A stretch of DNA of 64,000 bases, from the NCBI GenBank assembly GCA_019914945.1, contig CM034103.1, positions 3,782,001-3,846,000 of the forward strand, in the 5' to 3' direction. Made by a program: the position numbers and the translations under genes. Position 1 is the first letter of the stretch, and each line of letters opens with the position of its first letter. The DNA is from Typha latifolia. Taxonomy: Eukaryota > Streptophyta > Magnoliopsida > Poales > Typhaceae. The notes under the pieces are model-generated. The model had not been told where the DNA came from. It ran no database searches and worked only from the letters and a program-made list of their open reading frames with translations. Below, in pieces: positions 1 to 64,000 of this stretch.

Positions 1-2329
1 CCTGCATGCTCGTGGAAACTTTAACGATGTCATCTGCACCAAGAGATTTTGCAACTGACAGTCGATACTCATCCACATCCACAATAATAATTCTCGGGGA
101 ACCAAAGGCCCGAGCTGCTAGCAGTGTGACTAAGCCTATCGGCCCAGCACCCATAATTAGCACATTCTTCTCCGGGCCAATATCAGCACGACGGCAAGCA
201 TGGATTCCAACACTAAGAGGCTCACACATCGCACCTTCCTCCAAGCTCACATTATTAGGAAGCTTAAAACATAAATCAGCAGGATGAACCACCTAGCAAA
301 AGGAACCTACCATTAACACTCATAATGACAGGAGTATCTAAAGTTTGCCAAAATAACAGAGAGCTCTGTTGAAGTCTGAACCTATAGCAAGGTTACATCT
401 CATTTTGGAACAATCATAAATATCATAGGCGTATGAATGAGTATCAGAAAAGAAAAGCTTAAAGTTTAAGCCTGTTAAAACCTTATACAAAATGAGACAT
501 TAAGAATGAAAGAAACAGATCTAGGAGATTATCAAGCTTGCTCTATAATTATTCAATAAACAGGTCTTGAGAAAAAAAGATGTACGAATGCAGGGTTTGA
601 TAGTTGAGCAGTGATTAAATGCATACCAAATATTAGTTGAAAAAAAAAATCCTATTTGTTGATAAACCAAAGGGTATAACAAACAACTTTTTAGGGGGAC
701 TTGATTAATCGGTTAGTAATCCAAAATTTGAGCACTTTTTCAGGGCTAATCTAGGCAATCTAGAGCTTATGATTTAAATACAATATAAATTGAAATAAGA
801 CGATATATTACATTCTTGCGGGAAGATCTGATAGAGACATCAAGATTAGGCAGCGTGGGTGAAATTGAACTCCACATAAACAAAAGTTTAAGTGAAGATA
901 TAACTCACTGCAGAGGAAATGAAGAACTTAATGAAAACACTAATGGCGTTGTAGGAAATTAGCATGGATAGTTTGTTTTAATTCACGGGATGAGGGATCC
1001 ATGTGAGGTACGAGAATAGACTATCTTACCTTAGAAAGATAAGGGATAAACGGTACTTCCGGTCATATATCTAGTGTATTATAGAATCTCAATCATTGTC
1101 TTGTTAGAAAACAAAACAAGACGCTTTCTCCTTTACATTGAAAGATGATGGGTGTTTTCCTGTTCAAATTCCTTTTTGTTTTCTTCTAAAAGAGTAGCAA
1201 GATAGTAATGCCACCTAAAACAAGATAGATGCATACCAAGATGGGACGAGTTAGTAAATTGCATCTGAATTTGAAATCATGACCTGCCTTAGTTACTATA
1301 TCTAGTGACCATGATATTCTGGCAAATAAAAAAAGCAAAGATTAACTAGAGAAGAAAAAATCTATATTTTCAGAAACCTGATTTGCAAGGGAACCATGAA
1401 CAGGAGGAGTGGCAAAAAACTTCATCTCAGAGCAGAGGTTGTAGCGGCCACCCTTGCAGTACTTGCAGCGCCAGCAGCTGATCCCGGGTTCTAGTGCTAC
1501 ACGATCACCCACAACCAGTGACTTTACTTCGATGCCCACCTCTTCTACAACTCCAGCGCATTCATGCCCAATGACCATGGGCTCTTTGACGACAAAGTGG
1601 GCACACCTCATTGTCTGTCATATTAGAAAAAAGGGTTAGCCACTGAATCCAAATGAAATATCCATTGAACTATTATTGGAGAAGCAAAATGGAAAATTGA
1701 TAAACAAGGAAACAACGAATAACCACTGAAAGGGGTAACAGTAGTTATTTCCCTGATCAATAATATGATCTGCACTTGATGATAGCCAAAGGTGGTGGTT
1801 ACTGGCTAAGAGTATGCAGGAGAAGAAAGATAGAACCTTGAGGTAATGAACATCACTGCCGCAAATGCCAACAGCCTTCATCCTCACTCTAACGTCATGA
1901 GGGCCTACATAGAATTTAATTTCGTTCACAAGGGGTGAGTCATCAATTATGCAGAACTGAGTTGCTATAAGAAGAGTATCTAACAAATCAAGAATGCTAT
2001 CATGTATGAATCCAAAAGTACGAACAGCATAGCAAATCAAATAATTCTTGATTTGAACCAAAAAAGTACAATTTTCCAAGATCTTATCTTAGCCTTAAAC
2101 AGATTAAAGGGCATCAAAATCTAATCGCAGCATCTTCATCATCCTTTAAAAATCAGTTATATAAGAATAAATTTTAGAACAATATAAAAGGAGGAGGTGG
2201 TGGAGGAAAAGGGGAAGTACCAAGGGGTGGGAGTTCAAAAGGTTGGATCTTGAGGGTGTTAACGGACACCAGCCAAGCTGCCATGTTCACCTCTTTGCCA
2301 TCCATTCCTCCTTCGCCACCTTTCCCCAT
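1..2329 (-). CDS. SDH: Sorbitol (L-iditol) dehydrogenase, 5' part; gene continues past the left edge
   Basis: Zinc- and NAD-dependent polyol dehydrogenase of the medium-chain family; it oxidises sorbitol and related polyols to ketoses in the cytosol. Four exons read on the minus strand: 2329-2221, 1904-1837, 1614-1378 and 292 to the window edge. All visible junctions are GT-AG and keep frame. The start ATG at 2329-2327 opens MGKGGEGG. Seen: [11 protein letters not shown] with the catalytic-zinc Cys at about residue 51; GHECAG (His76, Glu77); structural-zinc cysteines at about 106, 109, 112 and 120; and the nucleotide-binding GAGPIG at about 186-191, followed by VDVDEYRL. About 235 of the roughly 360 residues usual for plant SDH are present. 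The reading is intact with no stops. The rest of the coenzyme domain lies outside the window. Identification is firm; substrate preference cannot be read from sequence. Confidence 0.95.
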
Positions 2330-4290
2330 TTCTCTGCTTCTGTAAGTGTGTGTGTGTGGGATTCTTAGGTATGGATGGCTATAGTAATATAGAAATGGAA
2401 GGGGACGGGAAGGCACTGGAACGGAGCCAAAGAAATTTATCAAGAAAATACACACAACTTGCTTTTATTATTATTTACACCCTAACGTTTCCATTCGGTT
2501 ATTTCTCGTTCGACCCCCTGTGTGCTCGAAAACATTTAGTTATTTTATCCTAAGGATAGATAATATTCTATTACTTTTAAAAATAAAAAATAAAAAATAA
2601 CTTAAAATACACCTTATTTTACTTTAAAAAATCTAGCTCTCCAATTTTTTTGCCCTAACCTCGAAAAACTTATTCGAGAATATTAAGAACATTTCTGAAA
2701 TGTTTTAAGCAAAACACTGGGTCCAATAATAAATATCATGAAGGTAAGGGTGTGAATGATAATCAGAGAAAATGTATGGTGTTTTTTTATGAAATTTCCA
2801 AAAGAATTATTCCCCTTATCCGTGAGAGTAGATTATGTGGAGCACGATAGGAACTAGGAGGAACTTCCTAACCGTAGCTTCAAATGATGGAGAAGCATCC
2901 AATTACACCAAGCACTTAGCTAAAATTCGTGCAACCGTGGTTGTAGGTTAAGGATACAAGGTCTAAATGTCGAAAAATGATACCAGGACAAATAGTACCA
3001 ACCATAAAATTAGTAGGTACCTTCCTCACGACTAAGGAGGTCATAGATTTGACTCCAACCTCAAATAATATTATGGAGAAATTGTTTAATGATTTGGTAG
3101 CTTGGCTTGCTTCATTTAATGGCTCAGCAGTACGGTTAACTTAAAAAAAAACAGTTCGGCAGTGCGACGGCTTGAAATAAATTTCGGCGACATTTGATTC
3201 AAAGTAATTGTTTCACGACGCATATGACTTGAAACCTAAACTAAATAGCTAAAAATTTAGTAGAGTCTAAATATCTTTGTATCTAAATAGGGTTGACTCT
3301 TTATCTAGCCCATATCTAATATTTAGGCTCATGAATAATAAAGAAAAAAAAAAACGAGGACAAAGGTTTTTGAAATGGAACCATGAATTTTTTTTTTTTT
3401 GTTGAAATGAACCTTTTTGTCCTAGACTTTTTTTTATTATATATATATATTAAAAAACGAGAACAAACGATTCCATTGAAAAAAAGAAAATAAAAGAGAC
3501 AGGACATATGACTCATAATAAAACTTCATAATAAAATAAGAAATCTTAAAGTATTGAAAGAAATATAAAAGATGAAATATGTCTTTATTGATGGAAGCAA
3601 TGACTCATCCAGCTTTGTGGATGCCCATAAGTATAATTGTAAGGATGAGTCATTGATTCTATCCAGATAGTGTACAATGTGGTTGCAAAGGGTTTGTAGA
3701 TCTTTTTTTTTTTTAATTTTTTTTTATCGCTAATCTCAGTGATGCTTTGAGAGTTGCCACGCCAACCCCTGGCAAGGCAAGGCACTCTGTCAAGATGTTG
3801 GACCGACCATGAAGCCAACTCCTCTTGGTTCATTCTATTTAGTAAAGGAGTTTCTGTGTTGACTTTTAGCCATTTCAATGGTAATGACTCCCATCTAACC
3901 AGAACATTAGAGTGCAGTGATCCATAGGCATCACATACATCTCCTCAAAGTAATCATACATTAGATACAAGGCTTTGTCCCAAACCTACCATAAGAGCTC
4001 TCAAGAGAGTCCTCTTGCTGTTAGGGAGGGTACTGTCGACTTGAATCCAATTAAACAGAGCCTATTTATCGACTACGAGTGGTGACAAAACTACTCGTTG
4101 GTGACACCACATACTGGAGAGAGTGAGTTAGAACCATTGTGAAAGCTAGAGAGAACCAACATACCTTCTAATGGAACAATATGATTTTGGGCTCCACACA
4201 TCCTCATCATCTATTGATTGCATGATATTTCGTCTAAGGTAATAGAATACCATTTTGGCAAAGGTAATGATGACACCACTAATTTTGGTT
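2330..4290. other. Upstream flank of SDH and AT-rich DNA, no gene seen
   Basis: The first 200 bases should hold the SDH promoter (read leftwards). A short GT run lies near 2346-2357, but no convincing TATA box was found. The rest is AT-rich with long A and T runs (3330-3440, 3700-3725). Open frames here are short and match no family I know. Confidence 0.5.
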
Positions 4291-7200
4291 TATAATTAAT
4301 TAAACACTCATGGCTTGTTTGGTTAGATGCGCTTCTAGGTGTTGCATCAATAGTTAACTCAAAATTATTATTTGGCTTGGTATACCCTACTCAAAAAGCA
4401 ACGTCTTAAAATCTAATCTCACTTAGATGCAGCATTTTGACACTCAATTAAAGTGGATGTAAAAAGACTTCATCCGGCTAAGCTTTTACCAAAACCTAGC
4501 GGTTTTTGTCCCCAAGCCAAACCCAAAACCAAACCCATCTCCCTTCTCATCTTTTCTCATCTAGTCTCTTCTTATAACCTCCTCTTCTCTCCTCCATCAT
4601 CGCGGCTCTGAGTGCTCGCCTTCTCCTCTTCACCGTCGTATCGCCGAGGTAACTGATCTCACTCTCACCCTCTATTAATAGCTTCTGTCCTTGGGTTTTT
4701 TGTTTGATTAATGATTAGGAAGGGATTTGGGCGTTTGAATTTTACTTTGTTTTCTTTTATTTGCTTCACTTGCTCTTATAATCTCTATCAACTTTGGTGG
4801 TGGTGGTAGTGGTAATGGAGGGCAATGGGTTTGATGGGATTAGTGCTAGTGGTGGTGGTGGAAAGCAATGGGTTTGGTGGTAGTGGTGGTGAGCAGTGAG
4901 ATATTTGCTTGGTTAAAAATGGGATTTGGGTATTTGATTCTTGTTTTATTTTCTTTAAATTGCTCTTCTTTTCTCGTAATGTTGCTCCGACTTTGATAGA
5001 GCTGAGGTGTTTGCTTTTACTCTGCACAGCCTGTGTAGGTCAACATCTGATTAACAATATCTATCTGCTCAGACTTAGTTGAAGCTCCAATCTCTACTTT
5101 TGGATCTAATTTGGGTCAAAAACTAAAAAAGTCCAAATTCTATTGACCAACCTTGGAATCGTTGCTTAAGTTTTCTCTTGATTGCTCGATGGAGGAGGAA
5201 GAGGAAGAGTATCGGTCACCAAGAGGAAGAAGAAGAACTAGTGATCTTTTTTTTTTCTTTCTGAACCGTTGGTTATTTGAAGAGGGTTAGCGTGTAAAGA
5301 GAGTAGTGTTTGGAATTCGTGGTCGATGAAAATGGTGTATTTATGAGGGTAGGTCGATTGTATTGAGAGAAATGAGTAATGGAGGGTATAATTTGTATTA
5401 ATGAGGGTGACTCCCATGAGTCATGTACTCATGTGTTCAACATTTAAGAGGGTTTTTGTACTATATATATACTTTTGAGCTTATGGAGCCTAGGCTAATG
5501 AGCTAGCTTCGGCTTAGGCTTATCTCGAAATTAATTTTGAACCCTATTTCTTACTTAGGCTCAGCTCAGCTCAATATGAGCCAAGCTTGGGCTGAGCCTC
5601 AACTGAGCCGAGCTTGACCCGAACTTAAGTAGCTCATTTATTTTGATAGTCCTAAATTTAAGTAATGTCAAGAGTAAAATTGGAATCATCTTGAATTTAT
5701 ATTGAAATCTTTATTCTATTTTCTTTTTATTTATAGAGGAGCAAACTTGTTTAAAAGTAAAAAAATGATAAAAAGATGTTTAGTTACTTGGCTAGGAGTC
5801 CCTCCCCTCAACTCAAAGCAAACAAGGTTAAAGAGATTGAGCAAGTACTTGGAGGAAGCTCTCTACAAGCGTCTTGTTAACGGTTGGAGACTAGGAGCTT
5901 CAAGCATGGAAGCCAAATGTAGACACGGTGAGGTCCCACATTTGATCCTTTCTATTTTTGAAATCACTCTTGAATAAAGGAACAAAGAGTTGGAATTTGA
6001 CGAGATTTGCTTTTACCTTGCCAGGTATGTCAGCTTCCCTCGTTCTTCATATCGTTTCGTCTCATGATTTTGGACATTTATCATCTATCTAGAGAATGAC
6101 ATCTCACTTGAGCCTGTGATGCCATGACAACTTCTGAGGTATCTTTGCTTGATCATTGGAAAAGATTGGTTCCCTAGACAAAGTCCACCTCATTGATCTA
6201 GTAGATGAAACCCATATGAATTCGAATTAATATTAAATATGACTAGTTTGACTTGAGGGAGGTGTTGGCAGAGTTGTTTAGATAGTGGAGAAATTGGAAT
6301 TTCAATTGTGGGTTGTAGTCTCTGACCTCAGTCTCAAGGGTTATCTTAATCTTGAACTTTCACTTGGTGAGTGGAATGTGATTACAATATATATTGCTCC
6401 TTTATCCCTAATTTCTGCAAAAAGATTGCTGCCACTTCTCTCTCGAGGAATCTCAATAAGTTTTTATAAATCGAAGAACATTTCTTATGCTATATTTTGC
6501 AGTGATTTTCATTATTTAAATATCTGACTTTTATATCTTTTTTTGGGAGCATGTTATAGAAATGCCAACCCATTCAACTAAATTAGAAACCATTGGAACC
6601 TCCAAAATTTTCAATTGTACAGAAGCTAAAACTGAAATGCTGAACATTGGAAATAGGCTAAAACTGATATATTACAAATGGAAACCAATCAGAAAAAAAC
6701 TTCACTTTTGGGGATATCAATCTATTTGATGAGTTTGAGTGGGTTTTGGTTGATAATAATGAGTTTTCTTTGAGTCTCAGTAAATATTCTTGAACTTCTA
6801 TGCATTATCTGAAGTAGTTTTTGTTGCGATTTGAGAATTATGCTGTCCTTTGTGAGTTTTAATTTGTGACTGTGGATGTGCAGAAATGCACTTCTCTAGC
6901 TGAAAACTATTGATGCATATTTACAACATTTCAATCCATACCTCTTACTCTGATTAAACACTTGATTTTTTGTTCTCTTTGTTTTTAAGTTACCTGTAGT
7001 TTTCCCCTCTATTCCAAATGTTCTCGAAAGTTATGTATATATGGCATGTTTCTTAGCCATTGTACCACACAAGTGTCAGAATTGAATGCAAATGCTTATT
7101 CTATTCTCTGTTTGGTTAGAGGAAGAAACCAGAATAACATGCCATATAGAATTTTATGTCAGAGTTGACTTCCTTTTGCTTTTACTATGATACAGTGTAC

Positions 7201-8765
7201 AATTGGGGAAGATGAAATTTGATGAACTTTTGCTTCATCTACATAATTAGCAAGTTAATTCTTTCAATATTAAATGCAATTTGACTGACTTGATTCTGTG
7301 TTCAGAAGGTTGTGCTATGAGCCTATGAGCATGCAAATTTTACAGTGACATGATTTTTAACATAGACTATGGAAGCATCATATTTTTAGTTGGATTTGAT
7401 TACTTCAAAAGCAAAGTTGTTATCAGAATCATATCTTATTAATGAATAAGCTAGCATATTTTTCAAAATCATATATCACATTCTGTTGTTTTTTTTATTC
7501 CTCCAACCATTTTAGATGTTATTATTGACAGTTTATTGTGGCACCTTACCCATAGTTTTGATCCATCATAAGTGTCCACACATGGGTAGCACTCAAGTGG
7601 CACTTTGGTGTTATTATGTGACAAATCCTCCATCAGATTATTCTGAGGGAAGAAAATTGGTTTTGAGTGCTCTTTCTATTACACCTGCATTGCAAGTAAA
7701 CTGCATGATCTACTTTCCTTGGCTTCTCTTGATCATTCTAACTAAGGCAATTTAAGAATGTCTTGTATATAGAGAATTCACTCACCAATACATGCATGCT
7801 TTCATTTACATGCAATTGTACAATATGGGGCTCAAGATTCTCTATTACAACCTGCTATTTTCTCTCTGGCATGATTTTGAGAAACTCTAAAGTAGAATTG
7901 ATTTACAAAATTTGCTGGTATTGGGGAATTTCCCAACAGGCTTAACTGTATGTGGTGCTAGAGTTGCTTCAAGTGTTCAGTAACCACATATCCATTGGTT
8001 TAAAAGTTTCTATGCAACTTCTGCTCATTGTCAAATCAAATATTGTGATGTTGAAGTGCTATGTACTGTTGATATTTAATGTTATTACAAGATCCAAGTC
8101 TACATCTGGGCAATATTTCCACAGACTTGAGTTTAAGCTTGTAACACTTATAATTTACCTTGCAGATTTCCGTAAGGAGGGCTTTGATTTTACTCTGAGC
8201 TATGCTAAGTGAGTTCATTTCAGTAAATAGCTATAGTCAACAACATAATATACTGAAAAATACCAATGGATCAACTAGGATAAGAGACTAGGGTGGTTCT
8301 TGGACTTAAAACCAATGTAGACATTGTCTAGACATGGGTGATGGTTCTTCCATTTTGACAACTGAATTTGATCAGTATACGGTACCTTCTTGTTGCATTT
8401 CTTCAGTTATTCTGTTTTTATCTCACAAGTTTGTACTTGCTTTTTGATATTAGGGTTGTCTATTACTTCTGTTGTTTCACATTGCTGGTAGTGTTGTCTA
8501 TTTATTGTTTTCTTATCCACTATATCACCATAATTCATGGTGTTATATACAATTCTACCTCCTGTTGGCCATGTAGGTAAAATGCAAAAAATTGTAAGTA
8601 GATCATTAACTAATAGATTAAGATGGAATGTTTGAACTACAGCAGAATGTACTACCATGTCTTCATGTAATTACTGTAGGCTTTTTCTTTCCTCTCTCTT
8701 ATTTGAAGTTATCTGGTAACAAGTCTTCTTGGCCTAATGACTATCTTTTTCACTATAGCTTTCAG
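4291..8765. other. Unassigned, possibly transcribed region or gene relic
   Basis: No recognised protein. Several pieces look exon-like: a pyrimidine-rich stretch at 4530-4651 that ends in a possible splice donor (GAG|GTAACT); a 60-codon open stretch at 5788-5977; one at about 7576-7699 ending before GTAAAC; and a short one at 8167-8211 after a TTGCAG acceptor, ending in a stop. They do not join into a protein I recognise and much of the DNA between is intron-like (AT-rich). Around 5470-5640 there is a low-complexity run of GAGC/AGCTC words. This could be a small unknown gene, a decayed gene, or chance. Confidence 0.25.
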
Positions 8766-8769
8766 AAAT

Positions 8770-9840
8770 TATGGCCAGAAGAGACATGAGTCCAACAGTG
8801 AGTGAAGATATGATAAACCGAGTGACAAAGACAACAAAATTAAATCCCACGTTTGTTTAGCAAACATACAATGCATGAAGATATGATAAATATCGTCCAC
8901 ATCCTCACCACGAATATCACATATTGGGCCATTACATAAGCCAATAGTTAATAAACAATATTTAGTAGGGAGCTTATCTATCATAATATCATGAACTTAA
9001 CGTTTTTGAGCATTTTGACAAGTTTGCGACACTTTAACTTCTTTACAAGATGAAGTAAGTCTCGAAGTAAAGTAAAAAATGGAGAAAGTTTTCACTAGAG
9101 AAAGTAAAAAGAGAAATTTTTCACTAACACTTAGAGAGACAATATTGATGAAGATAAACTTCTATTTCATTTACTCAAATTTTAAATAAAATACAAATAA
9201 TGGTTTAAGTCCATTATATAGGTAAAAAAATTTAGCTACTAACTTACACTAATAAATATCTTTCATAGATATTTAGAAGGGAAAAGATAAGATCGATGAG
9301 GTGTCATCCTTTTGTCTTTATATATCCAGCAGTGGATAAACTTGAGGCATGCCTAGTAATGAGATAAGATTGAGTTGCTGAATTACTGTAGTGTCCATGG
9401 GGTCTAGTTTAACCATTTGTATTGCATATGCCTTTAGCACTGCAATTTCGACCAACTTTGATGGGGCATAACAAGGAGCTTCCATAAAAAATATTTTATA
9501 CGAGAGGCAATATAGAGGCCCCAAATCATATTCCACTTCTTATCCACAATCGAGAGATCCTTGAGTTGCCTTCCAAAATAAAATTATAGGCAGACTTCAC
9601 AGTAATCTTACCATTAGGATCATACCTCCATGCCCAGCTGTCCTTCACCTCACACATAGGCAGGTAAATTTCAGCAATTTGCTCTTCTAAGTTAGGCCCA
9701 AATCCAAGAACAAGTTCATCATCATTTCAATTTCCGTCTTTTATCAATCTAGCCACTTTCTTGGTTCCCATCCTAATTTCCATGTTGAGATAAGTGGGTT
9801 TCCAAGACAAAGTCATGGTGAAAATCCATGGGTCATTAAT
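8770..9840 (-). mobile_element. LINE retrotransposon remnant (C-terminal end of the reverse transcriptase ORF)
   Basis: Read on the minus strand from 9840 down, broken frames give the typical plant LINE end. KDSWAWRYDPNGKITVKSAY lies near 9654-9580, then IKYFLWK near 9490, and after a gap a zinc-binding RVT domain: LPTKYCLL, CDIRGEDVDDIYHIFMHC and a Trp at 8990-8800. Stops and frameshifts are present, so the element is dead. The stretch of about 320 bases at 8995-9317 does not read as LINE and may be a later insertion. The 5' end and any poly(A) tail were not located. Confidence 0.75.
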
Positions 9841-10288
9841 GACCTAGTTATCTCTATTTCAAACTGTTTACCTATTTACTACAGTTTTTTTGCCACGTTA
9901 GTAATCACGTAATTTCTTAAATAAATTGCTTCAGAAACTGGCTTATGGAGTCAGCCCACTCGACAGCCCACTCAATTTTCTTTTAAGGACTATGAAATAT
10001 TCTTATTAAAATGACTGTTTTCTAAGATATACTACTGCATTAGTATTTGACTATCCCACTTGTATGTGATTGTTATATAATGCAATTATGGTACGTTGAT
10101 AAAATAATTTAAAATTATAGTAAAATAATTAATTAACTTTTAGCAAGCTTAATTGGTACCGAATCCCCTTTTTTAAAATAAATAAAAAAATAATCTTTTA
10201 TCATGATATTATTGGTAGGAACACACGCAGGTGGGCATAGCAAATGAGTTTTTTTCTAGATCTTTGCACTAAATATTATACAAATAAG

Positions 10289-10816
10289 TGTTATGATCTG
10301 ACTACATGTGTTAAGTCGACTCAAGTTAATTAGTTAGCTTTATCTTATTGTTTAAATTTTAAATTAATCGGATAATTCGCTTGTGGATCTGATCTGTTAG
10401 AAATTTTTACTTCTATAAATAAGAGTGGATATCATTGAATGGAAATTTGTATTTAGCTAAGTTATTATTTTCGTCTTTATCTTTTATCATAACCGTTAGA
10501 TCATCGTTATCTTTCTAGAAATAGATCATAACCATAAAAGCATCGCAACCTTTTAAACTCTAGCCATCTTCCTCCTCTAGCAGCCACCCTACCATATGAC
10601 TATCCACCACCACCCTTAGTCGTACGCCACCCTCCGACGACCACCGCAATATTGAATATTTACCATTCTGATATTGCTCCATTATTTTAACCATAACTTT
10701 TCATTTAGATCTCTGATCGACTCCATTCCAAATCCATTAGAACCTTAACTTTAGATATTACTATCCCTTAAAATCTTAGGATCATCCAACGGACGAATCA
10801 TTCCAAATCTGGTACA
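10289..10816 (+). repeat. 5' LTR of the gag-only element
   Basis: Direct repeat of 13043-13564 by eye over its whole length, with many substitutions and small indels. It contains a possible promoter (CTATAAATA-type sequence near 10415-10425). Confidence 0.85.
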
Positions 10817-10822
10817 TAATAT

Positions 10823-10835
10823 TAGTATTGGAGCC
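10823..10835 (+). promoter_or_regulatory. Degenerate primer-binding site (tRNA-iMet type)
   Basis: TAGTATTGGAGCC matches 10 of 13 bases of the usual TGGTATCAGAGCC and lies six bases after the LTR end. Confidence 0.6.
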
Positions 10836-10859
10836 AACATTCCTCGGATGATAGTTAAC

Positions 10860-13006
10860 ATGCGATCCAAGACGAACGAGAAAGGAGTGACCAAGGAGGG
10901 TCAGGAACTCATCTCCGTTCCTATAAGAGTATCTCTGACATCCCCTCCACCGTGAGCAACTATCGACGATGAGTCACTGGTGTGGGCAAAAGTATTTTTT
11001 TTAATAATTTTTGGCTGAGTCGAAGGAGAACGCGAAGGAGATCCAAACTGCCCTCAAGGACTCTATCTAGGCCTTGACAAAGGCCTTACTAGCCGCCCTC
11101 CACCGACTTGTGCCACCGGTGTCGCTGGCCACAATGGAATCCGGCCAACCGCGGCTAGAAAACTCAAACTGTGAGGGTGGTCGAGGAGCCCCAAACCGCG
11201 GCAACCACGACTCCTTTGACCGCGAGGGAGGCCCATCCATCATTGCAAGCACCCACTGCCTCCGGTGTCATGTTAGATATGCCGCTAGTGCAAGGGCCGC
11301 GGTCATCTTCCTCGCATGCGGTGGAAGCTAGGGCTGAAAACCCTAGCTTCCCACCATCGGAGATCCAGCCCCCACCGGCCCCAACTGCCACGTCTACTCG
11401 CTTCATCAGACCAACCGCACTCGAGACGTGGCCTCCATTCACGCCAACAGCTGCCGGAAGATCGCCGACAATAACGACTATCGCTGTAGCAAACTTGCGG
11501 CCGGTGGTTGTGGGTTTGACACTCCCACGACCATCGGCGGCCACGACTGGCTTCCTTGGGCCGACCGCCAGCCAGCGGTGGCCACCGTAGCCGCCGCCGA
11601 CCATCGAGTGGTCGAACCCGACAACCAGGACCGTAGGAAGCTACCCTTATGTCGGGGTTGCTTCGCTGCGACTACACCCATGTAGTGGGGCCACGGGCTC
11701 CTTCCGTAGCCGCCGGGGGTCGGTGGACCCACCGACAATATGCCATGGCCACCATTGCAGCCACTTGAACCCAAGCTTGATAATTGGTTTCCACTATCGC
11801 TTGCAACTATTTTGCCGTCGCGAGGACCAACCAAGAGCCGACTGCTGGCGACCTACGACTGAACCCAACCGTCGCCACGCCATATGTAACCTATGGCGGC
11901 ACCCCTAAGCTAAATTTTAAATTTAGCCCTAGGGTTAGGATTACGTTATTTGAATGAAGGTGATGAAGTGCACGATTTCTGAGGCATGCCAAATTTTCGC
12001 GAACCGGTTCAACCACCTTATGTGAACTAGTTTGGAACATATGAACATGACTCCAAGCACGAGTACGAGCCCGAGGATGAATAATGGAATGATTCGGTGG
12101 GCCCGTGTCAATAGACTAAGCCGAACCCTTGTACAGCTTGGGTGCGACATGAGCCAAACTCGTGGGCCTATGACCCACGAGACCAGCCTCTACCTTGAGG
12201 TCACTTCGTCTGCGATGACAGATTACATTTTGGGATCCAAGCTTGGACCGTCAAGCTTGATTTTCCAAAATTATTTAAAGGAGACTTGCTAGATTGGACC
12301 TATCTAGTGGAGCAGTTTTTCACATACCATGGCACGCCCGACAACCAGAAGGTCCAGCTAGTCTCATTCCACTTGGAGGGCATGGCGATTAGGTAATACC
12401 AGTTGGCTGAGCGGAATTGACCATTCGAGTCTTGGCAGAACTTTGCAGATGCGATTTGTGCTCGATTCGGTTCGACCCATTACGAGGACTTTCGGGCTAT
12501 GTTGACTAAGCTGACCCAGTCAACCACAGTTCGAGCTTACCAAAAGGAGTACAAGCGGATATGCAACCGACTCACTAACTGGTCTGGCTCGGCCTTGAAG
12601 AGTACCTTTATTAGTGGGTTTAGGCTTGACATTCAGGCTAAGGTCAAGGCTTTGAGGCCCACTACTTTTGACGATACCTTCTCCTTAGCTGTTCTGATGG
12701 AATCTAAGTTGGATCAGTTGAACCAGATCTGCAAGGAGAGAAGAAAGACGATCCAAGCCCACGGTCCACTAGAGACAGCATTTGCCTCGACTCAACCTGC
12801 ACCTTCGGCTTAGCCTAACCGACAGATGATCACGCGCCGCTTTGTATCCAAGAAAAGACTTGTGTTTTTATTGTGATGACCGATTTACCCCCGATCATAA
12901 ATGCAAGCACCAACCAACCCACGTCATGTTTCTAGGTAGACTCGAGGAAGACGAACTTGAATCCACTGATTGGCACGACAAGTTGTATAAGGACATGAAA
13001 GACTAG
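10860..13006 (+). pseudogene. Broken gag gene of the LTR element
   Basis: Retrotransposon capsid-type polyprotein with stops and frameshifts. N-terminal pieces are at 10861-10955 and 11020-11300 (ESKENAKEIQTAL, then an NRGNHDSFDREGG segment). The gag core is at about 12230-12780, with KLFKGDLLDW, a TYHGTPDNQKVQL segment and a long open stretch at 12499-12813. A zinc-knuckle-like motif, CFYC...DHKC, lies near 12868-12910, and the frame ends at a TAG near 13004. Between 11300 and 11900 the DNA is much more GC-rich and has open frames in several readings, which I take as low-complexity gag or an insertion, not separate genes. Confidence 0.75.
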
Positions 13007-13042
13007 TCACCTTGAGGACAATGTGTCAAAAACGTGGTAGAT

Positions 13043-13564
13043 TGTTACGATTCGACTACATGGGTTAAGTCGAGTCAAGTTGAGTCAAGTCGAGTCAAAT
13101 TAGTTAGTTAGTTTTATCTTATTGTTTGAATTTCAAATAAATCGAATAATCCGCATATGGATCTGATTCGCTAGGAATTTTTACTCCTATAAATAGGAGT
13201 GGACATATGTCAATAATTATCATTGAAGGGAATCCGAGTTTAGCCAATATCATATCCATTAGATTGTCGTTATCTTTCTAGGAGTAGATTATAATCGTAG
13301 AAGCATCTCAACCTTCTAAACTCTAGCCTCCAGCAGCCACCCTACCCTATGGCCGTCCACCACCACTCTGTCACTCTCTGATGACTGCCGCAATATCGAA
13401 TATTTATCGTTCTGCTTCGTTCTGACATTGCTCTACTATTTTAATCATAACTTTTCATTTGAATATCTAATTGATTTCATTCCAAATCCATTAGAACCTT
13501 AATTTTCGAGATTACTTAAAATCTTAGGATCATCCAACAGACGGATTGTTCGAGATGGGGTACA
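13043..13564 (+). repeat. 3' LTR of the gag-only element
   Basis: Partner of 10289-10816; starts TGTTACGA and ends GGGGTACA. CTATAAATAGG near 13187 looks like the element's own TATA region. Confidence 0.85.
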
Positions 13565-16180
13565 ATAACAATAGGCAAGTTATAAATTTATTTATTTGAT
13601 TAAATGACTTTTAATCCATATAAGAAGAATCGATTTTTGAGATAGTATTTTTGTTCAATAAAATTTGTTAACTCGATGAGTGATCTTTTATGATCCTAGC
13701 AAGTTAAAGATTTTCTTTTGGAAGTAAAAATTAAAGATTAGTAGCTAATCCGTGAAGCGATTTACTATCTTTCTATCTATGCATATCTAATCCATGGAGC
13801 GATTAACTCAGCCAATGGTTTTTGCACACGTGTATTATTATCTTACCCACCGTACGTACACTATCAAAACTTAATTAATTCCTATAAATTGGCTCAATTT
13901 CACAAAACTAGTAATTAACCGTATTGACTAAAGGTACAATTTATTATTATTTTATTATATTTAATTAAATTAGATATTATATTTAAATATCCTCGTTAGA
14001 GATAAAATTAGAGAGACATCTAAAATAAATTCAAATCATATTTTATTTATTAAATTTTGTTAATAGATATAATTTTAAATACGTTTATAATCCTCTGTAA
14101 CTTTGTATCCAGTTATTTAAATTCGACCTCTAATTTAATTAAATATAATAAAAAATTTTGTTTTACAAATTATATTTTATATTCTATAGAATTTATAATT
14201 CGACTTCTTATTTTTTCTATAATTCTAATTTAACACTCTAATATTATTTTTAACTAACGTCAACTAAATTATTAAAATATTATTATAATTTTTTCTCATT
14301 TGTTATATCAATCTATTATTTTTTTTTCATCTATCTTCTCTATCGTTGCGGAGAATAAAAAAAAAAGGATGAACTAAAAATTGAGTTACAATTACCTACG
14401 AAACTTTTTGTAAAATATAGTTTTATTAAAAAAATAAAAAATTCTCCTCAATGCAAATCCCGATGCAGAGCATGAGGACGAGTAGCATGTCAGAGTGGAA
14501 GCATAAGGCGACGACACCGAGGGAGACGTATGACAGCGAGGGTAAGAGATTTGACATCAACATGTGGGCCCACCAGTCAATCCAGATTACATCATGAGTC
14601 TTTGACCAAAATAGCCTCCTCACAAACTTATATACCCCAAGTAGTCCATCACCAAAAGGTGCGACACGTCACCTGCCACCTGGTAGTCTTCGATTTTTTT
14701 TTTTTAAAATAATTCAACAGTGTGTTATTTCATTAATAATTTGTGCTCAAGTACATTGACTCGCTCCTTATTTTACGATATTTCCCTCAATTATTGGATG
14801 AGCAAAAGGAGAGGGAAAGAAAGAAATCCACACTAGAAGAATTAGTTATAAGAATGTCATTCTCGTACCATTGCTATCAACCTCTTTAAAACCCACTATT
14901 AATAGATTTAGTCCATAAATTTTTTGACCAAAGTTTGTGATACGGATTGGCACGAAATTCCTGTCAAAGAGGGTCGAATTTGGCCACTAAGGCTTATTTT
15001 GATTGGCGGACAACTGACGTTATGTTTATCCCCAAGTTCAAGTTCATAGTTTGTTGAGATATGAATAATTCAAAAAAATAATATATTTTATTTTTATATA
15101 TACTTGTATATTATTTTTAATGTATTTTAAAATGATGGTGTAATAATTAACTTTGATGTAATATAAAATGAAGGGAAAGATTTGAAAAAGATATATTATA
15201 TGGATGTCTTTGGAGATAGATATCAAGGGTAAATTAGTAATTTAGTTGATATGCAGTATAAAATATAATTGCGATGAATAATATTTGTATTATAGAAATA
15301 GATTATTATGATGTAGATGTATCTCGGAAAAAAAAATTATTTCTAAAAACACAGTGAGAATAGTTCTATTAAAGAATTAGTTACAATACTTAAATTCTTG
15401 TTAATATCCTTAAAAAAGTTCTAATGCCAAGGGAACATAAAATCAGAATCATATTTTAAGATAAGGAAGGATTATTTTAGGTATTTAAATTTTTTATTTG
15501 CAAGAGTAATTAAGAGAATAGGTTAACTAAATGAGAGTGTTTTGAGATATTAAAAATAAAATATATTTATATGTATTTAATACATTTCCCTAAAAATTTT
15601 CCTTATATTAAAAGGGAGATTGTTTGGCTATATGTTTAATGTTTGTTGACCCTAATTGTTGATAAAATTATAAAAATTTAGTCCTAAAGGCAAAAGAATG
15701 GGGTAGGTGCAGGTTCCATTTCCCTCCTTCCTCACAATATACTCATGTAATATGTGATACTAATTGTTCATATGAATATTACATTCATATTTGACTATTT
15801 AACTAGAATCATAAGACATGCTACATAAAATATATAACTAGGTGTTACCTGATAAAATACTGAACTGATCAGGGTTTTACTTTGAGCTAAGTTAGAGCAG
15901 ATAAAAATGCTTAACAGTTTAGTATTTTATTTAGAGCTATAGTAAAATAGAGATATACCTTTTAATATTAAGTTTAGAGTCCAAGCCATTTTGGTAAAAA
16001 AAAAAAAAAAAGATAATAAAAAACTGGGATAGTTTGGTTAAAAAATAAAAACTCGCACTGGAGAAATCCAAAACTGGGATGAAGGATTGATTAACCAGCA
16101 AAGCCTCCAAAATAGAACAGAAAAAGAAGCACTTGCACGACAACTACTAAGTAGCAACAAATCTGGATCAAAACGCGAGG
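13565..16180. other. AT-rich intergenic DNA, no gene seen
   Basis: Very AT-rich, with no protein family recognised. On the minus strand TATATAAG (14637-14630) precedes a short hydrophobic reading at about 14620-14426 that lacks an ATG; I do not call it a gene. The final few hundred bases should hold the SPX-MFS promoter. I searched them by eye for the PHR1 box GNATATNC and found none. Confidence 0.5.
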
Positions 16181-16181
16181 A

Positions 16182-16189
16182 TATAAATA
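16182..16189 (+). promoter_or_regulatory. TATA box of the SPX-MFS gene
   Basis: TATAAATA lies about 30 bases before the presumed start of a pyrimidine-rich leader that ends in a good splice donor at 16449. Confidence 0.65.
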
Positions 16190-16214
16190 GAGACACCCAA
16201 AGCCACCGCCTCTC

Positions 16215-16448
16215 TCCTAGCCCAACGTTCTCACCTATTTTTGTGGCTCTCTCTCTCTCTCTCTCTTGTTCACGGGTGGATTTTGCGAATCAATTCGTTC
16301 CGGTTCTTGCTTTCGTATCTCTCGGTAGTTTTGGTTCAGTCCAATCGGAAGATATTTTGGCCTTCTCACTTATCTCTCTCATTGATCCGACGAGAGAAGC
16401 GAGCGGGGAGAAGCATCAAGAGCTCGGGCTACTAAGGATTCCTCGCCG
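16215..16448 (+). other. Non-coding first exon (5' UTR) of the SPX-MFS gene
   Basis: Start is inferred from the TATA box; the end is the donor CCTCGCCG|GTAAGG. It holds a CT microsatellite (16246-16267) and joins across a 1.5 kb intron to 17951, 18 bases before the start codon. I looked for a miR827 target site, known in the leaders of some SPX-MFS genes, and did not see one. Confidence 0.6.
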
Positions 16449-17968
16449 GTAAGGACTCCTCTTCTTCATAGGTTATGTAGATGGATGCTTGTGTATTTTC
16501 TTTTGGCGTGAGAACTGGTTACTAGACCGGATTTGGTTTGTTAGGGAGCAATTCTTTTTTTTTTTTATAGCTTTTCTAATGTTTATGAAGGATTTGTGCC
16601 TTCATACTCGATATATCGTTTGAGTAGGCAATGTGGGAGTTTGATCACTGACGTCGTTTTGGTTGGCCGATTTGGGTGTTCTATAGTTCTACTAATTATC
16701 TGCTGACATAGTTTTATGTTTTTTGTCTGCTGCTCTTGCCGATGGGATGATAGAAATATATTTACATAAATTTCCGAATTGTAATCTCATTTTATTGTCT
16801 AGTGGGCAAGTTGGATAATTTTTCTACAAAAATTGGATCTGTGCATACCTTCACTAGAGATTAAAAGACTACACGTGCTTTTTTATCCTTGACATTTTTT
16901 TATTCCTCGATAGCAAGAAGGGGAGTTGTGTATGGTGGACAATTTTTTAATGTTGGAGCGTTCTTAGGATGGTCTCTGTTTTGCAATAGGCCTAACGCTA
17001 CCTTTGTAGCGCAAGAGGATAATTGTATCAGCCTGAAGAAGTGATGGAAAGATTCTTAATTTTCAATATTTCTTCAGGTGCTTCTTCTAGCTGTCCTGCA
17101 TGGACTCTAGTTGCATGTAGATAAATCTTTTTTATTCTATTATGAGGGAGACATATGAGATTGAATGTCACCTGAACTTGAGATGGTGAAGCAATTACCT
17201 ATTATTTTCTTCACTTGTGAAGTTGGATGCTGCATAAGTTTCATGAGAAAGTGGGCATCCATTGTATGTGCAATATGAAGTAGCAGTTCTGATAGTTTGA
17301 TACTGGTCATGTATGTATATTCTTGTAACTTAATGCCGGCAGGAAAATGGTTGACCACATGACTGACTGATATAATTTTATGTCACGTCTTTCGAATCCA
17401 ATTGATCCTACACTATTATTTTATAAAATAATTTAACTTATCTCTAACTACTGCAGAATTCTCCTGTTCGTTGAATTCATTAGCATACTGAATTCTTTCC
17501 TTTGAGATTACTGACAAAAAATTCCAGTGATAGGATTGTCATTGTAGCCTCCATTGGGAATTACCTATTAACCAAGTTATTGGAATCATTTTAGTCCAGA
17601 TGCTCTATCATCTAGTTTAGGAGTTCATGGAATAGAAAGAGATCTTCTATTGTGCTAGTGATATATTTTGCATTTCAATACACTTTTTATGCTTTGTCAT
17701 GCTTTATTATCTCTGATGTAACTTTGCATCAACTTGATATCAAAATGATTTGCATCTAAAGCATTTTAGAAAGAAATGATTCTGAGGAATGATGATAATG
17801 TTGTATGCTGCATCATGCTGTCTATTGCTCCACTAGTTTCTTGCATCCACCTGCTCTTCTACCTAAACCGATAATGCATTAGACATAAATATTTTGCACA
17901 ATGATTAGCTCTTGTTCAAAACTAATATATTTTTATTGTTTGTTTTGCAGAAAATATTCAAAGCCAAG

Positions 17969-20900
17969 ATGGTTAATTTTGGAAAGAAGTTAATGGCCGA
18001 CCAGGTTCAAGAATGGAAAGGGTATGCTTTTTTCGTACTTCCAGAAGTTATATTATATAATTTAGAGTACAATTTACATTAGCAACTCTTTTAGCCAAAA
18101 TAATTACCTCAAATCCAAATTACTTACTATGGATCTATATATATGTATATAGGTATGGTATATACTCCCCATTCTTTTGCACCATTCCGTGCTTTTCAAG
18201 ATCTGCCTTATTCATATTTCTGTATCATGTTCTATCCATATGCCATATCTATGTCCTTGCTTCATAGATAATAACCTTCTACATATATCTGTCATTAGTG
18301 GATCTGTCTGACTTTGTTTTTCCAAAATATTCCATGGCCCTTTGAGAAGAAATAGAACATAAAGAAAATAAGAAAGAAGAAATATGAATATCTTTAGTAA
18401 AGAATGGGACATGAAGGCAGAGAAAGGGAAAACAATTTGACAATGTGGGAATTTGTACGGTTAGAATATGTAACCAATCATGCCAAACTGTAATTGATAG
18501 CTTAGTTAGAATATGTAGAGTTGGAACTTGGAAGAGGAAACTACAGTTAGAATAAGCGAAAATGGTCAAAGATACCCTAACAATTGATAGCTTAGTTATT
18601 ACATTACCGTAGTGAATTTAGACTGGTTAGGGATCATAGAATTGATTCAAATTGCATCAGTAAAACTGTGACTGACTGCATCTCATCATGTTCATTAACA
18701 GCATGTTGATCATTGCTGGTTTGGGATTTTGTACAATTTCATAGGAAGGCAACATTTATACAAATATTTAAGCCTCAGGTATCATGTTAAAGAGTAAAGA
18801 CCCATTTTATGCTCCTTCATTCATTATTTTCATACTTAAAATTTTGAAAACTTCCTTGATTTCTGTTTTCCACACTTGATCAATTCTTTTGTCCAAACTC
18901 CAAATATTATGGATCAATGTTAGGTTTTAAGGTTGTCTCTTATTTATGTACACTTGTTGAAGGAGGATTCTTTCAGTGAACAATTGCCCGTCCTAACCCC
19001 TCCTTGAGGAGAATTTCCTCTGATTCATATTTTTGGGGCAACAAACAATTTTCAATTTTCTGTGAGTCTGAATTTCCTATCCACAAATTGCTTTTCAGGT
19101 TTCATAATGAAAGTCCTCTCTTGCCTTATTTTTTCCTATGGTTAAAAATTAAAAGATCTTTAAGATAATTTATAAAGACCAAAGGGTTGTTTTTTTTATT
19201 GTGCCCTATCATTTCAAGTCTTCTAAACTAAAAAGATTATATCGGGTAGCTTCAATCAACATAAGACCTATTAATTATGATGTTGCTTAGATTGATAGAA
19301 GACCTTTCTTTATCTTGTTTGGTGTCCGGGGGATAGAGAGCTTGGGTTAGATTTGCTACTTGAAGATGCAGATTTTATCTTCATCCAAGGGTGAATTTCT
19401 TTACGAAAAAAATGTAAGGTAGTAAGGTCATAGAGTGAACAGAGGAAATGGATTGATGTATAGGAATCAAATACTTGGGAATTAAGCTTGCTTATGGTTA
19501 TCACTTTTGCGACTTTGATTTTGAGCCTTTATGATGATGGATTGATGGTACTATCAACTGTTTGGTTATTCATGCGTTTGCTATTATATGGTGGTCATAA
19601 CAGACGTTCAAGTTGGACAGTTGGCTTTTGGGATGTTTATTGTTGTTCTTTACTACTCTCAGTTTTCATGCAAGTAATCTTTTCTTGTCTTTATATACAG
19701 TTACTATATTAACTACAAACTGATGAAGAAGAGAGTAAGGCAATATGCCCAACAAATTCAACAAGGTGTAAAAGATCGGCGTCAAGTTCTCAAAGACTTT
19801 TCAAAAATGCTTGATGACCAGGTACTTCGAAATATTCCTTCAATTTGATATAAGATAGATGATGATGGTGATTTAATCCTGTGCAAGCTTATAGCTGCTT
19901 GCATGCATGCATGGGTTGAGCTGCTTAATTTGCTGTCGTGTTCATTCATTTTTATGATATGTAAGAGTAGTAAGAAATAGTTGATATATGTTTGTTTCCA
20001 TGTGTACACATACAAAGTCTCTTGCTTTCAGTTATAGTCAGATCTTAGAGCTCACATAAATTCTGGTTTAGCAATTTCTTTTCTAATTAGCAAAATGTTG
20101 ATGAGTTAATAATTTAATATATATTCAACATAACTCTCAAATATTTTTAGGTGGTATTTCATAAAAGTTATGCCTTATATAGAGTTATAGACTACTGTCT
20201 ACTGGTTTCCTTCAACTAAATCTTGTCGTGTTTTAAAGTTTTATTAAAATAAATTAATTTCAGCCTAAATACATCATTTTCAGTCAGAAGGCTGTTCTAA
20301 ATCAAGACCAAGAACAGTCTTGTTGGTTTCAATCTTGAATAGCGAGTTTCAGCCATAAGAGTACCATTTTGCGCCAATATATGGGCAAAATAGACCCAAA
20401 ACTTGAAGTGGTTTTTCCATGTTCCTGGATATACATAACCTGGTCACTTGCCTGCTAAACCTTCAGATGCTGATTATATAGTCCACCATCTAGTCTCCAA
20501 CATAAAGGCATACATCCAATGTTGCAATGCTAATCTCTCTCTTTCACACATGCATATAAACATGATTATTCCCATTTGATCTCCATTCACTGATCGATTA
20601 CCAATATTTGTATCATCCATTATTGGTTTGGCTATCTGGAATTTCCTACTGTTGTTACTGTGTTTATTAAACCTTCACTTTTCTGGTATTGTCTGGATTT
20701 TTTTTTAATATTAAAAAAGGCTAAAGCCAAAGCTGAAATAGGGAAAATGTCAGGAACTCGAAAATAATTTTTCTTTTTTTACCTAGGATTGAAATCAAAA
20801 TCCAAACCAAACTTTGTATCATTGTTCCAATTTGTTGACTTTTACTGTCAGCCTCAGTTAATGATCCCACTAGCAAAGAGCTTTTACATTCTTAATTGTT

Positions 20901-23900
20901 TATGGTTTAGGGAAATGAAGAGGGAGATGTGAATGGGTTTTGCCTAGCACACCTCGTGCCTCTTGGCACACCTTGTGCTGTGACAAGGGAGAGAGATGTG
21001 AAAGGGAAGTGGAAGAGAGGTGGATCTGAAGGGGAAGTCAAAAGGAGAGGGGCAGATTACTGCGAAGGCGGAGAGAGAAGGCAACTTGAGAGGGATAGAC
21101 AAGGGTGATGGCGTTTAGACGGCAGTAGAGAAGTATAGGTTGAAACATGTGGAAATAAGCAGAGAAGCAAACTTTTAGATGGATTTGGTCTAAGTATGTG
21201 TGATTTTCAGCCTACTAAAGGCATTTTTTATTAAGATATAAGCTGTAAGCTGTACCTGAAATAATCTATTTGATTCTGGAATTTTTCAACAAGATAATTA
21301 AATATTTGTTTCTCTTTTTCTAAAGCCTTCACAAAATTAGACTCTTATTTGACACAGATATTTGAAGAACAATACCCGCTTCAATATAATAAACAATAGT
21401 TGTTAGTGAGTTTTCGACATATTACCCTGTTGCTACTTGTTAGAAGCAATACTGGGTTCATTTTCATTTGAATGGATAAGAGTATTAAGGTGCCCCTCTT
21501 AATGCTGGAAGCCTCCTCCCACTCTTTCTTTTTCTTTGCTTCCGACATAATTCTTGTTCTATTTTAGCCTGCGATACTGTTAATCACACTGTTTCATTCT
21601 TCTCTTTCATCCTTATTGAAACTTAATTGCTAACTACATTGACCCACATTATTGCTGTCATTGTTGTCTTTTCTTGCTGCTCCTGTCATCAGCATCCTAT
21701 ATTCCTTAATCAGCCACATTGAATTCTACGTCTGGGAATGGGCTTACGCCCACTTGCATACATTCCTACGTCTCAAATGTTTCAGTGTTGCCAGCCAACA
21801 TTTCTGTCTTTCCTCTGTGCTTCCTCAATTCTATTTATCTTACTATTTCTAGTCTATCAAAAATCTTTGACCTATTATGTAGGTCCTTATAATGACTACA
21901 TAATTTTGCCCCTCCCTCTCCTACTTCTTCCATGCTGTCGGGAGGAACAACAAGTTCACAATGACTAATGTCCTGATTGTTGACTTGATTTTGATGATAT
22001 GTTATATTTTAATCAGCTCTTTCCAAGAAGCAGCTCAAGATCCTTATTGGCCGCCATGTGATCTCGAGTTTGCCTCCGTGTTTTCAATGTTTACTACTGT
22101 GTGCCCTCTGAGATTGGAAAGTCTATGATCTTCCTTGTTATTTCGTAAACCTTGAAGGAATTGCTTTTGATCAAGAATTGCTGTGTCAGTCGATACACAT
22201 CCGATTGGCACGATGCATGTTGATATGGTATCGACACATGGCACAAGGTGTGCTATACCCCCTACCATTAATTATTGAACTTGAATTGAGAAAAAAATAA
22301 TGAAAGAAATGGAGCTTAATTATCATCAGATATTAGTAGATTTGATCTCGACCAATTGCAATTATAAATTGAAATTTTACCAGTAAATGCAAATTTTGGG
22401 TTTTCCAAAATTTCTGCCCTAATTTTAATGTTTTGTAATGAGAAAAATAGGAAGATAATCAAATTGGATTCTAAATGATGTAGAATCTAAAATGATCTTC
22501 TCCATATGGGTTATTTTCAACTACAGATATGTGGTTAAAATTTCAGTATAACTAACAAAATAAATGTTTTCCCTAGTGTTTTGCCACAACTTAGACAAAT
22601 CTTAGAAAGAAATTTAAAGAAAACCATCAAATTGAACACTAATTAGTAATTATTATATGATACAAGTATATCTGCCTTCAAGCCATTTACCTACATCAAA
22701 TTTTAATAATTTTGTCCTCTAACTTGAATTAAGCATGTATGCCGTTTATTCTAATTTTTACACATTGGATGTTTGATGGCAATATCTAGGGCTGGAAGAT
22801 TTCCTTTTAGCTATTAAAAGTCATTTTATTCTAAAAAACCTAATTATCTATATGTGAGGTGAGCTTATACTCGAATGTGTCATCGGCATGACAATTCTTG
22901 GTACTTTTGATGAGTTTGTTGTCCTTAAAGTTCTTAACAACTTTTGATTAGGGATTGAAGGGGAGAGTAAAGGGTTTTTTGCAGCAGCTATAGGTTGATG
23001 AGAATTATAGAGAAAGTGACGAGGATTAGAAAAATAAACATGTTATATCAACAAGAAATTATCAGTAGTTATTTCAGGTACTATGGAATTCCAGAGGGAG
23101 GATGGTGATGTTAAATAGGATGCAGAAAGGGGGAGGATTGATAGCATGAGTGGTAGCTAAAGATGGAGAAATGGAGGTGAGATTCCCAGTGGGTGAAAAG
23201 AGAGAAGGTATATTATTGGATTGTTTTCCTTTCCTTTTTCTTCTCCTGTGTTGTGGGGGGGTGGGGGTGGTGGTGGTGGTGGTGGTGGTGGTGGTGGTGG
23301 TGGTGGTGGTGTGTGTGTGTGTGTGTGTTGATTAAACATAATTAATTAATGTCTTGAAAAGGATTAAAGGTAAAATGGATCATAAAAAATTGAAACAACT
23401 TTATGACAGGTAATGCAGTTGAGACTAATATGTAGGAGGTTTCGCTTTGAGGAGTATTTACAATGGGGAAATATGAATTTACCTACTTCTACAGGGGTTA
23501 AATGCAGAAGAATGCAGAAGGCAATAAAGTATTATATTTCTTTCTGGATCTGGATTTGCAAGAAATATAATACTCCACAAGAAATATCTTACTGGATTCG
23601 GATTCACAAGAAATATTAGGCAAAAAGAAACTTAAGTTCTGAATCCGCAACTTAAGTTTTATTCAAAATCGACCTGACTTGACCCACTCGAGTTATCTTC
23701 GTCCTCGAGCCAAGGGCTAGGGCATCCACGTGAGAGCGATCTATGCATTCATCGGCGACCTTAGGCCTGCAAGTGACGGGCGATGATGAGGTCGACGGTG
23801 ATAGCGAGCGGCAACGACGACGATAAAGAGTGAAACGCTGCTAGTCTCCCTTTTCTTTTTCTTTCTCCCTCTTGCGCATGGCCAGTAAATGCTGTGGCAC

Positions 23901-26900
23901 GTGTCATGCCGTGCCGGCCGGTAGTTGGCATGGGCCGTTGCATGGGACGACCATTCTTGGTTAGATATCTATAACTTAATGTTAATGCTTTGCATTGAAT
24001 ATCTGATAGACACACTTTTTAATTGTTGAGAAATTTTTATATGTTTGAAATGGCTATGAATTTAGGTTCATAACTTCATATATTGTGATATCTTTTTGAA
24101 AGATGCTTTCCTTACTAGAATTCATCTATGATCTATCGGAATTGGATGATTTTAGTCTCCCCTTTTAAAACTAAAATAAACTATACTTGTGATTTTAATG
24201 ACATGTGGTTTTAAGGTAGAAAGAGGAATTCCTTTAGGTGTTCTTTTAAGGCCAATCATGTTGAACTGGATTCCTAGTGTTGATATTACAGATATATTGT
24301 TAACTACTTGTTAAGAAGATTTCATTCTTGTTCTCTGTTTTAGTTCAGATCGAGAAGATTGTCCTTTTTCTTTTGGAGCAACAAGGGCTTCTGGCAAGCA
24401 AGATAGAGAAGTTGGGAAAGCAGCGTGCGATTCTTTCAGAGCAACCGGATATATCTCGCATATCAGAGCTGCGAGAAGCTTATAGGGCAGTTGGGCAGGA
24501 TCTTGTAAAGCTACTTAGATTCGTCGATCTAAATGCCACTGCTATTCGGAAGATTTTGAAGAAGTTTGATAAACGCTTCGGATATAGGTTTACTGATTAT
24601 TATGTTACTAGTAGATCCAATCATCCATATTCTCAGCTGCAGCAGGTCTTCAAACATGTGGTAATGTGATTTCCATCGTGGTGTAAATGTCAGATGTTTT
24701 TACAGATTTAGGATTATAAAGGCTTGTTTAGTGTCTTCTCTTTGTTTCTATTTGTGGTCATATTTTTTGGTTCATATTTATTTTCATTCTTCTGTATGGA
24801 TATTTGGTCACTCAGATTAACTTCATATTCTAAGACATTTTCTTTCCACAAACAGGGACTAGGGGCTGTTGTTGGGGCCTTGTCGCGCAACCTTGCAGAT
24901 CTTCAAGAACGTCAAGGGAGCTATTTTTCCATTTATGATCAGCCATCTGCTGCTCCAAAGGTCTTATTTTGTTCATCATTAATTTTTCTGTTGGTTAACC
25001 TAAGACATCTATGAAGAATTTTCTGTCAACTATATTGTTTTGCATCTATTGCAGGACCCTGTTATTGAAATGATAAATGCTTCAATAGACAAGTTAACAC
25101 ATTCAACAAACTTCCTTCAATTTTTAGGACAACATGCCCTCATTACCCAAGAAGAGGTTCCAAGTGCTGTAGAGGAACAAATACAGGAGGAAAGATACCA
25201 TTTTATGTCTCTGATTTTGAACTTGGTAAATACATTCCTATATATGGTCAACACGTACATTGTTGTGCCAACTGCGGATGACTACTCAGTGAGTCTTGGG
25301 GCTGCTGCCACAGTTTGTGGTGTTATTATTGGATCAATGGCTGTTGCACAAGTGTTCTCTTCAGTTTATTTTAGTGCATGGTCAAATAAGTCATACTTCA
25401 GACCACTTGTATTTAGTAGTGTTGCGCTTTTCTTGGGCAACATCTTATATGCTTCGGCGTATGATCTTAACTCCATTGCAGTTCTTCTTATTGGTCGTCT
25501 ATTATGTGGGTAAGTCTTAATGACATTTCTAATATTTGGCATATTTTTTTAGTCGCCAACTCATGTTCCATTTCTGTTATTTTGTTTTGAATATCTTGTC
25601 ATATTTTTATATACAAGTATCATATATACCTTTTCTTGTGCAGGAGGTCCATTATAGAACATTGTCCTTCTGGATCCATTAACAGTTATCATTAATAATT
25701 TTTTAACATATATCTGAAAGTTTCCATTGTACAAGTTACAAATGCCATACGATTGTCCTTCTGGATCCATGCAAAATTGTAATGTAAATGCACCACAAAC
25801 CAGATGAATTAACGAGATCAGATGTTAGTTACTGTAATTGTTGGTTGTGACAGTGCTTGTTAAAATTCTTATTTTTGGATAAAATCTTAATTGTTTATTA
25901 AACATTTTGGTAAAACTGGTATACAATAGGAGACTTCTGTTATTGGCGATTGCTGTACTTGTTGGTATCTTCGATATTATAGAACAGCTTACTGATGAAT
26001 GATTGGTTGTGAAATCTCAAGCAAGACGCATTCAATGGATAAAGAAGTGTTAAATCTACAAAAAAATTAGCATAATGTTTGGAGTCTTTTGTTGTGGTTA
26101 TACTTAGTGAAAACTGGTGGCTGTATTGGTAGTGAAATAATGGAGGACAAATCCAAGATGCTTTTTTGAGCTTTTCATTATATCAATGTGTGATAGATGT
26201 ATCACAAAGAGAGAAATAGTTCATATGCGATGTTTTCTATTTGCATCCCTAAATGAAAATTTAAGGGTTAAACTCTATTTGACTCTCTGCTTAACTGTGG
26301 TTCTAAGACAAAATCCTTGAAAGAATAAGTATCATGCTTTCTCCTTTATCTGGATTCCTTTCTTGTCCTTTTCAAAAGATTTAACATAAAGTTTGTCATT
26401 TGGACCTATTGCTATTTCTATTCTTTAGAGTTTGGATCATCCACCATGACGGTAAATGATGGCTACTTTGACCACGATGTTAAGGGACAAACCTAGAATT
26501 TTTTTTCTTGTTTATATCAATATGTGATATTTGTCATCTGCAAGATTTTTCAATTTATAACCCTAAATCACAATCTTAGGGTTAACCTTCAGCTGACTCT
26601 AGTTATCTTTTCTCTGGTGAAGAAATAATTAGCATAGTCCAACCTTATTAATACTCTTTTCTTGTTTGGAGACTGTTTGGGTTTTTCCTAGTTCACTAGC
26701 CCAAAGGCCCTAAACTGCAACAAGGAGCTAGTTAATCTTGACGTGAATCGGGTTAGATTAGATTGCATCATGAGGATATTGAGCTCAATAATTGAGTTTA
26801 TTTATCTTTTAATTAATTCAAGTTTATCTCTTATGTAAACCCTTAAGACAAGTCTAGTTAAGTCATATAAGTCTTTAAGATAAGTTCAATTAAATCATGT

Positions 26901-29900
26901 AAACGACAAGTTCAATTAAGTTATATAAGTTTCTAAGGTAAGTCTTAGTTTGAGCCATATAAGCATTTAGGGCTAAGTTCGAGTATGACTCGTTATAATC
27001 GACCTCTATATATAAAGGAGATAAGCTTCTTTATTTATTAATCCAATCCAAGCATTGAGAATCAATTAAGTTTAGTTATTTTCTTATTATCATATTTATC
27101 ATTTTATCGTAACCGTTAGATTGTCTTTACCTTTTTAGGAATAGATCATAGCCGTAGAACCTCCAAAGCTTTCAAACCCTAGTCATCACCTTCCTCCTCC
27201 AGCAGTCACCCTACTATACGGTTGTTCACCACCACCTTTAGCCGTTTGCCATCCTCCGACGACTACCACAATGTCAAATATTTATCGTTCTACCTCATTT
27301 TGACTTTGCTCCACTTTTTTATTAATATATTTTCATCCTGACCTCCGATTTATAACCCTAACTCACGAGGCTTCCACCACCTAAATTTTCATCATTTTCT
27401 TACATCCGGATCGGTCCAGATTTGGTTCGTAACAAATCTACTACGAATTGCTCCTGTATTCTTATAAAAGTTCTGCTATGTTTGATTTTTCTTTGTTTAG
27501 TAATTTGTACTAATTTCTGTTTCTGTTGTATATGAAGGTACTACTACATCATCTTTCAATGTTTTTCTTGATCTTTGACCTGAATAATACGTATTGGTTC
27601 TGTTTACACGTGGGCATGTTTTTAATGTTATAATTCATCATGAATCATGTTTATATGATCAATTATACTGGAATGTAGGATGGGTTCTGCGCGGGCAGTC
27701 AATCGCAGGTACATCAGTGATTGTGTTCCTGCTAAAATCCGGATGCAAGCTTCTGCAGGATTCGTTAGTGCAAGTGCTCTTGGCATGGCTTGTGGTCCTG
27801 CACTTGCTGGATTACTTCAATCTAATTTCAAGCTATATGTTTTTACTATTAATGCAAACACTTTACCTGGTTGGGTAATGGCTTTTGCTTGGCTTGCGTA
27901 TTTAATTTGGTTGTGGATTTCATTCAAAGAGCCAGTTCGTGATAGTGAAGTGAACAATGTTGCAGAGGATTCAGCTTCTGGTATGTATAATTTACTATAA
28001 CTATTCCGTTTCACTTTGCAGTATTCATGACTTGGGTTAATCAAAACTTGTGCTATCTTTCAATGTTAGATATAAAAGGAATCGATTTATGGTGTTTGAT
28101 CTCCGAATCAAAAATCTTATACTCATGTCATCACTCATGCCTGTAGAAAAGAACAAAGAAATGGTTTTCCTAATGGTCAAGGCCATCATTCACTTACTCT
28201 TGTTAGTAATGGAATTCTCTTAGTATGCATTTCCTCTTTATATTTGTGTTCTATTTGTGCAAGATGCCGAACTTGTTTCTTATATAGGCTATACTGGTGT
28301 CATTCTTGTTGTGAATATTAGCTACTTCAAATTACAAGACATATCATATGGATGATCATCATGGCTCTAACTGATCATCTAAGTAGACCTGGGAGTACGT
28401 TCTTGGCTGCATAACATTTTAATGAGACTGATATGCTGTATATGCTGCATATACAGCATAACACATTTATCTTAGTCCTGTATAAATATAATTTGGTTAG
28501 TGAGCATTAAGTATATGATAAATGGAAGTCACCTTGATCAGTTCCCATAAACTATGGTGGCTACTCAAATTTGTGGAATTTGTACTTTGGTTCTCTTGAT
28601 AAATGTATCTCTTATTGTTATCAAGGTTGTGAATGTGGCTGATAAGTCCCCGGACAGAGTTTTCCATCAACTTCCTAGACACTTATAGGCATTTAGGAAT
28701 AACACTAAATGACTTATGCTTGTCGTCAAACTATCTAAAAGCAAACTTTGGAACAATTTCAGGAGCATAAATGAAGACCTTTTGTTTACCCAAATGGCCA
28801 AATCAATTATATAGTTACAAGTAATAATGATATGATGAACATAGCAACAATGGCCGTGCTGTGTCACCATCGGCATGTCACACCCCACGCATTTCTAATA
28901 TTTATAATAAATTTTTAGGATATTTAGAGATGCTTTTGGATTTTCGATATGTCAATCTTTGGTTTATGGCTTAAATATATGTATTAAAATCTACATAATA
29001 GTACTTTATCTTTAGATTATTTTTGTAAATTATCTATTTTATTTAAGATAAAATAAAAGTTAAATATAAATATTATTCAACACATAATATGATTGAATAC
29101 ATTCATTAAAACTAATATTAATGATTGAACACTTTATAATATAATTAAATACTTTATTATATAATTGAACACATAATAATACTCAACACATAATATTAAT
29201 TGATAATAGTTCAATAATTAAAATTAATATCTAGATATAGAATGATGAGGAGGATTAAAGACTTCATTTGTCGGTACAAGAATAACACGAGAATATTATA
29301 TTAAATACTATCGATATTCTTCAAAACTCATCTACTGATAATATTGTTCATTATAATGTCACATAGTATTCATATAAATAAAAATTCTGTATTTCTCCTA
29401 TGATATGATATGAATATTGAACATGCATGGGAACAACTGGCACCAGCACAAGTACATGTACATCGTAAGTATATGCAGATTGTGGATATAAAGTATAGTA
29501 AATATGTGGTTGATATGACGGTAATGATGATGAACTCATATTAACTCATATGAAATAAATCTAATATGTTCTTGTACTAATTCTCATCCAATTTCAATGA
29601 ATTTGACATTAATTTGGATTTTTAAAATTTGGGAAAATCTAATTATGCAGAAATTTTAGCTAAATTTGTAAAATTTTGGTTCAAACCAACTAATATAGAG
29701 TTAATATAATCAAGGATGACCGTGCTGGTCGGCACTTGCCGTGCCGGCGGTGTACCGGCACGTGGCACTTCCTAATGCATCACCGCTCACCATCAACCTT
29801 GTCGTCGATCGCTACCCGCTGCTCGCCGCTCGCCGATCGCAACTTAAGTTTTTAACCCTCTCCCGATCTCTCTCTCTCTCTCGATCTCTCTGTCTCGATC

Positions 29901-32900
29901 TCTCTTCTCTCTTGGGGGCTAGGGCACGAAGCAGGCGGCGATCGGCGATCGGTGAACGATGGCGACGGCGACTACAATGGCAAAGGTGAGTATATCTTTC
30001 TCTCATTCTCTTACGGCACGGCCACGGCCACGGCCATCGTTGAATCTAATATGTTTCTACATCAATTTTGACCAATGAAAGACTAGGCTGCAGGTCAGCC
30101 TACAGCCCACAACTTACTATTAAAAGGTCGGGTCAGGTCTGCAATCCAGACCCGATCTCGAGAGAAGAAAAGGTTGGGCTCAGGTTGACCTGATGAGATC
30201 GATGAGGGAGAAAGAAGTATAAACATCAACAACTTTGAATTGGACCAGGAAGAGAGGGAGGAAAGGGAAGGGAGAGAGAAAATTGCCGGCGATCACTGTC
30301 GTTGGCAGTTTGCTGACCTCACCAAAGCCCTCCTCGTGACTATGCCGACTCCACGAGGTGGAGGAGAAGCCACCAGCGATGACCAACGGCCTAATTCCTT
30401 GGCCGGTGGCAATCTGAGCCATGAGAGCTCTCTATGAAGGTAGCAATGGCACGAGGCCATCGATGTGGAGCTCCTGTGCACGAGCGACAATGACCCGAGG
30501 CTACCGGTTGACCCGATTAGCCGATGAAGCTGCGATCTTGTAAGTTAGGTATTTCTATTTTAACCTATTAAACTTAAATTAAATTTGAGGGGTGGGAGAG
30601 GGCTTACCGAGGAGTCACGTGGTGGTCTCTGATTGCTCTGACGACGCTCTGGCAGTCTGATTCCACGACGACGATTCCGACGGGAAGAGGAGAGAGAGAG
30701 AGAGCAACGTATACTAGGGTTAGGGTTTTAATTTATAGTATATGTTTTTAAACCTATACTTGAGATCAAATTCGGATTTGGAGTGGCCAAAATCTGTTGG
30801 CCACTCCTTCGTCGCATAACTGTGAAGGAGAAGTGAGATGGTGTGCATTGTACGTGTGACCCCTTTTTTTTCTGTTCTTACATGTCCATTGCCTTGGCAC
30901 TCATAACATTTGACTTGTTCTCCTCGAAGTTTGAAATTTGATTTAGGAGTAGGTGTAGTGGAGGAGTCATTTGAATTCTTTCCTTTTTAAGTGTGTTTTC
31001 CTTTTGTGTGACTTGCACTTAAATTAGAATTCTTAAAAACTTCTTAAATTTCTTCACTTTCAAGATCAATTTCATCTTCAAAATTTAAGCTTTCGTTTAT
31101 GAGAAGAAAGAGACCTTTTATCGTTTTAGAAAGTCGTAGACTCTTAAGTTTGCAAATTATCTACCAATTGTTCTACTTGTATGGAGTTGACGTCTTGCTT
31201 TCTTCAATAGCCGTTACATCAATAGTCGTTACATTCTAATTGTTCATTGAGCTCTAGTTTCTAGCAATTAAACACACGCTTAGTGAAAGTAGATTGCCCT
31301 TAATTCGGCATGGATCACTCACTGAAAATAGTAGACATGTCCAATGATGTTTAGGCTCCTGCGCTGTTTCAATACATAGATGTCAATCTCCAAGCAATGG
31401 ACAAAAGAAAACTTTCCTAAACGGTAGAAAATAAACTCTTTGAGGAAAGTAGAACTCTCAAATAATTGATCTTTGAACCTTTGAGTTTCTTTGAGTTGTT
31501 CTAGCCTCTGATATCCTTTTATAATTGTGGAAGAATATCTCTATTTCATAGTAGGAGAATCACCAAAAGAAACAACCAAGTTTTATAGATTTCAAATTTT
31601 CTATAGTTGTTCTGCATAATCAGTTCTAACCGAACTGAAGTTCTTCAGCAGTTCTGAATGAAATATATCGATTTGATCCTATTATGCAAAACTGTTGAAT
31701 TTAACTTGATTTTAAATATGTTCTTTGATATCTTTGCATGTACAAGTCTTCCATAAATAGTATGAGTTGATTGTATATAAAATCTTAGATTGTATATCAT
31801 ATTCACTAGTGTTTTGTGTTCATGAATTTGCCATTACAAAATATTGCACTTCCAAATTCCAATGGGTAACTAGTTCCGTTATGCCTTGATATAAAAAAGT
31901 ATGAGGGTCTGATGAGTCTTTACGCATGACTGGTCTAATTCCAAGTTTGCTTTGGAATCCCTTTCCTTTATTCATTGGATCATCCTCTTTTTCCTTGTAA
32001 CTTTGCTCTTCTTTCTAGAGATATGATCAAACAAAATGTTTACTAATTGAACCTTAGAATCTATAAAGAAAGAGATGTTTTGGCCAAAGCACTCTTTTGC
32101 TCCTACGCAGCTAGCACAGCAGCCCTGCCTCATTATTCTATAAAAGAGATGCTTATTGTTATGTTGGGCTACTCATGACTGCCAGATTTAAGTCGATCCA
32201 TTCTCATCATCAGGAGTTACTGTTGATGGTTAAAAGTGGAGTATTTTATTGTGGAATCCTTGGATCTTTGAATAGAGCATCACTTAGTGTGGCAGTACAG
32301 CTTGTCCCTTGCATCTAAGAGGTCATGGTTGAAGTCAGAAAACGACCTTCTTGGGAATAATGCTAAGGCTGCGTACATCTTCTCTTTGACAACCCTAGTT
32401 ATGCACTAGCCTCATGTGCTGAGGCATCCTCTGATCTTAGAACCATACATTGATGCCAATCAACACGATCAGCATGGGGTAATACATCTTGTGCTAGTGA
32501 GTTAACAGCACCATTATAGGGGGAGCATCTCGATACTCTCTCATCCCCATGGCCATCCATGTCGGTGTGTGCCACTAGAAATTGAGCATATCTTATTTCA
32601 AACAATTCTACTTTGAGGTCTCTTTCATTCTTTTTGATACTCTTTGTACAAAGTAACAAGTGGAGAAATAAGTCAATAACCGAAGAATATTTACAACATA
32701 CTACAGTGGAATCCTTACATTTTTTTACATATATATTTTACCATATAATAAAATTTCGATGAACATATGATTAGATTACCTTATTTATGTCACTACCCTA
32801 CCTTAGTTGATCTAGTTTTTATGAAAGCTATTATACTGTGAAATTGATATAAATGAAAGTTCAACTTAAGATAGATATGTATTTATAGTATATGACTTCG

Positions 32901-35900
32901 ATGAGAAAATGTAGGCAAGTGATGTTAATCAATTTTATTATTCAGCATCCTCATATGTGGCTAGGCAATGAACATTGCAATCAAACTAGTGGAATGGAAA
33001 AGTAATCTCATAAATACTATTATGCAAATATGTAGCAAGCATAATTGGTTGATCGTTGAGTTGATGCGAGATGTTTTGGTTTCTTGCATTATCTAGGAGC
33101 TTGTTAGAATTTAATCAAAATGTCAAATAAGCAATGTGGGATAAGCTTTCAGAATATGATGTTGTTCATCAGCGTTGTTAACATTCAGTAGTAGTATTAT
33201 TCTTGGTAAATTATTTTGAGATGATAATAAGTTAGTGATGCTTTAGTAATGATATTTAGATGCCTAATCAAGTTGGCCCTACTTTGAAATAAACAGGACA
33301 AGCTGAAAATGAGGAACTCGAAAATGGTCTCGTGCAGCCTTTGCTCTTGACTTCAAAAAATAAACAGAATGAGGATGAAGACCAAGATTGTGATGATAGT
33401 GAAGAAGCCTCAGAAGACTCACGCAAACCTGCAACTTCAATTAGCTCAGCCTACAGATTGCTTACACCATCAGTAAAGGTTTGAGATGCTACCTTAAGCA
33501 CGAGTGAATGGATTGACATATGATTTTGTGTAAGCAATGTATAGTACATCTAATTGTTGCGCATTGGGTAGATATTCCAGAGTGCAAAAATTTGGATAAT
33601 GGCTTGGACGTCAATGAGAACCAAACCTTTAGTCCCAACTATTTTTGGCCCATCTGCTTACGATCTTAATACTGTTCCAATTTAAATATAATGATCATCC
33701 CTACTTGAGATTGAAGCTACTGTAGAGTAACAATGCAGAACTTCTAAATGTCATCTCTAATCTATGCAGATTAAAGTTATATTTCAATTCCTAAATTTTT
33801 CACTTACTATTACATGTTCTATAATCAAGAATTAGAAAATTTCTGATCTCCCAAACCATTCTAGGAGGCTCTTCCAAATTCTGATGCCTTATGCTGATTA
33901 TCTTATTTGTTGCTTTTAATAACATTTAATGTAAAATATGGACGATATCATTTATCTGGACCAAATTTGTTGGGTTTCTGGAACGCTTCAACTATCGAGG
34001 CAATGATTGCATTTACAACAAAATATCCTTATTTCTCTCTCTCTCTCTCTCTCACTCTCTCTCTTACCTGTATCACTGTCAAATTTGTTTTTATCTTTTT
34101 GATTATATGACAATTCTCATGCAGCAAGTTGTCGGCATGATATGTGCAACCCAGCATGCAATGGCTTATCAGGCAGAGAATTAGCTATATATTATGCATG
34201 TTTTTACAAGTATTGCTTCAACTTGTATTAAACCTACTTGTATTAGTTCCGCAGACATCCAATATCCATATTTCTGTGGTGGTAGGACTTAGGATTAGGA
34301 AGAATTTATGATTTCTTTCTTAAATGTATTGAACAAGCTTTTTGGGTTCTTCCACTTGTTTGAGCTCATTCTACATGGGAAAAAGAAGAATGACAAGAGT
34401 TCCAATCTTCATTTGCCTTTCAAAATTATCAAGTACCCAGTCTCATTATTTTTCAACTTGGTAATAGTTTCTCTTATTCATTCAAGTTAATAAAATTTTC
34501 TTTAATAAATGTTTGTAATTTATTTTAACCTATTATTTTGGGTTAATAAATCTTACAAGGCCTCAAATTCTATTAGCTAAGTTTAAATAAATTAAAGTTT
34601 AAAGCTTCTTTATTGAACTTAGTAGATTTAAATTTCCTTGGGTGGTTAATGTGATAGTTGCAAGTGGAAATGCTTATATTGTAAATTTTCTTGGACATGT
34701 TCTTTTGAACTTCATAAAATTGGAGATATTCTTCTCATTCAAGTAGATTAGCAGACTTCTGTTAAGATATTTCTTAGAAAAAGGAAAGAACAGTCTAGAA
34801 AACTGTGCTATGAACTTGAAAAGGGGCACAGTTATCCTTGGGCCCATGAGTATCATTTTGTGAGCTTTGATGTAAGTTCTTTTATTATTTGAATGAGATG
34901 GTATTCTAAACAAAATGTGCCATCTTGTGAACGACATGGGCCTATATTCAATTTGAGAAATCTTTAACTGTGCACATCATCAGTTCAGTAAATGATAAGC
35001 TAACTCCCATTATGTGCATATGTGAATGGGACTTGTGTGATTCTGTACACACAATGTATTCAACTTCTATAGCCAGCTAGTTGAACTTTGCAATAACAAT
35101 ATGGTAGTTGATGATAACATCATGGTCAAGCACAAGATTGCAATCTGCCTGTTCTTAATTTTCTGATTCCTATTTTGTGAGGTAATTTTTGTTCTAGGAT
35201 GAAAAACAGTTCTGTTTTACTACATCTTAACTGTTGTAGCAAGAAGTTAGCAACCTTTTTCCTTTGTGTGGTTTATCAAATTAATTTCTTTCACTCTTTT
35301 AGGTCCAGCTGTTAATATATTTCATGCTCAAATATGCCATGGAGATTTTACTTTCTGAATCAAGTGTCATTACCACCTACTACTTCAATTGGACTACAAG
35401 TTCAGTGGCTATATTTCTAGCAATTCTTGGGCTAACAGTTCTTCCTGTTAATGCTGTTGTTGGAACTTACATCAGCAACATGTTTGAGGATAGGTAGGAA
35501 ACATGTTATACTTCTTTACTGCTACTAAGATAATAATCTTTTTACATTTTTAAATGACCATTATAATCACTGTTTGGTTTACTGTTGTTTTAGACATATT
35601 TTGAAGTATACCTTCTTTCAAATGTTTGCATAAGGTAGTCTAGTCAGATACAGCCTCCTATTTCTCGTTCTTACTTTTGTTAACAGAATATACTCCATAA
35701 AACTGTATCACTGCATATGTAAATTCTTCTCTTCCTGTAAGGTGTACGCAACCTATTGAGAATCTCAAATCGATGCTATTAGAAAAAAGATACATATACT
35801 TGGCTTATCCCACTTAAGTTGTGCACATCAAGATATCTTTTGAGAATTTTATTCTCTCTTACATGACAGGGTATGACTTCTACATTTCTCAAAACATATG

Positions 35901-38900
35901 TCAGTAGAAAATCTCCTCGACATTAATTTCTGAGTCTTTTGTATGAAATCTATTGTCTTCAAACCGAATGATTGTTTTTCAGTCACCAAGATCTAAGAGC
36001 CTTTTGCAACTGTATGGAGTAATAGTACAAGTGAATTATCTCATATAGCTTGCACACCAGTGAGGACTGGCATTTGGTGATTGGTATAAATGTTAAAACT
36101 AGTTTATAACTTTATATGTTTTAGACTCAGTCAAAAGCTGGTAGCCTTCTACCTAATGCTAGAGGAAATCATGCCTTTGGAAACTTTTAGCATCTTTTAA
36201 GAACTTTATGTCTAACTGTCTTTCTTACTTCCAAAGTTCTCCCATTTGGCCTGAGAAAATGAAAAATCTTGGTTTCCTAAATAGACTTGTTAAATATTGT
36301 TGAAACATAACACTTAGGTTAGGGGGCACAAAAGTGGTTTGATATTATCTTTAATTAGTTTAGCTGTTTAAGAAGCAAGAAAACAATTGATTAGTTAATT
36401 TCCTGCAAGTGAGGATTTTGAGGTTGTCTTGGGCACTAATTTATAGATTCTAGATAGATGGTTATCACAAGTCACAACATGATATCGAAGCCAGATATCT
36501 AGAGGCAGTAGGTTAAATACTCTTGGTAGTCAGAGAACTATCAAATTTTCAAGGATCACATGGTTTTATCCTTAATGCCATAACCCAAGAGAAGAAACAG
36601 GCTTCTTGTTATGTCTTTAAACCATCCTTTCTTAGATAGGGATTGTGTCTTATTTATTATACCATCCTACAATATCTCATGTCTAAAATGGATAGTCACA
36701 CATTAATTTTGCACCATATGTGGAAAAGATTTGGACAACTGTTTTGAGCTATTTTATGCTGCTATATTCCCATTAATTAAGCATCTAATTCAAAAAATAT
36801 ATTGGACATTATTTCTTCCCATTTTAATTCAATATACTCTCCGACATTGTAATGAACCTTGTAGCTTTTGATAACTTGTTGTATTTCACAATATCTATAG
36901 GAGTAGTTCTTGCTTGCTTTCACTTCTGATCAATATTTTGCAGGCAAATATTGCTAGCATCTGAGATACTGGTCCTAGTTGGAATTGTCTTAAGCTTTCG
37001 CGTAACAAGCTCATACACAGTTCCACAGTATGTTTCCTCGGCGCTTATTACATTTGTATCTGCTGAAGTTCTTGAAGGTAAACTGTGAATGCTTTGGTAT
37101 TCATAAAATTGTACCTTTCCATGTCTAGGTTTGACTGCTGAACTGTCTTTTCTTCCTTTTTGTTGTGTAAGTTTATAACTAGGAATTTTACTGCCTATTT
37201 CCTTTGTTGCTGATTTACTATAAATAGGAAGACCACTAGACATGTATCTTCTAACAATCAACAAAGCTTGACAACAGTGGTTCTAGATAGCATGGATGGC
37301 CGTGCTGGTCAGCACACATTGTGTCGAGCCATACTGAATCATGCCGACTGGCACAGGTGTGTGCCATTCCGCACACATGCCGTGTTGAGCCATGCCGGAC
37401 TGGCGCAGCCGTGTGTCGTCCAGCACGGCTGTGTGCCAATCATTGTGCCATGTAGAGCTATTTTTATAATTTTTTTTATATTTTTATCAATCATTATCAA
37501 TTATTATCAAATTAACTGATGAATAGATCATTTAGAAGGGTTAGATAAAATTGATAATAATGAAACTAGAGATAATAATGATGATGGTGATGGTAATGGT
37601 AATAATAACGAGACTTAGTTTGGTGGCGGTGATAATAGAGATGAGACATGCATCCATATTACACAACATTCTTAAGAGGTATTATTTTTATAAAGGAATT
37701 GAGTTTATAGGTAGTAGGACATCAGGAGATGTGCACCCACACGATGATATGAGTTTATTATAATTACCATCATATCAATCACACTCATCAGAGCCAAAAC
37801 ACCATTATTACACTCTATATCCATAATTTGTATATGCTTATGGTGTGTCTATGTTTGTGCTGGTGCTATTCGTTCCATGTATGTTCAATATCCGTATCAT
37901 ATCATAGGAGAATTATAAAATTTTTATTCGTATGAAGGCTATGTGAGACTTTAGAATGAATGAGTTTTGAAAAATATTGGCAATATTTAATACAACATTC
38001 TCATATTATTTTTGTGCCGGCAAATAAAGTCTTTGATCATTCTCATCATTTTATATTCAACTAGATATTACTTTTAATTATTAAACTATTATCAATTAAC
38101 ATTATATGTTCAATTATATTATAGAGTGTTTAATCATTAATATTAGTTTTAATGAATGTCTTCAATCATAGTATGTGTTGAATAATATTTATATTTAACT
38201 GTTATCTAATCTTTAATAAAATATGTCATTTACAAAAAATAATTTAAAGATAAAATATTATAATGTAGGTTGTAAACTATTAGTATATATTTTAAATCAA
38301 ACTAAAAATTGCCATATCGAAGACCAAAAAATATCTTTAAATATCCTAAAAAGTTTATTAAAAATATTATAAATGTGTGCTAGTGGCACGGCATGACTCA
38401 TGCCACTAGCACGGCCATCGTTGCTAGATAGTATGGTTGTCTTTCTTTGTTTGAAGATGTGAGATAAGTGATATTTCTCTATTATTAGAAGAAAACGCTC
38501 TTTTTTTATTCATTTCTATATCATTCTTTAGATATCATAAGTTATAACTAACAGAAGAAATTTGGAGCCTAGTGGAAGGGTTTATTCATTACTAGAAAGG
38601 ATCGCGTGCTTTGAGAAACTTGACTATAGAAGTAGATAAATTGAGTAAAGAACAATCTTTCTTGATCTAATCATTGCCAATTATGCACAATAAGACCTTT
38701 TGGTCTTTTTGACTTTGTAAGACCACAAGGTTTTCTTACATTGAAAAAAAAAGGAAGTGATGTGGCCTATGGACATGAATATATTCCGATATAGGAAAAC
38801 ATAAGGAGGTACCATGATTCGTCCCAAGAAAAAATGATAGGGCATCTATGAATCTCTTTATCTATCCAAGTAACTTTTTCTTTATCTGTCCAAGTAACTT

Positions 38901-41900
38901 TTTCATACTAGCATAGCTAGATAGATAGGAAAGATAGAAAATAACCCATCAAATCGTAGATGCACCTAAATTGTGGTGGCAGAGGGGGTGTGGTATCTAC
39001 TACAAAAGAGAGGAGAGGAAATAGGAGAAAAAGAGGAAGCAGAATGGAAAGAGGGATAAATATGGAATCCTCCACAACAATATCATTTCTCAATTTTTCA
39101 TTTTTTATTGGATTCCCATCATCTCTATATATAGAGATGGCGAGATTACATCAAATTACAAATTGATCTTATTCCAGTCTATCCTAATATAATATATAAA
39201 TAAACTAGGACTCTTTTAATTTAAAAAATAATCAAATCTTAACAAAACCTACATCAAAACAAACCAACAATCAAATCTTCTAGATTTTTAGGAATTTGAA
39301 CTAAATTAGGCACTCTAAACTCAAATCTAGTTTTTAGATAGTAGTACATTCAAAAATAAAAAAATAAGTAAAAATCTAATTCCCATAATTTGATTCTGTT
39401 GCACCAATCTTATCTTGAGATTATCTTCACAATTTGCATTTTTGGATCTTTCTTCATAAGATTATTAGATTATTATGTACTCAATTTTTATATTTGTGAA
39501 TTAGATTTCCTTCATGATCGGTTCCGTCGAATATAAACTTGCTCTGAACTAAATTGATGTGGACTAAGGGGGAGAAACCATGCCAATACGAAAAAAGGTA
39601 GAAGGTACCTAGATTCACCCTAACTAGAAAAGATAGGCCTTTGTAAATGTTTTTATCTGCCTCCAAGTACTGTTTTTATAATAGCATAGCTAAATGGATA
39701 GGAAAGATAGAAGATAATCTACTAAGTCATGGAGGAAAGAAGATTAAACTCACCTAGATTGGAAAAGCAAGTGTGGTATCCACCACGAAAGAGAGGAGAG
39801 GAGGGGAATATAGATAATTGTGAATACTCCACAAAAAATTTATTCTCAAAATTTGCAAAATTTTTCTGTGTTTTTTGGAATTCTCATCACCTCTGTTTAT
39901 AGAGACAAGGAGATTACGTCAAATCATAAGTTGATCTTATTCAGATATTTCTTAATCTAATATATAACTATTCTAAGATTATTTTAATTGAAAAATTAAT
40001 CAAATCATAATAAAACCTCAAAATAAGCTAATAATCAAATCACCTAGATTTTTAGGAGTTTTAACCAAATTAGACACCCTAAACTCAAATCTAGTTTTTA
40101 GATAAAAGTACATCTGAAAATAAAAAATAAAATCTAATTGCCATCAGGAAGAAGTTGATGCATTCTAGAGGTGCTTATTCACTTGAGAGGAAAATATTTT
40201 ATACATCAACTGAAAATCTCTTTTTCCAAAGCAAATCAACTTCCATTCTTCTATGATCCACAAAATTTCTAGTTCTATTGTAACTGAAACGAGAAGTAAT
40301 TGAAACCCAAAATAGGTTTGAAGAGAAGAGAGGATTTTGGTGAAAATATTTTCCTTGAAAACGATAAAGGACCTTAGCCCTATTTATACAAGTCATCATA
40401 TATGTAAATAAATAAATGAAATATAACATAATAACTATAATACCCCCTTCAAACTCAAGGCAGATCATAAATCGAGAGTTTGCTAACTAGATACTTAAAA
40501 TGCGAAACAGGAAGCGGCTTTGTGAAGAAGTCGGCAATTTGCTCCTTAGTGCTGCGGCGATGAAAAGAAATGATGTCAGCTCAGTACTCCTGGAGAGTGT
40601 AGTGTATATTGACCTTAATGTGCTTCGTTCTTTCATAAAAAATAAGATGTTCAACGAGCTTTTTAGCACTATCATTGTAGACATAAAGATGAGTTGAGAA
40701 GATCAAAGGAACACCCATATCACTAAGGAGGCGATGGAGCCAAACAATCTCCTTAGTCACTGCACATATTGTAGATACTCTGACTCAATATTGGAGAGAA
40801 ACACCACATTCTACTTCTTGTAGTGCTAGAAAATTAGAGTCTCCCAGAAAAATGCAGAAGCTAGTAGTAGACTTTCAATCAGATTTATCACCAGTATAGT
40901 TTGCATTGAAATAAGCCCGCAGAGCCAAGATGAAAGTCGATAGTATGAAGAAAAAGTGGGTGATGATGTCACGAAGATATCAAAGAATACGCATAAGAGC
41001 AACATAATGGGTAGTTTGAGGAGCCTGTATGAACTGAGTGACAAGACCAATTGCATTAAAGATATTAGGTCGATTAATGGTCAAGAAGATGAGTGCCCCA
41101 ACTAGCTAACGATGTCGCATCTGGAAGCAGCTGATCGTCATCGAGCTGAAGCTTTACATGAAGCTCAACTGAATTAGCAACTAGGACAGCAAAAAGACCA
41201 CGGGATAACTGAGCAACTTCGATACAAAAGAGAACCAAGGTTCTTCATCTCAAACTGACTTTAAAGATGCTGCTGAAGGGAGCGGATCTGGACCATGTCA
41301 GCTTTGGTAATAATCATATCATCGACATACAAAATGAGGACCCAAACCTAAGCAGAAGATCGTAGAAATATAGATAGCTCAGAGGATAGACTGTGAGAAG
41401 ACTACAAAATTGATCAAATTAAGCATGAGAGCCTGCTTGAGCCCATAGATAGCTTATCGCAATCGACAAATATGACCTGAGGGAAGAGAAAAATCGGGTG
41501 GAGGATCCATATACACTTCCTCATCAAGAAGACCATAAAGAATCGCATTCTTTACATCCATATGATGAAGTAGTGACTAAAAGCAACAGTAAGAATAGTA
41601 CGAATAGAGGTTATCCAAGTAACAGGAGCAGAAGTCTCCTCATAGTCTATCCTATATTCCTAAGTAAAATCCTGAGCAATCAAACGAGCTTTGTATTTAG
41701 CAATGGATCCATCAAGTTGATGCTTGACCTTGAAGATCCATTTGCAACTAACAGACATGATGCTGGGTAGGCAAGGGACAACATCCTAAATATGCATCTA
41801 TTCAAGGGCCTGAAGCTCATCTGCCATAGCCTGCTGCTACTCTAGAACCTGAACGGCCTCACGAGATGACTTTGGTTGGGGGATAGAGTGGATGGCTACA

Positions 41901-44900
41901 ATGAATGTGTGAAACTAGTGAGAGTATGTGGCGTAAGACATAAGAAAATCATATCAGTCGAAAGGGTGACGTTCACACTCTGGATAACAAGGAGCAGGTG
42001 CAAGAGCCGTCATAATAGATGATGGGATGGTCGGAGGAATACTACTAGTATAAGAAGGCTCAGAAGTAGGAAGAGGATACAACTTGTGAGTGTAGAAATA
42101 TGACAAGGTTATCATGGGAAAGGTACTCCTCTAGAAGAGCTAGAAACTTAGTGAGAGAATAGTCTGGAGGGGCAGAGGGAATTGATAGTAAATGAGTGTC
42201 CATGGATAGAGGAGTATTAAGCAAGTGGAGGGCAGATGGTCGGGCTGAGGTAGAGATATCTAAGGGGATGAAAGATAGGATAGGTGTAGGAAGATCCAAA
42301 AAGGATAAACTTGAGGGAAGTAGTATCTTTTTCAGAAAAGTGACATAGTGTGATATCCTAAGACGATGAGTAGATGCATCATAGTAACGATAGCCTTTAT
42401 ACTCATGACTATACCAGAAAGACACACTTAGCTTCTCAATCAGACAACTTGTTACGTTCACCAGAAAGAAGAAGAACAAAGAAAGTGCACTTAGAGACAC
42501 AAAGATGACCATAAAATGGTGATCTACCAAAGATATGCTCGTACGGGGTCACACCATCAATGACTAATAATGGAGTTCGATTAATGAGGTAGAGAGCAAT
42601 AAGAAGGGCCACAGCTCAATAAGAGCAAGGAACATAGGCCTCAAACAAAATAGCATGAGTTGTCTTAAGAAGATGACAATGCTTTTGTTTGGCAATTCCA
42701 TTCTAAGCAGGGGTATAGGGATACGAGTGCTGAGGTAGGGTACCGATAGAGGCATGAATGGAACGAAACTCAGAGGAAAGGTATTCATGAGCACCATTCG
42801 ACCGGAAGACCTTAATGGATCGACCAAACCGAGTTCGAACCATAGAAGAGAAATCACGATAGATCTGACATACCTCCAAGCATTGACGCATGAGGTAAAC
42901 CTAAGTGAAATAAGAGAAACCATCAATATAACAAACATAATAGAGAAAACTAAAATTTGAAGATAGAGGAGCAAGGCTGCAAATATCAAAGTACACAAGG
43001 TGAAAGGGGGAATTAAAGATATTCTCACTAAGAGAAAAAGAAAAGGCTTGATGTTTTGCCAATTTACAGTTAGTACAAGGAGGCAAAATAGAAAAACAAT
43101 TACTGCCAAAGCACCCAAACCGGGACAAGGTCTTGAGATGCTGACTCGATACATGACCTAGATGTGATGCCAAATATTTGGAGAGAGAGGGGTGACTGGA
43201 CAAGCACTAGGGCGAGGTGACAAAAGGTGAATTTGATCCAGGTAGTAAAGCTCATGAATCCTACTAATCCTGATCCTCTAGCCTGTAGATGGGTCTTGCA
43301 CAACATAAGTAGAAGAGAAAGATATAGTGTAACTAGAGTTAGAAAGTTGAGTAATAGAAATAAAACTCATAGTTATACGAGAACAAACCAGGCATCAAAT
43401 AAAGTAAGTCGACTCGTGGGGTCTATAATGGGTAATTTGACCAATATGAGAGATGGCGTAATGAGTCTCATCTACTGTGTGAATATGAGGAAGAGCAAGA
43501 GGGGCAGAGGTGAGGCTAGAAAAAATGGAGGAGTCAACAGTCATATAATGTGAGGCGCTAGAATAAAAAAATTTGGGTTTAATCATACCAGGGACAATAG
43601 AGGCAGAAGTAGAGGTGCTAGTAAAGCTAAGAGCGCTATGAATAAGCTGCTGAATCTATTGTAGTTGTGCACTGCTGAATGTGGAATTGGTAGAGTGATC
43701 AAATAGATTAGTACTCGGGACAACAGTTGAGGAAGTGAAGTGACGACTCTTGTCCTTGCTTGATCCCTCTTTGTCGAAGTTGGGAACAAGCTCAAAATGA
43801 AGTCAATAGCAGTGAGCGACAAAATGACCAGGACGATCGCAATGAATGCACATAGGGCGCGATGAGTGATGGTCTCGTCCAGACACGAGTGGTGTGAACA
43901 ATAGTTGAAATATCAAGTGTGACTGATATAAGAGCAGGGGCAGCATTGAGTACACTCTCTATGGCAAAAAAAGATGGTGTAGCGGTGGCCTGCTGAGAGG
44001 ATAAGAGACGCTGCCTAAGCTCCTCAACTTGTAGCTTAGCAACAGCACTGTCTAGACTTGGGTGAGTGGAGCCATACAATAGATGATGAGTCAAATCCCT
44101 TAACTTTGGACTTAAAGTAGCTAGAAAGTCTATTAATCGATCCTCGTCACGGTGCGCTAAGCAATTGCCGAGTTAGAGGGAGAGAAAATAGGCTCCATTG
44201 ACGTGAACTCATGCCATATGTCAGTCATGCGAACATAGAAGTTCTGGATAGATAACTAACCCGGTCTAGCCTCTTGAGCGTCACGACGAAGTTGAAAATG
44301 ATGCATCAAACTTGACTGAACAAATCGACAATCGAGGTGATCCTAGACAGCCTAGGCTAAAAAATAATGTCGGAAGCTGAGGTCGAAATGATCGGTCGAC
44401 CTGCGATATAAAATAAGTGCAGATCTCTATGTTCTGCAAAGCCCACTCGACATATTCAGGAGAAGGGACCTCAAACTGAATAGCTTTGGGCGTGCTAGAC
44501 TTAGTAGAGGTTACAGTGGTAGTATGAATGACTGTGTGAGGGGGAGCACACCCTATAAAGATGCCGTCAATGTGCCCAACGAAACGTCGCCCGTGAAGAA
44601 CTATCTTGATAGAAGATGTCCAAGTGATCCAATCACTCTGGGTGACAAGTAGAAAATCAACCAAAGACACTCTCATGACCAACCGAAACATAAGACGTCA
44701 TTGGAGAAGATGTCAATTTGACAAACACCTTGAGGGCATTTTGAGAAGGACAAAGAAAATTTTCTCAAACCTTTTGGCAAACAGAGCAGAGTCTTAATTT
44801 TCAATGAGGCTTTTTGTTGAACAGCATGTGAGCCGCTCAAAGCTATAAGATGATTCTTGGCAGAGAAAGGGGCACTCGACCTCTTCGGTATAGTGGTGAA

Positions 44901-46496
44901 GAGAAGAGGAGTCGCAGTAGAAAAGCTCAAAGGCTTGGCAACCAGCGACAATCGAAGAGCTTGGGGATGGCGATCGATGAAGAAGCTCATGACAACTGGA
45001 TTGACGCTGTGGTGAGAGAAGCTCACCAGGGAAAGCAGCGGAGTGTTTAGGCGTGGGTGCAGCAACAAAGGTTGAAGCCCAAGCGGAGTGCTCGTAGGAA
45101 GCTCTCTGTGCTGCCCAAACCGGGAGACGAGCACGGCACGGCGAAGATAGGAAGAAGAGTGTGGCTGAGGAAGACGAGGAAGCTCAACGCTCCTCTCTAA
45201 TGGTGGCGCTCTCGATTGGAAGGGGCATGCGACAGGAGAGAATCCGTTGACAACTCAGGAAAAGGAGAGAAGGCAGAGATGTTGACAGGGACACGACGCA
45301 GCGAGCTAGAGAGGAGTTTCCGGTGACTCGATGGAGCTGGCGAGACGTCTCAGCCACAGAGAGATTTGGGAGGGAGAATGAGCAGGGAAGGTGGAAGATG
45401 AAGGCGATCCAGTGGCTGAGAAAGAATCCTAGAAATTGGATGGCTCTAATACCATAAAACGAGAAGAGATCCAAACCCAAAATAGGTTTGAATAGATGAG
45501 ATGATTCTAGTGAAAAGTGTTTTCCTTGAAAATGATAGGGGACCTTGGCCCTATTTACTTAAGTCATCATTTATGTAAATAAACAAATGAAATATAACAT
45601 AATAACTCTAAATAGTAACAAAAGGCCCAAATGAGTAATTACAATTACTCTCTATTCTTGTCACTTGCAGCAAAAACATTATTCGCCTGAAGGTTAAAAA
45701 AAGAGAATGTGGAGAGCTAGAGAGAGGGAGAGTCACAAAATTCAGCTCTATTTATCTAACATCTTCATACTTAACAAGAGAGAGAGAGACTTCATGAAAT
45801 TTGCCATCTCAGGGTCAAGAACTCATCGCAAGGGTGAGAAAAGTATGAGTACTTTCTCTTTCTCTCTATCCTGGGTTGAACATTTTTGAATCTTAAAGAC
45901 ATATTAAGGGTACTGAGGTGCTAAAATTTGTTCAGAGGTTTAATGCAAAGTTTGTAATCCAATCCATGCTGCAAGTTCTGGGAGTTGCATAAAACTGCTT
46001 CAAACTTTGAGAGCATATAAGCAACTCACTTTTCTATACATGAAAAAGAGATGTTTTCAGAGATATTTAATTCTTATTCTGGATGCTCACGTTGAATTCT
46101 TTCTTTTTCTCAAGTAAATCACTTGTTGAATTTATTATTTGGACAGGTACTAAGTACGATTCTTCTTTTCCTCTGTTCTTTTCTTTTCTTCCTTGAGAAA
46201 AAGAAACACTATTTCCTCTCCTCTGTTCTTGGAAATATAATTGGTTGGCTTATGCAGGTGTAAACCTTTCACTTCTTTCAACTGTCATGTCCTCCCGCCT
46301 CGCACGTGGAACCTACAACGGCGGGCTTCTCTCGACGGAAGCTGGAACCTTGGCACGAGTGGTTGCGGATGGCACGATTACTCTGGCTGGTTACTTGGGT
46401 GAAGACAAGCTCCTCAATGTCACTTTGCTCCCTTCTCTGCTTATCTGTCTAACATCGATTGCCGCCACAATCCTTACCTACAACTCACTTTTTTAA
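17969..46496 (+). CDS. SPX-MFS: SPX-MFS vacuolar phosphate transporter (PHT5/VPT family), complete
   Basis: Moves inorganic phosphate across the tonoplast; the SPX domain senses inositol pyrophosphates. Ten coding exons, all GT-AG and in frame: 17969-18021, 19701-19821, 24349-24660, 24856-24960, 25055-25509, 27679-27980, 33297-33478, 35303-35493, 36944-37077 and 46258-46496, giving 697 residues, the family's usual length. SPX domain: MVNFGKKL at the N terminus, [11 protein letters not shown] (residues 19-29) and the basic KILKKFDKR (126-134), which together form the phosphate/inositol pyrophosphate pocket. The MFS part starts near residue 248 ([17 protein letters not shown]) and has GRLLCG plus a [11 protein letters not shown] loop. 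An acidic loop ([15 protein letters not shown]) comes from exon 7. The C-terminal MFS segments end in TILTYNSLF. No breaks were found. A MIR399 gene follows downstream. Orthology to rice SPX-MFS1, 2 or 3 is not resolved. Confidence 0.97.
20884..21150 (+). other. Purine-rich insertion-like stretch in SPX-MFS intron 2
   Basis: Strongly G+A-rich, unlike the surrounding AT-rich intron, with GGCACAC/GTGCC words at its left. Possibly a repeat fragment of unknown type. Confidence 0.3.
23262..23328 (+). repeat. Compound microsatellite (GGT)n then (GT)n
   Basis: Uninterrupted GGT units run to about 23310, followed by GT units to 23328, in intron 2. The long Gly/Val and Pro readings across it are artefacts. 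Confidence 0.95.
23640..23959 (-). mobile_element. hAT-like non-autonomous element, one end recognised
   Basis: The right edge (GACCATTCTTG) is the inverted terminus of the same family as 29711-30042 and 37291-38423. Inside are the same GTGCCGGC/GCCGTGCC words and AACTTAAGTTT. The other end was not found, so length and target duplication are uncertain. Confidence 0.4.
26674..27434 (+). repeat. Solo LTR or LTR fragment related to the 10.3 kb gag-only element
   Basis: In SPX-MFS intron 5. From about 27000 it parallels the LTRs at 10289 and 13043: CTATATATAAAGGAG, then an ATCGTAACCGTTAGATTGTC-type block, then CTCCAGCAGYCACCCTACYATA and CCTCCGACGAC words. It ends near GGTTCGTAACA. The borders given are the best TG...CA fit; no clear target duplication was found, so ends may be off by tens of bases. 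Confidence 0.65.
28845..29560 (-). mobile_element. hAT-like element, truncated copy of the 37291-38423 element
   Basis: It starts CAACAATGGCCGTGCT, the family's terminus, and runs as the reverse complement of about 37740-38423: the CATTTCTAATATTTATAATAAA block, the ACACATAATATTA block and the GATATGATATGAATATTGAACATG block all correspond. The opposite end is missing or too decayed to see. Confidence 0.65.
29711..30042 (+). mobile_element. Short hAT-like element with inverted ends
   Basis: Begins CAAGGATGACCGTGCTGG and ends CACGGCCATCGTTG, inverted repeats of one another with mismatches. It is flanked by AATATAAT (29703-29710) and AATCTAAT (30043-30050), an eight-base target duplication with one mismatch, as hAT elements make. 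The interior is GC-rich with a TCTCGATCTC run near 29860-29910. It has no transposase. Confidence 0.7.
30860..31120 (-). pseudogene. Copia-type gag fragment
   Basis: Read on the minus strand: [12 protein letters not shown], a Ser/Thr-rich stretch with [12 protein letters not shown], then [13 protein letters not shown], a CCHC zinc knuckle whose last Cys is lost. In-frame stops are present. It lies in SPX-MFS intron 6; neighbouring pol sequence was not recognised. Confidence 0.65.
34034..34065 (+). repeat. CT microsatellite in SPX-MFS intron 7
   Basis: CT units with one interruption. Confidence 0.85.
37291..38423. mobile_element. hAT-like non-autonomous DNA transposon with perfect 8-bp target duplication
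   Basis: In the last SPX-MFS intron. The left end CATGGATGGCCGTGCT and right end AGCACGGCCATCGTTG are inverted repeats, with the CA...TG termini usual for hAT elements. It is flanked by identical CTAGATAG (37283-37290 and 38424-38431). It is 1133 bases long. Subterminal regions are rich in GCACGGC/GCCGTGC words; the core is AT-rich with no transposase reading frame. Confidence 0.85.
38758..40146 (-). mobile_element. TRIM-like LTR element with a 166-bp interior
   Basis: Two direct repeats, 38758-39388 and 39555-40146, start TGATGTGG and end CCAT(A/C)A, separated by only 166 bases. They are flanked by perfect five-base duplications GGAAG (38753-38757 and 40147-40151). Minus orientation is suggested by TTCAGAGCAAG (read on the minus strand just inside the right repeat), a worn iMet primer site. 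Nothing is coded. Repeats of about 600 bases are long for a TRIM, so it may be a deletion derivative of a larger element. Confidence 0.8.
41000..41800 (-). pseudogene. Reverse transcriptase region of the copia element
   Basis: Minus-strand readings near 41750-41480 include [21 protein letters not shown] and [10 protein letters not shown], the usual start of copia RT; later parts are broken. Open frames on the plus strand here are antisense shadows. Confidence 0.75.
42560..43300 (-). pseudogene. Pre-integrase and integrase region of the copia element
   Basis: Minus strand: [12 protein letters not shown] and [10 protein letters not shown] give the His/Cys zinc part. [15 protein letters not shown] with YVCYIDGFS starts the catalytic core, and [17 protein letters not shown] with [10 protein letters not shown] continues it. 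The acidic residue usual in FRSDGA reads Asn here. Several frameshifts. Confidence 0.85.
43800..44691 (-). pseudogene. gag of the copia element, with zinc knuckle
   Basis: Pieces include [20 protein letters not shown] at the start and a clean CCHC knuckle, [14 protein letters not shown], at 43850-43809 (minus). Frame changes fall between the segments. Confidence 0.8.
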
Positions 46497-46794
46497 TAGA
46501 GCTGTCTATCTCTCTAGTTGGTGGATACGCTCAATTAAATTTATTCATGTCCAATGAAAGTTCAAATTAACATTTCCTACCTCTGTCGAGGAACTCTCTC
46601 TCCTAGTGTTTATTCTTTTGTAGAATTTATACATGATTGAATTGTGAAATAATCAATTCTCTCTTTTGACTCGTCATCTAGGAGCTGTGACAGACTCATA
46701 AGCAAGTTGCTGCTGGCTAGCTTGGATGTGAGTATTGTATTAGTAATTTTTTTCCCAATTTCCGTACTATTTTCTTGATGTTGTCAGAGAGTTG

Positions 46795-46800
46795 AATAAA
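46795..46800 (+). terminator. Poly(A) signal of the SPX-MFS gene
   Basis: AATAAA about 300 bases after the stop codon, within a T-rich stretch; a usual 3' UTR length. Confidence 0.55.
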
Positions 46801-46849
46801 AGATATAGTCCTTCACCTTTTCGCATCCAAATTTGATTATCGACCAGCT

Positions 46850-46990
46850 ATCGGTCGTTAGAGCTCAATTAGTTAAATGGGCTTATTTATTCGAATCTTA
46901 GTAGTATCAATATATAATATTTAGTTGGACACTATTATGTTTTTTCTTATTTCAAGAAAAAAAGAGAAATTCGAATCAACATAAGAGGAC
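46850..46990 (+). mobile_element. Possible tRNA-derived SINE fragment
   Basis: GAGCTCAATTAGTTAAATGG resembles a Pol III A box and TTATTCGAATCTTA a weak B box, about 30 bases apart, followed by AT-rich sequence. Weak support. Confidence 0.3.
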
Positions 46991-47444
46991 CTTATTTGTT
47001 GGAGAAGAGTAAAGAGTTAATGACTAGGATGACAACTAATTAATATGCTAGAAAAACGAGCAGAGTCCGCAACGAGTTAAAAGGAAAAATTTTATTTGTT
47101 CATCAATCTCTTTAATGAAATCATTATTGGTGTAGATTCATAGATAGCGAAGAAAATTAAAATTTGGCTTCAAGGTGCATTCCCATTCACCTTCTTTAAA
47201 ATCAAGATATTTGATGGTTTTTTGTGCATATAAACTCATATCTAAAATACCTCTCCCACATGGACAGAGATTAACCCTAAAAGTTGTCATATATCGAGAT
47301 ATAGCATGTTCGAGAAGGTGGTATATATGTCTAACGAATATTTTCTAATGCTTTAACCTGCACACTCCAAAATTCTCGTTTCTTTTATAAAAAAATAAAT
47401 AAAAGTACACTTTAACTATGATACATGCTCCATCTATTGTTTAA

Positions 47445-47446
<2 letters not shown>

Positions 47447-47485
<39 letters not shown>
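47447..47485 (+). repeat. AT microsatellite
   Basis: About 19 AT units, uninterrupted. Confidence 0.95.
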
Positions 47486-47492
<7 letters not shown>

Positions 47493-47869
47493 TTTTAGAA
47501 GAAAGAGTTGAACCCAGTTATATTAATAAGAACTAATTATAAGTTGGAGTATTGAGATTCTCTTTTTGACATGAAACACTATATTTAGATAGATGAATTA
47601 CAAATTTATTTACATATGTCAAGAAGAATCAATGTCGGATATAGTAATTTTGCTCAATAAAAATTGCTAACTAGATAGAACGATTTTTGGCACGCTTAGC
47701 CAATTAAAGATTTGTTATAGAATCTACTGAACGATTTATATGGCAAATTAAGTTTTTATTTTCTCTAACTTTTAGGAAGCAGGAGGCCCACGTCGTTTCC
47801 ATGTAGGAGGGGTCAAGGACGTCCGCTTGAAATGCCCAAAAGCGAGCATGAGATAGGAATATTACGACA

Positions 47870-47877
47870 GGATATGC
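47870..47877. promoter_or_regulatory. PHR1-binding box (P1BS) upstream of MIR399
   Basis: GGATATGC matches GNATATNC exactly. It lies about 410 bases before the MIR399 hairpin. Confidence 0.5.
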
Positions 47878-48081
47878 CACCTTGAGACCCCTCTCACCTG
47901 CCACCTTTCTCCTTTACAAAGGAGAGATCTGGGAGATTAGAGCATATATTTCTCCTCTTCTACCCCTCCTCTCCCTTCTCAAGGTCAAGATCATGCTAAG
48001 AGGAATCACATACCATGGGAGGGGTCAGCTTTTGGAAGAGACCATAGAGGAAAAAGGTGAGTTGAAGATTTATTGAGAGGA

Positions 48082-48089
48082 GGATATCC
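48082..48089. promoter_or_regulatory. PHR1-binding box (P1BS) upstream of MIR399
   Basis: GGATATCC matches GNATATNC exactly and is a perfect palindrome. It lies 200 bases before the hairpin. Confidence 0.65.
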
Positions 48090-48125
48090 ATGGTATAACC
48101 CCTTGTCAACTCAAGTGGGATATCA

Positions 48126-48133
48126 GCATATGC
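48126..48133. promoter_or_regulatory. PHR1-binding box (P1BS) upstream of MIR399
   Basis: GCATATGC matches GNATATNC exactly. It lies 60 bases before the TATA-like TATAAG. Confidence 0.65.
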
Positions 48134-48192
48134 CATATTGCCATGGCTTCATGGGCTTGTGCTACCTATCTTTCTGGCCCAAGAAGTCGCAT

Positions 48193-48198
48193 TATAAG
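48193..48198 (+). promoter_or_regulatory. Likely TATA box of MIR399
   Basis: TATAAG, about 90 bases before the hairpin base and 60 after the nearest P1BS box; the spacing suits a start near 48225. Confidence 0.5.
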
Positions 48199-48282
48199 AA
48201 GCTCTAGAGGTAGTGAGAAGAGATCAGCAAGCAGGTGCATGGAAATTTCGAGGAGAAGTGGCGACGCGTCGCCGGCTTTCGG

Positions 48283-48427
48283 TTAAGCTGCGCAGTCGTA
48301 GGGCTCCTCCTCCTTTGGCAGGTGGTGGAGAGAGAGAGAGAGAGAGATGCAGTGGTTGTGTGCATAATTTGCTCACTCTCAAGTGGCCTGCCAAAGGAGA
48401 GTTGCCCTACGAATGTCTTCAGCTTAA
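48283..48427 (+). ncRNA. MIR399: MIR399 precursor hairpin (phosphate-starvation microRNA)
   Basis: The mature miR399 sits on the 3' arm at 48389-48409: core TGCCAAAGGAGAGTTG, last base A where most family members have G. The star strand lies on the 5' arm at 48301-48322 (GGGCTCC...CTTTGGCAGG), leaving the two-base 3' overhang of Dicer-like cuts. The arms pair as TAGGGC/GCCCTA and CTCCTTTGGCA/TGCCAAAGGAG with a small mismatch between. The base extends through TTAAGCTG (48283-48290) with CAGCTTAA (48420-48427). The loop holds a GA run (48328-48347). miR399 is known to move from shoot to root and cut PHO2 (UBC24) mRNA, raising phosphate uptake. Three P1BS boxes upstream suggest PHR-driven induction. 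The 82- and 70-codon open frames across the hairpin are chance. Confidence 0.93.
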
Positions 48428-48459
48428 AAAACATCATCTCACAGTAGCACAGCAGAAAT

Positions 48460-49410
48460 AATAAGGTAATAAACCGTTTTGGTGATCTTGGAAATGTCTA
48501 AGTTTCTATCTGGAACTTGGGATTTAATCTGTCTGTTCTGAATTTATAACATCTTCTATAGCTACTTCAAGCTTTTCTGTTTCTTTTTATACTCTTCATG
48601 TTTTCTATTTTGTCAAATTAGGTTGCATCATTAGTTCTTTCTTATAGAGACCTCTGTAATCCAACAATGAAAAATATCTATCATGACAAGATTTGAAGAT
48701 GGTATTTCTTTTCTTCTGAATTTTGAGTATTCTAATTCTTAATATATTTTTGCGTGGTCTTTGCACTAAATAATTAAACAAAACATACAAGGTTGAGGAG
48801 AGGAAGAATAAAGGTAATAAAAGATATCATATAGCTTAATGGTGCCTGCACTGGGCCTAATGTTGCCTCTTTGCTGCTTAGTTCTTGGTGATCAGAAGTG
48901 AGAAGAAGAAGAGGAAGGGAAGGATGAGGGGGGAAGATATATACAAGGACAAGTATGTAAATGAATCCTTTGTATCTTATTTCTAAGACAAGAAGGAAAT
49001 TTTTGGAGTGCTTTTTACTGTCTTTTTAGATGCTAATCAGGAGTAAAATATCCTATGACTATGAGTAATAATGAGTAAGATGAGCAAAATTTGTAACAGA
49101 CTGTAGATGCATCAAATATTGGATAATAAATTTAAAATTTTCCCACTACATATATCATTGAATTATTCTCATACATCTGCAGATTAGGAATTAGAACATA
49201 ATCTCCATTCTACCACATCTAACCGATCAAGATCCCAATCAACTATGTTAGGCATTAGCATATCCTGCAAGATCTCAAGCAATTCAAACCTGTGCTTCGG
49301 TCACTAGCTATACTTATGAGTCAAACTTGAGCGAGCTAGTTCTAGCTCAGTCTTGACTCAACTCAACTCGACCTGAGCTCGAGCTCGAGCTCGAGCTGAG
49401 CTAGACTAAG
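48460..49410 (+). other. Downstream of MIR399, no protein gene seen
   Basis: May include the rest of the MIR399 primary transcript; AAGGTAATA at 48464 could be a splice donor. No reading frame matches a known family. Confidence 0.35.
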
Positions 49411-49828
49411 CCCAACCCGAGCCCAAGCCCAAGTCTAAGCCTAATTAGGGGGGGAGGAGGAGGAGGATAAAGTGGTGGTGGCTTGCCAATGGAGATGGAG
49501 GATGTCGATGGAGGAGGAGGAGGAGGAGGTTGGTCGAACAGATGTGTAAATGAGCTAGACCAAGCCTAAGCCCAAGCCTAAGCCCAAGCCGAACTCGAGC
49601 CCGAGTCTAAGCCTAATTGGACAAGGAGGAGGTGGTGGTGGCTTGCCGATGGAGAAGGAGGATGTTGATGGAGGAGGTTGATGGAAGAGGAAGAGGAGGA
49701 GAAGGAGGCCGATGGAATAGAGGAGGAAGAGGCTAAAAGAGGTGGAGGCAGTCAAAAGAGGTCACTGAAGGAGGTCGGAGGAGGAGGTGAACGAGGAGGT
49801 CCGTAGTGGAGGAGGAGGATGTTGATTT
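49330..49828 (+). repeat. GAGCTC-rich and purine-rich minisatellite-like region
   Basis: Starts with GAGCTC words (49376-49400), then AAGCCCAAGCC words, then a block of about 100 bases (GTCTAAGCCTAATT...GGTGGTGGCTTGCC...GGAGGATGT) that occurs at about 49430 and again at about 49605. The block is followed by imperfect GGAGGA units to 49820. Confidence 0.7.
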
Positions 49829-52650
49829 TGTTAGGGAGAATATTATTAGACTTAGGTTTAAATTGAAATCGGAGCAACTAGATCATATCAACATCTAAAT
49901 GTTCTTATGACTTTGTGGAGACTTCTATTTGTAGGAAGGCAGACTGATTGCCACTTATCAAGTCTAATAGGACATTTTTCAATATCTTGCAAGATTCCAA
50001 AAAGATATTTTATTTCTTGACATAATATCTCTCATACTATCATATACGATCAATTAAGATTTCAAACAAAAATGTTAGGCATTAGAATATATGGTAAGAT
50101 TCCTAAGCAAATTGTTTATGCCTTAAAATATCCTACTAATCAAGATCCCAATCAAGTGTTCTACTCCTTGTTTAGATATTTATTACTGATATCAATGCTC
50201 TCATAACGATCATACTTGTCTGTATATAAATATGTCATATAAAGCTTAATAGTTAAATACAATATAATTTCTATCTCATTTATATTAGTCATGGTATCAG
50301 AGCAATTTTTCATGCTGTTGTCCTCCCGGTTTTTTTTTCCAAGTGCTTCTTCTTCCATGTTTTTCTGAGTATTTTCACTCTTTCCTGCAATCATTTAACA
50401 TTTGCTTGAAGAGTTGAAGTGATAGAGGGACTGTTATAATTTCATAAATTTGTGTTTTTATATTAATTGATTTAAATATAAATTTGGAAAATTGAGCTGA
50501 GCAAAAATTGATTTTTGAGACATGCATATAACTCATATTGTTAAGTGATATCTAATTGGACTTTTGAGCACTTGTTATTCTATAATGTGGTTGGGCGGTC
50601 CGGTGTAAGTCTTATTGGATTCAATGCAAGCTCATAATGAGTGGGCCCATTGATTTATTATATATATAAGAGAAATTTGTATACGTCACCCTACTTTATA
50701 ATGTAATTATAGTTTACACTCTATATTTTTACTATTTATAAATCGAGTTATATGATTTAGTAAATATGTGTAAAAAAATACCATATATTATATTTGAACT
50801 AACAGCGTGAGAATATTCCGTTAAGTAGATACATTTTATTTCTAAATGACTAAAATGACCTTAGTATGACTTGGTTGAGGGTATTTTCATAATTATTTTA
50901 GTATAGTTAATTTCGATTTATAAATAATAAAAATGTATGGTATAAATTATAATTTTATTAAAAAATAAGGTATTATATATAAATTTTCCTATCAATATAA
51001 AGGCTAGGTCCCCTCACCACTCTATAACCTAATATTTTTGCCGTGTTGAAAGTCGTCTGTTGAACTGGAGTAGGAAAGGAAGACTTACCTAATCATCTAT
51101 CTATAGGTTAGAAGGTGAACAAAGATGAACCATACATGTATGATTCTTATTTTAATCTGTATTCTAGATTTTGTATAGAAATTGATCCAGATTTTATCCA
51201 ACACCGACCATATGATCAGTGACATCGAAATTTATATCAAAAGAAGAAGAAGGAGAAGAAGAAAGGTATACGCGTAGGCTATGGTTGTGGTGATAAAATA
51301 CTACATGCATGATTAGCCGGGACCTGAGAGAGAGCATTAAGTTGTTGAAATTGCTCTTGGGTAATTGAAAGTTGTGGAGGATCATAAGGGAATAACCTTT
51401 GGTGTGGTAGCCTGGGGGATAACTACGAAATTTATATGGTATTTGTCAGTATTGTCACTAAATCCTAATGGTGAATCTGCATCTATTCGACTACATAGGC
51501 ACTATATGCCTATCAAATTCTCTTTTTTCTTTCTATATGATATTTTTCTATTTCATGTCGTCTCATATTTTTACTTGACCACTGCTTCATTTAAGACCTT
51601 TCGACATGGAGGATAATTGGGATGAGTAAAAAATTTAGTGGGCTTTACCACTTGCTACATAACTCAACTAACCCAAACGGTAGAGTTGCTTCTATAGTTT
51701 CTACATCTCCAAACATCTGGCATTGCCGTCTTGCCATCTTTCACTCTCTTGTCTGGACTTGTTGACGCATTCTAATTCTACTATTTCGATTGCTCCCATG
51801 ATTATATTTGTTTGCCCTTTGATTGTTGACTTTTTCTAGTATGTTTTGTTAAATCAAAACATGCTTTGATTTAAATCATGTTGACATTTTATGGTCGTTT
51901 TCTATCGCTTCCCATGATGGCTTTTAAAATTTTCCAACCACTGTGGATGGTCGTTTTCTATTCTTTAATCATTTTGTATACTTATTTATACTAAATTTAA
52001 TTTGAATATCAAACAAGTGCACAGTGATAATGGCTATGAATTTAATATGCGAGATTTCTTTGATGAAAAGAAGATATTCATCAACAGCGCTGAGCTGCCT
52101 CAACACCCCAAACTAAAAAATAGTTTTGAATGCCAACACTAGTATATTCTCAACATTGCATGCTCTCTTCACTTCTAAGATAACATTTATCTTCATTTTT
52201 TGGGTGACTCCACTCTCACAGCTACATACCTTATTAGTCGCATCCTAACTCCTATTCTCTAAGGTAAGATATCTTATAACCTTTATTTTTTCCTCCAAAC
52301 TATCTTATACTTATTTGCAGTATTTGGGTGTTTATGTTATGCTTCCACAAATACACAAAATAATTTCAAATTGATATCATGCTAGGCATGGTTATTTTTT
52401 TATGTTATATATATCCTTATGGTGTGAAAGGCTATAAATTCTTAACATGATATCTTCTTTATGATGTATCTTTATCTCTGATATGATTGTCTATCTTCTG
52501 TTCACCATGCTATTGCTCTAGTTATATCTTTCTCATGTCAAACATCACACGTTTAAGTAGGCCATCAAACATATGATCACTAGCATTGAAGTCATGATAA
52601 CTGATTTAGATCATGATATATATATATACCAATTTCTCTATACGAGGAAT
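49829..52650 (+). mobile_element. Ty1/copia remnant, 5' LTR to integrase, 3' end lost
   Basis: An LTR-like stretch, 49829-50291 (TG...CA, starts TGTTAGGGAG), is followed at once by an intact primer site. Coding traces on the plus strand: TDHM of the protease near 51206; GLYHLLHNS and IWHCRLA of the pre-integrase part near 51640-51740; VHSDNGYEF, ILNIACSLHF, STLTATYLISRI and VFGCLCYAST of integrase from about 52017 to 52355. Stops and frameshifts throughout. No RT, RNase H or 3' LTR was found, so the element was truncated. Confidence 0.8.
50292..50304 (+). promoter_or_regulatory. Primer-binding site of the copia remnant
   Basis: TGGTATCAGAGCA, a perfect match to the usual iMet primer site, directly after the LTR end. 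Confidence 0.85.
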
Positions 52651-55600
52651 TCTTCTATGCTCTAGTTTAAGACTTGAACCCAAAACTCTGCTTGTCATAT
52701 AGTAATGCTTTATATAAAAATTTTCATCTGAAATCTAATTAGTATTACTTTACATGCATTAAAAAATTTATATATCTTCTACAATTTTGTCTAAGAATCT
52801 TTAAATTCAACTATTATATTAATAAAATATTATTGAAAAAAGTTTATTATTGCACTTTAGTCCATATCATAATAATATGTATAAGTATTTAGATTGAAAA
52901 ACATATCCTTAGTCACACTTCTTCCTACACGGGCTATTCTGCTCATAAGTCCATCTAGAAGCTTGGTCTTATTTGTTTTGAGTTCAAGAAGGTTTTGAAC
53001 TTGGTCGGAGACTCCTAATCTAGTTCAGTAATTAAATATTAAATTAAATTTTTTTCTTAATTATATTATGTCCTTAAATAAACAATAATATATAAAATTT
53101 AATATTCTTTCAAATTAATTTTATTTTTATTTTTAATAGTCTTGCCTGTCTCTTCTCTATTCTCTCCTCTCTTTTTTAAAATATTTATATTTTATATTAT
53201 AAAATATGTCATGTTATATAGATATATCAAATCATATCCATTCGAATCACTTCTCTCTCCTCTCCTCTCTCTGCATTCACTAAGGACCTAAATTATTTTA
53301 AATATAATACACTTAAGCTCATAAATGTCTATTATAGACACCATATAAGCTAATAAATTTTTTCAAATATGCACTTAAGGTAGCAAATGCTTATTATAAT
53401 ATTATAATATTATAATATTCATATATTGTACTATCATAATATTCATAATATTTGTATATTATAAGATATCATATAATATTCACATATTATAATAATGACC
53501 GCCGTTTCCACATGAAAAATATATTTTCATAAATCAAATTTATGTATCATCCATTTCCCTCTAAAATAAATATTTTTTTACTTTTTCACATCACAAATAA
53601 TAAATATATTTTTAACCTAACTCAAAATAAAATACCAAATTATTTTAGATTAGTTCAAGATACATAAATCAAGATTAAAAAATTATGTCAGCTAATCTAG
53701 TTAAAAGCTTAATCTCAAACCTCTACATTACCGATTTAGGAAAGGATATGTGAGTTTTTGACTATTTTAAGTTTCCTTATCAAACATTATACCAAAGTAA
53801 GTGAGTTCTAAACTTATTTATAGAACTAAGTGGCTATTAGTCCATGAAAATACCACGTAAGATAATTTTGACATTTATACAAAAATTGATATGGGTTAGT
53901 AATTGTATTTAAAAAAAAAATCTCTATGAACAACTTTAAATAGACAAATAAATTGCTTTTACATCGATATCTATTTTACTACGAGGGTAATAAAAATTGC
54001 TCATCTAGTTAGCTATAACAAAACTACTATCACGTACGTGACATCTATATAGACTAGAAGTCATAGTCTTACAGATATGTTTGAAATAGTTGCTTGATAT
54101 ATAGCATAACTAAAATGGTCTTGAATAATTCTCTCCACCTCTATCTCTCTTTCTTTCGAGATCAAGCTAAATGAGAATTAAAAACATAATAAATTAATGC
54201 CAACTCCAACGTCACATTGATTAAAACGAACTCAGAAATCAAGCAAGTTGTTATCCCTACGCATCTAACGAAATCTCTATAATTGCATGTCAGGTTACGT
54301 ACTGTAGATGCTCTACTTTTTATCACTTTGGCCAGACTCAATCATCAGACTAATTATTTTATCTCCCTCTCATAAGTTCGAGTTGGGTGGTTGATACGCA
54401 TCGCAATCTAGAATAGTTGATTGAGCTATTTCCGTGCATAAATTTGAGACAAAGAACACACACGCAAAAAATAATAATAATAATAATAACTTAACTCATT
54501 ATTGACTATTTGGCATGGTTGTACGTCCTATGATAAAAACTATTAACACAACGGAGGATCCAGCTCAGGGTGGTCCAAATTTTATAATGAGTGAGAAGAG
54601 AGTAAGGAGGGCAAAATCTAACATTATTCTCCCTACTAGTGTAACATATACGTAAACTACGGTGAGAGTTTGTAGTACTCACAGCTACTACCTCCAATAT
54701 ATCCGATTGAGTAGTGCATGAGCCTGGCATCACTGTGCAAAACATCTCCATTACTCCCCTCCTGGACAACCATAAATAGCGGACTAATCCGCTTCTTGCC
54801 AAAGAGGAGGACATTCCAAGACTTCTATGAACAAAATTGGCTCAAGGGACCCGATATAATTATTATTATGGAGAACCCGCATGGCCCAACAATTTTTTGT
54901 ATATTTTTTAATAGTAATTCTAAATACTATTGAATGCAATGTCGGTTTATCGGTTCTAGAACAATCAATGATTGATGAACTGGCGGATCCATTTCTCAAA
55001 CAGTAGCAAGAAAAAGGCTACAATAGATTCATAGAATATTTCTAATTGCAGGCAGCTGAAATTAACACACACAAACATGTTAAATATATATATATATATG
55101 ACTAAATTATTTATTATCATTAAAATAGACAGTGTTAAAAATATTTGTCAGTGATTTTCTTTTCTTGTACTATGAAACTAATAATTTTAGACAGTTTTTG
55201 AACCATTTTAGTTGTTCTTTTCTCATCTAAATTAATATTTGCTCGTATTTAGTTTTGTTTAGAATGACATTTTTAAAAGAACTCAATAATTTTGTCGGTA
55301 ATTATAATATTAAAAAACATATGTAATAGTAAATGTTGTATTTTGAAACTATTTCCTTTTATCATGAAATGAACTGAGCACTTCGAATTTAGTAATATAT
55401 GAATGTATCATACCCTCACCTACATTTTATTCTCTCTCAGGATTGGTCTGGTAGATTTGCAGAGAGTTATGTGATGGTCTACAATCCTTTCAATAGAAAG
55501 TATATATATATATATATATATGTTAACCATCAGGCAATATAACTTTTTAATTAGTTGCCACCTAAAAGGGAGAGTCGTTCTTTTGACCTAGCTAAAAAGG

Positions 55601-56920
55601 AAGAAAAAAATGATCGAAGGATTAGAAATATCATTAACTGCGATAATGAGAGAATGGCCACTGTTCTACTGCCTAGTTGCATGCCGAGTGATTAGTAGTT
55701 TACTTATCAATTAGGAATACATTAATTTATTACGGCTAGGGAAAGGATTTCTTGGAAAGGGAGAGCTTTTGATCTATCTATTAAGGAGGTTGTCATTTTG
55801 TTTCAACTTTCAAAGCAATGGATAGGATCATGCTTCTTATAATATCATAATTAATAGTCCATTTCTTTTCTCATTTTACACCTGCAGTATAGTTAACTTA
55901 ACCACATGTTTAGTAAAGTTTAACTAATAAATCTAATAACTTAACCCACATATTTTCTGTATATATTTATTAAATTATGAAGCTCAATTTGTAAATAGTA
56001 AAAATATAATTGTAAACCGTAATTTTATTAAATGATAAGGTGTTATATACAAATTTCTCTTTTTTTTACATATAGATGCCTCTCAAATCTAATAAACTAT
56101 TAAAATTTTATCAATTTAATTATAAAAAATTAAAAATATTTGTACTATTATTCGCTTACACAAGTACTTAAGGAACTTTGAAAGGATATACATGCAAAAA
56201 AATTCTGTTTTTAATTCAACTCTTGCAATTTAGTAAAGTGCGACATAAAATCACATAGGGCAAAGTTTTTTTTTTCCTGCAGTTATATAAAGGTTGAATT
56301 AAAAATAATCAAAGATCAGGTGTAAACTGCAAGAAGCATAGATGCAGTGTGTGAAATGGAAAAACCCCACCAATCAAATGTGTTTTCTTGTAATGAATTA
56401 CAGTTCATTCCTCTCTAATTTGGTCTGGTCTTAACTTATCTGATTATATTTAAGCTTAAGTACTTAATCATTATTAAGGGGATATAAAATATTTAATTAC
56501 CTCTATTAAAATATAGATAGTCTAATTTGATAATGGTAAGGGTGGTGTAGTTATTTAGCAACTTAGTTATGGCTGAAAAAATTGATGCCAATAATTGTAG
56601 GGGGGAGCTTAAAAATGGATGAAATATTTAACTGTTATAACTTGGTGAACGACAAGAAAGTGTGAATTGAAATCATATGAAGTATATATATAAATATAAT
56701 TTGTCCTTTATGTCTTAGCATATTGATAGCAAACTTTGGAGTGAACTAAGCCTTTTAGATATATATTATTGACTTCTTTTCCAAAAAGAATGAAAGAGAA
56801 AGAGTACAAGTGCCACACAATGCTGCCGACTTGGTTTGTGAATATATAATACAGCATATTGTCTAATATAAGAAGACAATAACTCTAAAGTTTTAGTTGT
56901 TCTACGTATTAACAATGATA
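52650..56920. other. AT-rich intergenic DNA, no gene seen
   Basis: Mostly A/T with TATA-type microsatellites (about 55086-55100 and 55501-55521) and ATAATATT runs near 53390-53480. Short open frames near 54500-55000 on both strands match nothing known. Confidence 0.5.
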
Positions 56921-56926
56921 ATAACT

Positions 56927-57090
56927 ATGATAATAAATATCATGATCATCTCATCTCAAAAAGAAGAAACTAGTAAAGAATTACCATCCAGGTGTAAAGA
57001 ACCAACCAACAACAACAACAATGATAATAAATATCATGATCATCTCATCTCAAAAAGAAGAAACTAGTAAAGAGTTACCATCCAGGTGTA
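56927..57090 (+). repeat. Recent 70-bp duplication
   Basis: 56927-56996 and 57021-57090 are the same apart from one base (AAGAA/AAGAG), separated by 24 bases containing AACAACAAC. The unit holds the palindrome ATATCATGATCAT. Confidence 0.9.
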
Positions 57091-57172
57091 TGTGCATGGT
57101 TTTCACAAGCATGCCAGATATACTGTTAGTTTTGCATCACATCATTTTAAGTGGATCCAATTAACTCCACAC

Positions 57173-57177
<5 letters not shown>

Positions 57178-57213
<36 letters not shown>
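57178..57213 (+). repeat. TA microsatellite
   Basis: About 18 uninterrupted TA units, directly after ACACGTGT. Confidence 0.95.
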
Positions 57214-57214
<1 letters not shown>

Positions 57215-58322
57215 CGAGTGTTTGTTAGGTGACTTCAATTGCACTATAAACTAATATCATATCACTCTAAGAAGAATACTGTGAGTGACAGAGGACGAGA
57301 AATATAGTGGCATTTTATAGAATTCATCATTATAAGTTTTTTTCAGTGGCAGTCGTAAAAATACCACTATAATATTTATAGTGGATTTTATATAACTGTA
57401 ACTTATTATAAGGTGTTAAATGAATACTTTTTATCAAAAAATGATTGATTTTTTTTCTAGGAAAAAAATAATAAGGTGGATTTCAAATCATAAATTGTCT
57501 ATAATAAATGATTTTATTTAAAAGTCATAGTTTTAGATTGATTATTATTATTATTATTTTTTAATGCTGGTAGTCACACTCAGAAAGACGCGCAGCCGTC
57601 CGCACCCAACTACCTCCATCAATTCGTCAAAATCCAACTACCTCATCTATAACGCAGATGCCGTCCGGGAATTGCTAGCCGTTATGAGCCATGCAGACAC
57701 CGGCTCAAGCCGATGAATCGGCTGGGCTCATCTTGAGCAAGCCACGCATGAGCCGATGCCGTTGGATGCAATGATCAACGGCTCCCAAGAGTCAACTAAG
57801 AACGGCTTCTGTTATGCCATTGACTGTAACTTTCACCATTGGAAATCTAATAACCCCACTGGATATATCGTCACATAGAACTGCAATAAATAATGAGATG
57901 CATTATATTTCAAATAAATTACTTTCCAGAAGGAAATAATGTGGGAAATGTGAAGCTATTATATGAAAGTCGTTGAGACTTTTTTATAATAAAAAAATCT
58001 ATTTTCCAACACAACAACCCAAAGTGGGGTATTTTGTATGATTTTAAAGGCAGAGCTACATCACTTAGCATTCGTAAGACACAATTTTAAACAAAACGAG
58101 GATTTAATTGGAAAACAGCACTGCAAGTTTTGGCCAAGCTAATAATGGAAAAGTAACTTCCTAAACTTTATAGTTAATTTGTCCCAATAAAAGATAAAGA
58201 ATGGATAGAAGTTTTCATCAACTCAGCATTTTTCTCTATCTGAAATACGAAGAGTCGCAGTGGGGCCCTGCATTGGGATAGTTAAGACTTAATAAGAGAC
58301 AACTACCTCTTCTCCTTCCCAT
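57214..58322 (+). other. Upstream flank of the KCS gene
   Basis: No gene seen. A GC-richer island at 57565-57850 contains GAGCC/GGCTC and CCGATG words that repeat in both orientations. A G-box-like ACACGTG lies further up at 57169-57175. Confidence 0.4.
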
Positions 58323-58329
58323 TATAAAC
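58323..58329 (+). promoter_or_regulatory. Likely TATA box of the KCS gene
   Basis: TATAAAC, only 38 bases before the first in-frame ATG. Transcription would start near 58353, leaving almost no leader for that ATG, which favours the second ATG at 58415. Confidence 0.5.
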
Positions 58330-58360
58330 AAACAAGCATCCATCCACAAACTTCATCTGC

Positions 58361-59836
58361 ATGTATCAACCCAATCCTCCTCCTCCACCTCCACCTCCTC
58401 CTATTCGATCTCAAATGGAAAACGCTCACCGAGACCATCTCCTCTCCTCTCTCCTCCATCTCCTCTCCCTCCTCTCCCTCTTCCTCTCTCTCTCCATTGA
58501 AACCTATATCTTTATCAACAAGCTCAACCCCACCTATCACCTCCTCCCTCTCCTCCTATCCCTCCTCCTCCACCACTTCCTTACTCCAAAAACTACCCAA
58601 ACCCACCTCTTAGACTTCTCCTGCCTCAAACCCCAACCTAGGCTTCGAGTCCCCATCCCGGGCTTATTGGAGCACCTCTCCCTCATCAACTGCTTCGACT
58701 CCGATAGCGTCGCCTTTATGAAGAAAGTCATCACCTCCTCCGGGATGGGCAACGAGACCTACTTCCCCCCTTCTCTCCACTACATCCCTCCGTCGGCTAC
58801 CTTTCATGACTCCGTCCAAGAAGCCCACATGCTCTTCTTCCCGACTTTGGACGACCTCTTTGCCAAGACCAACGTCTCGCCTTTGGATATTGATATCCTC
58901 GTAGTCAACTGCAGTGGCTTCTGCCCTTCTCCTTCCCTCTCCTCCATCGTGGTCAACCGCTACGCCATGCGAAGCGACGTCAAGAGCTTCAACCTCTCCG
59001 GCATGGGCTGCGCGGCTGGGGTCGTAGGCGTCGACGTGGCGAGGAGCCTACTAAAGCTCGGCAAATCCTCCTACGCCGTCGTCATAAGCACCGAGATCGT
59101 ATCCACCGGGTGGTACAACGGGAAGGATCCAAGAAAGCTGGTGCTCAACTGCTTCTTTCGCATGGGTTGCTCCGCGGTGCTACTTACCAACAGACCCAAG
59201 AAGGGAAACCCCAACCCTAAGTATAAATTAGTGAAGCTAATGAGGACCCAGTTCGCCTATGACGACCGTGCGTACAAGTCGGCGTCGAGGGAGGAGGACG
59301 ACGAAGGCATCACGGGGTTCTCCATCGAGCGCGACCTCCTGCGAGTCGCCGCCGAGTCGATCCGCTTGCACGTCGTCGCCCTCGGCCCGTCGATACTCCC
59401 GTGGCGCGAGAAGCTACGTTACGTACTCTTGCATGTAACAAAGAAGGCAAAGAGGATAGAGTTCGTGCCGGACTTCTCCGCCGTGATAAAGCACTACTGC
59501 CTACCGTCGTCGGGGAAGCCGATAATAAAGAAAATAGGAAAAGGGTTAGGGTTGGGGGAGAAGGAGATGGAGGCGGCGCTGATGACGTTCCACCGGTTCG
59601 GGAACCAGTCGTCGGCGTCGATGTGGTACCAGTTGGGTTACTTGGAGGCGAAGGGGAGGGTGAGGAAGGGGGATAGGGTTTGGCAGCTGGGGATGGGGAG
59701 TGGGCCCAAGTGTAACACGTTGATATGGGAGTCTGTGGGTGAGATAGACGGGGAGGAAGAAGGGAGGAAGGAGAAGAAGACGAAGAAGAAAGGGCCATGG
59801 ATGGATTGCATCCATAGGTATCCCATTGATGATTGA
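58361..59836 (+). CDS. 3-ketoacyl-CoA synthase-like protein, probably lacking the catalytic His
   Basis: FAE1/KCS family: ER membrane condensing enzymes that start each round of very-long-chain fatty acid elongation for wax, suberin and sphingolipids. Single exon, 491 codons, intact. Two N-terminal hydrophobic segments (about 27-52 and 58-73), then the thiolase-like fold. Present: NLSGMGCAAG with catalytic Cys217, STEIVSTGWYNG, RFGNQSS with catalytic Asn415, and GDRVWQLGMGSGPKCN. Altered: the usual HFCIHAGG reads HYCLPSSG, so Pro382 replaces the catalytic His; the usual RTHKGADD reads RTQFAYDD, losing another conserved His. From memory these match the KCS3/KCS12 subgroup, of which KCS3 is reported to restrain KCS6 rather than elongate. 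The C terminus has a Glu/Lys-rich tail before WMDCIHRYP. The proline run at 6-14 is included only if the first ATG is used; M19 (58415) has the better context and leaves 473 residues. Confidence 0.93.
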   Translation: MYQPNPPPPPPPPPIRSQMENAHRDHLLSSLLHLLSLLSLFLSLSIETYIFINKLNPTYHLLPLLLSLLLHHFLTPKTTQTHLLDFSCLKPQPRLRVPIPGLLEHLSLINCFDSDSVAFMKKVITSSGMGNETYFPPSLHYIPPSATFHDSVQEAHMLFFPTLDDLFAKTNVSPLDIDILVVNCSGFCPSPSLSSIVVNRYAMRSDVKSFNLSGMGCAAGVVGVDVARSLLKLGKSSYAVVISTEIVSTGWYNGKDPRKLVLNCFFRMGCSAVLLTNRPKKGNPNPKYKLVKLMRTQFAYDDRAYKSASREEDDEGITGFSIERDLLRVAAESIRLHVVALGPSILPWREKLRYVLLHVTKKAKRIEFVPDFSAVIKHYCLPSSGKPIIKKIGKGLGLGEKEMEAALMTFHRFGNQSSASMWYQLGYLEAKGRVRKGDRVWQLGMGSGPKCNTLIWESVGEIDGEEEGRKEKKTKKKGPWMDCIHRYPIDD

Positions 59837-60700
59837 TAAAGAGCATCAGGATTTGTAGCTATGGGACTGTGTGGCAGATTTGTAATATAGACTATTGGCA
59901 TAATTAATAGCTAATGCCTAATTTTGGATTACAATTTTTACCCTTGCTGATTATTATCACCTTTCTTTCTATTATAATAATTTTCTCTGCCACGTAGGAC
60001 TACTCATTGAATTTGCATTTACTATCCTATTTTTTATTTATTTATAAATCGCACTGTTTTCTATAATATATCTTAGTGAACTACACATAACCAGACTCTT
60101 AAATTAAGTTACTAAAGACATACCAAAATGTTCTTACCCATTCTTAATTACCTCCTATCTTCTCACCTAAAAATTCCCATTTCGATTTGTAGAACGCGTT
60201 CATAGTGGATCCCTTGCTGTAGTTCCTCGCCGGCCGCTTTCCACGACAATATTTTTCTCCCTCTTGCTTTGTTATTTAGGCCAAAGAAAGAAAAAATTAT
60301 CATCCTCTAGAAGAAGTAAGTATTTTTAATGGACAAACATATTGATCTTGATGGAATTAATATTTATTAATATTTTTATGCCATCCGCTCTAATAGTGTT
60401 AGCGTTAATCTAAACTAGGAGATTTCTACAAATAATTTGTGAAAATGCAAGGTATGATTTATAAATATTAAAATATAAGGTATAAATCATAATTATGTGA
60501 AAATATAGAATGTTGAATATAAATTGCTTTATTTAATTATTTTTTAATAGATCATGAGCCTTTGATATTATGTTCGATCCGTGGGTGTGATTAGGATGAA
60601 GGTGATGGGTGGTTTGATGATAGATTCTGATACGACTCAATCCATATTGACTCCACTCGCGACATTGGGTTCATTGAGATAACCTATTTATCTAATTGTT
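59837..60700. other. Intergenic DNA after KCS, no gene seen
   Basis: AT-rich. No exact AATAAA lies close to the KCS stop; variants such as AATATA near 59883 may serve. Confidence 0.4.
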
Positions 60701-60721
60701 TTTTTTTAAGAAATAAATGGA

Positions 60722-61811
60722 TTTTTGTCGAGGCACATTTGAACGCAGGGACCGCGTTCAAATGGGCCATGCGAACGCCTGCACATATTCACAAAAATAG
60801 AGAATGCAAATTGTGCGTTCGAACGGACTCGGGCTATTTGAGCACAATTGTTCGAAGAACGCCTACATATGTTTGTGACGATAGAGAATTATAATTCTGT
60901 GTTCGAACACAATCGGGCGCGTTCAAACACATATGTGAAGGAAACCCTAATTGGAGTTAAATTGGATAATTGAAAATGGCATTGTGCCTTTATCTCCTTC
61001 TCTGCTTGATTTAGCCATTGACGCCCTCTCCTACCTCCTTCCTTCCACCGCCCAAGTCTTTTGTTGGCTTTCTTTAACTCTTAATCCCTCTTTCTATAAC
61101 AACTTCTCCCATTTCACATCAAGGAATTAACCTAGCACCAATCTAACCATTGAAGGGCTAACAAGCTAGGATTTATCTGACTTTCGGCCACTGTTCGACC
61201 CATATCTTAAGATTTAGTCATTCAAACCCTGCAATCTTGGATTCATTTGAAAGCTCTTTTTAATAGCAACAACATATTCAAAATTCAGGAAGATCCAATA
61301 GTTAGATTATTCAGCTTCTTTCGAAAGTGACATCCTTAATCTAGTCCAGAATCATTATGGATCGAATAAAGCAGATTCGTAACAGATTCGATGAGCAAGA
61401 GGAGAGAGAAGATGCAGCCAAACTTAATAGACAAGGTCGATATAATAGTCGAAGGAAGGAAAAGGATGATAACCTTAGCTTTAGAGAACGAGAGGAAGGA
61501 GATCGAAAGAGATGAGAGGTGGAAGAAGAGACAAATGCAATATTTATCAATGATTTCCTAGATTAGGTTGCTCTCTACATAAGTAGAGGCTAATACTAAA
61601 CTAAATATAACATACAAAATAACTTTGTTCAGACTAAGATTGTGTCAGGCATTCAAACGACTCATCAAATATTTAAACAAGTTGATGAAGCACTATAAAT
61701 AGGTGCTCTTAGGCTACAGCATTATGAAGCCATTCAAGTGAGGGCATTCAAATGGCCCATCCCGCGTTCAAATGCTTGAGCTTAAAACTAGAAATTCCTC
61801 AACAAAAAATA
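60722..61811. mobile_element. Repeat with inverted ends, type not determined
   Basis: The left end ATTTTTGTCGAGG...CATTTGAACGC(A)GGGA reappears inverted at the right (CCCGCGTTCAAATG...CCTCAACAAAAAAT). Inside the left part two imperfect units of about 84 bases begin GAACGCCT at 60773 and 60857 and contain TTCGAAC palindromes. A 52-codon plus-strand frame (61357-61515), rich in Arg, Glu and Lys, lies within and matches nothing known. No clear target duplication. Confidence 0.45.
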
Positions 61812-61849
61812 ATAATAATAAACAAGTAAATCTAGATAGACGGTTCAAT

Positions 61850-62570
61850 CCATCCAACCTAATATTCCCCCTTAAGATGATTCAATTAGGCTGGGATCTC
61901 ATTAGCATCTAGGCTATTTATAGACTAAATAATATTCTAATCCTGTTGAATATATAAAGTTGGATTGCTTAGTCAATCATAGAGTCAGAATAAGTTTAAA
62001 TCAGACGTCTATAGTGCTTTTATAAAAAAAATTCGTCACATATCAATCCTATCGTACGTAGAAGAAAATTAAACTCATAATCTTTATTGCTAGTAGAACT
62101 CAGCTGGTCTGCTAGTCTAAATATCCCTATTCTAAACAACACAAAGGACGCCAACACTGCAGTTTGTTTATGCTGTATTTAATATGGTGGGGTGGAGTAT
62201 TGTACTTATATGGTTGCACTTTGAAACATCGACCTACTAGGCATATATAGCATGTCACCTCATATATTTGGATTTTATTAGACCTGATATCCGTCAACCT
62301 TCCAGCACTCATGACGCATGATATCCACTAATTTCAATTCATAGAAATATCTAAATCACCACTTGATTGTTTATTTTTAGTTTGCAGAAGTACTTAAATC
62401 GTTTTAGTCATGGTTGGTTGATTGTAATGAATAATGATGACTACCTTTGACTATTGGCTACTGAAATAGTAATTGAATACTGTTAACGAAACATTTGCTA
62501 TTAAACATGTGCTTCTTATGCAGGGAGAACCCAAGTAATTACCACGTGACTTACTGATCAATATTTTAAC
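61850..62570. other. Intergenic DNA, possible SINE-like sequence
   Basis: Read on the minus strand near 62125-62060, a tRNA-like start (ACCAGCTGAGTTCTA, then TGAGTTTAATTTTC) suggests a decayed SINE; weak. Nothing else recognised. Confidence 0.2.
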
Positions 62571-62980
62571 ACAATATATAAATGAAAATCTATATTTTTA
62601 TAAATAAAATAAGTAAAAAAATCTATAACACCAAGACGACAGCAAACCCAAAATATATATCTATAAAAATATAAGTCAAAACTCATGCAAGAGTTACAAG
62701 CCATCTAACTTAATTTACATGAATAGAATAAAAATAAGAATTAGAAGACTAAAGGCCGGTCTTCGATCGCCAGATCCTCCATGGGCTCGAGGGTCATCTA
62801 CTAATCTGAAAATATTCTACCAAACAGTGGTAAGCATAAAACCCGGCAAATATCCACTGTTATAGTCTAAAAGTAGTGCGATGAAAGATATAACAATAAG
62901 TAAATATGAATATGTGCATCATGATCAAATAGAATGCATCAGTACCACATACTCGTCATGCTCATCTGATGCGCACATGC

Positions 62981-63152
62981 ATTAGCAATCGATAATCTAC
63001 CATACATCATCTGAACTATCAACTATCAAGTCTTCAAGCTCAAGCTCACACTAAGCTCCGTCCATATTCATTAGCAATCGATAATCTACCATACATCATC
63101 TGAACTATCAACTATCAAGTCTTCAAGCTCAAGCTCACACTAAGCTCCGCCC
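62981..63152 (+). repeat. 89-bp tandem duplication
   Basis: 62981-63063 is repeated at 63070-63152 with a single change (CCGTCC/CCGCCC). The near identity means it is recent. Confidence 0.95.
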
Positions 63153-64000
63153 ATAGGCCAAGACAACACTTCACCATATAATAATCATCATCTCAAATTA
63201 TCAAGTCTATAACATAGGCTCATATAGAGATATAGGTATGTAGGCCACATCATCATTTACACTTGATTGCATACATCCCCCAAGGGAGGGTAGACTCTAG
63301 CAATAGAATCACTAGCCTATCACCTGGTGAACAATATGACCAATTGTCCACAATCGTAGACTAAGGATCTCAATCGTAAGCCCATCACATACGTTAGTGT
63401 CACACATCGATACTAACATTCGAGCCCTCGGCTCCACACCATAGCATCACTATGCGAAAATCATAAGCCGTCGCTCATGGATGTCTTCACCCTACATCAT
63501 CTAGTACCGCTAGGTCTACGTTATCCTACCATTCTCTCTCTCTATCTTAAATACTCTAAAGAGTATAACTCTCGTCAATCGATAGTAAATCGCTCATCGC
63601 CCGACGAAATAGCTACCTGATTGTCTATGATCAATAGATTAAGACGTCGGTGTGGGGACCTAATATATATAAGTATAATAGTATCCCCTGCCCCTAACCC
63701 TGGCCGGAGAGGTGTCGGGTACCGTCGAGACGCAACAATCACCCATTTTATGGTTGTGCACATATATAAGTGGCATGATATTATATAGCACAACAAATAT
63801 AATACACACATAGTTATCATGTTTTGCATGCCAACACACATGTTCATGCCCAATAAATATAACTAGAAATAATAATATATGAAATCTTACCGAATAGCAA
63901 AATAAAATTACCATGCATGACGTGCAATAATAACGGTAAGGAAAATATATGTACACACATACTATAAGTGTGATGATGTTATAAGATAGGTTATTTCATT
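63153..64000. other. Probable non-coding part of a repeat, no gene seen
   Basis: Composition is more even than in the flanking AT-rich DNA, with many ATCA/TCAT words and a GC-rich patch at 63685-63740. No coding frame is recognised. It could be the untranslated interior of an LTR element that continues to the right. Confidence 0.3.

Follow-up and report, generated by a model that had tools for sequence, protein, structure and literature searches.

The close neighbourhood of a phosphate-storage gene and a phosphate-starvation signal gene raises the question of whether the two are linked by accident, by descent, or because selection keeps them together. Such a pair is present in a stretch of 64,000 nucleotides of DNA from Typha latifolia (the window), in which an SPX-MFS gene of the PHT5 type is followed by a MIR399 hairpin. 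An earlier sequence-only reading had noticed the two, had proposed that their linkage is old, and had pointed to a similar arrangement in Arabidopsis. Among the matches listed from the open-access literature, a scope that leaves most subscription papers outside, no description of an SPX-MFS–MIR399 linkage was found.

The gene pair of the window

The coordinates of both genes and of their putative control elements are given in Table 1. All ten exons of the SPX-MFS gene are spliced at GT/AG and together encode an intact protein. Enumeration of the splice sites yielded 96 possible models, one of which (with exon ends at 24660, 33478, and 35493) was chosen by its likeness to PHT5 sequence; this choice was borne out by the protein of Typha angustifolia, to which the product is 100 % identical (rounded) over the full length. 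A T. latifolia protein matched with 100 % identity across 96 %. Both an SPX domain (51.2 bits) and an MFS_1 domain (84.4 bits) were detected using Pfam, and in a protein tree the product groups with the known SPX-MFS protein Os06g0129400 in an eight-row clade of Poales (99/99). By homology, it would be a vacuolar phosphate transporter located in the tonoplast. An AATAAA motif is present at 46795, about 300 bp past the stop codon. No miR399 target site with five or fewer mismatches was found within the gene (17001-46900, introns covered).

Table 1 Features of the two SPX-MFS/MIR399 pairs of T. latifolia (window positions unless C3 is stated)
Feature	Position	Strand	Remarks
SPX-MFS (PHT5/VPT-type) gene, ATG to stop	17969..46496	+	10 coding exons, 697 aa; clade of Os06g0129400 (presumably SPX-MFS3)
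SPX-MFS coding exons 1-5	17969-18021, 19701-19821, 24349-24660, 24856-24960, 25055-25509	+
SPX-MFS coding exons 6-10	27679-27980, 33297-33478, 35303-35493, 36944-37077, 46258-46496	+
SPX-MFS last coding exon	46258..46496	+
P1BS GGATATGC	47870..47877	.	419 bp upstream of the MIR399 hairpin
P1BS GGATATCC	48082..48089	.	kept in the C3 MIR399 promoter
P1BS GCATATGC	48126..48133	.	kept in the C3 MIR399 promoter
TATA-box-like TATAAG	48193..48198	+	~90 bp before the hairpin; identified by eye, putative function
MIR399 precursor hairpin	48289..48419	+	fold, Rfam match
miR399 mature sequence UGCCAAAGGAGAGUUGCCCUA	48389..48409	+	position 13 G, 3' arm; ends set by family likeness
C3 SPX-MFS gene	C3:15622018-15629360	+	546/697 alignment columns identical to the window gene
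C3 MIR399	C3:15640110	+	downstream of C3 SPX-MFS, same strand

The sequence from 48280 to 48430 folds at -75 kcal/mol (z -8.2), which none of 200 shuffled sequences equalled. The mature sequence lies on the 3' arm and pairs almost completely with the star strand, apart from a 2x2 internal loop and a 1-nt bulge. The hairpin contains an exact match to UGCCAAAGGAGANUUGCCC, which we take to be the consensus of the miR399 mature core. The Rfam model RF00445 (MIR399) matched the plus strand of the hairpin with 41.5 bits (E 2.5e-7) and the minus strand of the site with a lower score of 31.7 bits. As the curated cut-off is 57 bits, a scan at curated cut-offs gave no MIR399 entry; this cut-off is a rule of Rfam for listing and not a biological feature, and hairpin and mature core agree. 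The sequence-only reading was thus right in taking SPX-MFS and MIR399 as neighbours on one strand, some 1.8 kb apart, and the positions 46258 and 46496 that it gave are the start of the last SPX-MFS exon and the stop codon.

A second pair and the MIR399 genes of Typha

A search of the whole T. latifolia genome for SPX-MFS exons revealed two loci, with nine of the 18 exon matches at the window and the other nine on C3. At both, the SPX-MFS gene is linked to a downstream MIR399 gene, with order and strand alike; the C3 partners lie 10.7 kb apart with one UBE2O-like gene between them, as against 1.8 kb in the window. When two SPX-MFS genes and five MIR399 loci are placed at random in 214 Mb, about 2.5e-4 pairs on the same strand and within 10.75 kb are expected, versus the two observed. 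Both pairs are probably derived from a single ancestral pair.

Allowing no more than one mismatch per site, eight MIR399 genes were counted; for seven of them the hairpin was folded without shuffles. The census holds for such sites, since four scattered sites with two mismatches (C1, C3, C5, and C7), two of them with a G at position 13, were left unfolded and stand outside it. A control with the reversed pattern gave one site at up to two mismatches. Two further candidates were rejected as antisense target arrays beside UBE2O-like genes: C11:8364910, which has no MIR399-type fold, and the array at C5:14.04 Mb. These UBE2O-like genes are candidate PHO2-like genes.

A G at position 13 of the mature sequence (...GAGAGUUGCCC) is found in two of the eight genes, namely in both linked copies and in none of the six unlinked ones. 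The 3' end of the mature sequence is CUA in the window and CUG on C3. Outside the mature sequence, the two linked precursors are mutual best matches: among the 13 pairs involving either of them (from 28 among the eight genes, compared without shuffle control), the window-C3 pair scored highest upstream (37 versus at most 26) and, by a slim margin, downstream (21 versus at most 19). The two align over 40 bp at 90 % identity, mature sequence included. A comparison of their paired structures (32 pairs, two of them compensated) carries little weight because the alignment misplaces part of the 5' arm of C3.

Beyond the pair itself, little was found that the two regions share. Using blastn, only the SPX-MFS exons and MIR399 matched between the window and 50 kb of C3, and using tblastx only the SPX-MFS gene gave matches above 40 bits between the window with 10 kb on each side (84 kb) and 80 kb of C3. 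Three flanking sequences were also used as queries: a TCP gene and, identified by eye, a dehydrogenase exon and a Per1-like stretch. The best paralogue of each lies elsewhere in the genome. As no other collinear gene was found and the flank paralogues are located elsewhere, duplication of a whole block is unsupported.

Age of the linkage

In the protein tree, the C3 gene groups with Os02g45520 and not with the window gene and Os06g0129400. Approximately unbiased (AU) tests, with groups named after the tree had been seen, rejected both a clade of the Typha genes only (p 4e-8) and a clade of Poales only (p 0.001). Dioscorea is placed, weakly (58/26), in the clade of the window gene. Judged from these protein sequences, the SPX-MFS duplication predates the origin of Poales, and since both copies are linked to MIR399, the linkage probably goes back at least as far. 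The earlier proposal of an old linkage is supported to this extent. The two genes probably arose in the monocot tau whole-genome duplication.

Promoter elements of MIR399

Three P1BS sites are located within 450 bp upstream of the window hairpin, against 0.14 expected (p ~4e-4, for a stretch picked after the sites had been seen), with no excess over the whole window (17 observed versus 19.4 expected). The MIR399 promoters of the window and C3 have a block GGATATCC..GGTATAACCC..GCATATGCCA in common. As P1BS sites occur within 1.2 kb upstream of seven of the eight Typha MIR399 genes, whether linked to SPX-MFS or not, MIR399 promoter function accounts for them. A scan of the window for bacterial promoters and terminators was uninformative for this plant DNA.

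Why the two genes are neighbours

We consider it quite probable that two phosphate genes, each transcribed independently of the other, have here conserved an old neighbourhood. In the ancestor, a position-13-G MIR399 gene would have stood downstream of SPX-MFS on the same strand; this SPX-MFS gene would have been duplicated, with its MIR399 neighbour, at a time before Poales arose (probably in the tau event), and the linkage would have been kept in both copies. Each gene would be under its own promoter. Upon phosphorus starvation, PHR would bind the P1BS block some 155-420 bp upstream of MIR399, and miR399 would then lower PHO2, as in the pathway of its family, and SPX-MFS would, by homology, serve vacuolar phosphate transport with no transcriptional tie to phosphorus. 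Genes lying side by side may remain together without selection, and linkage can persist without a special selective cause. Expression of PHT5 is described as not responsive to phosphorus in a passage of a review (PMC11062440). As PHT5;1 mRNA has been reported, in an excerpt of another paper, to move with the level of miR827 (PMC8091714), PHT5;1 is not wholly constant.

Separate relocation of each MIR399 gene to a place beside SPX-MFS, or chance pairing, is hardly probable. The lack of any other collinear gene would fit such events, as would the unequal distances, which the sequence-only reading had named as a possible sign of them; distance does differ, but the mutual-best precursors, the common promoter block, the identical position-13-G variant, and the very low number of pairs expected by chance oppose an independent origin. 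Still less probable is read-through, in which MIR399 would be cut from extended SPX-MFS transcripts. The window partners are close enough and suitably oriented for this, but the AATAAA motif follows the SPX-MFS stop codon, three P1BS sites and a TATA-like box directly precede the hairpin, and on C3 another gene lies in between.

Selection for the linkage is unlikely, though less so than these two alternatives. The P1BS block 3' of SPX-MFS would then act as a shared PHR-controlled switch (as an enhancer or repressor, or by interference at the level of chromatin or transcription), so that vacuolar storage and miR399 signalling would be coupled. Retention of the pair at both Typha loci and probably in Arabidopsis, the identical order and strand, the conserved block, and the absence of any further shared neighbour in 84 kb versus 80 kb of C3 are consistent with this. 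Against it stand the presence of P1BS sites at unlinked MIR399 genes, the reported indifference of PHT5 to phosphorus, the distance and intervening gene on C3, and the general persistence of neighbours. The proposals of selection, shared chromatin, shared PHR control, and read-through made from the sequence are therefore unsupported, as MIR399 has a P1BS promoter of its own. We regard as similarly doubtful the combined reading that SPX-MFS with a position-13-G MIR399 gene on its 3' side already existed in an angiosperm ancestor before monocots and eudicots split, and was retained at most descendant loci because the PHR-bound block also tunes the transporter and so couples storage to the starvation signal in cis.

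The linkage of a phosphate-storage gene and a systemic starvation-signal gene is thereby dated, probably to before Poales and perhaps to before the monocot-eudicot split. In Typha, the position-13-G form goes with the SPX-MFS-linked copies; this may serve as a rule by which to sort MIR399 genes, and the question of selection becomes testable in any plant genome. A practical warning is that variants or deletions near SPX-MFS or MIR399 may affect the other gene.

Comparison with other plants

Consecutive AGI numbers as a rule mean adjoining genes. At1g63005 is given as miR399b in one published paper, and AT1G63010 as PHT5;1/VPT1 in another. By locus number, members of the same two families would thus be neighbours in Arabidopsis, and the Arabidopsis pair of the sequence-only reading is supported indirectly, by numbers from two papers and the AGI rule. 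Further PHT5 genes of this plant are presumably PHT5;2 and PHT5;3. Arabidopsis miR399b has the position-13 G of the window and C3 copies, in keeping with the sorting rule, and ends in CUG as on C3, the window sequence ending in CUA. As a table in PMC5396198 gives this G for ath-miR399c as well as ath-miR399b, it is by itself no marker of SPX-MFS linkage. In grape, Vvi-MIR399b, c, and i are of the same type (table in PMC2831844); PMC10931670 places them on chromosomes 16, 15, and 2, and a, d, e, f, and h on chromosome 10.

Among rice OsSPX-MFS1, 2, and 3, the two Typha genes fall into different clades, as described above. With a miR827 complement as query, a miR827-like site with two mismatches was found 3 kb before the ATG of the C3 gene, and none with five or fewer mismatches at the window gene. 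This is in line with rice, in which osa-miR827 targets SPX-MFS1 and 2 according to a passage of PMC9409226. Clusters of MIRNA genes are known as well: in PMC2812943, miR399 is listed with the cluster-forming families, and some clusters (miR395, miR169) are described as syntenic between monocots and dicots. Those clusters join one MIRNA gene to another, whereas in the window a MIRNA gene lies beside a transporter gene of its own pathway.

Two SPX-MFS/MIR399 neighbourhoods

The adjacency of an SPX-MFS transporter gene and a MIR399 gene, first proposed from the window's sequence, proved real: the transporter frame is intact and the hairpin, which folds well, matches Rfam's MIR399 family with an E of 2.5e-7, yet under Rfam's cut-off. 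The window, C5:3782001-3846000 of its assembly, comes from Typha latifolia, the broadleaf cattail (Poales). The SPX-MFS gene model matches one protein of Typha angustifolia at 100 % identity (rounded) and, over 96 %, one of T. latifolia at 100 %. The gene's 9.2-kb last intron, with GT/AG exon borders, contains a decayed element with short terminal direct repeats, named Ty1-copia-like by eye.

Throughout the 214-Mb assembly, all 18 SPX-MFS exon matches fell in the window or at a second locus, on contig C3. Both SPX-MFS genes have a downstream MIR399 gene on the same strand, and none of the six remaining MIR399 genes has an SPX-MFS gene nearby; random placement would give about 0.00025 same-strand pairs within 10.75 kb vs the two found. 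The distance between the partners differs six-fold between the loci. The UBE2O-like gene separating them on C3 resembles PHO2-like genes (42 % identity over 262 residues with the one on C5) and has no miR399 site at up to three mismatches. As blastn, tblastx and three flank-gene queries found no further gene collinear between the window's surroundings and C3, a duplicated block is not demonstrated. A miR827-like site, with two mismatches to the complement used as the query, precedes the ATG of the C3 SPX-MFS gene by 3 kb; the same query found none at up to five mismatches in the window SPX-MFS gene.

Features in the window and on other contigs of the Typha latifolia assembly
Feature	Position	Remarks
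Window SPX-MFS gene	17969-46496, +	ten exons, 28.5 kb span; intact 697-aa frame; SPX and MFS domains
Ty1-copia-like element	window ~40280-45610, minus strand	last SPX-MFS intron
Window MIR399 hairpin	48289-48419, +	folding far superior to shuffled sequences
FAE1/CUT1 (3-ketoacyl-CoA synthase) family	window 58328-59833	502-aa open frame
miR827-like site	C3:15619035
C3 SPX-MFS gene	C3:15622018-15629360	same strand as C3 MIR399
UBE2O-like gene	C3:15633564-15637728	between C3 SPX-MFS and MIR399
C3 MIR399	C3:15640110	single hairpin gene
Divergent MIR399 pair	C1:18660155/18661875
Divergent MIR399 pair	C2:4471086/4473916
Divergent MIR399 pair	C5:15780055/15781552
miR399-site array	C5:14037977-14038594	9 exact, 1 three-mismatch; six spaced 44 bp
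miR399-site array	C11:8364647-8365089	6 sites, <=2 mismatches

MIR399 genes and target-site arrays

The exact miR399 core occurs 17 times in the genome (7 in hairpins, 9 in the C5 array, 1 on C11), and a one- or two-mismatch search added the hairpin at C2:4471086; the resulting census of eight genes covers sites with at most one mismatch, beyond which the search listed four scattered two-mismatch sites. Six of the genes form three divergent pairs, those of the window and C3 being single. The upstream sequences of one member per pair (C1 and C5 plus, C2 minus) group strongly, with scores of 71-88, and the remaining members more weakly; the divergent arrangement could in its own right be an ancient unit, with an inversion on C2. 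The site arrays lie antisense upstream of two UBE2O-like (PHO2-like) genes. That on C5 looks expanded, since the available part of a barley report implies five sites in PHO2 (PMC3878733).

Probable common descent and age

With the mature sequence excluded, the window and C3 precursors are mutual best matches, scoring 37 upstream vs at most 26 for other pairs with either gene; with it included, they share 40 bp at 90 %. Their common promoter block, GGATATCC - GGTATAACCC - GCATATGCCA, has P1BS (PHR-binding) sites as its outer parts, and they alone among the eight genes carry G at position 13. That the two genes reached SPX-MFS neighbourhoods separately, or were paired by chance, is very improbable. 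This alternative gains slightly, at the expense of the main reading, from the slim downstream margin (21 vs at most 19 for other pairs with either gene) and from ath-miR399c: in the accessible text, position 13 is G in ath-miR399b and c and U in d and f (PMC5396198), so that the G form alone is no marker of linkage. Excerpts on grape give the G form for Vvi-miR399b, c and i (PMC2831844), located on chromosomes 16, 15 and 2, with a, d, e, f and h all on 10 (PMC10931670).

A tree was made of 48 SPX-MFS proteins (46 of 211 retrieved, chosen by taxon, plus the window and C3 models), with a midpoint root for drawing. The window gene groups with Os06g0129400 and the C3 gene with Os02g45520, and palms, Zingiberales, Asparagales and Dioscorea occur in both clades; Dioscorea joins the window gene's clade with weak support (58/26), and with Dioscorea left out this clade has 96/93. 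Acorus, Spirodela, Anthurium, magnoliids and eudicots make up a separate third group (100/99), which the drawing sets next to the C3 clade at a weak fork (58/26). Typha-only and Poales-only clades, groups named after tree inspection, were rejected (p 4e-8 and 0.001). The tau duplication would be expected to leave such a pattern. Judged from these proteins, the SPX-MFS duplication is older than the Poales, and so is the linkage if the MIR399 genes came along; together with the linkage of both SPX-MFS genes, this supports the old age proposed in the sequence-only reading.

In Arabidopsis, successive AGI locus numbers denote neighbouring genes. The pair named for this species in the sequence-only reading agrees in its locus identities with the portions available of two papers, miR399b being At1g63005 (PMC7909446) and PHT5;1/VPT1 AT1G63010 (PMC11062440), the neighbourhood itself following from the numbering; it would put the linkage back to the monocot-eudicot split.

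Regulation of the neighbours

Three P1BS lie within 450 bp upstream of the window MIR399 (a stretch chosen after inspection) vs 0.14 expected, the whole window having 17 vs 19.4 expected. With these and a TATA-like box, the gene looks self-sufficient in transcription. P1BS occur within 1.2 kb upstream of seven of the eight MIR399 genes, linked and unlinked alike, so no transporter link is needed to explain them. According to the part available of a review, PHT5 expression is unresponsive to P status and the protein is controlled via its SPX domain (PMC11062440); PHT5;1 mRNA changes with the miR827 level, as an extract of another paper states (PMC8091714). Read-through, suggested earlier, is thus opposed by MIR399's own promoter motifs and by the intervening gene on C3, and shared control as simple co-induction by the reported unresponsiveness of PHT5 and the P1BS of unlinked MIR399 genes. 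Most likely, two independent genes, which would act in one pathway, have long been neighbours; selection for the linkage is possible but much less likely.

Among the papers listed in searches of the open-access literature, none states an SPX-MFS/MIR399 linkage, and no text in that collection names AT1G63005 and AT1G63010 together. Conserved microsynteny as such is an already known kind of phenomenon.
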